A stretch of DNA of 64,000 nt from Mycobacterium paraseoulense (GTDB lineage: Bacteria > Actinomycetota > Actinomycetes > Mycobacteriales > Mycobacteriaceae). The notes beneath the pieces are model-generated. The model ran no database searches and was not told the origin of the DNA. It saw only the letters and a program-made list of their open reading frames with translations. A program made the translations under genes and the position numbers. The DNA is taken from positions 4,216,001 to 4,280,000 of the forward strand of contig NZ_AP022619.1 in the NCBI RefSeq assembly GCF_010731655.1. The letters are read 5' to 3'. Positions 1 to 64,000 of the stretch are shown here, piece after piece (within the stretch, counting starts at the first letter, position 1; every line of letters begins with the position of its first letter).

Positions 1-132
1 CTCTGCGGCAGCGTCATCTTCGTCGACGGCGGGACGGACGCGTATTTCCGGGCCGACGATTGGCCGAAAGCCCCGCCGGCCCGCGGCCTGCCTGCCTACC
101 TGCGACGGTTCCGGCGTTCGAGCAAGCTGTGA
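1..132 (+). CDS. C-terminal end of an SDR-family oxidoreductase (partial)
   Basis: The window opens inside a reading frame that runs for 43 codons to a TGA at 130-132. The visible residues, including VIFVDGGTDAYFRADDWP, match the C-terminal part of classical short-chain dehydrogenases, where a hydrophobic strand followed by VDGG lies just before the end. The nucleotide-binding and catalytic parts lie outside the window, so substrate and cofactor cannot be judged. Assignment rests on this short motif only. Confidence 0.6.
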   Translation, partial: LCGSVIFVDGGTDAYFRADDWPKAPPARGLPAYLRRFRRSSKL

Positions 133-277
133 CGCCTGCCCGGCGTGCCCGCGGGTGTGCGTCGCGCCACAATGCGGCTTTTCGCGGTGTTCATCCCGGC
201 GCGGCGCGTCGGTAAAGCGGGCCGGGTGCAATTCAATGAGTCGGCGCACCGGCCGAACAGACGAAGGATCGAAACCG

Positions 278-441
278 TGGCAACACTGCCGTCCTGGATC
301 AGCCAGAGCCCCACCCACCTCGATGTGATGACGCCGCTCAAGGCGCGCGCCTGTGACGCCTGGCAGGCGGTGCTGCGAAGCGGGCCCCGCCGGGCACGTA
401 CCAACTTCACGCTCATGCAACGGGGCGCCGAGCGCTGCTGA
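278..441 (+). CDS. Possible short ORF or gene remnant, unrecognised
   Basis: A GTG at 278 opens a 54-residue frame (VATLPSWISQSPTHLDVMTP at the N-terminus) ending at a TGA at 439-441. I do not recognise a family. It sits between an SDR tail and a decayed methyltransferase, with no clear Shine-Dalgarno sequence, so it may be the remnant of a longer gene. Low confidence. Confidence 0.2.
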
Positions 442-838
442 CGGTGGCGGGCGGTTGGCCGCGCAGCCGAACTACTGGAACCATAACGACGGACTGCATC
501 GCGGCGACGTCCTGGACGTGGGATGCGGTGCGGGGCTTCTGGTCCGGCGGCCGGCGGCGGTGTCGCGCGGCGTTGTCGGCATCGACGCCGACCCGCCCTG
601 GGTAGTACGGGCGGCGAACTGTCTACGCTCCGCCGAGAACGTGTCGGTGCGGCTCGCGCGCTTCGAAGACTTCGAGGCGGACGCGTGTTCGTACGACCTC
701 GTCACGTTCGTGGCGAGCCTTCACCACCTGCGGCGGCGCGAGACGCTGTTCGAGGCGCGAAATGCTCAGGCCCGGCAGGGGAACTGGCCGTCGTCGGGTC
801 GCCGATCCCCGGGAAAGTCTGCGCGAGATCCGCCTACT
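440..838 (+). pseudogene. Decayed class I SAM-dependent methyltransferase
   Basis: Reading from about 455 gives NYWNHND, then GDVLDVGCGAGLL (SAM-binding motif I), GVVGIDAD (motif II) and YDLVTFVASLHHL (motif IV region), a recognisable order for a class I methyltransferase. The roughly 20 residues normally found between the N-terminal WNHN block and motif I are missing. Near 765-775 the homology moves to another frame, where GPAGELAVVGSPIPGK continues what should be RPGGELAVVG. There is no C-terminal half; the sequence then meets the convergent CGNR gene. An internal deletion, a frameshift and a truncation together indicate a pseudogene. Confidence 0.7.
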
Positions 839-1436
839 GTGGTGAAAGCGCTGAGCCCGTTTCCCGTTCGCGCCGGCGCGCCCGCGACGCGCGCAGGTTG
901 GCGGCGTTGCCGCACGTCTTGACGTCGTGCCACACCCCGCTGTTGTTCTTGGAGCGGTCATAGAACGTCGATCCGCACCGATCGTTGTGGCACTGCTTGA
1001 CACGTCGCCAGGTGTCGGCCTGCTGACTGAGCAGAATCTCGGCAAAAAGCGCCGAGGCGAGCCAACGCCAGCCGGTGCCACTGGGCTCCAGCCGCACCGC
1101 ACCGTCGTCGGACATCACGAGGGATGCGGGAACGGTGCTTCGTCCAATCGGCGCCTCACCGGTGACGAGGGAGTCGATCCCGGCCCGCAATGCCCGCAGC
1201 CTGGCCAGGTCCGCATCGCCGAGCCTCGGCGGCGGCAGGTCCACGCCGCGGGCGGCCGACCAGGCGCGCACCGCGCCGGCCACCCAGTCGTGGGCGAGCG
1301 CGGTGTCGGCGAGCAGGTCCGGGCCGTATCCCTCGATTCCCCGGGTGTTGAGGAAGTCCTGGACCAGGCCCAGGCCTCCCGGCGCCGGGTCGAGGCCGTA
1401 CCGCTGTGACGCAGACCATGCAGCAGACATATGCAA
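834..1436 (-). CDS. CGNR zinc-finger transcription regulator (ABATE domain)
   Basis: This 200-residue protein has the two-part layout of the CGNR family: an N-terminal ABATE-type domain (residues about 15-140, with LVQDFLNTRG near its start) and a C-terminal zinc finger. The finger shows Cys149 and Cys154 (CHNDRC), then FYDRSKN, and Cys175 in the CGN signature. The usual third cysteine is replaced by histidine (His170 in WHDVKTCGN), giving a C-C-H-C set. The tail is very basic (NLRASRARRRER), as expected for DNA contact. Family members are regulators. It is divergent from the SDR at 1517, and two inverted repeats lie between them, so it probably controls that gene. A start two codons later (1430) is also possible. 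Confidence 0.85.
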   Translation of the reverse strand: MHMSAAWSASQRYGLDPAPGGLGLVQDFLNTRGIEGYGPDLLADTALAHDWVAGAVRAWSAARGVDLPPPRLGDADLARLRALRAGIDSLVTGEAPIGRSTVPASLVMSDDGAVRLEPSGTGWRWLASALFAEILLSQQADTWRRVKQCHNDRCGSTFYDRSKNNSGVWHDVKTCGNAANLRASRARRRERETGSALSPQ

Positions 1437-1437
1437 A

Positions 1438-1453
1438 ACATACTTGACTATGT
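1438..1453. promoter_or_regulatory. Inverted repeat, candidate operator
   Basis: ACATA-N6-TATGT is a perfect five-base inverted repeat at the start of the CGNR gene, in the divergent control region. Its position just upstream of the ATG at 1436 suggests autoregulation. Inferred from symmetry and location only. Confidence 0.4.
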
Positions 1454-1476
1454 CGACGCACGCAACTACGGTGACA

Positions 1477-1493
1477 TAATCAAACGTTGATTA
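1477..1493. promoter_or_regulatory. Perfect inverted repeat TAATCAA-N3-TTGATTA, candidate operator
   Basis: Seven-base arms TAATCAA and TTGATTA flank a three-base spacer, 23 bases before the ATG of the SDR gene. The AT-rich sequence stands out in very GC-rich surroundings. It lies where a repressor would block transcription of the SDR, and the divergent CGNR protein is the natural candidate to bind it. Confidence 0.55.
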
Positions 1494-1516
1494 CCTACGT
1501 CAAGGAGTTACGGATC

Positions 1517-2212
1517 ATGGTCAACATCAAAGGATCGAGGGTCGTGGTTACCGGCGGACAGCGCGGACTCGGCAAGGCCATCGTCGACGAGTTGCTGTCG
1601 CGGGGCGCCGCCAAGGTGTACGCCACGGCGCGGGCACCCCAACCCAGTGCGGACACCCGGGTGGTGAGCGTCGAACTGGATGTGACTAAACCGGAATCTG
1701 TTGCGGACCTGGCTGTTTCGGCTCCCGACGCTGGCATCGTCATCAACAACGCCGGGGTGTTGGGGGCGCGCAATCTGATCGACAGCGACATCGAGGAAGT
1801 GCGCGCGGTCTTCGAGACGAATTACTTCGGCGCGCTGCGGGTCGCCAAGGCGTTCGCCCCGATCCTGGCCGGCAACGGCGGCGGAGCCCTGGTCGACATC
1901 GCCTCGATCCTGTCCTGGATGCCCGGCTCCGGCGGATACGGCGACTCCAAGGCCGCGTTGTGGTCGGCGACCAATTCGCTGCGGATCGAACTGGAGAAGC
2001 AGGGCACGCTGGTCGTGGCCGCGCACCTCAGCTTCACCGACACCGAGATGACCACCGGCTTCGACGCCCCGAAGAACGACCCGCGCCAGGTGGCGCGCGC
2101 GATCGTCGACGGCATCGAAGGCGACGACACCGAGGTGCTGGCCGACGACGACACCCGCTACGTCAAGGCGGCGCTGTCCGGACCGGTCGAGGCGCTGCCC
2201 CGGATGCCGTGA
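1517..2212 (+). CDS. SDR-family NAD(P)-dependent oxidoreductase
   Basis: This is a 231-residue short-chain dehydrogenase. The N-terminus shows the dinucleotide-binding TGGQRGLG motif, followed by the structural NNAGV, a catalytic Ser in the IASILSW segment, and YGDSK with catalytic Tyr and Lys. The protein is short for the family and lacks a long substrate-binding loop. The ATG at 1517 is preferred over the upstream TTG at 1487 because AAGGAG lies at 1502-1507. It is divergent from the CGNR regulator and is probably its target. Substrate is unknown. Confidence 0.88.
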   Translation: MVNIKGSRVVVTGGQRGLGKAIVDELLSRGAAKVYATARAPQPSADTRVVSVELDVTKPESVADLAVSAPDAGIVINNAGVLGARNLIDSDIEEVRAVFETNYFGALRVAKAFAPILAGNGGGALVDIASILSWMPGSGGYGDSKAALWSATNSLRIELEKQGTLVVAAHLSFTDTEMTTGFDAPKNDPRQVARAIVDGIEGDDTEVLADDDTRYVKAALSGPVEALPRMP

Positions 2213-2464
2213 TCCGCCTGGACGCATGAAGGTCTGCCCGAAGGCAGATCCCCGTCTTAAGACGGTGGGTCAATCAGGCCCTTGCGGATGGCCTCGCCCA
2301 AAAATGGGCTTGCTGCACTTCGGGCAGACCACCGGGTTGCCCCGGCATCACTACGGTCGCATCACGCCGGTAGGCGCTTCGACGGCCGAAGGTCCCCAAT
2401 GCTTTGGCCGAAGGTCACCTCGGCACCGGGGCGGTGCCAACGGCCGACGTGTTTGGATAGCGGC
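2213..2464. other. Intergenic region with nested inverted repeats
   Basis: This 252-base gap between two rightward genes holds no ORF I can support but has strong dyad symmetry. There is a hairpin TCTGCC-CGAA-GGCAGA (2233-2248), a perfect palindrome CCGTCTTAAGACGG (2252-2265), and a hairpin GCCCA-AAAA-TGGGC (2296-2309). A 13-base arm at 2231-2243 (GGTCTGCCCGAAG) is exactly complementary to 2318-2330 and encloses the others. It could be a terminator for the SDR gene, a structured RNA, or a small repeat element. Confidence 0.5.
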
Positions 2465-2938
2465 ATGCCCGACATGGAAATCGAAGGCGTCGTCAGCGCC
2501 ACGCGCGTCATCGCCGCCAGCGCCGCGCGGATCTTCGAACTCATCGCCGATCCCGCGCGCCAGCCGAGCTGGGACGGTAACAACAACCTCGCCTCGTCCC
2601 CTCCCGGGCAACGTGTCCGTGCGGTCGGTGACGTGTTCAAGACGACGCTGACCAACGGCGCCGTGCGGGAAAACCACGTCGTGGAATTCGTCGAAGGCAG
2701 CAAGATCGCCTGGTGCCCGGCCGAACCCAGGAAGCAGCCGTCGGGTCACCTGTGGCGCTGGGAGCTCAGCCCGGTGAACGCCGAACTCACCACGGTGACC
2801 CACACCTACGACTGGACCGCGCTCACCGACCCCACCCGCCTCGAGCGCGCCCGCGCGACGACGCCGGACATGTTGCGCGAATCCATGGATCGGCTCGCCG
2901 TGGTCGCGCAGGCCCCCGACGCGGCAGGGCAAGGCTGA
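2465..2938 (+). CDS. SRPBCC (START-like) family protein
   Basis: The 157-residue protein has the usual shape of polyketide-cyclase/START-like proteins. An N-terminal strand, ATRVIAASAARIFELIADPA, leads into the first helix; a beta-sheet follows, with GDVFKTT, then a long C-terminal helix. Members form a single hydrophobic cavity and bind or modify lipids and aromatic compounds, but the sequence does not show a substrate. The ATG at 2465 is chosen because the family's first strand begins right after it and upstream in-frame sequence is not homologous. It converges on the methyltransferase gene at 2950. Confidence 0.8.
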   Translation: MPDMEIEGVVSATRVIAASAARIFELIADPARQPSWDGNNNLASSPPGQRVRAVGDVFKTTLTNGAVRENHVVEFVEGSKIAWCPAEPRKQPSGHLWRWELSPVNAELTTVTHTYDWTALTDPTRLERARATTPDMLRESMDRLAVVAQAPDAAGQG

Positions 2939-2949
2939 AGCGGGCTGAC

Positions 2950-3696
2950 TCAGCCGTTCTTCCCGCGCACCCACTGCACCGTGCCGAGGTTCTTCACCCG
3001 CACGCTGACGAATCCGTGGTCTTCCAGTATGTCGCCGATCTCGTCGTCGCCGAAGACGTGCGCCCCGACGTTAGGCAGCTTCTGGAAGAACCGGGCGGCC
3101 GGGCCCACGGTGGGCACCATGACGGCCAGCCTGCCGCCCGGTCGCAGCACCCGCGCCATTTCGCCGAGGGCCGCCGCCGGATCGGGAATCAGTTGCAGCA
3201 CGGCCGCCGAGATGACCGCGTCGACCGAGTCATCGCGCAGCGGAAGCCGTTGTGCGTCAGCCCTGATGAACCCCACCTGCGGCCCCGCCTCGTTCTTGAC
3301 GGCGCGCGCGAGCATGGCCTCCGAAATGTCCACACCCAGCGCCAGCCCGCCCGGTCCGGCCGCGCGCGCGAGCGACGCGGTGACGTTTCCCGGGCCCGAC
3401 CCGACGTCCAGGGCCACGCCGGTCGGCGGGATGTTCAACCACTCGAGGGGCGTTTGCCACGCGCCGATCAGTCGCCGCGACAGCGCTTGGGCGTTGTCGT
3501 AGAGCATCGACCCGATCGGCGACGCCCACGCCGCCTGGATCGGCCCGGTGTTCTTCGCGACGTCGTCGCCCTCGGCGGATCCGCCGCCGAGCAGATCGAG
3601 ATACCCCTTGCTCACGTCCGGATCGGCCGGCGGATCGGCGAGCAGTTCCAGCGCCCGCCGCAGCGCCGGGGGCAGCGATGTGTGCGCGTCAATCAC
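2950..3696 (-). CDS. Class I SAM-dependent methyltransferase
   Basis: This 248-residue protein carries a complete methyltransferase core: ALDVGSGPGNVT (motif I, near residue 95), LGVDIS (motif II), FIRADAQRLPLRDDSVDAVI (motifs III-IV) and RVLRPGGRLAV. About 90 residues precede motif I and form an N-terminal cap often seen in mycobacterial small-molecule or lipid methyltransferases. It is a single leftward gene downstream of the cyclase gene lipJ, separated by about 100 bases. The acceptor cannot be predicted. Confidence 0.85.
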   Translation of the reverse strand: MIDAHTSLPPALRRALELLADPPADPDVSKGYLDLLGGGSAEGDDVAKNTGPIQAAWASPIGSMLYDNAQALSRRLIGAWQTPLEWLNIPPTGVALDVGSGPGNVTASLARAAGPGGLALGVDISEAMLARAVKNEAGPQVGFIRADAQRLPLRDDSVDAVISAAVLQLIPDPAAALGEMARVLRPGGRLAVMVPTVGPAARFFQKLPNVGAHVFGDDEIGDILEDHGFVSVRVKNLGTVQWVRGKNG

Positions 3697-3794
3697 GCGT
3701 ACTCCTTCGAGTGAAAAACCAAGCTGTACGCCGGAAATCGAATGAAAGGCCCAAGGCTGGGCCTCGATGGCAGCTTACGCCGAGCCGCGGTTGG

Positions 3795-5171
3795 TCACCG
3801 CCTGACGATCGCGTGCTCGCGCACCAGGGAGTACAGCCGCCACTGGCCCGGGACGCCCTTGAGCGCGGTCTCGCCGCGGTCGCCGAAACGGTGCCGTGAC
3901 CCGGTGACGATGTCGCGCAGCGTGGACGACACCAGCACTTCGCTCGGTCCGGCGAGCGCCGCCACCCGCGCGCCGATGTGGACGGCCATGCCGGCGACGT
4001 CGTTGCCGCGCACCTCCACCTCGCCCGCGTGGATGCCCACCCGCACCTCGATGCCCAGCACGTGGACGGCGTCGACGATGGCGTCGGCGCAGGCGATGGC
4101 GGCGCTCGGGCTGCTGAATGTCGCGACGAAGCCGTCCCCGGCCGTGTTGACTTCGCGACCGGAGAACCGCAGCAGCTCGTGGCGCACCAGGGTGTCGTGG
4201 TTGTCGAGCAGGTCGCGCCAGCGGTGATCGCCGAGCAGCGCGGCCCGCTCGGTCGAGCCGACGATGTCGGTGAACACGATCGTGGTGAGCAGGCGCTCGG
4301 CGTCCGAGGCGCCGCGCACGCCGGTGATGAATTCCTCGATCTCGTCCAGCATGGGCGCGGTGTCGCCGACCCAGTACAGGGTGTCCTGACCGGGGCACTC
4401 GACGAGGCGCGCCCCGGGGATGTGCTCGGCGAGGTAGTGCGCGTGCCCCACGGGGCTGAAGTCGGGGTTGTCGCGATGCAGGATCAGCGTGGGAACGGCG
4501 ACGCGAGGGAGCCTGTCGCGGACGTCACCCTCCCTGACCTTGTTGATGAACGCGCGGGCCATGCTCGGGGACGCCGCCCGGTTGCCGGCCATGTCCCACC
4601 ACGCGCGGAACGCGTCGTTGTTCGCCATCGACGGCGCGATGATGCCGAGCATGTCGAAACCCTGCTCGACGGCATCGGGTTCCATCCCGACCGACGTGAA
4701 CCGGTCGGCGTCGTCGAGCTCGGCGCCGATGGGGTAATCCGGCCCACGCAGCGTGCGCGCGGCGCCGTTGGCGATCACCAGGCTGTTCACCCGGTCGGCA
4801 TGGTCGGTCGCGAGAACGACACCGGCCAGCGACGTGAAGCCCGGGGCGAAGATCGTTGCGCGCTCGCTCCCCACCGCGTTCATGACCGCGATCGCGTCCT
4901 GCGCCCACGACTCCGGGCCGAGCATGTCCAGCGAGGGGACCCGCGACGACAGGCCGATGCCGCGCTGGTCGAACCGGATCACCCGGCAGAACGAGGCGAG
5001 CCTGCGGTGGAACCGGTACATCGACGGCTCGAGATCGACACAGTCGATCGGGATCAACGGGCCCGGCAGCACGAGCAGGTCGTTCGGGCCATCGCCGAAG
5101 ACCTGATAGGCGATGTCGATCTCGCCGCAACTGGCGTACCGGGTCCGCGGAGCCGCAGAACTCCCAGCCAC
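3795..5171 (-). CDS. lipJ: LipJ-like alpha/beta-hydrolase fused to class III adenylyl cyclase
   Basis: The 458-residue protein joins an alpha/beta-hydrolase-fold domain (about 1-285) to a class III nucleotide cyclase domain (about 290-450), the layout of M. tuberculosis Rv1900c (LipJ). The cyclase has both metal-binding aspartates, Asp302 in FTDIVGST and Asp346 in NTAGDGF. The usual purine-selecting lysine is Asn342, and the transition-state asparagine position reads His398 ([10 protein letters not shown]), with Arg402 kept. In the hydrolase domain the nucleophile elbow reads [11 protein letters not shown], so glycine replaces the expected serine and esterase activity is doubtful. The predicted product is cAMP, with the N-terminal domain acting as a sensor. 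The start is GTG at 5171. Confidence 0.85.
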
Positions 5172-5211
5172 GCATTCAGGCTAGTGCAGCTCACCGACAT
5201 GCCGGAACCGG

Positions 5212-5805
5212 TCAGCGGCGGATGATCGGCACCAGGTAGCGGGCGGCGTACTCGCGGACGGCCGCGGGATCCGACGTGTCGAGGCGGTCGGTGGGAAAGA
5301 CGATGATGCCCAGGGCGACGCGAAGCAGGATGTCGGCGATGTTGGTCAGGTCGCGGTCGGGAATGTCGGCCCCGCACCGGCGCAGGGTGTGGGCGATGCC
5401 GTCGGCGAACTGACCGATCGGGAAGGCCTGCGATCGGGAGAACATGCCCAGCAGCTCGGGTTCGCTGTCGGCGATCCGGGAGTACAGCGGGGAATCGTGG
5501 ACCAGGCGGACCCCGAGGGCGAACGCCTCGACCACGGCCCGTTCCGGGTCGCAGCCGGCCGTCGCCCGGTCCAGCGTGGTGAAGAACTCTTCGGCCTCCC
5601 GCCGCACCACGTGCCCGAACAGGTCGTCTTTGGTCGGGAACCGCCGGTAGATGGTGCTGCGGCTGACTCCGGCGCGCGCGGCGACGTCTTCGATGTTGGC
5701 CCGTCGCACGCCGTACGTCTCGAACACCACACGTGCGGTGTCCAGGATGGTGCGGTCGAGGTCGGTGATTTCGCCGAGATTGCCGTCAAGGCTGTGGTTC
5801 GGCAT
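5212..5805 (-). CDS. TetR/AcrR-family transcriptional regulator
   Basis: The 197-residue protein has an N-terminal TetR helix-turn-helix (DTARVVFETYGVRRANIEDV followed by AARAGVSRSTIYRRFPTKDD, residues about 20-65) and an all-helical ligand-binding C-terminal domain. It is divergent from the MpaB-type oxygenase gene, and a perfect inverted repeat lies in the shared 113-base region. By the usual TetR logic it represses itself and the oxygenase gene until a ligand binds. The ligand is unknown. Confidence 0.9.
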   Translation of the reverse strand: MPNHSLDGNLGEITDLDRTILDTARVVFETYGVRRANIEDVAARAGVSRSTIYRRFPTKDDLFGHVVRREAEEFFTTLDRATAGCDPERAVVEAFALGVRLVHDSPLYSRIADSEPELLGMFSRSQAFPIGQFADGIAHTLRRCGADIPDRDLTNIADILLRVALGIIVFPTDRLDTSDPAAVREYAARYLVPIIRR

Positions 5806-5848
5806 GGATCACGACCCTCACTGCAATCTCGTCGCGGGGTTGCTACGC

Positions 5849-5874
5849 TGACACAAAGATACGAGTTTGTGTCA
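5849..5874. promoter_or_regulatory. TetR operator, TGACACAAA-N8-TTTGTGTCA
   Basis: Two perfectly complementary nine-base arms are separated by eight bases, midway between the divergent starts at 5805 and 5919. A TGACA/TGTCA-type dyad in a divergent region is typical for mycobacterial TetR regulators. It is the most likely binding site for the adjacent TetR protein. Confidence 0.75.
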
Positions 5875-5918
5875 TCGCTTCGCAAGAAATCGCCGGCTCG
5901 GACCGCAGGGAGGGGAGC

Positions 5919-6881
5919 ATGACGGCCCACAACGACGGGTTGATCGGCCCGACGGCCGGCACCCGTTTCGACACCGGCGTGCGCGAGGCCGTGCCCATGC
6001 CGGTCGACGAAGCCGACGAACTAGCCGGCGACTTCGCGCGGTTGGGACCGGCGTCGTTGATCTGGAAGTTCTACGGCGACAACCGCACCCAATTCTTCGG
6101 GTTCCAGCGCACCGCGGGTGTCGAGAACTGCATAGAACAGCTGGCCCAGGGCGTGCTCGATCACTCGGTGGTCTTCAGCGACACGCTGGGGCGGGCGAAG
6201 CGGACCGCGCCGCCGCTGATGAAGACCGTCTACTCCGACCAACCGCGCGAGTGGGGCAGGCGGGTGCGGGACTTCCACAAAACGATCAAGGGAACCATCA
6301 GCGACGGCACGCGCTATCACGCGCTGAATCCGGAGCTGTTCTACTGGGCGCACGCCAGCTTCGTCGACCAGGTCATCTACAACACCGACACCTTCATCCG
6401 CCGGCTGTCCCGTGCGGAGAAGGAGCAGATCTTCAACGAGGGCAAGGTGTGGTACAGCCTCTACGGCGTCAGCGACCGCGCCCAGCCGCAGACCTACGAC
6501 GAGTTCCTCGCCTATTGGGACGAGATGCTCGAGCGGTTCGTACCGCACAAGACCGTCCTGTACGGGACCGGCTACATCAGGAAGGGGATCCCCGGCCCGC
6601 GCTGGATTCCGCGGCCGGTCTGGAGGGTGTTGTCCGCGCCGCTCAACGCCTACACCCGGCTGGTGTTGGTCGGAACCATGCCCCCGCAGATGCGCGAAGT
6701 CTGCCAGCTGGAGTGGAATCCGAAGAAGGAGAAGCGGTTTCAGCGGTTTGCCGCGGCCATGCGCGCGCTCAACCCGCCGATCAACCGGCTGCCCGTGAAG
6801 ATGATCTACACCCCCTGGGCGGCCGCGGCGTGGCGGCGCTCGGGCGTCGACCCGCGCCGGCTGCACAACCGCGCCCGCTAG
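5919..6881 (+). CDS. Oxygenase MpaB family protein (DUF2236)
   Basis: The 320-residue protein matches the MpaB/latex-clearing-like DUF2236 family, helical haem-binding or related oxygenases. Indicative features are the early LIWKFYGDNRTQFFG segment and the His-rich central part (RDFHKTIKGTISDG, RYHALNPELFYWAHASFVDQ). A strong Shine-Dalgarno stretch (GGGAGGGGAG) precedes the ATG. The TetR operator upstream implies induced expression. Reaction and substrate are not visible from sequence; related proteins oxidise lipidic or isoprenoid substrates. Confidence 0.8.
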   Translation: MTAHNDGLIGPTAGTRFDTGVREAVPMPVDEADELAGDFARLGPASLIWKFYGDNRTQFFGFQRTAGVENCIEQLAQGVLDHSVVFSDTLGRAKRTAPPLMKTVYSDQPREWGRRVRDFHKTIKGTISDGTRYHALNPELFYWAHASFVDQVIYNTDTFIRRLSRAEKEQIFNEGKVWYSLYGVSDRAQPQTYDEFLAYWDEMLERFVPHKTVLYGTGYIRKGIPGPRWIPRPVWRVLSAPLNAYTRLVLVGTMPPQMREVCQLEWNPKKEKRFQRFAAAMRALNPPINRLPVKMIYTPWAAAAWRRSGVDPRRLHNRAR

Positions 6882-6888
6882 GCGGTGC

Positions 6889-7323
6889 TCACGAGCGGCG
6901 TTCGGCCGCGGCGATGCCGCCTTTGAGCAGTTCGTCGATGACCTTCTTGAACACCGGCAGCATCAGCCGCTCAACGCCTGGGATCTTCAGCGTCGACCGT
7001 AGCTGCCAGCTGACCTCGGTCCCGGTGCCTGTTTCACGCAGCTGGATCGTGCCGATGTGGTTGCGGGTCGGTGCGCCTGAGAGCATCTTGTACGCGTAGC
7101 GGGTGGGTCGCTCATATTCGATGATCTCCTCGACGAATGGTGGTCCGATCGCCACCAGACGCCTGATCGCGCCGACACCGTTCGGTGCGGGGTTGCCTTC
7201 GCGATCGAGTGTGCTGCGCCGGAACCCGCGCGTGTGGGCCGCGATCGCGCGGTGGTCGGTCATGGCGTCGAACACGGTCTCGATCGGCGCCGTGGAGGTC
7301 CGGGTGAGGGTGAACTCGATCAT
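6889..7323 (-). CDS. SRPBCC family protein
   Basis: This 144-residue START-like protein begins with MIEFTLTRTSTAPIETVFDA, the first strand and helix of the polyketide-cyclase/dehydrase family, and ends with a long helix (MLPVFKKVIDELLKGGIAAA). The ligand is unknown. It converges on the oxygenase gene with a seven-base gap, so the two transcripts must share a terminator region or overlap. Confidence 0.8.
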   Translation of the reverse strand: MIEFTLTRTSTAPIETVFDAMTDHRAIAAHTRGFRRSTLDREGNPAPNGVGAIRRLVAIGPPFVEEIIEYERPTRYAYKMLSGAPTRNHIGTIQLRETGTGTEVSWQLRSTLKIPGVERLMLPVFKKVIDELLKGGIAAAERRS

Positions 7324-7598
7324 TCGCGCTCCACGCTGCCGGTATGCCCCGCCGGTATCTGGTTGTCCGCCGCCATGATCCGTCCCCTCTCGTCACAGAG
7401 AACATAGCCTCACGGCCGACAGCCCATCCAGGCCGCAGAAGCCCCTGGCGCAACGCCAAGTCCGCCGCAACGACGGGGACCGCACCTCCGGCTGCCAAAG
7501 TGAACGGCGGGTACACGGCACCGAAATTCCCTGCGAAGTAAGCCATTGCGGCGACAGGCGCTTGGCGAGCCGACCCGCATGGGCCAGGATCTCTGGGT
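7324..7598. other. Intergenic region, no gene recognised
   Basis: This gap separates two divergent genes and should hold the promoters of the SRPBCC gene (leftward) and of the adenylation-reductase pair (rightward). A leftward frame from 7546 with hydrophobic residues (MAYFAGNFGAVYPPFTLAAG) could be the remnant of a membrane protein, but it runs into the SRPBCC gene in the wrong frame and has no family match I can name. I see no strong dyad. Confidence 0.3.
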
Positions 7599-8693
7599 AT
7601 GGCCGATATCGATTTCTCGTTGCTGGACGTCCCGAGATCGGAACCGGTCGAGGATGGCGAGGCCTACCTGCGCGCCGCGATCGCCTGGCATTTCGGCGAA
7701 GACACCGGTTCCGCGTTCTGGTTGCGGACCGCCGCGACGCTGGACTTCAACCCGCTGACGGACGTCAACACCTTCGCCGATCTGCGACTCTTTCCCAACC
7801 TCGTCAACGAATTGCGCGACGTGCCGGTGGAGGAGCTCATCCCGCGCGGCTACGGCGAACCGCGTCCGGTGCCGCAGGTATTCGAGTCGGGCGGCACCAC
7901 CGGCGCACCGAAACGGACTGCGCAGCTACCGGATTGGATCGCGCAGGTGGTGCGCTGGCAGACCGAGGACTTCGCCGGCGGCGGGTTTCGCCCCGGCGAG
8001 GGCTTCCTGTGCCTGATGCCGAGCGGCCCGCACGGGGTGGGCTATTTCTCGCGGCTGGTCTCCGAGCGGCTCGGCGCGACCTTCCACGCGATCGACATCG
8101 ATCCCCGCTGGGTGAAAAAGGTCGCCGCCCGCGGCGCGGCGGCCGAAGTCGCCGCATACGTCGACCATGTCGTCGAGCAGGCCGTGTTCGTGCTGCGGAC
8201 GCAGAAGGTCGCGAACCTGCACACCACCCCGCCGCTGCTGGAGGCCATGGCCCGCGACGATCGGGTGGTCGATCTGATCAACGACAAGATCCGCTACCTG
8301 TTACTCAGCGGCGCGCACGTGGACGCCGACACCCTCGACCTGCTCCGCGGCATCTTCCCGGCCACCACGATCACTATGGCCTTCGGCAGCACAATGGTGC
8401 TCTCCCAGGCGGTTACCCGAACGGACGACGGCGACGTGTTCGTGTTCGACCCGCGGACGCCGTACGTGGTGTTCTGGGTGGTCGACCCCGATACGGGAGA
8501 ACGGGTGCCCTACGGGCGGACCGGCCAGGTGGTCATGCACCACATCAGCAAGGGCATGTTCATCCCCAACAACCTGGAGCGCGACCTGGCGGTCAGGATG
8601 CCCGGGCCGGCGGGCGAGCTCAGCGACTCGGTGAGCGCGGTACGTCCGGTTTCCACCTTCGATGGTGAGGCCGTCATCGAAGGCGTGTACTGA
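7599..8693 (+). CDS. EhpF-like adenylate-forming enzyme
   Basis: The 364-residue protein is a short member of the phenylacetate-CoA ligase/EhpF branch of adenylating enzymes. The ATP phosphate-binding loop ESGGTTGAPKRT lies near residues 96-107, and the conserved YGRTGQVVMHHISKGMFIPN segment comes late. It ends soon after, so the mobile C-terminal subdomain that binds CoA in full ligases is missing or very small. In phenazine biosynthesis, EhpF activates a carboxylate as the adenylate and EhpG reduces it. The next gene, two bases away, encodes an aldehyde-dehydrogenase-fold reductase as in that pair. The expected role is adenylation of an unknown carboxylic acid. Confidence 0.7.
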   Translation: MADIDFSLLDVPRSEPVEDGEAYLRAAIAWHFGEDTGSAFWLRTAATLDFNPLTDVNTFADLRLFPNLVNELRDVPVEELIPRGYGEPRPVPQVFESGGTTGAPKRTAQLPDWIAQVVRWQTEDFAGGGFRPGEGFLCLMPSGPHGVGYFSRLVSERLGATFHAIDIDPRWVKKVAARGAAAEVAAYVDHVVEQAVFVLRTQKVANLHTTPPLLEAMARDDRVVDLINDKIRYLLLSGAHVDADTLDLLRGIFPATTITMAFGSTMVLSQAVTRTDDGDVFVFDPRTPYVVFWVVDPDTGERVPYGRTGQVVMHHISKGMFIPNNLERDLAVRMPGPAGELSDSVSAVRPVSTFDGEAVIEGVY

Positions 8694-8695
8694 GC

Positions 8696-10099
8696 ATGGC
8701 AAGCGAACGGTCCGGCGTCGCAACCGATTTGGTGCCGATCGACGCGCTGGGCCCCGAGGGGGAGTACCGGACCCGCCGTCGCGAGGTCCTGTTCAGCACC
8801 GCCGGTGCCGCGGTCGCCGAATTGAGCATCGTGCCGCCGCTGTACGTCGCGCGCACCCTGGCCGCGCAACGCAAGGCGGTACCGCTGCCCGTCGGGCGGC
8901 GTGCGGCGGCGCTGTCGGTTGCCGCCGGCATTTTCACCGACGATGCCGTCGCCGGCCTGGACTTCGAGCGCTACGTGACCCTGGCCAGCCGGATATCTGG
9001 CCTGCCGATCGCGGTCACCCGCGCCGGTGCGCGCAGCGTCGCGGACGCCGTCGGCGGGGCGTTCGATGCGGTCCGGCCGGCTCGCCCGCAGGGCGCGACG
9101 CTCGATTGGCGCGAAAACGGCACCCCCCGGGGTGGCGCGGTTTGGGCGCGGCGCGGGGAGGTGTTCGCCGTGCACGCGGCGGGAAACGGTCCCGGCGTGC
9201 ATGGCCTGTGGCCGCAGGCCCTGGCGCTTGGCTACCGGGTCGCGGTGCGTCCGTCCCGCCGCGAGCCGCTGACCGCGCACCGGCTGGTGCATGCCCTGCG
9301 GCAGGCCGGCTTTCGCCCCGAGGACGCCGTCTACTTGCCCACCGATCACGTCGGCGCCGACGAGATCATCCGCTCGACCGACCTGGCCATGGTGTACGGC
9401 GGGCAGCCGGTGGTCGACAAGTACGCCGACGACCCGGCGGTGATCGTGAACGGACCGGGGCGGGCGAAGATCCTGATCACCGCCGACCAGGATTGGCGTG
9501 CGCACGTCGACCTCATCGTCGACTCGATCGCCAACCTCGGGGGCATGGCCTGCGTCAACACCACCGCCGTGCTGTACGAGGGCGATCCCGCCCCGCTGGC
9601 GCGCGCAATCGCCCGGCGGTTAGCGGCGATCAGGCCGATGCCCACCGATGACGAGCGGGCGATCCTGCCCACCCAGCCCGTCGAGAACGCCCGGGCCCTG
9701 GCGGATCATCTGGCGGCCAAGGCCGCCGGATCCACGCCACTGCTGGGCGCCGAGCAGGTGGTCGCCGAACTCGGCGACGGCTATGCGGCGCTGCGCCCCG
9801 CCGCACATCTCCTGTCCGCCCCCGACCCGGACAAGCTCAACGTCGAGCTGCCCTTCCCCTGTGTGTGGGTCTCGCCCTGGTGGCGCGGCGCCGGGACGGA
9901 GCCGTTACGCCATTCGCTGGTCGTCACCGCGATCACCGGCGACGAGCGGCTGATCGACGACCTGCTCGCCGAGCCGACGATCGCCAACGTGTACTTCGGG
10001 CCACACCCGACCTGGCACGCGGCACCCAGGATCCCGCACGACGGGTTCTTGGCCGACGCGCTGATGCGCAACAAGGGCTTCATCCGGGATAACGGCTGA
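8696..10099 (+). CDS. EhpG-like acyl reductase, aldehyde-dehydrogenase fold
   Basis: The 467-residue protein has the aldehyde dehydrogenase fold with the catalytic cysteine in NLGGMACVNTTAV (Cys286). A nucleotide-binding region (GEVFAVHAAGNGPGVHGLWP, residues about 154-173) precedes it. It lacks the canonical ELGGK glutamate motif before the cysteine, which fits a reductase acting on activated acyl groups rather than an aldehyde oxidiser. It starts two bases after the EhpF-like gene, so the two are surely co-transcribed. Together they would reduce a carboxylic acid to an aldehyde as a split carboxylic acid reductase; substrate unknown. Confidence 0.7.
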   Translation: MASERSGVATDLVPIDALGPEGEYRTRRREVLFSTAGAAVAELSIVPPLYVARTLAAQRKAVPLPVGRRAAALSVAAGIFTDDAVAGLDFERYVTLASRISGLPIAVTRAGARSVADAVGGAFDAVRPARPQGATLDWRENGTPRGGAVWARRGEVFAVHAAGNGPGVHGLWPQALALGYRVAVRPSRREPLTAHRLVHALRQAGFRPEDAVYLPTDHVGADEIIRSTDLAMVYGGQPVVDKYADDPAVIVNGPGRAKILITADQDWRAHVDLIVDSIANLGGMACVNTTAVLYEGDPAPLARAIARRLAAIRPMPTDDERAILPTQPVENARALADHLAAKAAGSTPLLGAEQVVAELGDGYAALRPAAHLLSAPDPDKLNVELPFPCVWVSPWWRGAGTEPLRHSLVVTAITGDERLIDDLLAEPTIANVYFGPHPTWHAAPRIPHDGFLADALMRNKGFIRDNG

Positions 10100-10108
10100 C
10101 GCCGCGGG

Positions 10109-10684
10109 TCAACCGTCCCCGCCGCCGTCCGGCCGTGCCACCAGCGTGGGCGGAACCAGTTGCCCGGGCTGGGGCCAATTGCCGAACGCCTCGGCGTAGC
10201 TGTGACTCATCACCTCTATCACCGTGCCCCACGGGTCGGCCGTGTAAGCCAGGGTCCACGGGCGGCCCGGAACGAATTCGTACGGCGCCGCCAGCAGCGC
10301 GCCGCCGTGGTCGACGACGCGGTCGACCGTGGCCTCGACGTCCGGGTGGGTGAGGCACAGATGCCACAGCCCGCCGTCGAACCACAGCTCCCGTTCCTGC
10401 GGTCGCCCCGTTGCGCGCGTCGGCGGATCGAGGAATTGGAACAGCTCGATCCCCACCGAGTTCCCGGTGAGCAGGTGGGCCTGCCAGGCGCGGCGAAAGC
10501 CGCGGCCGAAGACCGACACCGCCTCCGGGTGGCCGGCGCTCTCGAGCACCCGCGGGCCCATGAGGCAGCGGAACCCGAAAACCTCGCCGTACCAATCGAT
10601 CGCCGCGTGGATGTCGGGGACCGTTACCCCGACGTGGTTGACGACGAGCGCGGCCGCCCACCCGGTGGGCGACGAACTCAGCAC
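10109..10684 (-). CDS. VOC (glyoxalase/dioxygenase-fold) family protein
   Basis: The 191-residue protein shows the vicinal-oxygen-chelate pattern: NHVGVTVPDIHAAIDWYGEV at the N-terminus with a metal-ligand His, GIELFQF as a second strand, GLWHLCLTHPDVEATVDRVV opening the second module, and PWGTVIEVMSHS with the final Glu ligand. The start is taken at the GTG at 10684, 14 bases after the cutinase stop codon, so the two genes probably form a leftward operon. Family members include dioxygenases, isomerases and epimerases; the substrate cannot be chosen. Confidence 0.8.
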   Translation of the reverse strand: MLSSSPTGWAAALVVNHVGVTVPDIHAAIDWYGEVFGFRCLMGPRVLESAGHPEAVSVFGRGFRRAWQAHLLTGNSVGIELFQFLDPPTRATGRPQERELWFDGGLWHLCLTHPDVEATVDRVVDHGGALLAAPYEFVPGRPWTLAYTADPWGTVIEVMSHSYAEAFGNWPQPGQLVPPTLVARPDGGGDG

Positions 10685-10698
10685 CGAGCGGTTTTCGC

Positions 10699-11439
10699 TC
10701 AGCTTCCGAAGCCACCCCGGCCGCTCGCGACCGGCGGGGTGCCGCTGGTGCCGGCGTCGAGGTGGCTGGAGGCGAAGGCGACGCCCTTGTCGATCATGGC
10801 GCCGTCGTCGGCGTAGGTGTTGTGGGCGGCGAAGTTCATTCCGTCGGAGCACACCGGGTCTTCGGTGGCGCAGACCTTGATGGTCTTGTTCTGGTATGCC
10901 GGGCCGATGACGACCGGCGGTTCGCCGAGGAAGTTCATGGCGCGCACGTTGGGGGTGCCGAACAGCACGACGGAGGAGACGTGGTCGGCCACCGAGGGGT
11001 CCAGGGGTTTGGGCACGGTGTTGGGGTCGACGCCGTCGGGGACCGCGGGCGAGGTGACAAAGCCCATCACGGCCGCGCCCTGGGAGTAGCCGCCGAGCAC
11101 CATCTTGGTGTTGGGGCAGTCGCGGGCCATCGAATTGATATGGACCGCGGCGTCTCTGATGCCGTCGACGCCGGTGTCCCATTGGTCGCTGGCGGGGTAG
11201 TTGACCGGGTAGACGTCGAAGGACTTGGTTCCCAGGCGTGCGTGCAGGGCGTCGACGAAGGCTTGTCCGGTGGGGCCGACGCCGGGGGCTTCGCCGGTGC
11301 CGCGGGCGAACACCACTTGGACGTCCGGGCATTGGGCGGCGGCGGTGGGCAGGAGGGAACCGGCCAGAGCCGAGGCGCCGAGGCCGGACGCCGCGGCGAC
11401 TGCCGGAACAACGAAACGGGCTATTTGACGTGCGATCAT
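10699..11439 (-). CDS. Secreted cutinase-family esterase
   Basis: The 246-residue protein has an N-terminal signal peptide (MIARQIARFVVPAVAAASGL, ending near TAAAQ) followed by a cutinase domain. The serine nucleophile is in GGYSQGAAV, and the Asp and His of the triad are expected in CATEDPVCSDG and FAAHNTYADDG. Four cysteines are placed for the two family disulphides (CPDVQ, RDCPN, VCATEDPVC). Mycobacterial cutinase-like proteins are exported esterases or lipases acting on lipid esters. A VOC gene follows closely. Confidence 0.92.
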   Translation of the reverse strand: MIARQIARFVVPAVAAASGLGASALAGSLLPTAAAQCPDVQVVFARGTGEAPGVGPTGQAFVDALHARLGTKSFDVYPVNYPASDQWDTGVDGIRDAAVHINSMARDCPNTKMVLGGYSQGAAVMGFVTSPAVPDGVDPNTVPKPLDPSVADHVSSVVLFGTPNVRAMNFLGEPPVVIGPAYQNKTIKVCATEDPVCSDGMNFAAHNTYADDGAMIDKGVAFASSHLDAGTSGTPPVASGRGGFGS

Positions 11440-11590
11440 GCCGCCATTGTGCCCAGTGAACGCTGGCCCTAAACAGGGAAAGCAGGGAAATTACTGCGAA
11501 TTCACACAACCCGGTTCACCCCGCGCCACGCCGGTCGAGATTGCTTGCGCGCGACCCTCATCCGGCGCCGCGGCGGCCAGTGATCCCGCG

Positions 11591-11625
11591 CCCGCCCCGG
11601 CGGCAACCGGCAACGCCGGGGCGGG
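11591..11625 (+). promoter_or_regulatory. 12-bp perfect GC stem-loop upstream of SDR gene
   Basis: CCCGCCCCGGCG (11591-11602) and its exact complement (11614-11625) are separated by an 11-base loop, 54 bases before the start of the SDR gene at 11679. It is very stable and not followed by a T-run. It could be a structured 5' leader, a protein-binding site or the end of an undetected upstream transcript. Confidence 0.4.
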
Positions 11626-11678
11626 GCGCGGCCCTTGACCGCGATGTGGTCTGCTAGCTATGACGAGTCGAGTGCACG

Positions 11679-12623
11679 GTGAAGCCATCCGCCGATGTTC
11701 GACATGCGGCCCGAGTGAATGCAGCGGCAAAGTTGAATGCAGTAGTTGAGGTCCTCAGCAAGGTCACGGACCACCTGGCCAATCCGGCTCGGGTGTCGGA
11801 TCCCGACAAGCTGCGCGGCGTCGTCACCGGTAAGACCGCGCTGGTGACCGGCGCCTCCTACGGAATCGGCGAGGCGACCGCACGCCGGCTGGCCGCGGCG
11901 GGGGCCACCGTGCTGGCGGTCGCCCGGTCCGAGGAACGCCTCGGCGACCTGGCGGCGTCCATCAACGCCGCCGGCGGCCGCGCGATCGCCTACCCGACCG
12001 ACCTCACCGACGAGTCCGCCGTCGGCGCGCTGACCAAGGAGATCACCGAGCGCCACGGCGCGCTCGACATCGTGGTCAGCAACGCCGGTAAGTCGTTACG
12101 CCGCTCGCTGCATGACCAGTACGACCGGCCGCACGACTTTCAGCGCACCATCGACATCAACTATCTCGGGCCGATCTGGCTGCTGCTCGGGCTCCTGCCG
12201 GCCATGCGCGAAAGCGGACGCGGGCACATCGTCAACGTTTCCAGTGTCGGCGTGCGCGTCGTGCCGGGGCCGCAGTGGGGCGCCTACCAGGCGTCGAAGG
12301 GGGCGTTCGACCGGTGGCTGCGCAGCGTGGCACCGGAGCTGCACGCCGACGGTGTGGACGTCACCACCGTGTACTTCGCGCTGGTCCGCACCCGGATGAT
12401 CGCACCCACACCCATCCTGGGCCGGCTCCCCGGCCTATCGGCCGACCAGGCCGCCGATGCGATCGCCAAGGCGGTCATCGAGCGGCCGCGCAGCAACGAA
12501 CCGCCGTGGGTCTTGCCGGCCGAGCTGGCCTCCGTGCTGCTGGCCGGGCCGGCCGAACGCGCCGCCCGGCTGTGGTACCGGCGGTTCTTCTCCGATTCCG
12601 GCGCCCGGACGGCCCGGCCGTGA
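11679..12623 (+). CDS. SDR-family oxidoreductase
   Basis: The 314-residue protein is a short-chain dehydrogenase with about 50 residues before the Rossmann motif TGASYGIGEA. VSNAGKS replaces the usual NNAG, a catalytic Ser lies in NVSSVGV, and YQASK gives Tyr and Lys. The C-terminus carries an extra helical region (AERAARLWYRRFF) seen in mycobacterial lipid-type SDRs. Its stop overlaps the start of the acyl-CoA ligase gene (GTGA), so the two are translationally coupled. A role in lipid or sterol side-chain metabolism is likely but unproven. Confidence 0.88.
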   Translation: MKPSADVRHAARVNAAAKLNAVVEVLSKVTDHLANPARVSDPDKLRGVVTGKTALVTGASYGIGEATARRLAAAGATVLAVARSEERLGDLAASINAAGGRAIAYPTDLTDESAVGALTKEITERHGALDIVVSNAGKSLRRSLHDQYDRPHDFQRTIDINYLGPIWLLLGLLPAMRESGRGHIVNVSSVGVRVVPGPQWGAYQASKGAFDRWLRSVAPELHADGVDVTTVYFALVRTRMIAPTPILGRLPGLSADQAADAIAKAVIERPRSNEPPWVLPAELASVLLAGPAERAARLWYRRFFSDSGARTARP

Positions 12624-14185
12624 CCGACGAAGGGGTGGTCGGCACCGCGGCGCGTGCGCTGCTGCGGTCGCGGCTGCTCGCCCCGCCGTCGCCGCTCGCG
12701 ACCCTGCGGCTGCTCCACGAGGCCCGCCGGGGCGGCACCAACCCCTACACCCTGCTGGCGGTGACCGCGACCCGATGGCCCGAACGCGCAGCGATCGTCG
12801 ACGACGACGGCGCCTGCGACTACCTCCAACTGCGGTCGGCGGCCGAATCGCTGGCGCGCCGGTTGTCCCGCGACGGGGTGGGCCCGGGCGATGCGGTGGG
12901 CATCATGTGCCGCAACGGACGCGGTTTCGTCGCCGGGGTGTTCGCGGCCGCCCTGGTGGGCGCCGACGTGGTCCTGGTCAACACCGACTTTCGCAGCGAC
13001 GCCCTGGCGTCGGCGATGAGCGCCCACCGGATCGGCACGATGATCGCCGACGACGAGTTCGGCGAGCGCGCCCGTGCCGCCGACCCGTCGGTCGTCCTCA
13101 TCGACCCCGCGACGGTCACCGCCCGGGCGGGTGACCCGCGGCCCGCCGTGGCCGCGCCCGGCCGGATCGTCCTGCTGACGTCGGGCACCACCGGCACGCC
13201 CAAGGGGGTGCCGCGCTCACCGCAGCTGCGTTCCGCGGTGGGCGTGTGGGTGACGATCCTCGATCGGACCGGCCTGCGCACCGGGTCGCGAATCTCGGTG
13301 GCGATGCCCATGTTCCACGGTCTCGGGCTGGGCATGATGATGCTCACCGTGGCCCTCGGCGGCACGGTGCTCACGCATCGGCACTTCGACGCGGAAGCCG
13401 CGCTCGCGCAGGCGTCGCTGCATCGCGCCGACGCGTTCACCGCGGTGCCGATCGTGCTCGCCCGCATCCTCGACCTGCCCGAGCGGGTGCGGGCCCGCAA
13501 CCCGGTGCCCTACCTGCGGGTCGTGATGTCGAGTGGCGACCGGCTGGACCCCACCCTGGGACAGCGGTTCATGGACGCCTACGGCGAGATCCTTTACAAC
13601 GGTTACGGTTCCACCGAGGTCGGCATCGGCGCCCTGGCCACTCCGGCGGAGCTGCGGGAGGCGCCCGAGACCGTCGGTAAACCGGTCGCCGGCTGCCCGG
13701 TGCGCATCCTGGACAGGAACGGCAGGCCCGTCGGCGCGCGCGTCACGGGCCGCATCTTCGTCGGTGGGAACCTGGCGAGCGAGGGCTACACCGGCGGTGG
13801 CGCGAAGACGGTGGTCGACGGCATGACCAGCACCGGCGACATGGGCTACCTCGACAACGAGGGCCGGTTGTACATCGTCGGCCGCGAGGACGACATGATC
13901 ATCTCCGGCGGCGAGAACGTCTATCCGCGCGCGGTCGAGAACGCGCTCGCCCAGCACCCCGCCGTCGCCGACAACGCGGTCATCGGCGTTCCCGACGAAC
14001 GGTTCGGCCAGCGGCTGGCCGCGTTCGTGGTCTTGCAGCCCGGCAGCAACACCGATCCGGAAGCGCTGCGGGAGTACCTCAAGGACAGGGTCTCGCGATT
14101 CGAGCAGCCCCGGGACATCAACGTCGTCAGCAGCATCCCACGCAATCCGGCGGGCAAGGTTTTGCGCAAGGAGCTGTCCGGCTAG
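12620..14185 (+). CDS. FadD-type acyl-CoA synthetase (AMP-forming)
   Basis: This 521-residue adenylate-forming enzyme shows the P-loop LLTSGTTGTPKGVP, the YNGYGSTEVG motif, the TGD hinge motif (TSTGDMGYLDNEGR), GREDDMIISGGENVYP and the C-terminal catalytic lysine in RNPAGKVLRKEL. It contains both the N-terminal and mobile C-terminal domains expected for an acyl-CoA ligase. The GTG start overlaps the SDR stop by four bases. Chain length and substrate are unknown; pairing with an SDR points to lipid or steroid acid activation. Confidence 0.88.
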   Translation: MTDEGVVGTAARALLRSRLLAPPSPLATLRLLHEARRGGTNPYTLLAVTATRWPERAAIVDDDGACDYLQLRSAAESLARRLSRDGVGPGDAVGIMCRNGRGFVAGVFAAALVGADVVLVNTDFRSDALASAMSAHRIGTMIADDEFGERARAADPSVVLIDPATVTARAGDPRPAVAAPGRIVLLTSGTTGTPKGVPRSPQLRSAVGVWVTILDRTGLRTGSRISVAMPMFHGLGLGMMMLTVALGGTVLTHRHFDAEAALAQASLHRADAFTAVPIVLARILDLPERVRARNPVPYLRVVMSSGDRLDPTLGQRFMDAYGEILYNGYGSTEVGIGALATPAELREAPETVGKPVAGCPVRILDRNGRPVGARVTGRIFVGGNLASEGYTGGGAKTVVDGMTSTGDMGYLDNEGRLYIVGREDDMIISGGENVYPRAVENALAQHPAVADNAVIGVPDERFGQRLAAFVVLQPGSNTDPEALREYLKDRVSRFEQPRDINVVSSIPRNPAGKVLRKELSG

Positions 14186-14201
14186 GCCAGGCGCGAAGCC
14201 C

Positions 14202-17200
14202 TCAGTCGTGCTTGGGTTCCAGCGCGGCGACCTGCTTGGCCAGCCAGTTGGGCGCCAGCACCGACACGACTGTGGCGCCCGCGGTGGCGCTGACGACGCC
14301 GCTCCAGGCGACCGGACCCAGTGGCGTGCAACCGAAGAAGTGGCTGACGCCAGGGGTCTGGACGATGGCGACCAGCACGCCCGCGCTGCCCAGCGCCGTC
14401 CCCAGCACCAGCGGGCTGTGGCGGCGCGTCAGCAGGGTCTGCGCCAGCTGCGTGGTCACCAGCGCGGTCAGTCCCATGGTCGACGTGCGGCGCTCGGTGC
14501 CCGGCGTCCAGCGACCGATGGCCCAGGCCGCCGTCGCGCCCGCGGCCGTGACGGCGCCGCGGGTTACGATCTGCCGCATCAGGGGCGCGTCGAGCGATGG
14601 GGAGGGCCCGGACAGCGTCGCCAGCTGGAAGGCGCGGTGCAGCTCCTCGGCGTCGCGGTCGGCGCCGTCCTCGGCCTCCTCCGGCTCGGGGTACTGCGGG
14701 GTGACCGCGACCGCGAGCGCGGGGAACATGTCGGTCAGCAGGTTCACCAGCAGCAGCTGCCGGGTGCCCACCGGCGCGCGGCCGGTGCCCAGGGCGGTGC
14801 CGATGAGGGTGAACAGCACTTCGCCGACGTTGCCGCCGACCAGGATGCTCACGGCGTCCCGGACGCCGCCCCACATGCCGCGCCCCTCGACCAGCGCGTC
14901 GAGCAGCACGCCCAGGTCGTTGTCGGTCAACACGATGTCGGCGGCGCCGCGTGCGGCGGACGAGCCGCGTCCGCTCACGCCGATGCCCACGTCGGCCATC
15001 CGGATGGCGGCCGCGTCGTTGGCGCCGTCGCCGACCATCGCGATCGCCTGCCCACCGGCCTGCAGCGCCGCGACGATCTGCACCTTCTGCTCGGGGCTGA
15101 CGCGGGCGAAGACCTGCACGTCGGCGGCGACTTTGGCGCGATCCTCCTCGCCCAGGGCCGCGAGTTCCGCGCCGGTGATCTCGCGCGCGTCCTCCGGTAG
15201 CCCCAGTTGCCGGGCGATCGCCCGCGCGGTCACCGGGTGGTCGCCGGTGATCAGCACCACCCGTCGGCCGGCTTCCACCAGCGCCTCGATGAGTGGCCGC
15301 GCCGACGGGCGCGCGGTGTCGGCCAGCCCGACGTAGCCGAGCAATTCCAGGTCGTGTGCGGCGGCGTCGACTTCGTCGGCGTCGGTGTCGTCCTCGTCGG
15401 TGCCGCGCTCCCAGCGGCGCTGCGCCACCGCCAGCACCCGCAGGCCCTGCTCGGCCAGGCGCAACACCAGCGACTCGGCGCGGTCGTGCTCGGCCTCCGA
15501 GTCGGTGAACCGGCAGCGCGGCAGGACCTCTTCCGGCGCGCCCTTGACCATCAGCATCGGTCCGCCATTGCCGCCCGCGACGCCGATCGCGGCGGAGTAG
15601 CCGCGACTGGACTCGAACGGCACATCCGCGATCACTGTCCAATCCGAGGCCCATTGGGCATCGACGGAATTCGCCGCCGTGAGGATCGCCTCGTCGGTGG
15701 CGTGCGCGTGGCCGCCCCCGTTGTGGGGCTGGGTGCTGCTGCGCGCGGCGGCCCGCAACACCGCGGCGGACGCCGGGTCGGCCACGTCGGGGAACGCGCC
15801 GTCCGCATCGGTCCCGTGCGGGACGCCGCGGACGACGCGCAGGTGGTTTTCGGTGAGCGTGCCGGTCTTGTCGAAACAGATCGTCTGCACCCGGCCCAGG
15901 GCTTCGACCGCGCGCGGCGTGCGGACCAAGACGCCGCGCCGCGACAACCGTTGGGCGGCGGCCAGTTGGGCCAGGGTGGCCACCAGCGGCAGGCCCTCGG
16001 GAACCGCCGCCACGGCGATGGCGACCCCGTCGGCGACCGCCTGACGCAACGAGCCCTGGTGCAGCAGCGCCAAACCGGTCACCGCCGCGCCCCCGGCCAG
16101 GGTCAGCGGGAGCACCTTGCTGGTCAACTCGCGCAACCGGGCCTGCACCCCGGCCGCGGACTCGACGTCGGCGATCGCCGAGATCGCGCGCTGCGCGGCG
16201 GTGCCCGCACCGGTCGCCACCACGATCGCGCGGGCGTGCCCGGCGACGATGGTGCTGCCCTCGAACAGCATGCTGGCGCGGTCGGAGTCGGCGACGGCCA
16301 CCGGCTCGACCTGCTTGTCCACCGGCAGCGATTCGCCGGTGAGGAAGGACTCGTCGACTTCGAGGTCCTCGGCGACCAGCAGGCGCGCGTCGGCCGGCAC
16401 CACTTCCGGGGCGGCCAGGTCGATGATGTCGCCGGGGCGCAACGATTTGGCGTTCACCGAGACCGTCCGCTCGGCGGTGCGCGCCGCCTCCAGCCGGCGG
16501 CGCGCCGTCGCGACCGCGGGGACGACCACGCGGCGCGCGTACTGATCCTGCTCGGCGAACAACTCGGCGACCGCCGCCTCGGCCCGCAGCCGCTGCACCC
16601 CGCCGGCGATCGCGTTGGCGGTCATCACGCCCGCCACCAGCAGCGCGTCGACGCTGCTGCCGACGATCGCCGAGGCCGCGGCGCCGACGGCCAGGATGGG
16701 GGTCAGCGGATCGGCGAGCTCGGCCCGGGTCGCGGTCAGCAGTCGCCCGACCTGGCTCGCCGGCCCGCGCAGCGGCGCCACCACGGGGTTGTAGGACAGG
16801 TCGTCGAGGAGCTGCCGCCACGGCGCGACGCCGGGCTCGACGGCCAGCGGCCGGGTGCGGCTGGCCAACCGGGAGTAGACGATCTCGGGATCCAGGGCGT
16901 GCCAGGCGGTCAGCGGCTGAGGTGTGGGGTCGGGCAGCCGGAGCACCCGGGAGGCCGCGAAGGTGCCCTGCATCAGCGCGGCCGCCGCGGCGGCATTGAC
17001 CGGGTTGAGCCAGCGCTGCACGGCGAACGGGCTCAGCGTGCTCGGGTCACCGGTGACCAGCAACAACCCCGCCAGCGTGCTGCCGCCCTTGGCCAGGCGC
17101 ACCGCCGACTCGGTGGCCTCCCGGGCCACCGGAAGCGCCGACAGGATGCGCACCGCCGCGGCCAGGTCCGTGCCGGTGATGATGTCCGCCGTCCACGGCG

Positions 17201-19022
17201 TCGCCGCCTGCGGGTCGTCCAGCGCCACCCCGACGTCGGCGATGGCCAGGGCGGCCAGCGTGTCGGTCGAGGCGAAGTCGCGGTGCAGCGCGGTGATGAG
17301 CAACACCGGCCCGCGGTCCGTGCGCAGGTCGCGCACCAGCTGCAGCAGCGGCGTGCCGGGTGGGTGGCTCACGGCGACGCTGGCGGTCAGGTCCTCGGTG
17401 CCGGCGACGTGGCGCAACACCACCCGGGCGCCGGTCCGGTGCGCGATCTGCAAGAGCGGGATGGCGAACGGGTCGACCTCCCAACCGACGTCGACGCTGC
17501 CCACCCGCTCGCCGTCGACCACCAGATCGGCGTGTTCGAGGCCCTGTGCCGGCGTCGCGGACGACCCTTGCGCCCGGACCCACCGCAGCCGGGCGCCGGT
17601 GGCCGGCAGCTCGTCGGGGTCGGGTTCGGGCGCCTCCTCGCCGTGCAGCAGCGCGTCGGCGACCTCGTAGACGCGGTCCTCGTCCCACCCGGGTACGTCG
17701 CCGCGGGCGTGCAGCACGGCGCGGTTGTCGCCACGCAGTGCCGCGCCGTCGACGACGACCACCTTGACCCGGTCCAGCCGCCGCAGCGCACCCGGGTCCA
17801 GGAACAGCTGCCCGGCGTTGGCGAGGCCGCGGCCCAGCACGGCCGCGAACGTCTGCCGGCCCACGTGCGCCGCCCGCGGCACACCGGCCAGCAGCGCGCC
17901 GGCCGCGGCCTCGGTGCCGCCGCCGGCCAGCAGCGCACCCCCAGCGGCCACCAGCGACGCGTTGGCGGCCTGGTCCGCGTACTCCTCGACCGGCCCGGCC
18001 ATCGAACCCTTCGCGGTGTCGATGGCGGCGTCGATGGCCCCGCCCACCACCACGTGGGAAGCCTCTCCCGCGGCGGCGGCCGCCGAATTATGGCGGGGCG
18101 CCTGCGATTTGGGTCCGGCCGACGAGATCACCGGAACCACCGGCGCCTGCGGCCGGTTGGGCGAGGCCAGCTCCGGTTCGCGGTCGCGCCAGCGCTGACG
18201 GTGCGCGGTGGCCTCGGAGACCTGCAGGCTTCGTTGCGCCAGATCCAGCAGCGGCGTGCCGACCGCTTGTGTGAGGCCGTTGGCCAGCGCCGTCGACGCG
18301 CTGAGGGCGATGTCGGTGCCGACGCGGCCCAGTCGCGATTCCAGCACGGCGACAATCCGCGGCTGGTGATTCAGCAGCGCGGCGGCCGCGCGTGCGCTAC
18401 GCGGAGCGACGGGGAGCCTGCCCAGCCAGCCGGTCACCGCGGCGCCGATGGCCGCCACGTCCATGGCCGCGGCGCTGGCCGGCACCAGGATCGCCAACGG
18501 GTTTCCGGGGTCGGCGAACGGCGCCGTGCGAGGCGAATCTTTGGCGGCGACCAGCGTCAGGTCCGCGGCCACGCTGCAGACCGTGTCCCGGACCCGGTCC
18601 AGCACGGCATCGTTGTCGTCGTTCTCGAATTCGACCACCAACCGGCCGAGGGCGCCCTCGACGTGGGCCGAGGCCACCCCGGGAATCCGGCGGACCGGCT
18701 CCTCCACCGCGGGCGCGTGCTCGTGCCAGCCCGGGAACGGCAGCAGCGGATCCAGGTCCAGGTGCAGGCGCCGCCCGCTCTGCCACCGGATCGGCGGGGT
18801 GACGCTGGGCCCTGAACCGTTGGCGGAAGCGGTCAATCCGATTGCCCGGCCGGTCGTTTGGGCCATCGACTGCATCACCGGGACGGCCAGCTCGGTGACC
18901 GGATTGGTCAACGTCTGCACAGCGTCCGCCGCCCCGGCCGCCGTGGACAGGCCCGCTCGCACCACCTGCGCGGCTCCGTCGGTCATGCCGGCGACGACGC
19001 TGGCAACGCCCGGAATCCTCAC
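14202..19022 (-). CDS. ctpI: CtpI, giant P-type cation-transporting ATPase
   Basis: The 1606-residue protein corresponds in size and gene neighbourhood to M. tuberculosis CtpI (Rv0107c). A long N-terminal region (about 1-750) precedes the ATPase core. The core has the actuator motif LTGESLP, the phosphorylation site DKTGT with Asp1051, ITGDHPVTA in the nucleotide-binding domain and the hinge GDGANDAAAI. Transmembrane segments follow near the C-terminus (LLLVNLLTDMFPAL, TALVTTQLAQTLL). The transported ion is not known. The GTG at 19022 comes immediately after an in-frame stop, which fixes the longest start. The gene converges on the acyl-CoA ligase gene. Confidence 0.93.
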   Translation of the reverse strand: MRIPGVASVVAGMTDGAAQVVRAGLSTAAGAADAVQTLTNPVTELAVPVMQSMAQTTGRAIGLTASANGSGPSVTPPIRWQSGRRLHLDLDPLLPFPGWHEHAPAVEEPVRRIPGVASAHVEGALGRLVVEFENDDNDAVLDRVRDTVCSVAADLTLVAAKDSPRTAPFADPGNPLAILVPASAAAMDVAAIGAAVTGWLGRLPVAPRSARAAAALLNHQPRIVAVLESRLGRVGTDIALSASTALANGLTQAVGTPLLDLAQRSLQVSEATAHRQRWRDREPELASPNRPQAPVVPVISSAGPKSQAPRHNSAAAAAGEASHVVVGGAIDAAIDTAKGSMAGPVEEYADQAANASLVAAGGALLAGGGTEAAAGALLAGVPRAAHVGRQTFAAVLGRGLANAGQLFLDPGALRRLDRVKVVVVDGAALRGDNRAVLHARGDVPGWDEDRVYEVADALLHGEEAPEPDPDELPATGARLRWVRAQGSSATPAQGLEHADLVVDGERVGSVDVGWEVDPFAIPLLQIAHRTGARVVLRHVAGTEDLTASVAVSHPPGTPLLQLVRDLRTDRGPVLLITALHRDFASTDTLAALAIADVGVALDDPQAATPWTADIITGTDLAAAVRILSALPVAREATESAVRLAKGGSTLAGLLLVTGDPSTLSPFAVQRWLNPVNAAAAAALMQGTFAASRVLRLPDPTPQPLTAWHALDPEIVYSRLASRTRPLAVEPGVAPWRQLLDDLSYNPVVAPLRGPASQVGRLLTATRAELADPLTPILAVGAAASAIVGSSVDALLVAGVMTANAIAGGVQRLRAEAAVAELFAEQDQYARRVVVPAVATARRRLEAARTAERTVSVNAKSLRPGDIIDLAAPEVVPADARLLVAEDLEVDESFLTGESLPVDKQVEPVAVADSDRASMLFEGSTIVAGHARAIVVATGAGTAAQRAISAIADVESAAGVQARLRELTSKVLPLTLAGGAAVTGLALLHQGSLRQAVADGVAIAVAAVPEGLPLVATLAQLAAAQRLSRRGVLVRTPRAVEALGRVQTICFDKTGTLTENHLRVVRGVPHGTDADGAFPDVADPASAAVLRAAARSSTQPHNGGGHAHATDEAILTAANSVDAQWASDWTVIADVPFESSRGYSAAIGVAGGNGGPMLMVKGAPEEVLPRCRFTDSEAEHDRAESLVLRLAEQGLRVLAVAQRRWERGTDEDDTDADEVDAAAHDLELLGYVGLADTARPSARPLIEALVEAGRRVVLITGDHPVTARAIARQLGLPEDAREITGAELAALGEEDRAKVAADVQVFARVSPEQKVQIVAALQAGGQAIAMVGDGANDAAAIRMADVGIGVSGRGSSAARGAADIVLTDNDLGVLLDALVEGRGMWGGVRDAVSILVGGNVGEVLFTLIGTALGTGRAPVGTRQLLLVNLLTDMFPALAVAVTPQYPEPEEAEDGADRDAEELHRAFQLATLSGPSPSLDAPLMRQIVTRGAVTAAGATAAWAIGRWTPGTERRTSTMGLTALVTTQLAQTLLTRRHSPLVLGTALGSAGVLVAIVQTPGVSHFFGCTPLGPVAWSGVVSATAGATVVSVLAPNWLAKQVAALEPKHD

Positions 19023-19180
19023 TCAGTCACCCTTCGACTACCTCTACCGCGCTAATGATCCTGGGGGGCAGGGAACCTGTCCACCGTTGCGATCGTGGAC
19101 TCCTGCGACGGCACCGGCGACTCCGGCGGTCGGGCCTTCCTTGGGTAACCGGAGGTGCGGTCGCTGCCCCTGCGGACAGG

Positions 19181-20134
19181 TTACCGGCTGGAGGGAAAAC
19201 CGAACTTGCCGAACAGGCCGGGGTCCAGGAAGACCGTGACGGTGGCGACCCCGTTGGCACCCGTGGTGAGGACGTGGATGGAGTGGGCCCGCATCGTCCC
19301 GTCGGCGGCCCGGCGGTACTCGGCGACCGCCGGTTGCGCGTTCGCGGACGTCGGGATCATCGCGATGTCACCCGGCTCGGCGAACGCGCGCACGGACAGG
19401 AACCGCAGGACCGGGTCGCGGCCGGTGAACCAGATAGGGAGCGGCGGCATTTCGAGTTTCACGTCCGCTTGCAGCAGCGCCGTGAGGGCGGCCATATCCG
19501 CGTTTTCGAATGCCGCGCAGTAGCGGTCGAGCAGTTCACGGCGCGCGGCGTCGTCGGGCTCGGACAGTTCGTCCTCGGCGGGGGAGACCTCGGCGAGCCG
19601 CGCCCGCGCGCGCTGCAGTGAGCTGTTGACCGCGGCCGGCGTCGTCTCGAGCAGCTCGGCCACCTCCGCGGCGCTGAACTGGACCACGTCGCGCAGGATG
19701 AGCACCGCTCGCTGGCGGGCGGGTAGCTCCTGCATGGCGGTCATCACGGCGAGCCGCAGGCTCTGCCGCGCGGTGACGTCGTCCTCCGGCGTCGGCATCA
19801 GCGAGTCGGGGAGGGGCTCCAGCCACTCGTGCGCACCGCCGACCGCGTCGAGGCTGGCATCCGGGTCGACCGAGCCGTCGCCGAGCCCGGCCGGCAGGAC
19901 TCGGCGGCCCCGGTTCTGCAGGGCCCGCAGGCACGCGGTGGTCGCGATGCGGTAGAGCCACGTCCGCAATGCCGCGCGTTCCTCGAACTGCTGATAGCCG
20001 CGCCAGCCGTTGAGGTAGGTCTCCTGGACGAGGTCCTCGGCGTCGTGCACCGACCCGAGCATGCGGTAACAGTGCGCGATCAGCTCGGCGCGAAACGGCG
20101 CCGCCTGCGCGATGAAATCCTCCCTCGCCGGCAT
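19181..20134 (-). CDS. ECF sigma factor with SnoaL-like C-terminal domain
   Basis: The 317-residue protein has sigma region 2 (DAEDLVQETYLNGWRGYQQF, then LRTWLYRIATTACL) and region 4 (LPARQRAVLILRDVVQFSAA, with a helix-turn-helix ending VNSSLQRARARL). A C-terminal NTF2/SnoaL-like domain follows (LLDRYCAAFENADMAALTAL, then ADVKLEMPPLP). Sigma factors of this type, such as SigG and SigJ in mycobacteria, use the extra domain to modulate activity instead of a separate anti-sigma factor, and none is encoded next to it. It is divergent from an SDR-DUF899 pair that is its likely regulon. Confidence 0.9.
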   Translation of the reverse strand: MPAREDFIAQAAPFRAELIAHCYRMLGSVHDAEDLVQETYLNGWRGYQQFEERAALRTWLYRIATTACLRALQNRGRRVLPAGLGDGSVDPDASLDAVGGAHEWLEPLPDSLMPTPEDDVTARQSLRLAVMTAMQELPARQRAVLILRDVVQFSAAEVAELLETTPAAVNSSLQRARARLAEVSPAEDELSEPDDAARRELLDRYCAAFENADMAALTALLQADVKLEMPPLPIWFTGRDPVLRFLSVRAFAEPGDIAMIPTSANAQPAVAEYRRAADGTMRAHSIHVLTTGANGVATVTVFLDPGLFGKFGFPSSR

Positions 20135-20196
20135 GGCTTCTCCTGTCTCGGCTGCGACCGAACGCTACTCCAATACAGAGACGGCGGGCCGGGGAA

Positions 20197-20221
20197 ATTC
20201 ATCGGCCCGCGAGCGATGAAT
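20197..20221. promoter_or_regulatory. Inverted repeat ATTCATCG-N9-CGATGAAT in divergent promoter
   Basis: Two perfect eight-base arms lie in the 147-base space between the sigma factor gene and the SDR gene. An overlapping dyad (GCGGGCC at 20184-20190 with GGCCCGC at 20204-20210) could form an alternative hairpin. The site may be an operator or part of the sigma factor's own promoter. Inferred from symmetry only. Confidence 0.45.
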
Positions 20222-20281
20222 CCGCGCACCGCGACGCATCTCAATTGGTGAACGCACATTCCAGCGAGAGCGAGGACGAAC

Positions 20282-21046
20282 ATGAACCAGCCCAACGGCA
20301 CGGCCGGCCTGGCCGGCACCACGGCGATCGTCACCGGGGCGAGCCGCGGATTCGGCCGCGCGATCGCCGGCGCCCTGGCGGGGGCCGGCGCCCAGGTGGT
20401 CGGAGTCGCGCGCACCCGATCCGGCCTCGACGACGCGCGGGACGAGCTGGGCGACGCCTTCGTCCCCGTGGCCGCCGACGCCGCCGACCCCGTGACAGCG
20501 CAGCGGCTCATCGACGAATACCGGCCGCAGACCCTGGTATTGAGCGCCGGTGCGGCGCCCCACATGAGCCCGCTGCAGGAGCAGAGCTGGGACAGCTTCA
20601 GCCAGAACTGGAATGTGGATGTGGCACAGGCCTTTCACTGGTCCCGCCACGCGCTGCGACGTCCGCTGGCGCCGGGCAGCTCGGTGATCGTGATGTCCAG
20701 CGGCGCCGCCGTGGCGGGGTCGCCGCTCAGTGGTGGCTACGCGGGGGCGAAGGCGGCGGTCAGGTTCATCGCCAGCTACGCGGCCGTCGAATCGCAGCGG
20801 GCCGGGCTCGGGATCCGCTTCGTGTCCGTCCTGCCGCGGTTGACGCCGGCCACCGACCTCGGCGCGCGGGCCGTCGCGGCGTATGCCGAACGGCAAGGGG
20901 TCGACGTCGGGGCGTTCGTGCGGGCGAGCGGGCCCGCGCTCAGCCCGGAACAGGTGGGCCGCGCGGTCCTGGCGATCGCCGAGGGTGAGCCCGACGGTGG
21001 CGACGCCTACCTGCTCACCTCGACGGGGCTGTCGGCGGTGGCCTGA
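20282..21046 (+). CDS. SDR-family oxidoreductase
   Basis: The 254-residue protein has the Rossmann motif TGASRGFGRA, an LSAGAAPHMS segment at the NNAG position, a catalytic Ser in IVMSSGAA, and YAGAK with Tyr and Lys. It is the first gene of a two-gene rightward unit with the DUF899 gene, 30 bases away, and is divergent from an ECF sigma factor. The same arrangement often marks sigma-controlled stress or redox functions. Substrate unknown. Confidence 0.88.
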   Translation: MNQPNGTAGLAGTTAIVTGASRGFGRAIAGALAGAGAQVVGVARTRSGLDDARDELGDAFVPVAADAADPVTAQRLIDEYRPQTLVLSAGAAPHMSPLQEQSWDSFSQNWNVDVAQAFHWSRHALRRPLAPGSSVIVMSSGAAVAGSPLSGGYAGAKAAVRFIASYAAVESQRAGLGIRFVSVLPRLTPATDLGARAVAAYAERQGVDVGAFVRASGPALSPEQVGRAVLAIAEGEPDGGDAYLLTSTGLSAVA

Positions 21047-21076
21047 AGTCAGCGAAATCGCAAGGAGGACAACGCC

Positions 21077-21814
21077 ATGAAGACACCACCCATCGTGTCG
21101 GCCCGGGACTGGGTCGCCGCGCGCGAACGGCTGCTGGTGAAGGAGAAGGAGGTGATGCGGGCCCACGACGCGCTCGCGGCAGCGCGGCGCCGGATGCCCT
21201 GGCTGGCCGTCGACAAGGCGTACGCGTTCGAGGGCCCCGAGGGCAGGGTGAACCTGCCGGAGCTGTTCGCGGGCCGGCGTCAGCTCGTCGTGTACCGCGC
21301 CTTCTTCGAGCCGGGCGTGGACGGCTGGCCCGACCACGCCTGCCGCGGCTGCTCGATGATCGCCGACCACGTCGGGCACCTCGCCCACCTGAACGCTCGC
21401 GATACCACCCTGGTGTTCGCCTCGCGGGCGGCCCAGCCCGACATCGCGCGGCTGAAGGCGCGAATGGGTTGGCGGATGCCCTGGTACACGCTGACCGACG
21501 ATTTCGACGCCGACTTCGGCGTGGACCAATGGCACGGCACCAACGCGTTCATCCACGACGGTGAGCGGGTGTATCGGACGTACTTCATCAACAACCGCGG
21601 CGACGAAGCGCTGGGCAACACCTGGAGCTACCTCGACATGACCGCGCTCGGGCGCCAGGAGAATTGGGAGGACTCGCCGGACGGGTACCCGCAGACCCCG
21701 CCCTACGAGTGGTGGGAATGGCACGACGCATACGGCGAGCGCACCCCGTCGCGGTGGTTCGGCGAGCCCGATCCCGACGACCCGAACGACCCGCGTCCGC
21801 CGCGCGGCGGCTGA
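21077..21814 (+). CDS. DUF899 thioredoxin-like family protein
   Basis: The 245-residue protein matches DUF899: a helical start (SARDWVAARERLLVKEKEVM), a thioredoxin-fold core with LVVYRAFF, and a redox-type CxxC at Cys89-Cys92 (CRGCSMIADHVGHLAHL). The C-terminal WSYLDMTALGRQENWEDSP is characteristic. A consensus AGGAGG lies just before the ATG. Members are predicted dithiol-disulphide oxidoreductases with no established substrate. Co-transcription with the SDR and proximity to a sigma factor suggest a redox-stress role. Confidence 0.88.
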   Translation: MKTPPIVSARDWVAARERLLVKEKEVMRAHDALAAARRRMPWLAVDKAYAFEGPEGRVNLPELFAGRRQLVVYRAFFEPGVDGWPDHACRGCSMIADHVGHLAHLNARDTTLVFASRAAQPDIARLKARMGWRMPWYTLTDDFDADFGVDQWHGTNAFIHDGERVYRTYFINNRGDEALGNTWSYLDMTALGRQENWEDSPDGYPQTPPYEWWEWHDAYGERTPSRWFGEPDPDDPNDPRPPRGG

Positions 21815-21846
21815 ATCGAGTCGAAGCGCATTTGGCTTTTACGGCC

Positions 21847-21900
21847 CCGAATAACACGAATGCGCGGTAGCCGTCCGACGGCTACGCGCGCAATATTCGG
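21847..21900. terminator. Long hairpin between convergent genes (bidirectional terminator)
   Basis: An outer pair CCGAATA (21847-21853) and TATTCGG (21894-21900) encloses a near-perfect GC-rich stem, with GTAGCCGTC (21867-21875) facing GACGGCTAC (21877-21885). It sits between the ends of the DUF899 gene and a leftward small gene, where a terminator for both strands is expected. Confidence 0.65.
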
Positions 21901-21915
21901 CTGAGTGAATTCGGG

Positions 21916-22140
21916 CTATAAGATTCGGTGGTTCGCCCTGTTGACGTGATAGCCCGCCGGGAACGACTTCTCGATGACCTGCAGCTGGTGGTCCACCCTG
22001 GACTCGAGCTCGAGGACGACGCAGCTGTCGCCGACGGTCTTCGACTCCAGGACTATGTACCGCTGGCCGCAATCCATGATGGGATCACCTGAGTGCAATG
22101 TTTCGACGGGCACCAATTCCGGGCTTCCGTTTGATTCCAC
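21916..22140 (-). CDS. Small hypothetical protein, 74 residues
   Basis: A GTG-started frame encodes 74 residues (from MESNGSPELVPVETLHSGDP) with a balanced, acidic composition and a predicted beta-rich pattern (RYIVLESKTV, SCVVLELESRV). No family is recognised. The non-repetitive, protein-like composition and a hairpin just past its end support a real gene. It lies 59 bases downstream of the SnoaL-like gene and may share its transcript. Confidence 0.55.
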   Translation of the reverse strand: MESNGSPELVPVETLHSGDPIMDCGQRYIVLESKTVGDSCVVLELESRVDHQLQVIEKSFPAGYHVNRANHRIL

Positions 22141-22199
22141 GCATCACACGCTAGGTCAAACTCTCGGGTGAGGGAATAGTTTCCGCGCGGACCCGGGCG

Positions 22200-22571
22200 T
22201 CACTGCGCCCCGGGCTGCTTGAAGAACACGCTGACGCGAGAGATCCGGCCGTCGTCGGCCCGCTCGAACAGGATGCACTCCGGCCAGACCTTGGTGACCC
22301 CGTCGATCGCGAACGCCTCGGTCAGCTCGACGTAGGACAGCCGGGTGTTCACGTGGGAAACCCGCTGCACCTCCAGCCGGTGGCCGTCCAAATTGGTCAG
22401 GACCTTGCGCAGGTAGGCGACATAGCGCTGCTTGCCCTCGACGACATCGCAGAACGGGCCCTCCCGCACCAGGCCTTCGTCGGCGATCGTCGCGGCAAGA
22501 CCGTCCCAGTCGTGCGCGGCCAGGCACTCCAGATAGCGCTCGACCATTCCCGGCTCGCTCACCCTCACCAC
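22200..22571 (-). CDS. SnoaL/NTF2-like small protein
   Basis: The 123-residue protein has the NTF2-like fold signature: an N-terminal helix (MVERYLECLAAHDWDGLAAT), a central helix with KQRYVAYLRKVL, and three C-terminal strands ending ISRVSVFFKQPG. These proteins are often cyclases, isomerases or binding modules; no catalytic set can be assigned. It starts with GTG at 22571, with alternatives at 22562 (GTG) and 22547 (ATG), and is divergent from the rhomboid gene. Confidence 0.75.
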   Translation of the reverse strand: MVRVSEPGMVERYLECLAAHDWDGLAATIADEGLVREGPFCDVVEGKQRYVAYLRKVLTNLDGHRLEVQRVSHVNTRLSYVELTEAFAIDGVTKVWPECILFERADDGRISRVSVFFKQPGAQ

Positions 22572-22649
22572 AGTAGGCGAGCGATCAGCCGCAAAACAGC
22601 TTTGCTAAAGCGCCACGCCAGCCCCGGCGGTGCGGGCGAGAATGGGGCG

Positions 22650-23516
22650 ATGACCGCGCCCAGCCCACCGGATACGCCGCCCGCCGCCCCGAGTTGCTAT
22701 CGGCATCCGGGCCGGCCGACGTACGTCCGCTGCAACCGTTGTGAGCGCTACATCTGCGGGGACTGCATGCGCAGCGCCGCGGTCGGTCAGCAGTGCGTGG
22801 AGTGCGTCCGGGCGGGCGCCCGAACCATCCGGCAACCGCGGACCCGTTTCGGCGGGCGCCAGCGCACGGAGACCCCGGTGCTCACTTACGCCCTGATCGC
22901 GATCAACGTGCTGGCCTTCGTGCTGCAGATGGCCTCGGGAAATCTGGAGAAGCAGCTCACGCTGTGGCCGCCGGCGGTCGCCGACGGCCAGTTCTACCGC
23001 TTGGTGACCTCGGCGTTTCTGCACTACGGGGCGACGCATCTGCTGTTCAACATGTGGGCCCTGTATGTGGTCGGTCCGCCGCTCGAAATGTGGTTGGGCC
23101 GACTGCGTTTCGGCACGCTCTACGCGCTGAGCGGGCTGGGCGGTTCGGTCCTGGTCTACCTGATTTCGCCGCTCGACACGGCGACGGCGGGCGCCTCGGG
23201 TGCCATCTTCGGCCTGTTCGGCGCCACTTTCGTGGTGGGTAAGCGGCTGGCCGCCGACGTCCGCTGGGTGTTGGCGGTGATCGCGATCAACCTGGTCTTC
23301 AACTTGCTGGTGCCGTTGATCAGTTCGCAACGCATCAGCTGGCAGGCGCACCTGGGTGGGTTGGTGACCGGTGGGCTGGTCGCCGCGGCCTACGTTTATC
23401 CGCCAAGGGAGCGCCGCAACATGATCCAGGCCGCGGTGACCATCGTCGTGTTGATGGTGTTCGCCGTGCTGATCTGGTGGCGCACGGGCCAGCTGCTCGC
23501 GGAGTTCTCCGCATGA
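22650..23516 (+). CDS. Rhomboid-family intramembrane serine protease (Rv0110-like)
   Basis: The 288-residue membrane protein has a zinc-binding N-terminal domain (Cys16, His19, Cys28, Cys31, Cys36, Cys39, Cys49, Cys52) followed by six predicted transmembrane segments. The rhomboid catalytic dyad is Ser183 in GASGAIFG and His234 in WQAHLGG, with the supporting HLLFN (His130, Asn134). Position between ctpI and the acyltransferase matches Rv0110. The ATG at 22650 precedes the zinc domain directly. Its substrates are unknown. The stop codon overlaps the next start (ATGA). Confidence 0.93.
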   Translation: MTAPSPPDTPPAAPSCYRHPGRPTYVRCNRCERYICGDCMRSAAVGQQCVECVRAGARTIRQPRTRFGGRQRTETPVLTYALIAINVLAFVLQMASGNLEKQLTLWPPAVADGQFYRLVTSAFLHYGATHLLFNMWALYVVGPPLEMWLGRLRFGTLYALSGLGGSVLVYLISPLDTATAGASGAIFGLFGATFVVGKRLAADVRWVLAVIAINLVFNLLVPLISSQRISWQAHLGGLVTGGLVAAAYVYPPRERRNMIQAAVTIVVLMVFAVLIWWRTGQLLAEFSA

Positions 23517-23974
23517 GCTGGTGGCTCGCCCACGCCGAACACACGCTGACCGAGGAGGTGCCCGCACCCCCGGCAGAGGTCCGCGACTTTTATGTGGACC
23601 TGAACAACATCAAGCTCGTCCACCCGCTGATCGTGTCCGTGGAGGCGTTGTCGCACAGCGAAAACCCGGACGGTGTCGTCCACAGCTACCGCGTGCGCGA
23701 CCGGATCCCGTTGGGGCCGTTCACCCTCAACAACACCTACCGGGCGAGGGTGTCGGTGACCGCGTCCGGTGACGTGCTGACCGAGGCCGACCAGTCGCCG
23801 GGGGTTCGCCTGCGCGGGACCGTCAGCTTCGAGCCCGTCCCGGCCGGCACGCGGGTCACCGAACGCATCCGGATCGCCGCGCCCCGGCCGCTGGCCCGGA
23901 TCACCACGCGCGAAGCCGTCAAGGCGCACATTGCCATGCTGGGCGGTATCCGGAGTCACTTCGAGACCCGATGA
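23513..23974 (+). CDS. SRPBCC family protein
   Basis: The 153-residue START-like protein begins MSWWLAHAEHTLTEEVPAPP and has the helix-grip pattern, with a long C-terminal helix (REAVKAHIAMLGGIRSHFE). Its ATG overlaps the rhomboid stop by four bases, so it is translationally coupled to the protease gene. No ligand can be named. It is the last gene before the catabolic island, which begins 44 bases further on. Confidence 0.8.
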   Translation: MSWWLAHAEHTLTEEVPAPPAEVRDFYVDLNNIKLVHPLIVSVEALSHSENPDGVVHSYRVRDRIPLGPFTLNNTYRARVSVTASGDVLTEADQSPGVRLRGTVSFEPVPAGTRVTERIRIAAPRPLARITTREAVKAHIAMLGGIRSHFETR

Positions 23975-24017
23975 TCGGCGCGGCGTCCACACCGAGCTCC
24001 ACCTGCCGTCTTCGCGG

Positions 24018-25178
24018 TTACCGGTCCGCGAAGTCGATGATTCCGCGGATGTTGCGGCCCTCACGCAGGTCCACGAACGCCTCGTTGATCTGGTCCAGCC
24101 GATAGTGGCGGGTGACCAGCTCGTCGAGTTTCACTGCGCCCGCCTGATACATCGACAACAGCAACGGCACGCTCGTGCGCGGATTCATCCCGCCGTAGAG
24201 CGCTCCCTTGAGCTGTTTGGAGGACAGCACCATCTCCTGCAGGATCAGCGGAACCACAGGCTCGGTATAGGGGGTGATGCCGGTGACCACGCATGTCCCA
24301 CCCTTGCGAAGCAGCCGCATGGCCAACGGGATCAGGTCCACGTGCACGACGCCGGCGGTCACGATGACGCGGTCGGCCATCACCCCGGCGGTGATGTCGG
24401 CCACCAGCGGTATCGACTCCTCAGCGGAGACGGCACTGTGTGTGGCGCCGAAGATCTTGGCCGAATCCCGCTTGGAATCAATCGGATCCACTGCAACGAC
24501 ATAGGTCGCACCGGCCGCGCGGGCGCCTTGCAGCGCATTCATCCCGACACCACCGGTACCGATCACGACGACCGTGTCACCGGGCTCGGTGCCCGCCGAA
24601 ATCGTTGCGGAGCCCCAGCCGGTGCTGACTCCGCAGGAAACGAGTGAGGCGGCATGAAAGGGGATCGCGTCGTCGATCTTGATGACGGACCTTTCTGTCA
24701 GCACCGCGTATTCGGCGAACGTGCCGAGTTGACCGTAAGCCATCAGGTTTTCGTCGCCGAGGTGCCGTCGGCACGTTCCGTCGGTGGGCATCTCCCTCGA
24801 GAACAAGCTCGCGCCGGCGTCGCAGATGTAGCTCTGACCGTTCACGCAAAACCGGCAATTGCCGCACGCGGGAATGAACGACATCGCCACGCGATCCCCG
24901 GGTTGCACCGTCGTGACGCCGGGCCCGATCTCTTCGATGACGCCCGCGCCCTCGTGCCCACCGAGCATCGGGAACCAGTCCGGCTCAGGGATACCGGTGG
25001 ATGCGCGCACCTCGGGCGTGGGCAACACGTCGCCGGTGACAAGGTGGTCGTCGGAGTGGCAGATGCCGGCGACGGCCATCCGCACCAGGACCTCACCGGC
25101 GTGGGGCGGATCGAGATCGACCTCGCGGACCTCCCAGTCCGCACCGACCCCGCGCAGCACTGCGGCACGACACTTCAT
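24018..25178 (-). CDS. Zinc-dependent alcohol dehydrogenase, NDMA-dependent type
   Basis: The 386-residue medium-chain dehydrogenase has catalytic zinc ligands Cys40 (GICHSDDH) and His75-Glu76 (GGHEGAGVIEE), a structural zinc set Cys105, Cys108, Cys111 and Cys119, and the Rossmann motif VVIGTGGVGMN. The sequence resembles mycobacterial N,N-dimethyl-4-nitrosoaniline-dependent alcohol dehydrogenases, which keep a tightly bound nicotinamide cofactor. It ends the leftward operon of the catabolic island and would oxidise an alcohol intermediate to an aldehyde or ketone. Confidence 0.88.
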   Translation of the reverse strand: MKCRAAVLRGVGADWEVREVDLDPPHAGEVLVRMAVAGICHSDDHLVTGDVLPTPEVRASTGIPEPDWFPMLGGHEGAGVIEEIGPGVTTVQPGDRVAMSFIPACGNCRFCVNGQSYICDAGASLFSREMPTDGTCRRHLGDENLMAYGQLGTFAEYAVLTERSVIKIDDAIPFHAASLVSCGVSTGWGSATISAGTEPGDTVVVIGTGGVGMNALQGARAAGATYVVAVDPIDSKRDSAKIFGATHSAVSAEESIPLVADITAGVMADRVIVTAGVVHVDLIPLAMRLLRKGGTCVVTGITPYTEPVVPLILQEMVLSSKQLKGALYGGMNPRTSVPLLLSMYQAGAVKLDELVTRHYRLDQINEAFVDLREGRNIRGIIDFADR

Positions 25179-25197
25179 TGCGACCTCCTGGGTAGCT

Positions 25198-25980
25198 TCA
25201 CCGCGCGATCCACTCCGACGTCAACGCGAACTCCGACAGATACTTCGTCGAACTCCATCCGCCGTCGACGACGATCGTTTGGCCGTTGATAAAACTCCCT
25301 CCCGGCGAACACAGGAAGGCGACGGTGCCGGCGATGTCGTCGATGCGGCCCAACCGCTGATGCGGGGTCATCTCGGTGTTGATCTTGCGGAATTGCTCAT
25401 CCTGCAAGCGCTTCTCGACCATCGGCGTGACCGTCACCCCCGGCGCGACGGCGTTGCAGCGGATTCCGGACGCGCCGTACTGGCAGGCGATGTGCGTGGT
25501 CAGCGCGGTCAGCCCGCCCTTGGCGGCGGAGTAGGCACCGCCTCGTAGCCCACCTATGACCGCGAACGTCGATGTCACATTGATGATCGCCGATCCGGGT
25601 GCCATGTGGGGCAGCGCCTCGCGCGCGAGCCGAAACGGCGCCCGCAGCATCAAAGCCAGGAAGTAGTCGAGGGTCTCGTCGTCGGTCTCGTGCAGCGGCT
25701 TGGGGCTGCCCACCCCGGCGTTGTTGATCAGGAAGTCGATGTGGCCCCATCGATCGACCGCGAGGTCCACGATGCGTCGCGGCGCGTCGTCGTCGGTCAG
25801 GTCTACCGCAAGTGTCGCAACGCGATCCGGGTCCTTGACGAGCTTTTCCAGCTCGGTCAGCCGATCGCGGTCGCGGCCCGTGCCGACGACCGCCATGCCC
25901 ATCTCGGCGAGCTTGGTGGCGCATCCCAAGCCGATGCCACTGCTCGCTCCCGTGACGATTGCGACCTGCATATCACCCAT
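25198..25980 (-). CDS. SDR-family oxidoreductase
   Basis: The 260-residue classical SDR has TGASSGIGLG, NNAGVG, a catalytic Ser in NVTSTFA, YSAAK, and a C-terminal SFINGQTIVVDGGWS. The start is either the ATG at 25980, which overlaps the ligase gene's stop, or the ATG at 25971. It lies between an acyl-CoA ligase and an alcohol dehydrogenase in the leftward operon. A hydroxy-acid or alcohol dehydrogenase step in the island's pathway is likely. Confidence 0.88.
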   Translation of the reverse strand: MGDMQVAIVTGASSGIGLGCATKLAEMGMAVVGTGRDRDRLTELEKLVKDPDRVATLAVDLTDDDAPRRIVDLAVDRWGHIDFLINNAGVGSPKPLHETDDETLDYFLALMLRAPFRLAREALPHMAPGSAIINVTSTFAVIGGLRGGAYSAAKGGLTALTTHIACQYGASGIRCNAVAPGVTVTPMVEKRLQDEQFRKINTEMTPHQRLGRIDDIAGTVAFLCSPGGSFINGQTIVVDGGWSSTKYLSEFALTSEWIAR

Positions 25981-27601
25981 CCCGTGTCTGCGCCGGTGTC
26001 AATGCCGCTCGGATCCGATGTTTGAGTACCTTGCCCGCGTCATTCTTCGGCAGCGCATCCCAGATCACGACCTGTTCTGGCGCCTTGAATTTGGCAACCC
26101 CCTTGCTCACCAGCAGCGCCAGCAGGCTCGCGACGTCCGGGCGCGCCGCACCCGCGGGGACGATCACGGCACAGGCCCGCTCTCCGGTGCGCTCGTCGGG
26201 CAGGCCGACCACCGCGATTTCGGCGATGTCCGGGTGCTCGGCAAGCAGGTCCTCGACTTCCTTGGCCGAGATGTTCTCGCCACTGCGGATGATGACGTCC
26301 TTGGCCCGGCCGGTCACGACGAGGTACTGGCCATCGACCCAGCGCCCCAGGTCGCCGGTGCGGAAAAAGCCCGCGGAATCGAAAGAGTCGGCACCGTCTT
26401 CGGGGTGACGGTAACCCAGCAGCATCTGGGGGCCGCGCACACAGATCTCTTCGTCACCGGCGGGTGCGGCGTCGTGCGCGACGAGCTTGATCTCGGCGAT
26501 TCCCGGCCTGCCGTCGGTGTCCGCCGCGGCATTGGATTCGTCCGGCCGCGGTGCGCCGACGGTCGCGACCGGCACTTCGGTGCAGCCGTAGACGCGGGTG
26601 ACCACCGCATGGTCGAAATACTTTCCGGCGCGGCGGATCAGCGACGGCGATGCCGACGCGCCGCCGCAGATGAACACCTTCAGGTCGGGCAGTCGGGAGT
26701 CGGCGCGCTCGGCGGCGGACAACAGCTGCTGCAGAAACGGTGTGGCCCCGGCCATGTGGGTGCACCGTTCGGAGTTCATCAACGCGACCGCCTCCGACGC
26801 CTCCCATCGGTCCATGAGCACGGCGGTGGTGCCCAACAGCAACGGGCACTCGAACGCATATATCGAGCCGCCGATGTGGGCGACCGGCGACGGGACCAAG
26901 AACGTGTCACCCGGATCGATCATCCAGTGGTCGCGGATCTGACAGATCAGGGCATGTATCGAATTATGGCTGTGTAGAACGCCTTTCGGGCGGCTCGTGG
27001 TACCAGATGTGTAGAGGACCATCCGCACGGAGTCGGGATCCAACGCTGGAAGCGGCGCCGCATCCGACGGCGGCTCCAGCAAGGCCCGGTACGGTGTATG
27101 CGAACCGGCCGGCCTGGTTTCAGGGCCGCGCAGCGCCACCACCGCCGGCGCCGGGCTCATCGCGGCCGTCACGCGTTCGAGCATCGCCGCGAAGTCGTGT
27201 CCGCCGTATTGGTGCGGAACGAAAATCATTGCGGTATTGGCGTCTTCGAGAATGAAGCGCAGATCGTGGTCGCGTAGCGACGGCAGGATGGGGTTCACCA
27301 CCATTCCGGCCAGTGTCGCAGCCAGATAGATGACGGCGGCCTCGTGCCAGTTCGGCAGCATGAACGACACGACGCTGCCCGTCGGCATGCGCGCCAGCAG
27401 AGCGGCGGCCAGCGCGCTGGCCTGCGTGTACAGCGTGGCGCAATCCAGCCGGATTTCCCTGTCGACCACCAGGGTGCGCTCGGGCGATCGCTCCGCGGCC
27501 GTGCGCAGCGAATCCGCCAGCGTGGTGTGCACCCACAGCCCGCGCCGATACGCGTCTGCCGCATGTGCCGTGTTCTGCGGGGCCCGGACGGTCACCACCA
27601 C
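25973..27601 (-). CDS. AMP-forming acyl-CoA synthetase
   Basis: The 542-residue protein has the full acyl-CoA ligase set: P-loop LYTSGTTSRPKGVLHSH, VYGCTEVPV at the A5 position, the hinge region with FFRTGDLGRW, GRAKDVIIRSGENISAKEVE, and the C-terminal lysine motif NDAGKVLKHR. It directly follows the GntR gene (one-base gap) and overlaps the SDR start. Expected role: CoA activation of a carboxylic acid released by the upstream oxidation and ring-opening steps of the island. Confidence 0.88.
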   Translation of the reverse strand: MVVTVRAPQNTAHAADAYRRGLWVHTTLADSLRTAAERSPERTLVVDREIRLDCATLYTQASALAAALLARMPTGSVVSFMLPNWHEAAVIYLAATLAGMVVNPILPSLRDHDLRFILEDANTAMIFVPHQYGGHDFAAMLERVTAAMSPAPAVVALRGPETRPAGSHTPYRALLEPPSDAAPLPALDPDSVRMVLYTSGTTSRPKGVLHSHNSIHALICQIRDHWMIDPGDTFLVPSPVAHIGGSIYAFECPLLLGTTAVLMDRWEASEAVALMNSERCTHMAGATPFLQQLLSAAERADSRLPDLKVFICGGASASPSLIRRAGKYFDHAVVTRVYGCTEVPVATVGAPRPDESNAAADTDGRPGIAEIKLVAHDAAPAGDEEICVRGPQMLLGYRHPEDGADSFDSAGFFRTGDLGRWVDGQYLVVTGRAKDVIIRSGENISAKEVEDLLAEHPDIAEIAVVGLPDERTGERACAVIVPAGAARPDVASLLALLVSKGVAKFKAPEQVVIWDALPKNDAGKVLKHRIRAALTPAQTRDG

Positions 27602-27602
27602 C

Positions 27603-28358
27603 TCATCTTGGGTTGGCCTGACCGTTCACGCGACGCATGGTCATCGCGTACCGAAACCTCGACGACAGGTGGGTGTTGATCGTCACCTGGGCCACCTCGC
27701 CGTCGGACGTCGTGTACGTGCGCCGCATCTGCAGCGCGGCGGTCCCCGGCTGGGCGCCGAGGCCGTCGGCAAGCTCCGGCGAGAGCAGGACGGCGGCGAT
27801 CTCCTGGTGCAACTGGGCGACGCTCACACCGAACAGATCCTCGATCAACGGAAATATCGGACCGGCGTGACGTTGCAGTAGCCTGCCGACCGCGGCGAAA
27901 CTCCGGCTGATGTAGTACTCCGTTCGGCAGATCGGCACCGACGAGCCGTCGGCTTGCCGGTAGCCGCGCACCGATAGCCACTGGGTGCCGACCTCGAGCG
28001 CGGTCCGAGCGGCCAGGTCGTCGTCGATCGTCACCATGGCGTTGGATTCGATCGTCAGCTGCGCGCCGGCCGCGAACGCCAGCAGGTCGTCAATCGACAT
28101 CGCGTCTTGGGCATAGGAACTCGACGCCGGCCGGGGCACTACCCGGGTGCCCGCCCGCGGCCGAGACGCGACCAGGTTGTCCTCGCGCAGCCGGCGCAGC
28201 GCTTCGCGGACGGTGTAGCGGCTCACCGCGAAGCGCTCACACAGTTGGTGCTCGGTCGGCAGCTGCGAGCCCACCGGGTAAACCCCGTCGACGATCTCCT
28301 TACGCAGGGTGCGCGCAATCTGCAGGTAGCGGTGGTCGCCCGCGACGGCCGCAGGCAT
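27603..28358 (-). CDS. GntR-family regulator, HutC/UTRA type
   Basis: The 251-residue protein has a GntR winged helix at the N-terminus (RYLQIARTLRKEIVDGVYPV, then LCERFAVSRYTVREALRRLR) and a UTRA ligand-binding domain over residues about 90-245. The start at 28358 is fixed by the winged helix and by overlap with the preceding stop (TGATG). It is the only regulator in the twelve-gene island, so it most likely controls both divergent operons through the palindromes at 30043-30056 and 30135-30154. The inducer is probably a pathway substrate or intermediate. Confidence 0.88.
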   Translation of the reverse strand: MPAAVAGDHRYLQIARTLRKEIVDGVYPVGSQLPTEHQLCERFAVSRYTVREALRRLREDNLVASRPRAGTRVVPRPASSSYAQDAMSIDDLLAFAAGAQLTIESNAMVTIDDDLAARTALEVGTQWLSVRGYRQADGSSVPICRTEYYISRSFAAVGRLLQRHAGPIFPLIEDLFGVSVAQLHQEIAAVLLSPELADGLGAQPGTAALQMRRTYTTSDGEVAQVTINTHLSSRFRYAMTMRRVNGQANPR

Positions 28359-29989
28359 CAGCCACCGTCCCGTATCGGGCGCAGGGCCAGCACGCTGCCC
28401 TCGCCGTCGGCCGAGACGTAGAGCGTCCCGTCGGCCGCGGCGGCGATGCCGGCGAACGGGCCCTGCGGTCCGGAGAACGGTGGCATCCCGCGCAGCGGTT
28501 TCGGCGTCACACCCGGCGGGGGACCGACCGGCAGCCCGGACGCGATCGTCTGGCGCGTGTTGCCGCTCAGATCGAAAGCGATGAGCTCCTTGGCGCCGGC
28601 ATCCACGATGTAGAGCATGCCGCCTTGGACCAGAATGCCTTGCGGGCGTAGCAGATCCGGGACGACAATGTCGGTCCCCGACCGGTTCACCCGGATCACC
28701 CGCCCGGCTCCGGCCTCCGCGACCAGACACGCCCCGTCGGCATCGATCGCGACGCCGACCGGCTCACACAGGTCGCGCGCCAGCACCTCGACCCCGCCCG
28801 ACTGCAGCGACAACACCCTTCCGGTGCCCAACTCCGCGACTACCACACCGCCGGGAACCACGGCGACACCATAAAGCTGGTCGAAACCGTCTGCCAGCAC
28901 GTGGCTTTCGCTCGTCTCCGGCCGGTAGCGGCTCACCTGACCACCGGAGGTCGTGACGATGAACTCCCCGGGTCCGCTCGTCGCGACGCCGCGCAGGAAT
29001 CCCGGATAGCCGGGGCTGAACAACATTCCTGCGGTGTGCAGGGACCCATCAGGCAGAGCAACGTAGAAGTACGTGCCGTCGGCGATGTAGAGGAGCCCGT
29101 CGTAGCCGACCGCCAGGTCCATCGGCCAGTTGAGTCCGCCCGCCAACACCGATCGTGCGGTGCCGTCTGGCGATATCTGGGTGATCTCGCCGGTGAAGTT
29201 GGAGACGAACAGCTGATCGCCGACGAACGTGCAATTGTCCAGCCCCGGATCCAACTGGGCGAGTACCCGCTGTTCGCCACTGCGAGGGTCGATGCGCAGT
29301 ACCTGCCCGCTTGCCACTTGTGTCGAGACGATGTAGCCCCGCGCGTCGAACTTGACCGAGTCGGGCACACCGAGATCGCCCGCGACACGCTGCGGGTCTC
29401 CGCCGTCCGGGTCGATGCGCCAAATCTCGTTGGCGCCCATCACCGGGAAGTACAACAGGCCGTCCGGCCCGACTTCCATCGCGTTCGGTGAGGGCACGTT
29501 GCCCACGAGCAGCTTTGGTGGCCCGCCCGCCAGGTCGAATTCCATCAGCCGTCCACCCTCACGGCATTCACCGATGAACAACCGGCCTTGATGGAAGGTG
29601 ATGCCATTGGCCGACGGAACGTCGTCGCGCAACACCTTCGTTCGACCGCTGGTGTCGAGCACGCTGACCCGGCCGTCCATCACCTCGGTGGCGTACAGGT
29701 TGCCGCTCGCGTCGAACGCGATGTCGTCGGGCGCCACGATGTCCCCGCCCCTGGGGCTGGTGGTCACCAGTTCACCGGTGCGAGGATCCAGGGCGCTGAT
29801 CTGGCTGCCCGTCACCTGGGCGATGTAGATGCGACCGTCCGGGCCGGCGCGCAAACCGTTGGCGCCGAACAGGCGACTGGACGCGGTGACGCGCTCGAGG
29901 CCCCAGCCCCCGGCCACTTCGATCGCGGGCGCCCCATTCGACGGGGCGTATCGCGAGGGCTGGGTTGAGATGGCCCGCGAAGTGGACAT
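28358..29989 (-). CDS. SMP-30/lactonase-like protein with twelve propeller repeats
   Basis: The 543-residue protein has no signal peptide and is made of about twelve repeats of the NHL/SMP-30 type, for example NGLRAGPDGRIYIAQ, DDIAFDASGNLYATE, NAMEVGPDGLLYFPV, MDLAVGYDGLLYIAD and VGVAIDADGACLVAE. One six-bladed SMP-30 lactonase is about 300 residues, so this looks like two six-bladed propellers in one chain. SMP-30/gluconolactonase relatives hydrolyse lactones with a divalent metal. Being first in the leftward operon, opposite a Baeyer-Villiger-type enzyme, it is a good candidate for lactone opening. A binding-only role cannot be excluded. Confidence 0.75.
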   Translation of the reverse strand: MSTSRAISTQPSRYAPSNGAPAIEVAGGWGLERVTASSRLFGANGLRAGPDGRIYIAQVTGSQISALDPRTGELVTTSPRGGDIVAPDDIAFDASGNLYATEVMDGRVSVLDTSGRTKVLRDDVPSANGITFHQGRLFIGECREGGRLMEFDLAGGPPKLLVGNVPSPNAMEVGPDGLLYFPVMGANEIWRIDPDGGDPQRVAGDLGVPDSVKFDARGYIVSTQVASGQVLRIDPRSGEQRVLAQLDPGLDNCTFVGDQLFVSNFTGEITQISPDGTARSVLAGGLNWPMDLAVGYDGLLYIADGTYFYVALPDGSLHTAGMLFSPGYPGFLRGVATSGPGEFIVTTSGGQVSRYRPETSESHVLADGFDQLYGVAVVPGGVVVAELGTGRVLSLQSGGVEVLARDLCEPVGVAIDADGACLVAEAGAGRVIRVNRSGTDIVVPDLLRPQGILVQGGMLYIVDAGAKELIAFDLSGNTRQTIASGLPVGPPPGVTPKPLRGMPPFSGPQGPFAGIAAAADGTLYVSADGEGSVLALRPIRDGG

Positions 29990-30042
29990 GCTCGCCGAGG
30001 TCCTTCCGTCAGCCGGTTGGGCTGGACGCTATCAAGTCCTAC

Positions 30043-30056
30043 TAGTCCAGACAATA
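30043..30056. promoter_or_regulatory. Imperfect second copy of the island operator
   Basis: TAGTCCAGACAATA matches the core of the perfect palindrome at 30135-30154 (TTGTCCGGACAA) at ten of twelve positions. It lies 54 bases upstream of the leftward operon's start codon, where it could control that direction. Confidence 0.45.
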
Positions 30057-30134
30057 GCTACGAAAGCAACGGGGAACGACCTTGACAGCGAACTCTGCCG
30101 ATCGGAATAGTGTTCTCCAACAGGCAGAATGCAA

Positions 30135-30154
30135 TATTTTGTCCGGACAAAATA
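30135..30154. promoter_or_regulatory. 20-bp perfect palindrome, island operator
   Basis: TATTTTGTCCGGACAAAATA is a perfect uninterrupted palindrome in the 215-base control region between the two divergent catabolic operons, 51 bases before the rightward start codon. The form T-TGTCCGGACA-A is typical of GntR-family binding sites, and the only regulator in the island is a GntR protein. Confidence 0.75.
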
Positions 30155-30204
30155 GAGCAGTAGGTCTCGGACGTCGACCACGTTCGAGGCAGGGAAAGCA
30201 GGTC

Positions 30205-31050
30205 ATGGACGATCTCCTCGCGCTCGACGGTCGCGTCGTGGTCGTTTCCGGCGCCGGCGGGGGCGGCATCGGCACGACAGTTACGGCCATGGCCGCCCGG
30301 GCCGGAGCCACGGTGATCGCGGTGAGCCGGTCGAAGGAAAACCTCGACGAGCACATCGCTCCGCTGGCCGCGCAGGGGCTGGCCGTGGTGCCGGTCGCGG
30401 CCGACGCATCGACCGACGAGGGCATTGCCGCCGTGGTCGACCACGCGCGCCGCGCCGACGGCAGCCTGTACGGGCTGGTCAACGTCGCCGGTGGTGCCGA
30501 GCCGTCGACCTGGATGCCGTCGACGCGGGTGACGCGGAACGACTGGCGCAAGATCTTCGCCGACAACCTCGAAACGGCGTTCTTCATGAGCCAGGCCGTG
30601 GCAAGTGAACTCGTCGCGCAGGGACGGCCGGGATCGATCGTGTCGATCTCCTCGATCAGCGGCATGAACACCGCGCCGTTTCATATCGCCTACGGGACGG
30701 CCAAGGCGGCGATCGCCGCCATGACCCGGACTATGGCCCTCGAGTTGGCGCCGACGGGAATCCGGGTCAATGCCGTGGCGCCTGGCGTCACCGAGACGGC
30801 TGCCTCGCGCACCTATGTGGACGAGGACCCCGAGCGGGACCGGCGGGCGATCGCGATGGGCCGGCGCGCGCGGCCCGAGGAGCAGGCCGGCGCGGTGCTT
30901 TTCCTGCTCTCGGAGTTGTCGAGCTACATCACCGGCCAGACGCTGCTCGTCGACGGCGGCCTGAGCCTCAAGTGGAGCCACCTCGGAGCCGACAACACGT
31001 CGCTGTTCTTGCATGACGAATCCTTCCGCACGGCGATCAGGAGGATGTGA
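30205..31050 (+). CDS. SDR-family oxidoreductase
   Basis: The 281-residue protein is a classical SDR with SGAGGGGIGT as the cofactor loop, NVAGG at the NNAG position, a catalytic Ser in SISSISG, YGTAK, and the C-terminal SYITGQTLLVDGGLS. It extends about 25 residues past that motif. The ATG at 30205 follows GGAAAGCAGGTC. It is the first gene of the rightward operon, and its stop overlaps the Rieske gene start (TGATG). A role converting a hydroxyl made by the Rieske enzyme to a ketone would fit. Confidence 0.88.
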   Translation: MDDLLALDGRVVVVSGAGGGGIGTTVTAMAARAGATVIAVSRSKENLDEHIAPLAAQGLAVVPVAADASTDEGIAAVVDHARRADGSLYGLVNVAGGAEPSTWMPSTRVTRNDWRKIFADNLETAFFMSQAVASELVAQGRPGSIVSISSISGMNTAPFHIAYGTAKAAIAAMTRTMALELAPTGIRVNAVAPGVTETAASRTYVDEDPERDRRAIAMGRRARPEEQAGAVLFLLSELSSYITGQTLLVDGGLSLKWSHLGADNTSLFLHDESFRTAIRRM

Positions 31051-32450
31051 TGACCGATCTGGCCAAAGGCGCGAATACCGCAGCGGCCGAGGAACTGTCG
31101 AAACCGATGACGATCGGCGTCGAGGCCTACATCTCCGAGGACTACGCCCGCGCCGAGCGCGACAAGCTGTGGCGCAAGGTCTGGCAGCAGGTCGGCCGCG
31201 TCGAGGAGTTGCCCGACGTCGGCAGTTACCTGACCTACGACATTCTCGACGATTCGATCATCGTGGTGCGCACCGGCGATCACGAATTTCACGCGCACCA
31301 CAACGTGTGCATGCACCGTGGCCGTCGGCTGATCGACACACCCGACGGCGCCAAGAATGCCTGCGGCCGCACCCGAAAGTCATTCGTCTGCGGATTCCAT
31401 GGCTGGACTTACGGTTTGGACGGGGCGTGCACCCACATCCGCGAGCAGCAGGACTGGGAGGAAGCGCTCACACCGGACAACACCCACCTTCGACCGGTCC
31501 GAGTCGACACCTGGGGCGGCTGGTTGTGGATCAACATGGACCCCGACTGCGAACCGCTGGACGATTACCTGTTCCCCGCCGCGAAGATCCTCGACCCGTT
31601 CGGCCTGGAAAACATGCGCTACAAATGGCGCAAGTGGCTGTCCTTCGACTGCAACTGGAAGGTCGCCCTGGAGGCCTTCAACGAGACCTACCACGTCTAC
31701 ACCACGCACCCCGAGTTCAATAAGTTCGGCGAATTCAAGGGCTGGGCCAAGGTGCAGGGCAGGCACAGCAACATCGGGTATGACGCCCCGGACGATCTCG
31801 CGGCGACCAAGTCCAAAATCCGTCTCGGAGCCGGCGCCGACCCCCGCGTGTCAACCGCGGAGATGCAGATCTACACGATGGAAGAGACCAACACCTCCAC
31901 CACAGAGACACTGGTGAACGCCGCCAAGCGGTTGGTCGACGAACTGCCCGAGGGCACACCGGCCGACAAGGTCCTCGAACACTGGCTGGCATCCGCGCGC
32001 CGCGACGACGAAGCCCGTGGCGTGATCTGGCCGACGATTCCGCCCGACGTCCTCGGGCAGGCGGGCACCGCGTGGCAGATCTTCCCGAACTTTCAGATCG
32101 GTCAAGGTCTGACGGTTGCGCTGTGCTATAGCGCCCGGCCGGACCCCGGCTACAACCCGGACAAGTGCATCTTCGAGGTCTCGGTTTTCGAGCTCTACCC
32201 GAAAGGCGAAGAGCCACAGACAGAGTGGGAGTACACACCGGCGGGTGATCCCGGGTGGCGGTCGGTCCTACCCCAGGACTTCTCCAACATGGCCGCCGTG
32301 CAGCAGGGCATGAAGTCGCTGGGCTTCCCCGGAACCAAGCCCAATCCGTACCGCGAGCGCAGCACGGTCAATCTGCATTATCAATTATCGAGGTACATGG
32401 GTGCCGGTGAGCCCCGGGAACTCTCAGGTGAGGAGCCCTCGCTGGCATGA
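31050..32450 (+). CDS. Rieske non-haem iron oxygenase, alpha subunit
   Basis: The 466-residue protein has a Rieske [2Fe-2S] domain with Cys87-x-His89 (CMHRG) and Cys114-x2-His117 (CGFHGW). A catalytic domain follows whose iron ligands are in EAFNETYHVYTTH. It is the size of a ring-hydroxylating oxygenase large subunit. No small subunit, ferredoxin or reductase is encoded nearby, so electrons must come from elsewhere. The start is the ATG at 31050 after GGAGG, rather than the overlapping GTG at 31047. It should hydroxylate or demethylate the island's substrate; which reaction is not readable. Confidence 0.9.
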   Translation: MTDLAKGANTAAAEELSKPMTIGVEAYISEDYARAERDKLWRKVWQQVGRVEELPDVGSYLTYDILDDSIIVVRTGDHEFHAHHNVCMHRGRRLIDTPDGAKNACGRTRKSFVCGFHGWTYGLDGACTHIREQQDWEEALTPDNTHLRPVRVDTWGGWLWINMDPDCEPLDDYLFPAAKILDPFGLENMRYKWRKWLSFDCNWKVALEAFNETYHVYTTHPEFNKFGEFKGWAKVQGRHSNIGYDAPDDLAATKSKIRLGAGADPRVSTAEMQIYTMEETNTSTTETLVNAAKRLVDELPEGTPADKVLEHWLASARRDDEARGVIWPTIPPDVLGQAGTAWQIFPNFQIGQGLTVALCYSARPDPGYNPDKCIFEVSVFELYPKGEEPQTEWEYTPAGDPGWRSVLPQDFSNMAAVQQGMKSLGFPGTKPNPYRERSTVNLHYQLSRYMGAGEPRELSGEEPSLA

Positions 32451-34294
32451 CCGGGTACCGAGATGACTGTGGACCGACGCAGACGCCCGATGACATCGAC
32501 ATCGAGACGCTGCGTGAGAAGTACCGGCAGGAACGCGAGAAGCGCTTACGCAAGGAAGGTTCCAAACAATACATCGAGCTCGAGGACGATTTCGCCGGCT
32601 ACTACGAGGTCGATCCATATACGCCGGTGATACCTCGAGAACCGATCAATGAGGACATCGACGTCGCGGTACTCGGTGGCGGCTTCGGCGGTCTGCTGTC
32701 GGCGGCCCACCTGAAGAAGGCGGGAGTCGATGATGTGCGGATCATCGAGCTCGGCGGCGACTTCGGCGGCGTCTGGTACTGGAACCGCTATCCGGGCATT
32801 CAATGCGACAACGAATCCTACTGCTATATACCACTTCTCGAAGATCTAGATTTCATGCCGTCGAAGAAGTTCGCCGACGGTGCGGAGATCTACCAGCACT
32901 GCCGCAACATCGGCAAGCATTTCGGCCTCTACGACTCTGCGATCTTCTCCACTCAGGTGCGCGAACTGCGGTGGGACCAGGAGATCAAGCGCTGGCGGAT
33001 CAGCACCAACCGCGACGACGACATCCGCGCCCGGTTCGTGGTGCTGGCGTCGGGGCCCTTCCACCGGCCGAAATTGCCCGGCATCCCGGACATCAAAGTG
33101 TATGGCGGACACAGTTTTCATTCGTCGCGGTGGGATTATGACTACACCGGGGGCGACGCCACGGGGGGATTGCACAAGCTGGCGGACAAGCGCGTCGCGG
33201 TGGTCGGCACGGGCGCCACGGGCATCCAGATCGTGCCCTTCCTCGCGCGCGACGCCGAACATCTCTACGTGTTCCAGCGCACCCCCTCGACCGTCGACGC
33301 GCGCAACAACAAACCGACCGATCCGGAATGGGTCAAGACGCTGCAGCCGGGGTGGCAGCGGGAGCGCCAGCGCAACTTCCACTCGTGGACGTTCGAGGGC
33401 ATGGCGCTGGGCCAGCCGGATCTGGTGTGCGACTTCTGGACCGAGCTCGGGCGCAACACCGCGGCCCGGGTGCTCGCCCTGGACGACCCGGCCTCGCTGA
33501 GCCCCGAGCAGTTCATGGCGATCCGCGAGGAAGAGGACTACAAGATCATGGAGCGGCTCCGGCGCCGCATCGACAGCCTGATCAACGATGAGGCGACCGC
33601 CGAAGCGCTCAAACCCTATTACCGCTTCCTGTGCAAGCGGCCCTGCTCCAACGACGATTATCTGGCGAGTTTCAACCGTCCGAATGTGACGCTGGTCGAC
33701 GTGTCGTCGAGCAAGGGAGTCGAGCGAGCCACCGAAAAGGGTTTGGTGGCAAACGGTGTCGAGTACGAGGTCGACTGCATCATCTATGCCAGTGGTTTCG
33801 AGATCACCACCGAGATCAGCCGCCGCTACTCGATAGAGACGATCGAAGGCCGCGACGGACTGTCTCTGTTCGACCACTGGCACGACGGATACCGGACGCT
33901 GCACGGGATGACCAGCCGCGGCTTCCCGAACCAGTTCTATACCGGTTTCACCCAGGTCGGCATTTCTGCGAACATCGCCGCCAACTATGAGCTGCAAGGC
34001 GAGCACATCGCCTACATCATCGCCGAAGCGTTGAAACGGCGAGCGTCCACGGTGGAGCCGAGCGAAGCGGCGCAGCGACAGTGGTGTTCGACGATCCGGG
34101 AAACCGCGGTCGACAATTCGGCGTTCGACGCCCAGTGCACGCCGGGCTACTACAACAACGAAGGCGGCGGCGGGGGAGAAGGAATCCGGTCGCACCTGGG
34201 CGAGCCGTACGGCCCCGGCTTCTACGCCTTCGAAGAGTTGTTGCAGGTGTGGCGCGACAAGGGCGACCTGGAAGGGCTGGTGCTCGGCACTTGA
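32447..34294 (+). CDS. Baeyer-Villiger-type flavin monooxygenase
   Basis: The 615-residue protein has two dinucleotide-binding motifs, LGGGFGG (FAD, near residue 77) and VVGTGATG (NADPH), with the type I Baeyer-Villiger fingerprint between them as YGGHSFHSSRWD. An N-terminal extension of about 70 charged residues precedes the FAD domain, as in larger BVMOs such as those acting on bulky ketones. The ATG overlaps the Rieske stop by four bases. Predicted reaction: insertion of oxygen next to a carbonyl, giving an ester or lactone. Confidence 0.88.
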   Translation: MTGYRDDCGPTQTPDDIDIETLREKYRQEREKRLRKEGSKQYIELEDDFAGYYEVDPYTPVIPREPINEDIDVAVLGGGFGGLLSAAHLKKAGVDDVRIIELGGDFGGVWYWNRYPGIQCDNESYCYIPLLEDLDFMPSKKFADGAEIYQHCRNIGKHFGLYDSAIFSTQVRELRWDQEIKRWRISTNRDDDIRARFVVLASGPFHRPKLPGIPDIKVYGGHSFHSSRWDYDYTGGDATGGLHKLADKRVAVVGTGATGIQIVPFLARDAEHLYVFQRTPSTVDARNNKPTDPEWVKTLQPGWQRERQRNFHSWTFEGMALGQPDLVCDFWTELGRNTAARVLALDDPASLSPEQFMAIREEEDYKIMERLRRRIDSLINDEATAEALKPYYRFLCKRPCSNDDYLASFNRPNVTLVDVSSSKGVERATEKGLVANGVEYEVDCIIYASGFEITTEISRRYSIETIEGRDGLSLFDHWHDGYRTLHGMTSRGFPNQFYTGFTQVGISANIAANYELQGEHIAYIIAEALKRRASTVEPSEAAQRQWCSTIRETAVDNSAFDAQCTPGYYNNEGGGGGEGIRSHLGEPYGPGFYAFEELLQVWRDKGDLEGLVLGT

Positions 34295-35259
34295 GCGAAG
34301 CCCACTCAGCGCTACTGCGATTCGACGACCGCGTTGCCGTGGTGACGGGAGCCGGCCGCGGATTGGGCCGTGCGTACGCGCAACTGCTCGCCGCGCGCGG
34401 GGCGAAGGTGGTCGTCAACGACGCCGGCGGCCGGCTCGACGGCGAAGGGGTCGATGCCGGTCCCGCCGAGCAGGTGGTCCGTGAGATCAGGGCCGCCGGC
34501 GGCGAGGCCGTCGCGTGCAGCGCGTCGGTGGCGACCCGCGAAGGCGGCGAGGCGATCATCCGGACCGCGCTCGAGCACTACGGCGGCATCGACATCTTGA
34601 TTCACAACGCCGGAAACGTCCGTCGCGGCTCGCTGAAGGAGATGAGCTACGAGGACTTCGACGCCGTGCTCGACGTGCATTTGCGTGGCGCGTTCCACGT
34701 GCTGCGGCCGGCGTTCCCGCTGATGTGCGAGGCGGGATACGGGCGCATCGTGCTGACGTCGTCGATCGGCGGCCTGTACGGAAACCAGGGTGTGGCCAAC
34801 TACGCGGCCGCCAAGGCGGGCGTGATCGGGTTGTCCAATGTCGCGGCGCTCGAAGGCGCCGCCGAGGGTGTGCGGTGCAATGTGATCGTGCCGGCCGCGG
34901 TGACGCGGATGGCCGCCGGCATCGACACTTCGGCGTACCCGCCGATGGGTCCGGAACTCGTCGCACCCGTCGTGGGCTGGCTCGCCCACGAATCCTGTTC
35001 GGTGACCGGTGAAGTGTTCATCGCGCTGGCGGGTCGCGTCGCGCGGGCGGTCATCGCGGAGAGTCCCGGCGTTTTCCGGTCGTCGTGGACGGTCGAGGAT
35101 GTCGGCAACCATTTGGATGCGATCCGATACCTCGAGGCGCCACTGATCCTTCCGGCCGTCCCGGACGGACATGACCAGCACATCCGCTACAGCTTCGAGC
35201 TGGCTCAGAGGTCTCACGAACTACATGGCTCAAACGATCAAGGAGCGCTCCATGGCTAG
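34291..35259 (+). CDS. SDR-family oxidoreductase with C-terminal extension
   Basis: The 322-residue protein has TGAGRGLGRAYA, NDAGGRLDGEG, HNAGNVRRGS, a catalytic Ser in LTSSIGG, and YAAAK. This resembles the peroxisomal multifunctional-enzyme-type SDRs that act as 3-hydroxyacyl-CoA dehydrogenases. The extension (EVFIALAGRVARAVIAESPG and beyond) is also typical of that subgroup. It starts at a TTG overlapping the previous stop (TTGA); no other in-frame start lies before the cofactor loop. It overlaps the CaiB start by eight bases. Confidence 0.85.
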   Translation: MSEAHSALLRFDDRVAVVTGAGRGLGRAYAQLLAARGAKVVVNDAGGRLDGEGVDAGPAEQVVREIRAAGGEAVACSASVATREGGEAIIRTALEHYGGIDILIHNAGNVRRGSLKEMSYEDFDAVLDVHLRGAFHVLRPAFPLMCEAGYGRIVLTSSIGGLYGNQGVANYAAAKAGVIGLSNVAALEGAAEGVRCNVIVPAAVTRMAAGIDTSAYPPMGPELVAPVVGWLAHESCSVTGEVFIALAGRVARAVIAESPGVFRSSWTVEDVGNHLDAIRYLEAPLILPAVPDGHDQHIRYSFELAQRSHELHGSNDQGALHG

Positions 35260-36427
35260 CCCGACGGGCCCGATGGCCGGTGTGCGCGTGATCGATCTGA
35301 CCGCGATGGTGATGGGACCGTACTGCACGCAGATCATGGCCGACATGGGCGCCGACGTGATCAAAGTCGAACCCCCGCAAGGGGATAACACCCGCTACAT
35401 TTCGGTTGGTCCCGCCCCCGGCATGAGCGGGGTATTCGTCAACGTCAACCGGGGCAAGCGCAGCATCGTGCTGGACCTGCAGACCGGCGCCGGAACGCGT
35501 GCGTTGCACGCTCTCGTTGAGACCGCCGACGTGTTCATCCACTCGATGCGCGCCAAGGCAATCGCCAAGCTCGGCTTCGGCTACGACGACGTCGCCGCAC
35601 GGAATCCCGCGATCATCTACACCAATTGCTACGGATACGGGCGACGCGGGCCCGATCGCGACCGCCCCGCCTATGACGACACGATTCAAGCCGAGTGCGG
35701 GCTCCCGGCAGTGCAGCAGCAGTTGACCGGCGAGGCCGATTACGTCGGCACCATCATGGCCGACAAGATCGCCGGGCTGACGGCGCTGTACGCGACGACA
35801 ATGGCGTTGTTTCACCGCGAGCGCACGGGCGAAGGACAAGAAGTCGAGGTCGCCATGTTCGAAACCATGGCCTCGTTCATGCTCGTCGAGCATGCCAACG
35901 GCGCCCTGTTCGACCCCCCGCTGGGGCCCGCGGTGTATCCGCGCACCGTGGCGCCCAACCGGCGCCCTTACCGCACCAGCGACGGTTACATCTCCGCGTT
36001 GATCTATAACGACAAGCACTGGGACGCCTTCATGAAGGCCGTGCGGCCACCGTGGGCCAGCGACCTGTACTCGACGTTGGAACAGCGCGCCCGCGAAATC
36101 GACACCGTGTACGGGCTGGTGGCCGAGACGATGAAGGAGCGCACCACCGCCGAGTGGTTGGCGTTGTTGCGTGAACTGGAGATACCGGCCGCGCCATTGA
36201 ACACCCCCGGCGCACTATTCGACGATCCGCATCTCAACGCCGTCGGCATGTTCGAGACGGTGGACACCCCGCACGGACCGGTGCGCTTCCCGGGCGTACC
36301 CACCTGGTTCTCGCAGACGCCGGGTCGCATCGCGGGGCCCGCGCCAGAGCTCGGCGCCGACACCGCCGAAATCCTCGATGAGCTGGGCCTGGCCGTCGAC
36401 ATGGATCCGGTGTCCGGTTCGGGATAA
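35252..36427 (+). CDS. CaiB/BaiF-family CoA-transferase (type III)
   Basis: The 391-residue protein has the family III CoA-transferase core: GVRVIDLTAMVMGPYCTQIM at the N-terminus, ADVIKVEPP, NRGKRSIVLDL, and the presumed catalytic Asp171 in MADKIAGLTALYA, followed by GEGQEVEVAMFETM. The ATG at 35252 follows AAGGAG. Family relatives include formyl-CoA:oxalate transferase. Lying directly before a ThDP enzyme of the oxalyl-CoA decarboxylase/2-hydroxyacyl-CoA lyase superfamily, it may provide that enzyme's CoA thioester or recover CoA from its product. Confidence 0.9.
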   Translation: MASPTGPMAGVRVIDLTAMVMGPYCTQIMADMGADVIKVEPPQGDNTRYISVGPAPGMSGVFVNVNRGKRSIVLDLQTGAGTRALHALVETADVFIHSMRAKAIAKLGFGYDDVAARNPAIIYTNCYGYGRRGPDRDRPAYDDTIQAECGLPAVQQQLTGEADYVGTIMADKIAGLTALYATTMALFHRERTGEGQEVEVAMFETMASFMLVEHANGALFDPPLGPAVYPRTVAPNRRPYRTSDGYISALIYNDKHWDAFMKAVRPPWASDLYSTLEQRAREIDTVYGLVAETMKERTTAEWLALLRELEIPAAPLNTPGALFDDPHLNAVGMFETVDTPHGPVRFPGVPTWFSQTPGRIAGPAPELGADTAEILDELGLAVDMDPVSGSG

Positions 36428-36471
36428 CGCTTATTCAACGAAACGTCTTGCGACTGAAGGAGTTCCCGACC

Positions 36472-38178
36472 ATGGCCGTCCCCGTCTACAAACGCATCCT
36501 CGACCTCTTCGAGGTCGAGGGTGTGAATACCCTGTTCGGTATCCCGGACCCGAACTTCGTGCACATGTTCACCGAGGCGGACGCTCGCGGGTGGTCGGTG
36601 GTTTCGCCCCATCACGAACTGAGCGCGGGATTCATGGCCGAGGCGGCATCGCGGATGACGGGTAAGCCCGGGCTGTGCATCGGCACGCTCGGGCCCGGCA
36701 TGGCCAACATGGCCGGGGCGATCCAGTGTGCGCTCGTGGAGAACTCGCCGGTGATCTTCCTCGGCGGCCAGCGCGCCCGCATCACCGAGCGCCGGGTCCG
36801 GCGCGGACGTATCCAGTTCGTCCAGCAGGAACCCCTTGTCGCGCCATCGGTGAAGTACAGCGCTTCCATCGAGTACGCCGATCAGACCGATGAGATCATC
36901 CATGAGGCGATCCGCCGGGCCATGTCCGGCACGCCCGGCCCGGCCTACATCGAGTACCCGTCGCACGTCATCCTCTCCGAGCTCGACGTGCCGGATCCGC
37001 TGCCGCCCAACCGGTACCGGCTCGTCAACCAGACCGCGGGTGAGCGCGAGGTGGGCGAAGCGGTGAAGCTGATCCGGACCGCCCAGAGCCCGATCATGTT
37101 GGTCGGACACGGGGTTCACACGTCGCGCACCGGTGCGGCGGTCAGGCAGTTGGCCGACCTCATGGCCTGCCCGGTGATCCAGACCTCCGGCGGCACGTCG
37201 TTCATCGAGGGTCTCGAGGACCGCACCTTCGCCTACGGCTTCTCGCCGGCCGCGGTCGATGCGGTGGCGAAGTCCGATCTGTGCGTCGCTCTTGGCACGG
37301 AGCTCGGCGAGCCCAGCCACTACGGCAAGACCCGGCACTGGGCGCAGAACGACGCCAAACGCAAATGGGTGCTGGTCGAGCAGGATCCGGTGGCCGTCGG
37401 CGTCAACCGTCCCATTGACGTCCCCCTGGTCGGAGACCTTCGCGGCGTGGTGCCGCAACTGGTGGACGCACTCCGCGACAATCCGAGAAAGGCCTCGGTC
37501 GACCTGGACCGCTGGATCTCGGAGGATGCCGCGGAACTGGCGCAGCTCGCCGAGAACGCGCCGACGGGCCGGACCCCGGTACACCCGGCGCGGTTCGTCG
37601 TCGAGGCCACTCTGGCTTTTCCGAAGGACGGCATCATGGTCCGTGACGGCGGGGCGACCGTCATCTTCGGTTGGACCTATTCGCAGGCCAAGCCCCACGA
37701 CGTCATCTGGAACCAGAACTTCGGCCATCTCGGCACCGGCCTGCCGTACGCGGTCGGAGCATCGGTGGCCGAGGGCGGTAAGCGCCCAGTGATGCTGCTG
37801 ACCAGCGATTCGGCCTTCCTCTTCCACATCGCCGAGTTGGAAACGGCTGCGCGACAGAAGCTACCGCTGGTGTGTGTGGTGGGTGTCGACCACCAGTGGG
37901 GCCTCGAGGTGGGCGTCTACAAACGCACCTTCGCCCAGCCGTCGCCGCAGCCCGGCGTGCACTGGAGCAAGGACGTCCGCCTCGACAAGGTCGCCGAGGG
38001 CTTCGGCTGCCACGGCGAGTACGTCGAGAAGGAGGAGGAGATCGGCCCGGCGATCCAGCGGGCCTACGCGAGCGGCAAGACCGCCGTCGTCCACGTCTGC
38101 ATCGATCCGAAGGCCAACTCCGAGGAGATGCCAAAGTACGACGAATTCCGTACCTGGTACGCCGAGGGCACCCAATAG
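36472..38178 (+). CDS. Thiamine-diphosphate-dependent enzyme (2-hydroxyacyl-CoA lyase superfamily)
   Basis: The 568-residue protein has the three-domain ThDP layout. The N-terminal PYR domain carries the activating Glu in SPHHELSAGF. A central domain has LMACPVIQTSGGTSF. The C-terminal PP domain has GHLGTGLPYAVGASVA. The Mg-ThDP motif is unusual: the normal GDG start reads TSDSAF, and the terminal Asn-Asn reads Val-Asp (VVGVDHQWG), so Asp probably replaces Asn as the metal ligand. The ATG at 36472 follows AAGGAG. Expected chemistry is C-C cleavage or decarboxylation of a 2-hydroxy- or 2-oxoacyl compound, with the product passed to the aldehyde dehydrogenase. Confidence 0.85.
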   Translation: MAVPVYKRILDLFEVEGVNTLFGIPDPNFVHMFTEADARGWSVVSPHHELSAGFMAEAASRMTGKPGLCIGTLGPGMANMAGAIQCALVENSPVIFLGGQRARITERRVRRGRIQFVQQEPLVAPSVKYSASIEYADQTDEIIHEAIRRAMSGTPGPAYIEYPSHVILSELDVPDPLPPNRYRLVNQTAGEREVGEAVKLIRTAQSPIMLVGHGVHTSRTGAAVRQLADLMACPVIQTSGGTSFIEGLEDRTFAYGFSPAAVDAVAKSDLCVALGTELGEPSHYGKTRHWAQNDAKRKWVLVEQDPVAVGVNRPIDVPLVGDLRGVVPQLVDALRDNPRKASVDLDRWISEDAAELAQLAENAPTGRTPVHPARFVVEATLAFPKDGIMVRDGGATVIFGWTYSQAKPHDVIWNQNFGHLGTGLPYAVGASVAEGGKRPVMLLTSDSAFLFHIAELETAARQKLPLVCVVGVDHQWGLEVGVYKRTFAQPSPQPGVHWSKDVRLDKVAEGFGCHGEYVEKEEEIGPAIQRAYASGKTAVVHVCIDPKANSEEMPKYDEFRTWYAEGTQ

Positions 38179-38194
38179 GAAAGGGACCATACTC

Positions 38195-39616
38195 ATGCGG
38201 GAATACCTCAAGTTCTACATCGACGGGCGCTGGGTAGACCCGGTGCGGCCCAACACCTTCGACGTCGAGAATCCGGCGACCGAACAGGTATCGGGAAAGA
38301 TCTCGCTCGGATCGGCGGCCGACGTCGATGCGGCGGTCAAGGCCGCCCGGCGAGCCTTCGCCAGTTGGTCGCAAAGCACCCGCGAACAGCGCCTGGATCT
38401 ACTGGAGGCGATCCTCGCCGAATACGGCAGGCGTGCGGACGATCTCGCTGACGCGGTCACCGAAGAGATGGGCGCGCCGCCCTCGCTGGCCGCGGGCCCG
38501 CAGGTCCAACTAGGGCTCGGTCACCTGGTGACTGCGATAGACGTGCTGAAGAACTTCCCGTTCTCCGAACAGCACGGGGCGACCCTGATCTCCAAGGAGC
38601 CGATCGGCGTCTGCGGGCTGATCACGCCGTGGAACTGGCCGCTGAACCAGATCGCTGTCAAGGTATACCCCGCGCTGGCCACGGGCTGCACGATGATCCT
38701 GAAACCGTCTGAGGTCGCACCGTATTCGGCCTACATCTTCACCGAGATTCTGGACGCCGCGGGCGTGCCGGCCGGTGTCTACAACCTGGTCAACGGTGAC
38801 GGGCCCGGCGTCGGCGTCGCGTTGGCGAGCCATCCCGACGTCGACATGGTCTCCTTCACCGGATCCACGCGCGCCGGGGTCGAGGTCGCCAAGAACGCCG
38901 CCCCGACGGTGAAGCGGGTGACCCAAGAGCTCGGCGGCAAGAGCCCCAACATCGTGCTCGACGACGCGGGCTTTGCCGACAGCGTTCGCGCCGGCGTGCT
39001 CAACATGATGCCCAATTCCGGGCAGAGTTGTAACGCGCCGTCGCGCATGCTGGTCCCGAATACGCGGATGGCCGAAGCCATCGACATCGCGCGTGGGGTG
39101 GCCGAACAGGTCAAGGTGGGCAGCCCGGGCGACAAGACCGCGCTCGGACCGGTGGCGTCGAGAGCGCAATTCGAGAAGGTGCAGCGCCTGATCCAGCAGG
39201 GCGTCGACGAGGGTGCGACCGTCGTCGCCGGCGGCCCCGGCCGCCCGGCCGGGCTGAACACGGGGTACTACGTCAAGCCGACCGTCTTCGCCCACGTCAC
39301 CAATGACATGACGATCGCGCGCGAGGAGATCTTCGGTCCGGTGCTGTGCATCCTCGACTATGACGACATCGACCAGGCCGTGCAGATCGCCAACGACACC
39401 GATTACGGTCTGGCCGGCTATGTGTCGGGCGCCGACCTCGACAAGGCCCGGGAGGTGGCCCGCAAGATCCGCGCGGGTTGGGTGACGATCAACCATGCGT
39501 TCGACATGAACGCGGCGTTCGGCGGCTACAAGCACAGTGGCAACGGTCGAGAGTGGAGCGAGTTCGGGTTCCACGAATACTTGGAGGTCAAGAGCACCCT
39601 GGGCTACGCGCCCTAA
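38195..39616 (+). CDS. Aldehyde dehydrogenase family protein
   Basis: The 473-residue enzyme has the full family signature: ITPWNWPLNQ, the cofactor lysine in LKPSEVAPYS (Lys170), FTGSTRAG, the general-base Glu245 in QELGGKSPN, and the nucleophile Cys279 in NSGQSCNAPS. It follows the ThDP gene by 16 bases and ends the rightward operon. It would oxidise the aldehyde released by C-C cleavage, or one made by the alcohol dehydrogenase, to an acid. Confidence 0.92.
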   Translation: MREYLKFYIDGRWVDPVRPNTFDVENPATEQVSGKISLGSAADVDAAVKAARRAFASWSQSTREQRLDLLEAILAEYGRRADDLADAVTEEMGAPPSLAAGPQVQLGLGHLVTAIDVLKNFPFSEQHGATLISKEPIGVCGLITPWNWPLNQIAVKVYPALATGCTMILKPSEVAPYSAYIFTEILDAAGVPAGVYNLVNGDGPGVGVALASHPDVDMVSFTGSTRAGVEVAKNAAPTVKRVTQELGGKSPNIVLDDAGFADSVRAGVLNMMPNSGQSCNAPSRMLVPNTRMAEAIDIARGVAEQVKVGSPGDKTALGPVASRAQFEKVQRLIQQGVDEGATVVAGGPGRPAGLNTGYYVKPTVFAHVTNDMTIAREEIFGPVLCILDYDDIDQAVQIANDTDYGLAGYVSGADLDKAREVARKIRAGWVTINHAFDMNAAFGGYKHSGNGREWSEFGFHEYLEVKSTLGYAP

Positions 39617-39837
39617 AAGGCCGCGCCTTGAAGCGCTTGCCCTCGCGTGTCTTCTGCTGAATCCGGCTGCGTCGCAATTAGGCTTGCTCCGATCACGAGG
39701 AGGGGCAGCGACGTATCGGCATCAACCATGGCGCCGGGCGACATGATGGTCAGGGCGCGCTAACCGCGAACGCCGAGCCGGGCGGGGCTCATCCCGCGCC
39801 GGCTCGTCGTGCACGGCGGCCACGTTGGGTCGCCCCC

Positions 39838-41841
39838 GTGCGCCGGGCCGGACGCATCGCGATCTGGGATAAACCCGAGCGGCGCAGCGGGATTCCGGCA
39901 CTCGACGGGTTGCGCGCCATCGCGGTCTCGCTGGTGCTGGTCGGCCACGGCGGCATCCCCGGGGTGGGTGGCGGATTCGTCGGCGTCGACGTTTTCTTCG
40001 TACTCAGCGGATTCTTGATCACTTCGCTGCTGCTGGACGAGCTGGGACGCACCGGCCGCATCGAGCTGACCGGCTTCTGGATTCGCCGCGCGCGCCGGCT
40101 GTTGCCGGCGCTGGTGTTGATGGTGCTCACGGTGGCCGCGGCCCGCCAACTCCTTCCGGACCGGTCCCTCACCGGCCTGCGCGACGATGCGATCGCGGCG
40201 TTCGTGTGGATGGCGAACTGGCGCTTCGTGGCCCAGAAGACCGACTACTTCACCCAGGGCGCCCCGCCCTCGCCGCTGCAGCACACCTGGTCACTCGGGG
40301 TGGAGGAGCAGTACTACTTCCTATGGCCGGTGCTGCTGATCACGGTGACGCTGCTGCTGGCCGCGCGCGCACGGCGCCGCCTCACCCGGGCCACCGTCGG
40401 CGGCGTGCGGTTCGCGACCTTCGTCATCGCCACGGTGGGGGCCCTGGCTTCGGCCGCGATCGCCATGGTGATGGTGTCCGACAGCACCCGCGACCGCGTC
40501 TATTTTGGCACCGATACGCGCGCGCAGGCGTTGCTGACCGGCGCCGCGGCGGCCGCCCTGCTGGTTCGCGACTGGCCATCACTGAACCGCGGCTGGTGCC
40601 TGATCCGAACCCGCTGGGCCCGGCGCGTCGCCCGCGTGCTGCCGCTCGCCGGCCTGGCGGGCCTCGCGGCCGCCACCCACTACGCGACCGGCAGCAGCGG
40701 AGAATTCCGCCACGGTCTGCTGCTGGGCGTCGCGATCGCGTCCGTCGTCGTGGTGGCCCCGGTGGCCCTGGAGCAGCGCGGCGCGGTCGCCCGGGTGCTG
40801 GCTGCCCCACCCCTGGTGTGGCTCGGCACCATCTCCTACGGCGTCTATCTCTGGCACTGGCCGATCTTCTTGGCGCTCAACGGCGAACGCACCGGCTGGA
40901 CCGGGCTGCCCCTGTTCGCCGCGCGGTGCGGCGCGACGGTGGTGCTGGCCGCGGCATCCTGGTGGCTGATCGAGCAGCCGATCCGCCGTTGGCGGCCGGC
41001 GCGGGTTCCCCTGCTGCCGTTGGCCGCGGCGACGGTGGCGAGTGCGGCCGCGGTGACGCTGCTGGTGGTTCCGGTGGGGACCGGGCCCGGCCTGCGGGAG
41101 GCCGGTCTGCCGCCGGGGGTCTCGGCGGTGGCCGCGGTGTCCCCGTCCCCGCCGGGCGGCGGCCGGCCGGGCGGTCACCACGATCCCAACCGCCCGTTCA
41201 CCGTGTCGGTGTTCGGCGATTCGATCGGGTGGACCTGGATGCATTACCTGCCGCCGACGCCGGGGTTCGCCTTCCTCGACCACACCGTCATCGGCTGCAG
41301 CCTGGTGCGCGGCACGCCGTACCGGTACATCGGTCAAACCCTCGAGCAGCGGCCGGAGTGCGACGGCTGGCCGATCCGATGGTCCACGCAGGTCGCCCAG
41401 GACCAACCCGACGTCGCGTTGTTGGTAATCGGCCGCTGGGAGACCGTCGACCGTGTCAACGAGGGTCAATGGACCCACATCGGTGATCCCACCTTCGACG
41501 CGTACCTCAACGGCGAGCTGGAGCGCGCGCTGACCATCGTCGGCTCCACCGGCGTTCGAGTGGTGGTCGCCACCGTGCCGTACAGCCGGGGCGGCGAAAA
41601 GCCGGACGGCCGGCTGTATCCGGAGGACCAGCCCGACCGGGTCAACCTGTGGAACACCATGCTGCGCAAGACCGTCAGCCACCATCCGAACGTGCAAATC
41701 CTGGACCTGAACAAGAAGCTCTGTCCGGACGGCGTTTACACCGCCAAGGTCGACGGCATCAAGGTGCGCAGCGACGGCGTCCACCTCACCCCCGAAGGGG
41801 TGAAATGGTTGACGCCGTGGCTCGAAGAATCGCTGCGCTGA
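39838..41841 (+). CDS. Membrane acyltransferase (AT3) with SGNH domain (Rv0111-like)
   Basis: The 667-residue protein has an acyltransferase-3 membrane domain of about ten helices (residues 15-415) opening with IPALDGLRAIAVSLVLVGHG, followed by GVDVFFVLSGFLITSLLL and HTWSLGVEEQYYFLWP. After a Pro/Gly-rich linker comes an SGNH hydrolase-like domain with VFGDSIGWTW and DGVHLTPEG. Such OafA-like proteins O-acylate extracellular glycans or lipids. Position relative to ctpI and the rhomboid gene matches Rv0111. The GTG at 39838 is used; no clear Shine-Dalgarno sequence is seen. Confidence 0.9.
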   Translation: MRRAGRIAIWDKPERRSGIPALDGLRAIAVSLVLVGHGGIPGVGGGFVGVDVFFVLSGFLITSLLLDELGRTGRIELTGFWIRRARRLLPALVLMVLTVAAARQLLPDRSLTGLRDDAIAAFVWMANWRFVAQKTDYFTQGAPPSPLQHTWSLGVEEQYYFLWPVLLITVTLLLAARARRRLTRATVGGVRFATFVIATVGALASAAIAMVMVSDSTRDRVYFGTDTRAQALLTGAAAAALLVRDWPSLNRGWCLIRTRWARRVARVLPLAGLAGLAAATHYATGSSGEFRHGLLLGVAIASVVVVAPVALEQRGAVARVLAAPPLVWLGTISYGVYLWHWPIFLALNGERTGWTGLPLFAARCGATVVLAAASWWLIEQPIRRWRPARVPLLPLAAATVASAAAVTLLVVPVGTGPGLREAGLPPGVSAVAAVSPSPPGGGRPGGHHDPNRPFTVSVFGDSIGWTWMHYLPPTPGFAFLDHTVIGCSLVRGTPYRYIGQTLEQRPECDGWPIRWSTQVAQDQPDVALLVIGRWETVDRVNEGQWTHIGDPTFDAYLNGELERALTIVGSTGVRVVVATVPYSRGGEKPDGRLYPEDQPDRVNLWNTMLRKTVSHHPNVQILDLNKKLCPDGVYTAKVDGIKVRSDGVHLTPEGVKWLTPWLEESLR

Positions 41842-41844
41842 GCC

Positions 41845-42504
41845 CTAATCGCCGGTGCGGCAGCTGATTTCCATGCTGTCGGTCTCCCGAACCTGGAAGT
41901 TGAAGCTCACGTAGCCGTTGGCCGGATCACGCACCCGGTCGAGATATGGCTGCGTGTCCGCGGCGCTGGTGTTGTCGGCCACCACCAACGCGCCCGGGGA
42001 CAGCCGCGGCTCGAGCAGCTCGATCACCGGCAGATACAGGTCCTTCCAACCGTCCAGCAAGACGAAGTCGACCGGTCCGTCGAGGCCGGCCAGCGTGGCC
42101 AGCGCGTCGCCTTCGAGGATGGTGATCACGTCGTCCAGCCCGGTCTGGGTGAACGTCCGGCGCGCGGCGGCGATCTTGGTGTCGTTGAGCTCGGTCGTCA
42201 CCACCCGGCCGGAGCCGTTGTCGCGCAACGCCGATGCCAGGTGGACCGCGGAGATGCCGAACGACATCCCGAACTCGACGACCGTGGCGGGGCGGGTCGC
42301 GCGCACCAGGGCGTAGAGCAACCGGCCGGCCTCGGGCGTGACCGGGATGTAGAACTCGCTCATCGCGTCGGCGCGCTCCTGCGCGGTCATCGGCCGGTCG
42401 AAATCGCCGTGCCGCTGGCGCAACAGCGACATCTGGTTCTTCGCTTCGGTGTACATGCGGTCGAGCACTGTCGCGACCTTCGGGTCTTGCAGGGTGTTGG
42501 CCAT
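41845..42504 (-). CDS. O-methyltransferase family protein
   Basis: The 219-residue protein has the SAM motif VVEFGMSFGISAVHLA, TTELNDTKIAAARRT, and VDFVLLDGWKDLYLPVIELL, the pattern of catechol/caffeoyl-CoA-type metal-dependent O-methyltransferases. Its last residues (ETDSMEISCRTGD) suggest a beta-strand cap. The ATG at 42504 is preferred, as upstream in-frame sequence is not homologous. It is convergent with the acyltransferase gene (three-base gap) and divergent from the M-box leader. Confidence 0.85.
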   Translation of the reverse strand: MANTLQDPKVATVLDRMYTEAKNQMSLLRQRHGDFDRPMTAQERADAMSEFYIPVTPEAGRLLYALVRATRPATVVEFGMSFGISAVHLASALRDNGSGRVVTTELNDTKIAAARRTFTQTGLDDVITILEGDALATLAGLDGPVDFVLLDGWKDLYLPVIELLEPRLSPGALVVADNTSAADTQPYLDRVRDPANGYVSFNFQVRETDSMEISCRTGD

Positions 42505-42624
42505 GCCGTCGAGGTTAGGCCTCGGCGATGGGCGCCCTGCTGCGCACAGGTGGGAGGGGCCACGAGCTGCGGTAACGGCATCAATGAGTTTGACGGGCCC
42601 GGGGTCGCGGTGTAGAAAGGGTTT

Positions 42625-42760
42625 CGCAAGCACCTCGGTAGGTGAGGCGTCTGCATGGACACAGGCCACTGACCCCGAACGTCGAGAGACGCCCCGGGTC
42701 AGGACAGCTCTTCCCGGACCCAAGGGTTGAGCCCAAGTGGCTTCCGTTCCGGATACGCCG
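42625..42760 (+). promoter_or_regulatory. M-box (ykoK-type) Mg2+ riboswitch
   Basis: The sequence carries the conserved blocks of the M-box aptamer in order: GGTAGGTGAGGC at 42637-42648, ACACAGGCCACTGACCCCGA at 42660-42679, the diagnostic ACGTCGAGAGACGCC hairpin at 42679-42693, and a closing AAGTGGCTTCC at 42735-42745. M-boxes sense Mg2+ and shut off expression when it is plentiful. In mycobacteria they precede a few Mg-responsive genes. Here the aptamer is followed by about 310 bases of leader with two short ORFs, then a 69-codon gene. Exact ends are estimated. Confidence 0.9.
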
Positions 42761-42844
42761 TGCAGTGCCGAAGCTCCGACGAGAGGGGTGCGGTCGGCGC
42801 CACGCTGCCGGCATTTCGCTTCCCTCCCGTTCAGGTGATATGTG

Positions 42845-42880
42845 ATGGCACCCGCGTGTGTCGCGGCCGTGAGGAGGTGA
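42845..42880 (+). CDS. Short upstream ORF 1 in M-box leader (11 codons)
   Basis: ATG at 42845 encodes MAPACVAAVRR and stops at 42880. AGGTGA lies five bases upstream. Its last codons and stop codon form the Shine-Dalgarno sequence (AGGAGGTGA) of the next ORF, so its translation could affect initiation there. Supported only by position and ribosome-binding signal. Confidence 0.35.
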   Translation: MAPACVAAVRR

Positions 42881-42887
42881 GGGCGAG

Positions 42888-42962
42888 ATGAGTCCGGGCG
42901 ACAGTCCCCATCCGAAATCCGTCTTGTCCCGGTCCGGCTTCGGCATTCCTTGTGCCGCCTGA
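42888..42962 (+). CDS. Upstream ORF 2 in M-box leader (24 codons)
   Basis: ATG at 42888 is preceded by AGGAGGTGA at 42872-42880, a full anti-16S match at good spacing. It encodes 24 residues beginning MSPGDSPHPKSV, with prolines at 3, 7, 9 and 21, and ends at TGA 42960-42962. Proline-rich leader peptides are used in enterobacterial Mg2+ genes (mgtL, mgtP) to couple ribosome stalling to transcription; a similar role here is an inference. Confidence 0.5.
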   Translation: MSPGDSPHPKSVLSRSGFGIPCAA

Positions 42963-43068
42963 GCTTTCGCGGGCACTCCGGTCATTCGCGGGCGTCAACC
43001 TGTGCGCGGCCCCCGCTGCCCGAGTGCCCTGAGCTGAGCCGATCGGGCCTCCCTGAAGGAGAACTACC

Positions 43069-43278
43069 ATGGCTTTTCTTGTCACACACCGTGTTACCGG
43101 TCGGACCGGCGGGCGGGGACGTTCATGGCTGCGGTCGGCGCGGCTTTGGGCCACCAAGGTGCACGCGCGGACGGCCCTCACTCCCCAGGAGCGGGCCAAC
43201 CTGTACGTGTCGCGCATGCCGATCGCGGTCGTCACGGCCTCGCTGGGTGGGCACCCTTCGACCGGCCACCACCGGTGA
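43069..43278 (+). CDS. Small basic protein under M-box control (Rv1535-like)
   Basis: The 69-residue protein has an Arg-rich N-terminal half (RTGGRGRSWLRSARLWATKV) and a C-terminal part with LTPQERANLYVSRMPIAVVT. GAAGGAG lies eight bases before the ATG. It is the first full gene after the M-box. In M. tuberculosis an M-box precedes the small gene Rv1535, and size and context suggest this is its counterpart; I could not align them. No membrane segment long enough for a transporter is seen. Function unknown, expected to be made at low Mg2+. Confidence 0.65.
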   Translation: MAFLVTHRVTGRTGGRGRSWLRSARLWATKVHARTALTPQERANLYVSRMPIAVVTASLGGHPSTGHHR

Positions 43279-43291
43279 GGGTTCCCCCTCA
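43276..43291 (+). terminator. Stem-loop at the end of the M-box transcript
   Basis: TGAGGG and CCCTCA pair perfectly over a four-base loop, starting at the stop codon of the small gene. The convergent oxidoreductase gene ends 18 bases further on. There is no T-run. Confidence 0.4.
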
Positions 43292-43308
43292 ATGATCGGG
43301 GGCCCGGC

Positions 43309-44253
43309 TCACTGTGAATCGTTTGGTAGCAGAACGATTTTCCCGTGGGTGTGGCGCTTCTCAAGTTCCTTGTAGGCGTCGGCCACCCGGTCCAGCGGAT
43401 AGGTGGCGGCCACCTCGAAATCGATGGCGCCGCTGACGACGAGGTCGGCCATCTCGGCCAGCACCTCCGGCGTCGACGCCTCGGCGCTGCCCTCCGCCTT
43501 GGCGCCGACTTCGCCGGCCTTCTGAAACGAGATTATGGTGTTGATTCGGTCAGGAGCCACCCCGAGGTCGACGGCGAGCTGCACGTAGTCGGGGCCGAAC
43601 AGATCGATGAACGCGTCAATCCCGGTCGGCGCCGCCTCGCGAAGCCGGTCGGCCAGGCCATCCCCATAGGGAATCGGGGTGACGCCGTGGGCGCGCAGCC
43701 AATCGGCGTTGCCCGGTCCGGCGATGCCGAGCACCCGCGCCTTCCGCAGCACCAGAAGCTGCACGACGAGGCTGCCCACCCCGCCCGCGGCCGCCGAGAC
43801 GGCGACCGTGTCTCCCGGCTGCGGTGCCACCGCGCGAACGGCCGCGTACGCGGTCACGCCGACGACGTAGAGGGAACCCGCTACCTCCCAACGGAGTTCG
43901 GGGGATTTGTGGATAAGCTGGCCGACCGGCACCGCGGCATGGGTGGCGTGGCTGGATCGGCGGAGGCTGAACCCCAAAACCTCGTCGCCCACCGAGAATT
44001 CGGTCACTTGGGCGCCCACGGCCGTCACGACGCCGGCGAGGTCGCTGCCCTCACCGGACGGAAAGCTGGCGGGGAACATCTCGTGCAGCGCCCCGCTCCG
44101 GATGGCGGCCTCGCCCGGGTTGATACCGGCGGCGCGGATTTCGATGACCACCTCGCCGGGATCGGGGGCGGGCATATCGATGTCGGCCACGTACAACACC
44201 TCGCGGCCCCCGTACCGGTCGAACCGTACGGCGCGCGCCGTCCCAGCCGCCAT
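43309..44253 (-). CDS. Quinone oxidoreductase-like MDR protein
   Basis: The 314-residue protein is a zinc-free medium-chain dehydrogenase: IRAAGINPGEAAIRSG, GSDLAGVVTAVG, the NADPH-binding SAAAGGVGSLVVQL and the C-terminal RVADAYKELEKRHTHGKIVL are family landmarks. None of the zinc-binding cysteines of alcohol dehydrogenases is present. These enzymes reduce quinones or enones with NADPH. It lies downstream of the carboxylic acid reductase gene in the same direction, 119 bases away, and may share its transcript. Confidence 0.88.
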   Translation of the reverse strand: MAAGTARAVRFDRYGGREVLYVADIDMPAPDPGEVVIEIRAAGINPGEAAIRSGALHEMFPASFPSGEGSDLAGVVTAVGAQVTEFSVGDEVLGFSLRRSSHATHAAVPVGQLIHKSPELRWEVAGSLYVVGVTAYAAVRAVAPQPGDTVAVSAAAGGVGSLVVQLLVLRKARVLGIAGPGNADWLRAHGVTPIPYGDGLADRLREAAPTGIDAFIDLFGPDYVQLAVDLGVAPDRINTIISFQKAGEVGAKAEGSAEASTPEVLAEMADLVVSGAIDFEVAATYPLDRVADAYKELEKRHTHGKIVLLPNDSQ

Positions 44254-44372
44254 GTCGATCTCCTCCCCGTCGTGAACATGCCGTACCACGCCAGCATAGG
44301 CATCCGGAATGAGCGCCCGGGAACCGTCATCACCGCGATCAACAAGGACCTGGCCGCGCAGGGTGTGCGCGG

Positions 44373-47300
44373 CTACACCAGGCCGAGCAACCGCAGATCG
44401 AAGACGTACTTGGCGATCAAGTCGGCCGACAGATGCGGAATGTCTTTGTCCGCGCCGAGTTTGGCCGCCCGGACCGCACCGCGGAAGACATCGGTCGGGG
44501 CCGGCGCGCCGCGCAGGGGCTTCTCCGGGTTCCGGTAAGCGTCCAGCAACGGCAGCACCGACCGTTGGCGTTGCTTGTCCGGCAGGGCTCGAAGCGCGGT
44601 GGCGAAGCGCTCGAGCCACTCGTCGTAGTCGTCGATGCGCCGGATGTCGTGGCCGTCGGCGATCAACCAGTCCACGAACACGTCCAGCGAGATGCCGTCG
44701 TCGTGCGGGTTCATCACGTCATACGAGCGAAACGCCCCGGCGGACCCCGCCTCTTCGGCAGAGGTTGCGAGCTGCTCGCCGAGCGCGGTCACCGCCTCGG
44801 CCACGAAATCGGCGGGCAACCCGTCGTAATGGGCGACGGCCCGGCCACCGGTGTCGGGGGTCTCGTAGAAGGACGACGGGGCGATGCCGGTGACGAGCAG
44901 GCTGAAGATCAAGCGCGTGAAGGCATCCGGGACGTTCAGCTGTCCGGCGTAGCGGCTGTGCGCGAGAATCATGTCGGACCGGAAGACGGCGACGGATAGC
45001 CCGCACAGGTCGTGCGCCTCCCGCAGCAGCACCTCCCCGGCCCACTTGCTGTTGGCGTACCCGTTGGCGTAGCTGCCCTCGATCGGCCGAACCGGGCTGA
45101 CCGCGCGGATGTCGCCGTCCTCGGCGAATTCGGCGGGATCGACCGACATGGCCACCGCGACCGTCGACAGATAGGTCACGGGTTTGATGCGCGCGGTGAT
45201 CGCCAGGCGGATGATCTCGGCGGTGCCAACGACGTTCGGCCCGAACAGTTGGTCGTAGGGCAGCACGTGGTTGACCAGCGCCGCCGGGTGAACGATCAGG
45301 TCCACACCGTGGGCCAGGCCGTCCCACGTCGCCTGGTCCAGCCCCAGGTTCGGCTCGCCGATATCGCCGGCGATGACCTCCAGGTGGTCGGCCGCCAGCT
45401 CACGGAACCGGTCGACCAGGCGGGGATCGCCGCTGCGGTAGACGTCCTCGAGCCGCGTGGCGGCCGCCGCGGCGTCGGTGCCGCGGACGACGCAGATGAG
45501 CTTTCCGCCCGTCTCGGCGAGCCGCTCCAGCCATTCCAGGCAGAGGAACCGGCCGAGGTAGCCGTTGGCGCCGGTCAACAGGACCGTGCGCGGTGTGCCG
45601 GTGGCGCGCGGCAGTTCCGGGGCGGCGGCCAGGGTGTTCGCGTCGATGAACGTGTCCAGGGTGAGGTCGGCCGCGCGGACCTCGGTGGCGTCGCGCCCGT
45701 GCACCGTTGCGAACGTCGGCCGCCGCGATCCCGAAGCACGTTCGGCCGCAACGTATTCCGCCAGCTGACCCAGGTCGGTGGCCGGACCGATGATCATTCC
45801 TACCGGCACCTCGACCTCGAAAATGTCTTGCAGCAGGTTGGAGAAGGTCAGGGCCGACAGGGAGTCCCCGCCGAGTTCGACGAACAGGGCGCCCGGCTCC
45901 GGCGGGCCGCCCGCGAGGCCGAGCAGCGCTTCGGCGGCGCGCGCCAGTGTGTCGATGACCGGGCGGTCGGCCGCACCCTCGCGCAACGCCCGCAGCTCGC
46001 TCACCCGGTTCGCGGCCAGGTCCGCGTACAACTGCTCCAGCCGCTCGCCGTAACGTTCTTTGAGCCTCGGCCGCAGTAACTTTCCCACCCCGGACAGTAG
46101 CCCGTTGTCTTCGCTGAACGGTTCGGGCTCGATGATAAAGTCGGCCGGCACCTCGTAGGACTGCAGCTCGGCGAGTTTGCCCGACTGGCGCAGGGATTCG
46201 CGGAGGGCGGACCTGAGCCCGTCGGCGTCGTCGGCGAATCTTTCCAGCGCCTCAGCGGTCGGCACGGTGACCGCCAACAGGTAGGGGCGTTCGCTGTTGC
46301 CGTAGACGAAGATCTGGCGGATCAGGGCCGCGCTACTGAACACGGCCTCCAGGCGCGCGACGGCGACGAATTCGCCTTGGGAGAGCTTCAATACGTTGTT
46401 GCGCCGGTCGACGTAGGCGAGCCGATCCGGCCCCAGCTCGGCCATCACGTCCCCGGTCCGGTAGTAGCCCTGCGCGTCGAAGGCATTGGCGGTGACGTCG
46501 GGACGCTTGAAATATCCGGGTGTGGCGGTCTGCGACTTGACCAGCAGCTCACCCCGCGGAAACGGTTTGTCCGTAAGGAAATAACCCAGTTCGGGAACGT
46601 CGACAAGCTTGTAATCCAGGACGGGGGGGCGGTTGATCCTGCCGTCCTTGGTCACCATTCCGACCTCGGTCAACCCGTAGCCGTCGAGGACGTGCACATC
46701 GAGGCAGACCTCGACGAAACCGCGCATCTCCGCGGCCAGCGGCGCCGTGCCGCAGAACGCGGTGACGATGCGTCCGCCCAAGATCTGCTCGCGCAACTCC
46801 GTCCCCGCCTCGGTCTCGGCGGATTCCTGCTCGGCTCCCTGGGACACCCGCCGGTCGACGGCGCTTTGGTAGCGCTGGTACAGCATCTCTGCCACCCGGG
46901 GCACCAACCCCATCTCGGTGGGGCGCACCAGGTTCCAGTCTTCGAACAGCGTGGAGAGGTCGCTCTCGGGGACGAAGTAGCTGGTGCCGCCCGCTTGGAA
47001 CGCGGTCGACAACGGTATCCGGCCGCCGAGGTGGTTCAGCGGCATGAAATTGACGTTGAGCACGGGCGTGTCCGCGAAGTCGGGCATCAGCTCGTTGGTC
47101 CACAGCTTGCACAGCATCCGCTCGGTGTACATGGCGCCCTTGGGCAGTCCGGTGCTGCCCGACGTGTACATGATCATGGCCAGGCGGTCGTCGGTGCCGC
47201 CGGTATACGGCGGCTCGGGCGGCAGGGTGCGACCGCGCTCGATCAGCTCGTCGAACGTCTCGATCGCCACCGTCATCCCGGCGGCCGACAGCTTCGCCCG

Positions 47301-47960
47301 CGCGCGTGCCAAAGCTTCACGCTGGTCGTCGATTTCGGGGAAGTAGTCGAAGACCACCAAGCGCCGCACAGACGCGCTGCCCAGCGCCGCCTCGACGGCA
47401 AGGTCGAGGTAGCCGGCGCCGGCCGCGAGCACCCGCGGCTCGACCTCGGCGACGATCGGCTGCAAACGTGACGCCGACGCGTTGTGTTGCAGGGGGACCG
47501 CCACCAGCCCGAGATAGCCGGACACCAGGTCGAGGGTGAGGTACTCGGCGCTGGCGAAACCCATTGTGGCGACGAAATCTCCCGGGCCCACCGGGTTCGC
47601 GGCGTCGCGGCGCCAGGCGGCGGCGATCGCCGCCACGTTGGCCCAAAGCTCGCGATAGCTGATGGTCTCGAACCGGGGCAGCAATTGCGCCGTGGTGCGA
47701 CCGTTTTCGGGATCGGTGCTCAATGAACGTGCCCGCCAGCCCAGTGCCGGGCGATCGGCGTAGCCGTCGACGTAGGTCTGCAGGATCTCGGTCAGCCGCA
47801 GCCCCGGGCGGCGCGCCGTCCGCTGAAGCGACGGATCCGGCTTGGTGTTCCGGAACTGCTCGTCTTCGACGTACAGCTGACGGATACGTTCGGCCACTCG
47901 CTGCCGTGCCGGGCTGCTCGAATCCGCAACGGTCGGTTCCCGCTTCGCGTCACCCGTCAT
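44373..47960 (-). CDS. car: Carboxylic acid reductase (CAR/FadD9-type)
   Basis: The 1195-residue protein has the three-part CAR architecture. An adenylation domain (about 1-640) carries [18 protein letters not shown] and [13 protein letters not shown] carrier domain has the phosphopantetheine Ser700 in [10 protein letters not shown] reductase domain has [10 protein letters not shown] near residue 796 and a Tyr-Lys pair in [12 protein letters not shown]. CARs convert fatty or aromatic acids to aldehydes using ATP and NADPH. Phosphopantetheinyl transferase is needed and is not encoded here. The ATG at 47960 is preferred over 48026 because GGGAGG precedes it and the length then fits the family. 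Confidence 0.93.
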
Positions 47961-48065
47961 GGCCAGCCTCCCGTTTGGATCCTCGTTTACGGAGAACTCA
48001 CTGCCGCTGGCCAGTCTTCCGTTCAATCGTTGTGACGGTCGTCACATGGGGAGAGGCGGGCGCGA

Positions 48066-48821
48066 TCAGGCGACGACCTGGATGGGATCGCCGACGTTCA
48101 CCTGGTTGAAGTACCAGGCGGCGTTGTCGGGACTGAGGTTGATGCAGCCATGGCTGACGTTTGCGTAGCCCTGGGAGTCGACGGACCAGGGTGCGGAGTG
48201 CACGTAGACGCCACTCCAGGTGACACGGACGGCGTACTGGGCGGTGATCTTGTATCCCTCGGGCGAACTCAGCGGGATGCCGATGGTCCGCGAATCCATC
48301 ACGACGGACCGGTCCTTTTCCAGCGCGGTGAAGTTACCGATCGGCGTGGGCCGGCTGGGCTTGCCCATCGACGCGGGCATGGTGCGCAGCACTTCGCCGT
48401 TGCGGCTCACGGTGAAGGTGTGCGCGGAGATGTCGGCAACGCCGAGTAACGCGTCACCGGTGTCGAATCCCGTCGTCAGGGCCTGGATACCGACGGAGAC
48501 GTGGGTGTGGGCCGGCCAGTACTGGTTGGGCACCCACTGGACGACGTTGTTCTTGACCCATTCGAAGTGTCCCGGCGTGTTGCTCGGCGACGCCACGTGA
48601 ATGGAGCGCTCGACGGCGGCGCGGTCACCGACGGGCGCCGTGAACGTCACCACCACCGGGTGCGCGACCCCGACGACTGCGCCGTTGGCCGGCAAAACCG
48701 AGGCGACCGAGGGGGCGGGTTGCGGCGCGGGGACGGACGCGTGGCTGCGGCCGACCGATCCGATCAGCCCCATCGCCGTGATCGCGACCATAACAAATAG
48801 ATAACGAACACCTCGACGCAT
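48066..48821 (-). CDS. ldtA: L,D-transpeptidase LdtA (Rv0116c orthologue)
   Basis: The protein has an N-terminal membrane or signal segment (RYLFVMVAITAMGLIGSVGR), an Ig-like domain (about 40-125) and a YkuD catalytic domain with the nucleophile Cys in NVSHGCINLS and the conserved His in VHSAPW. It makes 3-3 cross-links in peptidoglycan and can be inhibited by carbapenems. The ATG at 48821 gives 251 residues, the length of the M. tuberculosis protein; an in-frame ATG at 48854 would add eleven residues. It is divergent from oxyS as in M. tuberculosis. Confidence 0.93.
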   Translation of the reverse strand: MRRGVRYLFVMVAITAMGLIGSVGRSHASVPAPQPAPSVASVLPANGAVVGVAHPVVVTFTAPVGDRAAVERSIHVASPSNTPGHFEWVKNNVVQWVPNQYWPAHTHVSVGIQALTTGFDTGDALLGVADISAHTFTVSRNGEVLRTMPASMGKPSRPTPIGNFTALEKDRSVVMDSRTIGIPLSSPEGYKITAQYAVRVTWSGVYVHSAPWSVDSQGYANVSHGCINLSPDNAAWYFNQVNVGDPIQVVA

Positions 48822-49110
48822 AGCGCCCGCCCTTCGAGATGGTGCGATTGACACGACTGTATTCTACCGGCTGTACCCGTATTGCCGCTTTCAGCAAACT
48901 TTCACCGGCCCGCGGCAGCCCGATTTCGCGCGGTGGCCCGGCCGTCCGCTCGATGCGCTGGGCGGGCCCTCGGCGCCACTTCCGGGCGATTCCGCCGAGC
49001 ATAGGCATTTTGGCACCCGCCGGGGAATTCGTCGGTGCTGTACCGGCTTGCCGGACTGGCTGGGGCGTCGGTGAGACGTTAGCCTCAGCGAAACTCCGTG
49101 CGCCGAGGAG

Positions 49111-50049
49111 GTGCGGGTGCTGTTCCGACAGTTGGAGTACTTTGTCGCGGTCGCGCAGGAGCGCCACTTCGCCCGGGCCGCCGAGAAGTGCTTCGTGTCT
49201 CAACCCGCGCTGTCGGCCGCCATCGCCAAGCTGGAGCGCGAGCTGAACGTCACCCTGATCAACCGCGGGCACAGCTTCGAAGGGCTCACGCCCGAAGGGG
49301 AGCGGTTGGTGGTGTGGGCGAGGCGGATTCTCGCCGAGCACGACGCTTTCAAGGCCGAGGTGCATGCGGTGCGATCGGGTATCACCGGCATGCTGCGGCT
49401 GGGCACGGTCCCCACCGCCTCGACGACGGCCTCCCTGGTGCTCTCGGCGTTCTGCTCGGCGCATCCGTTGGCGAAGGTGCACATCCTCTCCCGGCTGGCG
49501 GGCACCGAACTGTACCGACGGCTGCGCGAATTCGAGCTGGACGCCGCAATCGTGCACGCTGCTCCCGACGAGGCCCACGACATGAATCTGGTGCCGCTGT
49601 ACGAGGAGCATTATGTGCTGTTGTCGCCGGCGGACATGCTGGCATCAACCGCCTCGACGATGACCTGGCCGGAGGCGGCGCAGTTGCCGCTCGCGTTGCT
49701 CACCGCCGACATGCGGGACCGCCAGATCATCGACAAAGCCTTCGCCGACCACGCCATCGAAGTGGCCCCGCAGCTGGAAACCGACTCCGTCGCTTCACTA
49801 TTCGCTCAGGTCGCCGCCGGTAATTGGGCGTGCATCGTGCCGCACACCTGGTTGTGGACGTCGCCACTGGGTCCGGAGGTCCGCGCTGTGGAGATGGTCG
49901 ATCCGGCGCTCAAGGCCGACATCGCCCTGGCCACCAATTCCGCCGGGCCGGGGTCACCGATCGCCCGCGCGCTCGTCGCGTCCGCCCAGCAGCTGTCGCT
50001 GAACGAGTTCTTCGACGCGCAGCTGTCGCGAATCACCCACCGGCACTGA
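49111..50049 (+). CDS. oxyS: LysR-family regulator OxyS
   Basis: The 312-residue protein has a LysR helix-turn-helix at the N-terminus (FRQLEYFVAVAQERHFARAA, then CFVSQPALSAAIAKLE) and a two-lobed effector domain. Gene order (ldtA, oxyS, oxcA, fadD7) identifies it with Rv0117, named OxyS for its reported effect on oxidative-stress genes. It starts with GTG at 49111, with a second GTG at 49117. It overlaps the end of oxcA by 17 bases, tail to tail. Effects on oxcA and fadD7 are possible. Confidence 0.92.
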   Translation: MRVLFRQLEYFVAVAQERHFARAAEKCFVSQPALSAAIAKLERELNVTLINRGHSFEGLTPEGERLVVWARRILAEHDAFKAEVHAVRSGITGMLRLGTVPTASTTASLVLSAFCSAHPLAKVHILSRLAGTELYRRLREFELDAAIVHAAPDEAHDMNLVPLYEEHYVLLSPADMLASTASTMTWPEAAQLPLALLTADMRDRQIIDKAFADHAIEVAPQLETDSVASLFAQVAAGNWACIVPHTWLWTSPLGPEVRAVEMVDPALKADIALATNSAGPGSPIARALVASAQQLSLNEFFDAQLSRITHRH

Positions 50050-51745
50050 CTTTCCCCGGCTTCGCCGCGCTGGTCGGGTTCAGACTCGCCAGGTGCCCGC
50101 TTTCCACCCCGGCCGCGGGGTCGAGCTCGCAGTCGATGACCGACGGTGTCCGGGAGCCGATCGCGGCGGACAGTGCCGACCGCAATTCCGCCGGGGTGGT
50201 GACGTGATATCCCTTGCCGCCGAAGGCCTCAGCGATGAGCTCGTGATGCGCCTGCGCGTTCAGCACGGTAGGAGCCGGATCCGTTCCGGTCGGGGATTCG
50301 TCGCCGCGGTAGACGCCGCCGTTGTTGAGGATGACGACGGTCACCGGAAGCCGGTAGCGGCAGATCGTCTCGACCTCCATGCCGCTGAATCCGAACGCGC
50401 TGTCGCCCTCGATCGCGACCACGGGCTGTCCGGTTTCGACGGCGGCGGCGATGGCGTAACCCATGCCGATGCCCATGACACCCCAGGTACCGGTGTCCAG
50501 CCGGTGCCGCGGCACCGCCATGCCGATGACGTTGCGGGCCAGGTCCAGCGCGTTGGCACCCTCGTTGACTACGTAAGCGTCCGGGTTCTCTTGCAGCACG
50601 GCATGAATCACGCCGAGCGCGTTGTAAAAGCGCATGGGGTGCGGGTCTTCGGCCAGGCGTTCGCGCATCTTGGCGTCGTTATGGGCGGCGCGCTCGGCCA
50701 GCTCGTCGGTCCATTCAGCGGACACGGTGAGGGGGTGGGCTACGACGCCGTCGCGCAGCGCCGACATCACCGAGCCGATGTCACCGGCCAGTGGTGCCGC
50801 GATCGGCTGATTGCTGTCGAACTCCGACGGGGCGATGTCGACCTGCACGAATTTCGCATCGGCGGACCACTGCGGCGAGTTCCCGTGGGCCAACAGCCAG
50901 TTCAGCCGGGCGCCGACCAGCAAGACCACGTCCGCGCGTGCGATCGCCAGCGAGCGGGCGGCCGCCACCGACTGGGGGTGGGCATCCGGCAGCAGCCCCT
51001 TGGCCATCGACATCGGCAGGAACGGAATCCCGCTGGCCTCGACGAATTCCCGAATCACGTTGTCTGCCTGGGCGTATGCCGCGCCCTTGCCGAGTACGAT
51101 CAACGGTCGGCGCGCTTGCTGCAACATCCGCAGGGCGTGTTCGACCGCTTCGGGTGCCGGCAGCTGGCGGGGCGCGGGGTCGACGACCCGCCAGACCGTT
51201 TCCGCGCCGGCCGCGGCTTCCATCGCCTGCCCCAACACCGCACCGGGGATGTCGAGGTAGACGCCGCCAGGGCGGCCCGAGGCCGCGGTGCGGATGGCGC
51301 GCGCGACGCCGCGCCCGATATCCTCGACCCGGCCGATCCGGTAGGCCTCCTTCACGAACGGCCGTGCGGCGTTGAGCTGGTCGATGTCCTGGTAGTCACC
51401 GCGGTGTAAGTCGACCAGCGCCCGATTGCTGGATCCCGAGATCTGGATCATCGGGAAGCAGTTCGCGGTGGCGTTGGCAAGCGCCGGCAACCCGTTGAGG
51501 AAACCGGGCCCGGATGTCGTCAGGCAGACGCCCGGCCGGCCGGTCAAAAATCCGGCGGCGGCCGCGGCGTTGCCGGCCGAGGCCTCCTGCCGGAAGCCGA
51601 TGTAGCGGATTCCGGAAGCCTGCGCGACGCGGGCGAGGTCGGTGACCGGGATGCCGACGATCCCGTACATGGTGGCGACGTCGTTGGCCTTGAGCGCTTC
51701 CACCACCAGATGGAAGCCGTCGATCAAACGCGTGGACGCGGTCAT
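50033..51745 (-). CDS. oxcA: Oxalyl-CoA decarboxylase OxcA (ThDP)
   Basis: The 570-residue protein has the ThDP layout with the activating Glu in IGFRQEASAGNAA, a central domain with PFLPMSMAKGLLPDAHP, and a canonical cofactor motif EGDSAFGFSGMEVETI ending LNNGGVY. Position and length identify it with Rv0118c. It decarboxylates oxalyl-CoA to formyl-CoA; related enzymes cleave 2-hydroxyacyl-CoAs. It is divergent from fadD7, which encodes an acyl-CoA ligase that could supply the CoA thioester. Compared with the ThDP enzyme at 36472, this one keeps Asn-Asn. Confidence 0.92.
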   Translation of the reverse strand: MTASTRLIDGFHLVVEALKANDVATMYGIVGIPVTDLARVAQASGIRYIGFRQEASAGNAAAAAGFLTGRPGVCLTTSGPGFLNGLPALANATANCFPMIQISGSSNRALVDLHRGDYQDIDQLNAARPFVKEAYRIGRVEDIGRGVARAIRTAASGRPGGVYLDIPGAVLGQAMEAAAGAETVWRVVDPAPRQLPAPEAVEHALRMLQQARRPLIVLGKGAAYAQADNVIREFVEASGIPFLPMSMAKGLLPDAHPQSVAAARSLAIARADVVLLVGARLNWLLAHGNSPQWSADAKFVQVDIAPSEFDSNQPIAAPLAGDIGSVMSALRDGVVAHPLTVSAEWTDELAERAAHNDAKMRERLAEDPHPMRFYNALGVIHAVLQENPDAYVVNEGANALDLARNVIGMAVPRHRLDTGTWGVMGIGMGYAIAAAVETGQPVVAIEGDSAFGFSGMEVETICRYRLPVTVVILNNGGVYRGDESPTGTDPAPTVLNAQAHHELIAEAFGGKGYHVTTPAELRSALSAAIGSRTPSVIDCELDPAAGVESGHLASLNPTSAAKPGKVSAGG

Positions 51746-51844
51746 GGGGGCGACTCCTCGTGTGTGGTCGGAGGTGAAGTAAAGCCTCGGCCCTTACTCT
51801 GACGCGGCGACCCCGCGGGTGTCCAAGACGGAGCCGCTATGCGT

Positions 51845-51863
51845 CGATAGCCATCGGTTATCG
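51845..51863. promoter_or_regulatory. Imperfect dyad in oxcA-fadD7 divergent region
   Basis: CGATAGCC and GGTTATCG form an eight-base dyad with one mismatch around three bases, within the 209-base region between oxcA and fadD7. The form suits a LysR site, and oxyS is nearby. Weak evidence. Confidence 0.3.
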
Positions 51864-51954
51864 GTCGTGAGTGAATCAATATTGGACGGGCGGCGAGGCC
51901 AACCGGCATGGTTCGAGCAGGCGCCTGCGACGGCTTACGGGAAGGGAGCGCGGG

Positions 51955-53556
51955 ATGAGGACGACGAGGCCCGAGGAGATCATCGGCGGTGGCATGGGCT
52001 CAGCGGGGGTGCCGGGTCCACGCATCGCGGATCTGGTCGAGGAGGTGGCGCGGCGAACCCCGGAGGCGCGCGCGCTCGTCGTCACCTCCGATCGGATACC
52101 GGTGAGCTACCGCGACCTGCTGCGCCTCGCGGACGAACTGGCGGGGCAGCTGAAGCGGAGCGGGCTGGCGCCGGGGGACCGCATCGCGCTGCGCTGCGGA
52201 AGCAACGCGGAGTTCGTCGTCGGGTTGCTGGCGGCTTCGCGGGCCGACCTGGTCGCGGTCCCGCTGGATCCGGCGCTACCGGTCGGCGAGCAGCGCGCCC
52301 GCAGCGCGGCCGTGGGGGCGCGGGCGGCGCTCGTCGACGGCGTCGCACCCGGCGTGGAGGAGGGCGGGGAAGACGCCCTGGCGTGGTGGCCACTCGCGGT
52401 GACGGCCAGCCGCGCGGACGCCGCCGCGACGGTCAGGGTGGACGCCACCACCAAACCGGCACAACGGTTTTCCACTCCCGAGGGCCTGCGCGACGACGAC
52501 GCCATGATCATGTTCACCGGTGGCACCACCGGGGTGCCGAAGATGGTCCCGTGGACCCGCGGCAACATCGCCGGCTCGGTGCGGGCCATCATCGGCGGAT
52601 ACGAACTGGGCCCCCGGGACGCCACCGTGGCGGTGATGCCGCTCTACCACGGTCACGGGCTGCTCGCCGCGCTGCTGGCGACGCTGGTGTCCGGGGGCAC
52701 GGTGTTGCTGCCCGCCCGCGGACGGTTCTCGGCGCACACCTTCTGGGATGACATCGGAGCCGTCCGCGCCACCTGGTACACCGCCGTCCCGACGATTCAC
52801 CAGATCCTGCTGGAGCGGGCGGGCGCCGACCGACCGGGCAACGCCGCGTTGCGGTTCATCCGCAGTTGCAGCGCGCCGCTGACCGCCGAGGCGGCGCAGG
52901 CGCTGCAGGACACGTTCTCGGCCCCGGTGGTGTGTGCCTTCGGGATGACCGAGGCCACCCACCAGGTGGCGACCACCGGAATCGGTCACGCCGAAAACCC
53001 CGCGGCCACACCGGGTCTGGTCGGTCAATCGACCGGTCCGGAGATTCGGATCGTCGGGTCCGACGGCCGGCCCGCGCCCGCGGGTGAGGTCGGCGAGGTC
53101 TGGTTGCACGGGTCCACCGTGGTGCGGGGCTACCTCGGCGACCCGTCGATCACCGCCGCCAATTTCACCGACGGGTGGCTGCGCACGGGTGACCTGGGAA
53201 CGCTCTCGGCGGCCGGCGAACTGATCATCCGCGGCCGCATCAAGGAACTCATCAACCGGGGCGGGGAGAAGATCTCCCCGGAACGCGTCGAGGGCGTGCT
53301 GGGCAGCCACCCCGACGTGCTGGAGGTGGCGGTCTTCGGGATGCCCGACAAGCTGTACGGCGAGACGGTGGCCGCGGTGATCGTCCCCCGGGGATCCGCC
53401 GCACCGACCGCGGACGAGCTCGCCGCGTTCGCCGGCGACCGGCTGGCCCCCTTCGAGGTGCCGGGCAGTTTCCAGCTGGCCGCGGAGCTGCCGCACACCG
53501 CGAAGGGGTCGCTGGACCGGCGCGCCGTCGCCCAGCGGTTCGGGCGAGGGGCGTGA
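51955..53556 (+). CDS. fadD7: Acyl-CoA synthetase FadD7
   Basis: The 533-residue enzyme has the P-loop MFTGGTTGVPKMVPWT, FGMTEATHQV, LRTGDLGTL, IKELINRGGEKISPERVE and the C-terminal lysine in HTAKGSLDRR. The sequence resembles oxalate-CoA ligases of the AAE3 type, and the divergent oxcA supports an oxalyl-CoA role. Gene order matches Rv0119. The ATG at 51955 follows GAAGGGAG and is preferred over the upstream ATG at 51871. It converges on fusA2 with a four-base gap. Confidence 0.92.
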   Translation: MRTTRPEEIIGGGMGSAGVPGPRIADLVEEVARRTPEARALVVTSDRIPVSYRDLLRLADELAGQLKRSGLAPGDRIALRCGSNAEFVVGLLAASRADLVAVPLDPALPVGEQRARSAAVGARAALVDGVAPGVEEGGEDALAWWPLAVTASRADAAATVRVDATTKPAQRFSTPEGLRDDDAMIMFTGGTTGVPKMVPWTRGNIAGSVRAIIGGYELGPRDATVAVMPLYHGHGLLAALLATLVSGGTVLLPARGRFSAHTFWDDIGAVRATWYTAVPTIHQILLERAGADRPGNAALRFIRSCSAPLTAEAAQALQDTFSAPVVCAFGMTEATHQVATTGIGHAENPAATPGLVGQSTGPEIRIVGSDGRPAPAGEVGEVWLHGSTVVRGYLGDPSITAANFTDGWLRTGDLGTLSAAGELIIRGRIKELINRGGEKISPERVEGVLGSHPDVLEVAVFGMPDKLYGETVAAVIVPRGSAAPTADELAAFAGDRLAPFEVPGSFQLAAELPHTAKGSLDRRAVAQRFGRGA

Positions 53557-53560
53557 GCGC

Positions 53561-55720
53561 TCAGACGGTGGCCTTTACCCGGGTGGCCGCGGTCTCCGGC
53601 ATGGGTTCGTAGCGGGCGAAGCTGCGGGTGAACGACGCGGCCCCGTGGGCCAGTGAGCGCAGGTCGATCGCGTAGCGCGTCAGCTCCACCTGTGGCACCT
53701 CGGCTTTGACCAGCGTGCGTTCGTTGCCCGCGGTGTCGGTCCCAAGCACCCTGCCGCGTCGGCCGGACAGGTCACCCATCACCGCGCCCACGAAGTGGTC
53801 TGGCACCAGCACCGAAATCTCGTCGATCGGCTCGAGCAGGCTGACCTTCGTCGCCGCCGCCGCCTCGCGCAGCGCCAGAGCGCCCGCCATCTGGAACGCG
53901 AAATCCGAGGAGTCGACGCTGTGGGCCTTGCCGTCGAGCAGCGTGACCCGGATGTCGACCACCGGGTAGCCGGCGTGGACGCCCTTTTCCATCTGTGCCC
54001 GCACACCCTTTTCCACGCTCGGGATGAATTGCCGCGGCACCGCCCCGCCGACCACCTTGTCGACAAACTCGAATCCGGAGCCCTCCGGCAGCGGCTCGAC
54101 TTCGATGTCGCACACCGCGTACTGGCCGTGCCCGCCGGACTGCTTGACGTGGCGGCCGTGACCTTTTGCCTTGCCGCCGAACGTCTCTCGCAGCGGCACC
54201 CGAAGTTCGACGGTGTCCACGGTGACGCCGTAGCGGTTGGCCAGCGCGTCGAGGACGACACCGGCATGGGCTTCCCCCATGCACCACAACACGATCTGAT
54301 GGGTCTCGGAGTTCTGCTCGATCCGCAGCGTGGGGTCCTCGGCGGCCAGCCGGCCCAGACCCACCGACAGCTTGTCCTCGTCGGTCTTGGCGTGCGCCTG
54401 GATCGCGACCGGGAGCAGGGGCTCGGGCATGGTCCACGGTTTCAGCACGAGCGGCTCCGCCTTGTCCGACAGGGTGTCGCCGGTCTCGGCCCGGCTCAGT
54501 TTGCCGATCGCGCAGATATCGCCGGCCACCACGGCGGCGGCGGGGCGCTGCTGCTTGCCGAGCGGGAAGGACAGGACGCCCACGCGTTCGTCCTCGTCGT
54601 GGTCGGGGTGCGTGCTGCCGTTCCCGTTGACCGAGCCGAAGAACGACGCGAAATGGCCCGACACATGAACCGTCGTGTCGGGCCTGATGGTCCCGGAGAA
54701 CACCCGGACCAGGCTGAGCCTTCCGACGTAGGGGTCCGACGTCGTCTTCACCACCTCAGCGAGCAGGGGAGCGTCGGGATCGCAGGTCAGCGTCGCGTGC
54801 GGGGCGCCCTGCGGCGTAAACACCTCCGGCAGCGGGTGTTCCATCGGGGACGGGAATCCGCGCGTGGCAACCTCGAGCAATTCCAGGGTGCCGACGCCGG
54901 TGCTGCTGCACACCGGGATCACGGGGAAGAAGGACGCCCGGGCGACGGCCCGCTCCAGATCTTCGATGAGCACCGCCTCGTCGATGGACTCGCCGCCCAG
55001 GTAGCGATCCATCAGCGACTCGTCCTCGGATTCCTCGATGATGCCTTCGATGAGGGTCCCGCGCGCCTCCTCGATCTTCTCGGCGTCGGACGGATCGGTC
55101 GGCTGCATGGTCCGCTTGCCGCCGGCGTATTGGTAGCGCGTCTGCGACAGCAACCCGATCAGGCCTTCGCAGGACGGCAGGCCGGTCGGCAGGTAGAGCG
55201 GTAACACCTTGTCTCCGAACGCGTTCTGCGCGGCCGCCAGCGCCTCGGAGTAGTTGGCGCGGGTGTGGTCGAGCTTGGTGATCACCACGGCGCGGGGCAT
55301 GCCGACCTGATCGCATTCCTGCCACAGGGATTTGGTGGGTTCGTCCACGCCCTCGCTGGCCGCGATCACGAACAGCGCGCAGTCCGCGGCACGCAAGCCG
55401 GCCCGCAACTCCCCGACGAAATCGGCGTACCCGGGCGTGTCGACCAGGTTGATCTTGATGCCGTCGTGCGCCAGCGACGCGACGGCCAGGCCGACCGACC
55501 GCTGCTGGCGGATCTCGGCGTCGTCGTAGTCACAGACCGTGCTGCCGTCGGTGACCGAGCCCGCCCTGGTCAGCACCCCCCCGGCGACCAGCAGCGCCTC
55601 GACCAGGGTGGTCTTGCCGCCGCCGGAGGGCCCTACCAGCACGATGTTGCGCACATCGCCGGGACCGTTCGCGGTGGGAGCGGCCGCCGCGCCCTGGGAA
55701 GCGTTCGCCTTGTCCGCCAT
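53561..55720 (-). CDS. fusA2: Elongation factor G-like protein FusA2
   Basis: The 719-residue protein has the five-domain EF-G architecture: the P-loop GPSGGGKTTL, DTPGY (G3), then GGHGQYAV in domain IV and VPDHFVGAVMGDLSGRRGRV in domain V. Several GTPase motifs differ from canonical EF-G: the switch I ERGITI is QRSVGLA, and NKxD (G4) is TKLD (148-151). It matches Rv0120c. It is not the main elongation factor; the family has been linked to altered or specialised ribosome functions. The exact role is unknown. Confidence 0.92.
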   Translation of the reverse strand: MADKANASQGAAAAPTANGPGDVRNIVLVGPSGGGKTTLVEALLVAGGVLTRAGSVTDGSTVCDYDDAEIRQQRSVGLAVASLAHDGIKINLVDTPGYADFVGELRAGLRAADCALFVIAASEGVDEPTKSLWQECDQVGMPRAVVITKLDHTRANYSEALAAAQNAFGDKVLPLYLPTGLPSCEGLIGLLSQTRYQYAGGKRTMQPTDPSDAEKIEEARGTLIEGIIEESEDESLMDRYLGGESIDEAVLIEDLERAVARASFFPVIPVCSSTGVGTLELLEVATRGFPSPMEHPLPEVFTPQGAPHATLTCDPDAPLLAEVVKTTSDPYVGRLSLVRVFSGTIRPDTTVHVSGHFASFFGSVNGNGSTHPDHDEDERVGVLSFPLGKQQRPAAAVVAGDICAIGKLSRAETGDTLSDKAEPLVLKPWTMPEPLLPVAIQAHAKTDEDKLSVGLGRLAAEDPTLRIEQNSETHQIVLWCMGEAHAGVVLDALANRYGVTVDTVELRVPLRETFGGKAKGHGRHVKQSGGHGQYAVCDIEVEPLPEGSGFEFVDKVVGGAVPRQFIPSVEKGVRAQMEKGVHAGYPVVDIRVTLLDGKAHSVDSSDFAFQMAGALALREAAAATKVSLLEPIDEISVLVPDHFVGAVMGDLSGRRGRVLGTDTAGNERTLVKAEVPQVELTRYAIDLRSLAHGAASFTRSFARYEPMPETAATRVKATV

Positions 55721-55886
55721 GACGTTCCTCCAGTTCTCCCTGGCGTGTCACCGAGTGGGGGGCGCCCAGTGCGGTGTGTCCTAACTCACAGGGTCTATGA
55801 GCAACTTTTCCCCCAACGGCGGCCCAACACAAGGCCACGGGCAGGCCACAATTGCGTCGGGCCGATCCGAAAATGAGCGTGGTTCG

Positions 55887-56303
55887 TCAGGCGTGCCAGC
55901 TCGACCAGCGGCGAACCGCGACCGCGATCACCGGACCGTCCAGCGAAACCGATTGATACTGAGGGTACTTGGCGCGTAGGAGCCGATAGGCGGACTCCAT
56001 CGCCGCCCCGTCGGTGTGGATGGTGGCCGCGCCGTCGGCCCGCACCCACCACAACCGTGTCCAGTCATCGGCGTAGTGGTCGACGAGCAGGCTCACACGG
56101 GGGTCGTTTTCGATGTTGGCCAGCCGCCGCAGCCGCCGCGTCGTCTTGGGTTTCGCATCGACGGCGGTGTAGACCACATCGGGGGAGCCCTCGGCCACGG
56201 CGAACACCACCGGCACCAGGTGGGGAAGGCCGTCGGGCGTCACCGTGGCCAGCCGGGCCACCGGCGACCGGCCGAACCTGGCCTTGGGGTCGAATTCGCC
56301 CAC
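55887..56303 (-). CDS. PPOX-class F420-dependent oxidoreductase (Rv0121c-like)
   Basis: The 138-residue split-beta-barrel protein has the pyridoxamine-oxidase-like N-terminus ([20 protein letters not shown]) and a strand [20 protein letters not shown] typical of the TIGR03668 group of F420-binding proteins. Gene order matches Rv0121c. These use reduced F420 with unknown physiological substrates. It is divergent from pepA. Confidence 0.88.
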
Positions 56304-56405
56304 GCCGTCAGCCTAGGCGCCGCCCAACCGCGTCGGCGGGAAACCATAGCGGCTGATCAGGACCGTGCCACTGCCGTGAATAGCTACCTGCATTACGGTT
56401 ATATA

Positions 56406-56417
56406 CACATAAATGTG
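56406..56417. promoter_or_regulatory. Small dyad CACAT-AA-ATGTG upstream of pepA
   Basis: A perfect five-base dyad lies in an unusually AT-rich patch (56398-56415) about 60 bases before the pepA start and 103 bases before the divergent F420 gene. AT-rich islands like this often mark promoters in mycobacteria. Evidence is positional only. Confidence 0.3.
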
Positions 56418-56477
56418 CCGCCCAGAACCGCACGGCCGGGACAGTTTGTGTTTACCGCGACGCAGGAAGGGTGACGG

Positions 56478-57527
56478 ATGAGCAAATCGAACCACCGCTC
56501 GGTCTGGTGGTCATGGTTGGTCAGCGTGCTGGCCGTGGTCGGGCTGGGTCTCGGCTTGGGCGTCGCGCCGGCGGCCGCATCGCCGTTCACCCGGCCGCAG
56601 GCTCCGATCGATGCCGCGGCGCTGGTCGGTCAGGTCGGGCCGCAGGTGGTCAACATCAGCACCAAATTCGGCTACAACAACGCGGTGGGCGCCGGGACGG
56701 GGATCGTGATCGACCCCAACGGCGTCGTGCTGACCAACAACCACGTCATCTCGGGCGCGACGGACATCAGCGCGTTCGACGTGGGCAACGGCCAGACGTA
56801 CGCCGTCGACGTGGTCGGTTACGACCGCAGCCAGGACGTCGCGGTGCTGCAACTGCGCGGCGGGGCCGGGCTTCCGAGCGCCGCGATCGGCGGTGGGGTG
56901 ACGGTGGGCCAGCCCGTCGTGGCGATGGGCAACGCCGGTGGCCAGGGTGGAACGCCGAGCGCGGTATCCGGCAAGGTGATCGCGCTCAACCAGTCCGTGT
57001 CGGCGACCGACACCCTGACCGGCGCGAACGAGTCGCTGGGCGGGCTGATCCAGGCCGACACGCCGATCAGGCCCGGCGACTCGGGTGGCCCGCTGGTCAA
57101 CAACGACGGGCAGGTGGTCGGCTTGAACACGGCCGCCACCGACAATTACAAGATGTCGGGCGGCGGGCAGGGCTTCGCCATCCCGATCGGCCACGCGATG
57201 GGCGTGGCCGGGCAGATCAGGTCCGGCGCCGCGTCGAACACCGTGCACATCGGCCCGACCGCGTTCCTCGGCCTGGGCGTCACCGACAGCAACGGCAACG
57301 GCGCGCGCGTCGAACGCGTGGTCACCGGCGGCCCCGCAGCGGGGGCCGGGATCTCTCCCGGTGACGTCATCACCGTCGTCGACAACGCCCCGATCACCGG
57401 AGCCACGTCGATGACGGACGTCCTCGTGCCGCACCATCCCGGCGACAACATCGCGGTGCGCTACCGCTCCGCCGAGGGCGGCGACCGCACCACGAATGTG
57501 ACGCTGGGGGAAGGGCCGCCAGCCTGA
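56478..57527 (+). CDS. pepA: Secreted serine protease PepA (HtrA-like, Mtb32A)
   Basis: The 349-residue protein has a signal peptide ([20 protein letters not shown], ending near PAAASP), a trypsin-like domain with His in LTNNHVI, Asp in [11 protein letters not shown] and Ser in [10 protein letters not shown], and a C-terminal PDZ domain ([20 protein letters not shown] and after). It matches Rv0125, a known secreted antigen. It starts a rightward set with treS and mak, 121 bases before treS. Confidence 0.93.
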
Positions 57528-57648
57528 TCGCCGCGTCGACGATGCCCAGCTGGCCCCTAATTCCCTTGGCGCCGGCCGTGTTTCGTCACATGTTGGCGGG
57601 CGTGATTTCGAATGTCGCGCCTCGGGTACCCGTGGCATCGTGGATTTG

Positions 57649-59417
<1,769 letters not shown>

Positions 59418-59421
<4 letters not shown>

Positions 59422-59521
59422 CCGCGCCGGCGACGATGCAGAACGTAGTGATGAGAAGGAGCGGCGCCGATGACCGCGCCGGCGACGATGCAGAACGTAG
59501 TGATGAGAAGGAGCGGCGCCG
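59418..59521 (+). repeat. MIRU element, two identical tandem 52-bp units
   Basis: Units 59418-59469 and 59470-59521 are identical over 52 bases, each starting ATGACCGCGCCGGCGACGAT and ending GAGCGGCGCCG. They fill the treS-mak junction exactly, with ATGA overlaps at both edges. This placement and sequence are typical of mycobacterial interspersed repetitive units. In M. tuberculosis the MIRU02 (VNTR 154) locus lies between the same two genes, so the site is orthologous. Copy number at such loci varies between strains. Confidence 0.9.
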
Positions 59522-59525
59522 ATGA
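59418..59525 (+). CDS. 35-codon ORF encoded by the MIRU repeat
   Basis: ATG at 59418 overlaps the treS stop, and the frame runs through both repeat units to a TGA at 59523-59525 that overlaps the mak start (ATGA). It encodes 35 residues beginning [20 protein letters not shown]. Because 52 is not a multiple of three, each unit is read in a different frame. The ORF may only carry ribosomes from treS to mak. A second in-frame start at unit 2 gives a shorter ORF that does not end at the mak start. Confidence 0.45.
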
Positions 59526-60871
59526 CCGAGCCCGCTAAGTTGCCCTGGTCGGACTGGATCCCGCAGCAACGGTGGTACGCCGGACGCAATCGGGAGCTGA
59601 CCTCCGCCGAGGCCGCCGTGATGGTCCCACTTCGGGAGGACCTCGACCTGGTGCTGGTCGACGCCCAGTACGCCGACGGCTCATCCGAGCGCTACCAGGT
59701 GATCGTGCAATGGGATGCCGGGCCGGTCTCCGAGTACAGCACCGTCGCCACCATCGGCGCCGCCGGGGACCGCACCGGCTTCGATGGCCTCTACGACACC
59801 GACGCGCCCCGGTTTCTGTTGTCGCTGATCGACTCGTCGGCCGTGCGTAGCGCGTCCGGCACCGAGGTGAGGTTCGCCAAGGAGCCCGGTGTCGAACTGC
59901 CGCTAGAGGCGCTGCCGCACGTCTCGGACGCCGAACAGAGCAACACCAGCGTCATCTTCGACCGCGACGCCATCTTCAAGGCGTTTCGCCGGGTCAGCAG
60001 CGGCATCAACCCCGACATCGAGCTGAACCGGGTACTGGCCCGCGCCGGCAATCCGCACGTGGCCCGGCTGCTCGGCACCTACGAGATGGCCGCCGCGGAC
60101 GGCACCAACGATGAGGCATGGCCGCTCGGCATGGTGACCGAGTTCGCGTCCAACGCCGCGGAAGGGTGGGCGATGGCCACCGCCAGCGTCCGCGACCTGT
60201 TCGCGGAGGCCGATCTGTATGCGCACGAGGTCGGCGGCGACTTTGCCGGCGAATCCTGCCGGCTCGGCGAGGCCGTCGCCTCCGTGCACGCCACCTTGGC
60301 GGAGTCCCTCGGTACGGCGAAGGCGGCCTTCCCGGTCGACACCGTGCTGGCGCGGCTGTCGTCGACCGTGGCGAAGGTGCCCGAGCTGCAGGAGTACGCG
60401 GCGACCATCGAGGAACGATTCGCCAAACTCGCCGACGAGGAGATCACCGTCCAGCGGGTGCACGGCGACCTGCACCTCGGTCAAGTGCTGCGCACCCCCG
60501 AAAGCTGGCTGCTGATCGACTTCGAGGGCGAGCCGGGCCAGCCGCTCGAGGAACGGCGGGCTCCGGATTCGCCGTTGCGTGACGTGGCGGGTGTGCTGCG
60601 GTCCTTCGAATACGCCGCGTACGGACCGTTGGTGGACCAGGCGGCCGACAAGCAACTGGCCGCCCGCGCCCGGGAGTGGGTGGAGCGCAACCGGACCGCG
60701 TTCTGCGAGGGCTACGCCGCCGCGGCGGGGGTCGACCCGCGCGACTCGGCCGACTTGCTGGCCGCCTACGAACTCGACAAGGCGGTGTACGAGGCGGGAT
60801 ATGAGGCGCGGCACCGCCCCCATTGGTTGCCGATCCCGCTGCGCTCCATCGCCCGGCTCACCGCCTCGTAG
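59522..60871 (+). CDS. mak: Maltokinase Mak
   Basis: The 449-residue protein has a mycobacterial N-terminal cap ([20 protein letters not shown]) and an aminoglycoside-phosphotransferase-like kinase domain with the catalytic loop [12 protein letters not shown] and the metal-binding LIDFEGEP. It phosphorylates maltose to maltose-1-phosphate for GlgE. The ATG at 59522 follows GAAGGAG, supplied by the MIRU unit itself, so the repeat provides its ribosome-binding site. It matches Rv0127. Confidence 0.95.
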
Positions 60872-60935
60872 CGGCAGGATAGGAAATCGCTATGCGTCGC
60901 CTGCGAGCGGCACGGGCGTCTGGAACCATGTCCGT

Positions 60936-61649
60936 GTGACGAGCGAGATCTTCGACAGCGAGGCGCGATTGTCCTGGGTGTTGGCCGCGCTGGCGGGCAT
61001 CCTCGGGGCGATCTCGTTCACCCACTCCGCGGGGTACTTCGTGGTCTTCATGACGGGGAACGCCCAACGCGGGGTGCTGGCCTACTTCAGCCACCAACCG
61101 TGGCTCGCCGCGAGTGCCGGCCTGCTCATGGTGGCGTTCGTCGCCGGCGTGGTGATCGCCTCGGTGTGCCGGAGGCGCTTCTGGGTGGACCATCCGCACG
61201 GGCCCACCGTGCTGACGACCTTGAGCTTGGCGGCGGCGGCGGTGGTCGACGTCTTGGACGAAGGGTGGGAAGAGAACTTCCTCGACTTCGCGCCCATCAT
61301 GCTGATGGCTTTTGGCACCGGCGCGTTGAACACCTCGTTCGTGAAGAACGGCGAAGTGTCCGTTCCGCTGAGTTACGTGACCGGGACGATGGTCAAGATG
61401 GGCCAGGGCATCGAGCGGCACATGGCCGGTGGGAAGGCGTCCGACTGGCTCGGCTATTTCCTGCTGTTCGCCAGCTTCGTCGTGGGCGCAGCGATCGGCG
61501 GCTGCATCAGCGTCGTGGTCAATGGGACCTGGATGCTGGTGATCGCTGCGGTCGTGTGCGCGTTGACGACCATTTACACATACTTTCACCAGGACCGGCG
61601 CGCGCTGTTGAACGACCGGCTGGACAAAAAGCATCGGCAGCAGCGCTGA
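60936..61649 (+). CDS. DUF1275 (YoaK-type) membrane protein
   Basis: The 237-residue protein has six or seven predicted transmembrane segments, including WVLAALAGILGAISFTHSAG and GLLMVAFVAGVVIASV. The family motifs FVVFMTGN and YVTGTMVKMGQ are present, which identifies DUF1275. The position matches Rv0128, a membrane protein of similar size. The start is the GTG at 60936. Function is unknown; relatives are proposed transporters. Confidence 0.82.
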   Translation: MTSEIFDSEARLSWVLAALAGILGAISFTHSAGYFVVFMTGNAQRGVLAYFSHQPWLAASAGLLMVAFVAGVVIASVCRRRFWVDHPHGPTVLTTLSLAAAAVVDVLDEGWEENFLDFAPIMLMAFGTGALNTSFVKNGEVSVPLSYVTGTMVKMGQGIERHMAGGKASDWLGYFLLFASFVVGAAIGGCISVVVNGTWMLVIAAVVCALTTIYTYFHQDRRALLNDRLDKKHRQQR

Positions 61650-61684
61650 CCGGTGCGCTGCTGCCGATGCTGGCTTGGCGGGTT

Positions 61685-62740
<1,056 letters not shown>

Positions 62741-62920
62741 CTACCCATCCCAACTTTCATCTGCCGCGTGCGGCGGTCGAATCTGTTCGTGGGCAGTGAA
62801 ACACGTCAGGACGAGGCAAATCGCCTGTCGCGGCCGGAGCTTCACATCGCGGTTGGCTAACGATTGGGAGTCGGCCGGAAATCGTTACGTTCGGGTCACG
62901 ATCGGCTATCGAGGGCGCAA

Positions 62921-63739
62921 CTAGGCGACGAGCCGGCGCAACAGCGTTGAGGCGGCCGCGATTCCGAGGACCGCCGCGACCGCCAGGACGACGATGTCCA
63001 TCGGGTTGAAGGGCGTGCCGATCAGCAGGCCCCGCAACGCGTTGACCTCGTAGCTGAGCGGGTTCACCCTGCTCAGCACCTGCAGCCAGGCGGGCATCAC
63101 GTCCACCGGGTACAGCGCGTTGGAGGCGAAGAACAACGGCATCGTGATGGCCTGGCCGATGCCCATCAGCCGATCGCGGCTGCGCACCAGGCCGGCCAGC
63201 GTCATCGACAGGCAGGCGAAGAATGCGGCGCCGAGCATCACGACGGCCATCGCGGCCACGATCCGCAGCGGGTTGACCGTGAGGCCGATATTCATCAGGT
63301 ACGCCAACGCCATGACGCCGACCACCTGGGCGACCGAGCGCACGCCGGCGGCGAATGCCTTGCCGGTGATCAGCGCCGACGCGGGCGCCGGCGTCACCAT
63401 CAACTTGGCCAGCACGCCCGCGTCTCGGTCCCAAATGATTTGTATGCCATAGAAAATGGAGATGAACAACGCCGACTGGGCGATGATCCCCGGCGCCAGG
63501 AAGGCCAGGTAAGACACCGATCCCGTCTGGATGACGTGCAGGTGGCTGAACGTGGTCCCGAAGATCAACAGCCACAGCGCCGGCTGCACCATCCGGGTGA
63601 CGAGTTCGGTTCTGTCGTGCTGCAGCTTCTGCATCTCGACGATCGCGAACGCGCCGACGCGGCTGAGCACCGCACCGACCCGTTGCCATCCACGCGGTGC
63701 GCGAACCAGGGTTGCGGGCATGACGCTGTCAACCGACAC
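62921..63739 (-). CDS. ABC-2 type exporter permease (DrrB-like)
   Basis: The 272-residue protein has six predicted transmembrane segments in the ABC-2 pattern: PALWLLIFGTTFSHLHV, YLAFLAPGIIAQSALFISIF, GVMALAYLMNIGLTV, AMAVVMLGAAFFACLSM, ITMPLFFASNALYPV, and a final helix before LLRRLVA. It pairs with the ATPase gene just upstream. The GTG at 63739 overlaps the ATPase end and follows AGAAAGG; the ATG at 63721 is an alternative. Export of a drug or lipid is typical for the family. It is not at this place in M. tuberculosis, where htdZ follows fbpC. Confidence 0.85.
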   Translation of the reverse strand: MSVDSVMPATLVRAPRGWQRVGAVLSRVGAFAIVEMQKLQHDRTELVTRMVQPALWLLIFGTTFSHLHVIQTGSVSYLAFLAPGIIAQSALFISIFYGIQIIWDRDAGVLAKLMVTPAPASALITGKAFAAGVRSVAQVVGVMALAYLMNIGLTVNPLRIVAAMAVVMLGAAFFACLSMTLAGLVRSRDRLMGIGQAITMPLFFASNALYPVDVMPAWLQVLSRVNPLSYEVNALRGLLIGTPFNPMDIVVLAVAAVLGIAAASTLLRRLVA

Positions 63740-64000
63740 GGCGCGCAGCCTTTCTGGCGGAACGGATTTCACGCAGCGATCCCGCGGACTCGGACGACGC
63801 GGATCCATCGTCCAGGCCCGAGGCCGCATAGTGGCGGAACACATCCTCGAGGGTGGCGCGCGGCGACACGGTGGACTTCAACTTGGCCGGCGTACCCACC
63901 GCCCGCAACTCACCGCGGTGCATGAGCGCGACCCGATCGCACAGCGCGTCGGCCTCTTCCATGTAATGGGTGGTCAGCAGCACGGTCACGCCGAACTCGG
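63729..64000 (-). CDS. ABC transporter ATP-binding protein, DrrA-like (partial)
   Basis: Only the C-terminal part is in the window. It shows the switch His in VTVLLTTHYMEEADALCDRV and a C-terminal extension (TLEDVFRHYAASGL) of drug-exporter ATPases. The Walker A, Walker B and signature motifs lie beyond the right edge. The gene overlaps the permease gene start by eleven bases, so the two are coupled. Confidence 0.88.
   Translation of the reverse strand, partial: EFGVTVLLTTHYMEEADALCDRVALMHRGELRAVGTPAKLKSTVSPRATLEDVFRHYAASGLDDGSASSESAGSLREIRSARKAARRVG

Follow-up and report, generated by a model that had tools for sequence, protein, structure and literature searches.

A mycobacterial gene island in which a ThDP enzyme with an aldehyde dehydrogenase is probably interchangeable with a luciferase-like flavin oxidoreductase

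An island of twelve catabolic genes in Mycobacterium paraseoulense combines a Rieske oxygenase, a Baeyer-Villiger monooxygenase (BVMO), and a ThDP-dependent enzyme (K) lying beside an aldehyde dehydrogenase (ALDH; L). Comparison across genomes revealed a gene set conserved as a group and a conserved pair of operator-like sequences in its divergent promoter; in many islands of the genus K is replaced by a luciferase-like flavin oxidoreductase (LLM), the two never occurring together, and L is absent along with K. The reading we prefer, to which the sequences lend slightly less than an even chance, is that of a locally regulated pathway that opens, by oxidation, the rings of a bulky alicyclic compound resembling a terpenoid or steroid, with K and L replaceable by LLM. 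A polycyclic terpenoid or a steroid is our best guess for the substrate.

Results

The window is a 64,000-nucleotide stretch of M. paraseoulense contig NZ_AP022619.1, within which all positions are counted. The twelve-gene island in divergent operons that had been predicted here is borne out: gene families assigned with Pfam and NCBIfam profiles, together with the coding signature of high GC at the third codon position, fill positions 24018-39616 with five genes on the minus strand and seven on the plus strand. Most neighbors overlap or almost touch, giving a two-operon-like layout. The minus-strand genes encode a zinc alcohol dehydrogenase of the NDMA-dependent type (A, 24018..25178; TIGR03989, 491.8 bits, above the cut-off of 440), a first SDR oxidoreductase (B, 25198..25980; PF13561, PF00106), an AMP-binding acyl-CoA ligase (C, 25973..27601; PF00501, PF13193), a HutC-like GntR/UTRA regulator (D, 27603..28361; PF00392, PF07702) and an SMP-30/SGL-type protein that is a candidate lactonase or esterase (E, 28358..29989; PF08450). 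The last scores 129 bits against NF033206 (ScyD/ScyE family, cut-off 80) and is matched by several beta-propeller families, lactonases being just one among them. Gene A appears to be accessory: of the 89 Mycobacterium stretches compared, 9 have it. Some of the 89 are incomplete, and these are stretches rather than independent genomes because some genomes contribute two.

On the plus strand lie a second SDR oxidoreductase (F, 30205..31050; PF13561; start picked by eye), the Rieske oxygenase alpha subunit (G, 31050..32450; PF00355, PF00848), the BVMO (H, 32447..34294), a third SDR oxidoreductase (I, 34291..35259; PF00106), a CaiB/family III CoA-transferase (J, 35252..36427; PF02515), the ThDP-dependent enzyme (K, 36472..38178; PF02775, PF02776, PF00205) and the ALDH (L, 38195..39616; PF00171). 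Protein G carries both the CxH-CxxH cluster motif, found in all 56 homologues compared, and the mononuclear iron ligands, found in 52 of the 56. Its best solved match is a carnitine monooxygenase, and no gene for a Rieske reductase or ferredoxin was seen within the island. Type I BVMOs are recognized by two fingerprints, GxWxxxxYPGxxxD and FxGxxxHxxxW[DP]. Both occur in H, with Y in place of F in the second, and among its homologues the first was found in 56/56 and the second, in relaxed form, in 45/56, so that the predicted Baeyer-Villiger-type enzyme can be assigned as a probable type I BVMO. Its nearest named relatives are the pentalenolactone BVMO PtlE (NF045818, neopentalenolactone/pentalenolactone D synthase; 686.7 bits, under the cut-off of 1100) and, among solved structures, the polycyclic ketone monooxygenase 5mq6 (408 bits).

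The island is flanked by genes for a rhomboid protein and an AT3-SGNH acyltransferase, presumably the orthologues of Rv0110 and Rv0111, which are adjacent in M. tuberculosis; an extra small SRPBCC gene (23477-23974) separates the rhomboid gene from the island. The original prediction had offered a species-specific insertion as one explanation. This did not hold, as the Rieske gene is present in 228 of 294 Mycobacterium genomes. At the same genomic site, one relative (L217) keeps only the ligase and SDR1 and another (L227) keeps broken pieces of the alcohol dehydrogenase and a partial ALDH; because only parts of the island remain, these sites point to secondary loss. Related clusters with Rieske, BVMO, ThDP, ALDH and SMP-30 genes were found in sphingomonads, other Proteobacteria, Rhodococcus, Nocardia and Actinomadura; K homologues are present, for example, in Sphingobium sp. 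RAC03 (L107) and Rhodococcus sp. USK13 (L106). In a comparison spanning several phyla, 61 of 80 K genes have a BVMO gene no farther than 10 kb away, and at some loci outside Mycobacterium (e.g., L124 and L129) K has no ALDH nearby. The genome of the window holds two TauD-type dioxygenase genes, both outside the window; it has no close orthologues of the acyl-CoA dehydrogenase ACAD X1 of sister islands, the best match having 44% identity.

The intergenic region between E and F contains two putative operators. Site 1 (30043..30054) reads TTGTCTGGACTA on the minus strand, and GTCCAGACAA or its complement is present in all 44 E-F regions compared. Site 2 (30139..30150) is the palindrome TTGTCCGGACAA, exact in 33 of the 44 and found in its exact form at one place in the genome. 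The sites are about 94 bp apart, a spacing of 93-95 bp being kept in 35 of the 36 regions that have both, and between them on the plus strand lies a promoter-like sequence, TTGACA-18-AATAGT (30082..30111), a consensus match only. The paired operators support common control of the two operons, probably by the GntR protein D, in keeping with the prediction that a single GntR regulator governs the whole set.

Among the 228 Rieske-positive Mycobacterium genomes, 152 carry K only, 75 carry LLM only, none carries both and one carries neither; both genes are absent from the 66 Rieske-negative genomes. L was missing at all 28 LLM-type loci (again stretches rather than independent genomes), which upholds the predicted functional pairing of ThDP enzyme and ALDH. 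In two genomes with a split island, L adjoins I-H-G-F and K is located elsewhere. On an island tree built from E, F, G and I, the swap between K and LLM takes 6 changes, 5 of them forced by well supported branches; single-gene trees give 5-8. This tree was made by a quick method with SH-aLRT support alone from 56 chosen loci: 25 K-type Mycobacterium (the window included), 26 LLM-type and 5 from outside the genus. Loci lacking the island (L217, L226, L227), one incomplete locus (L228), split islands (L053, L103, L104, L250, L251), near copies (such as L218) and others were left out.

Discussion

The mutual exclusion of K and LLM, the joint absence of L and the repeated exchange indicate that K with L is probably interchangeable with LLM. 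The simplest reaction common to both would be cleavage of a carbon-carbon bond beside a carbonyl, yielding an acid: an alpha-hydroxy-ketone or 2-oxo-acid could be converted to the same acid by a lyase or decarboxylase followed by an ALDH, or by oxygen insertion by LLM. Baeyer-Villiger activity has been reported for an LLM (PMC12239570). The best solved match of the island's LLM is the alkanal monooxygenase alpha subunit (95 bits). However, the protein may not be an oxygenase, since its best NCBIfam model is that of an F420 subfamily, at 120.7 bits and thus under the cut-off of 166.9. We infer the reactions, their order and the substrate as follows. Hydroxylation by the Rieske oxygenase G would come first, an SDR or the alcohol dehydrogenase would form a ketone, H would turn this into an ester or lactone by oxygen insertion, and E would hydrolyze the product. 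K would then cut beside the carbonyl of an alpha-hydroxy-ketone or 2-oxo-acid to release an aldehyde, which L would oxidize to an acid, while ligase C and transferase J would supply CoA esters for beta-oxidation. In the 75 LLM-bearing genomes, about a third of the 228 that have the island, a single LLM would do the work of K and L.

One could envision instead that K-L and LLM are not isofunctional and act on different substrates, or on different end-branches of a shared Rieske-BVMO core, the choice being dictated by niche. LLM does lie between the Rieske and BVMO genes and K-L is placed elsewhere in the island; H forms two clades that do not follow the island tree, so its substrate specificity may vary; and in Rhodococcus sp. 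USK13 K and L are accompanied by an LLM-family gene, one of a different kind. Yet the exclusion is perfect, the one genome with neither gene excepted, and the exchange has recurred in islands that otherwise stay the same and share the operator pair, which makes this explanation unlikely. Equally improbable, in our judgment, is that K works by the mechanism of the 2-hydroxyacyl-CoA lyases (HACL), whose ketone product could feed the BVMO. HACL/HACS and oxalyl-CoA decarboxylases (OXC) are among the best solved matches of K; K keeps the Gln (Q115) through which HACL and ALS touch the C-alpha oxygen, as well as the catalytic Glu (E49), both invariant in 40 K sequences; relatives of J include formyl-CoA transferases; and several clusters have, close to K, TauD-type dioxygenases that might serve as 2-hydroxylases. 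In HACL and OXC enzymes, arginines bind acyl-CoA and ADP (PMC11271303). In a sequence alignment of K with the OXC-like paralogue of the same genome, which covered three of the four arginine positions and in which the paralogue has Arg at all three, two CoA-binding arginines corresponded to E277 and W401 and one ADP-binding arginine to T154; E277 and W401 are invariant in the 40 sequences and T154 nearly so, one homologue (L176) having Arg there. Because AcHACL, too, has no ADP site (PMC8760513), the residue at the ADP position cannot settle the matter by itself. K, however, scores far below the family cut-offs (158.6 bits against 600 for the HACL model NF058623; 185.3 against 739.4 for TIGR03254), and a flavin oxidoreductase would be a less obvious stand-in for a CoA-type lyase. 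Given the missing arginines and the low scores, we do not file K among the 2-hydroxyacyl-CoA lyases. The missing arginines, together with the replacement of ThDP enzyme plus ALDH by LLM in 75 genomes, also disfavor the order first proposed, in which CoA activation preceded ThDP cleavage.

Returning to a CoA-independent K interchangeable with LLM, a bolder proposal, which we advance tentatively as rather less than an even bet, is that K represents a new class of ThDP lyases that work without CoA. These would cut the alpha-hydroxy-ketone or 2-oxo-acid arising when a polycyclic terpenoid or steroid is opened by Baeyer-Villiger oxidation, and would have been swapped, repeatedly and exclusively, together with the ALDH for a luciferase-type oxygenase with an identical net reaction. 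The pathway as a whole would be undescribed even though it occurs in the majority of the Mycobacterium species sampled and in several other bacterial groups. If so, a pathway found in 228 of 294 sampled Mycobacterium genomes (by its Rieske marker), in sphingomonads, in other Proteobacteria and in other actinobacteria would still be nameless. Exchange of a ThDP enzyme for a flavin oxygenase would clearly exemplify non-homologous displacement at a step that breaks a carbon-carbon bond. As two unrelated enzymes would be expected to act on one intermediate, the exchange would fix the chemistry of that intermediate without the starting substrate, and the mutual exclusivity at this step narrows down the chemistry.

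In line with the expectation that no known pathway has exactly this set, a literature search found no description of it. Several leads were set aside. The tomatine-degrader BVMO TomRC1 came up at 50% identity, and no other island family stands out around it. A BVMO step has been suggested for abscisic acid, with the gene unnamed and no link to the island in the available parts of the reports (PMC9599779, PMC7996341). The account of the estradiol edc cluster (PMC7793797) contains none of the terms looked for, and a geosmin lead was likewise discarded.

The progesterone cluster pdc of Caenibius tardaugens resembles the island in having both a type I BVMO and an LLM, which carry out oxidations of the same kind on steroid-type substrates: each turns progesterone into testosterone acetate (PMC12239570). 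On this model the island would be a steroid side-chain pathway with BVMO and LLM both acting on the C20 ketone, and hosts of the K family do include sphingomonads, a Steroidobacter MAG and mycobacteria. In contrast to the island, pdc is described as four genes with TetR/LuxR regulators, lacking Rieske, ThDP, ALDH, ligase and CaiB genes (PMC12239570). Nor was any close relation of the BVMO or LLM to Novosphingobium plasmid proteins seen: in plasmid records that may not include pNL2, the pdc plasmid, the BVMO gave no Novosphingobium match at 1e-60 and nine Novosphingobium records at 1e-20 (32.6% identity for the one listed), and the LLM gave none at 1e-20, its best relative having 33.7% identity. 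We therefore regard a pathway of the pdc type as quite improbable.

Other known systems share some elements with the pathway we favor. PtlE is a biosynthetic enzyme. Benzaldehyde lyase and cyclohexane-1,2-dione hydrolase catalyze the type of reaction proposed for K and are detectable relatives of it (about 131 and 122 bits), but acetolactate synthase and oxalyl-CoA decarboxylase are at least as near to K as they are. The lyase-HCL cluster of Actinomycetospora chiangmaiensis differs from the island in its short-chain substrate, 2-hydroxyisobutyryl-CoA, and the available part of its description reports no BVMO module; like the island, it has a GntR regulator and, besides a ThDP lyase and a CoA ligase, dehydrogenases for alcohols and aldehydes (PMC7176365). 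Its ThDP enzyme is no more than a distant relative of K (7pt1, 124 bits).

Results

The twelve genes form two divergent operons at positions 24018-39616 of the window, in a genome that is a single contig of 6.09 Mb. The minus-strand operon comprises a zinc alcohol dehydrogenase (A), an SDR (B), an acyl-CoA ligase (C), a GntR regulator (D) and an SMP-30/SGL protein (E); the plus-strand operon encodes an SDR (F), a Rieske oxygenase (G), a BVMO (H), a further SDR (I), a CaiB protein (J), a ThDP enzyme (K) and an aldehyde dehydrogenase (ALDH, L). Adjacent genes mostly overlap or almost abut. A rhomboid protein gene with a small SRPBCC gene flanks the island on one side and an AT3-SGNH acyltransferase gene on the other. 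The same acyltransferase gene adjoins the island in many relatives, where the island lies as in the window or inverted in place; in some species (loci L041, L042, L180, L230 and L231) it is inverted between these same flanks. At the same site two loci keep no more than remnants of the island, pointing to loss: L227 has A in broken pieces and an incomplete L, and L217 retains B and C alone. The original prediction, a catabolic island of divergent operons with no described pathway, is partly right: the island is real, and no account of its gene set was found in the literature searched, mostly without subscription papers, which does not prove absence. The island is widespread, and its proposed species specificity does not survive, the Rieske gene (E 1e-120) being present in 228 of 294 Mycobacterium genomes.

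The informative part of the analysis is an exchange of K and L for another gene. In several K-less relatives (for example locus L216), the island occupies the same site with a gene for a 391-aa luciferase-like flavin oxidoreductase (LLM) between G and H, and both K and L are missing. LLM (E 1e-140) is found in 75 of the 294 genomes. Among the 228 Rieske-positive genomes, 152 have K only, 75 LLM only, none both, and one neither (G112, 91% complete with 7% contamination); none of the 66 Rieske-negative genomes has K or LLM. K (E 1e-100) occurs in 153 of 297 Mycobacterium genomes, one of which, G294, lies outside the 294 that were crossed. Fisher's test gives 3e-60 for the exclusion within the 228 genomes but ignores relatedness; an island tree was therefore built from E, F, G and I of 56 chosen loci, by a quick method with SH-aLRT support only. 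On this tree the K/LLM state changes six times, five of the changes being forced by starred branches; single-gene trees require 5 to 8 changes, 2 to 4 of them forced.

L accompanies K: 45 stretches carry both, and all 28 LLM stretches carry neither. K stands without L in five stretches: two are cut off before the position of L would be reached, and the other three belong to split islands. In both split-island genomes checked (G016 and G073), L lies elsewhere beside I-H-G-F. Split islands are seen in some smaller genomes (L053, L103, L104 with L250, L251), where one locus carries B-E, J, three acyl-CoA dehydrogenases (ACADs), K and an extra ACAD, CaiB, enoyl-CoA hydratase and thiolase, and the other F-I plus L. 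LLM lies between G and H in 28 of 28 stretches; the K-L pair follows J or the ACAD genes, or lies between E and F.

Both island types share a putative control region. All 44 E-F intergenic regions compared, 17 from K-type and 27 from LLM-type islands, contain GTCCAGACAA or its complement, and 33 of them have an exact copy of the palindrome TTGTCCGGACAA. Both sites occur in 36 regions if the second is taken as its relaxed form TTGTC-N2-GACAA; they lie 93-95 bp (about nine helical turns) apart in 35 and 83 bp apart in one. In the window a promoter-like site lies between them. Genome-wide, the palindrome has one exact occurrence and two more with one mismatch; a reversed control pattern gives one genome match per strand. 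Within the window the relaxed pattern matches three times against 0.45 expected, a count reached by 3 of 100 shuffles, so it is the conservation and the spacing that speak for operators. No match to the relaxed palindrome was found in the eight non-mycobacterial loci examined. We infer that D, of the GntR/UTRA type, binds the two putative operators.

In a class-wide sample, K is present in 31 of 394 genomes and 5 of 137 genera. A scan of named genomes, from which the best 80 of 389 loci were kept, placed K among those 80 in sphingomonads, Haliea, Halioglobus, a Steroidobacter MAG and other proteobacterial MAGs, an acidobacterium, a deltaproteobacterium, Mycobacterium, Rhodococcus, Nocardia and Actinomadura. 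Within 10 kb on each side and at an identity of at least 45%, several stretches stopping early at contig ends, these 80 loci hold ALDH (62), BVMO (61), Rieske (53), SDR3 (45), SGL (41), CaiB (30) and SDR2 (26) genes. Gene order is E F G H I K L in actinobacteria but H G K L E in most sphingomonads, so a common order does not suffice to explain why these genes are kept together. K is also present in four plasmid records (M. branderi, Rhodococcus sp. USK13 and two Sphingobium strains). M. branderi has K on the chromosome (L055/L098) and again on the 864-kb plasmid pJCM12687 (L108), there with P450s, mycofactocin-coupled SDRs and a TauD dioxygenase; some non-Mycobacterium clusters likewise include a TauD-type enzyme.

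Both type I BVMO fingerprints occur in H; its nearest solved match is 5mq6, and PtlE is also matched, below cut-off. Among the Mycobacterium loci H forms two starred clades that do not follow the island phylogeny, which suggests that BVMO types were repeatedly exchanged inside a constant island. In neighbours such as L039 and L041, the H proteins are 74% and 90% identical to the window's H, respectively, and the Rieske proteins of both 90-91%. Many sister islands have three additional ACADs, two of them nearest the pimeloyl-CoA dehydrogenase large subunit, far below cut-off; one sister-island ACAD, X1, has no close counterpart in the genome of the window.

Discussion

K shares 24-27% identity with six paralogues of its own genome over 497-592 positions and 31% with a seventh over 175 positions, and in a PDB search acetolactate synthases, oxalyl-CoA decarboxylases and hydroxyacyl-CoA lyases score similarly. 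E (28358-29989) scores above the ScyD/ScyE family cut-off. In scytonemin clusters, ScyD/ScyE-type proteins likewise accompany an acetolactate-synthase-like ThDP enzyme. PMC11271303 names arginines that bind acyl-CoA and ADP. By sequence alignment K has E277, W401 and T154 at these positions. Across 40 sequences E277 and W401 are invariant and T154 almost invariant; an OXC-like paralogue of the same genome has Arg at all three. With these residues in place of the CoA/ADP arginines, the alignment would favor CoA-independent action of K. The ADP site by itself is not decisive, as AcHACL shows (PMC8760513). An OXC-like ThDP paralogue lies within the window (51374-51721, minus strand, locus L209).

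K+L and LLM probably serve the same step. A lyase or decarboxylase working with ALDH would yield the same acid as a single oxygen-inserting LLM, provided that the intermediate is an alpha-hydroxy-ketone or a 2-oxo-acid. In the PDB, LLM matches alkanal monooxygenase alpha best (95 bits), but the highest-scoring NCBIfam model for it, below cut-off, is that of an F420 subfamily, so FMN and F420 are both candidate cofactors. Another LLM-family enzyme is reported in PMC12239570 to act as a Baeyer-Villiger enzyme on progesterone, beside a redundant type I BVMO.
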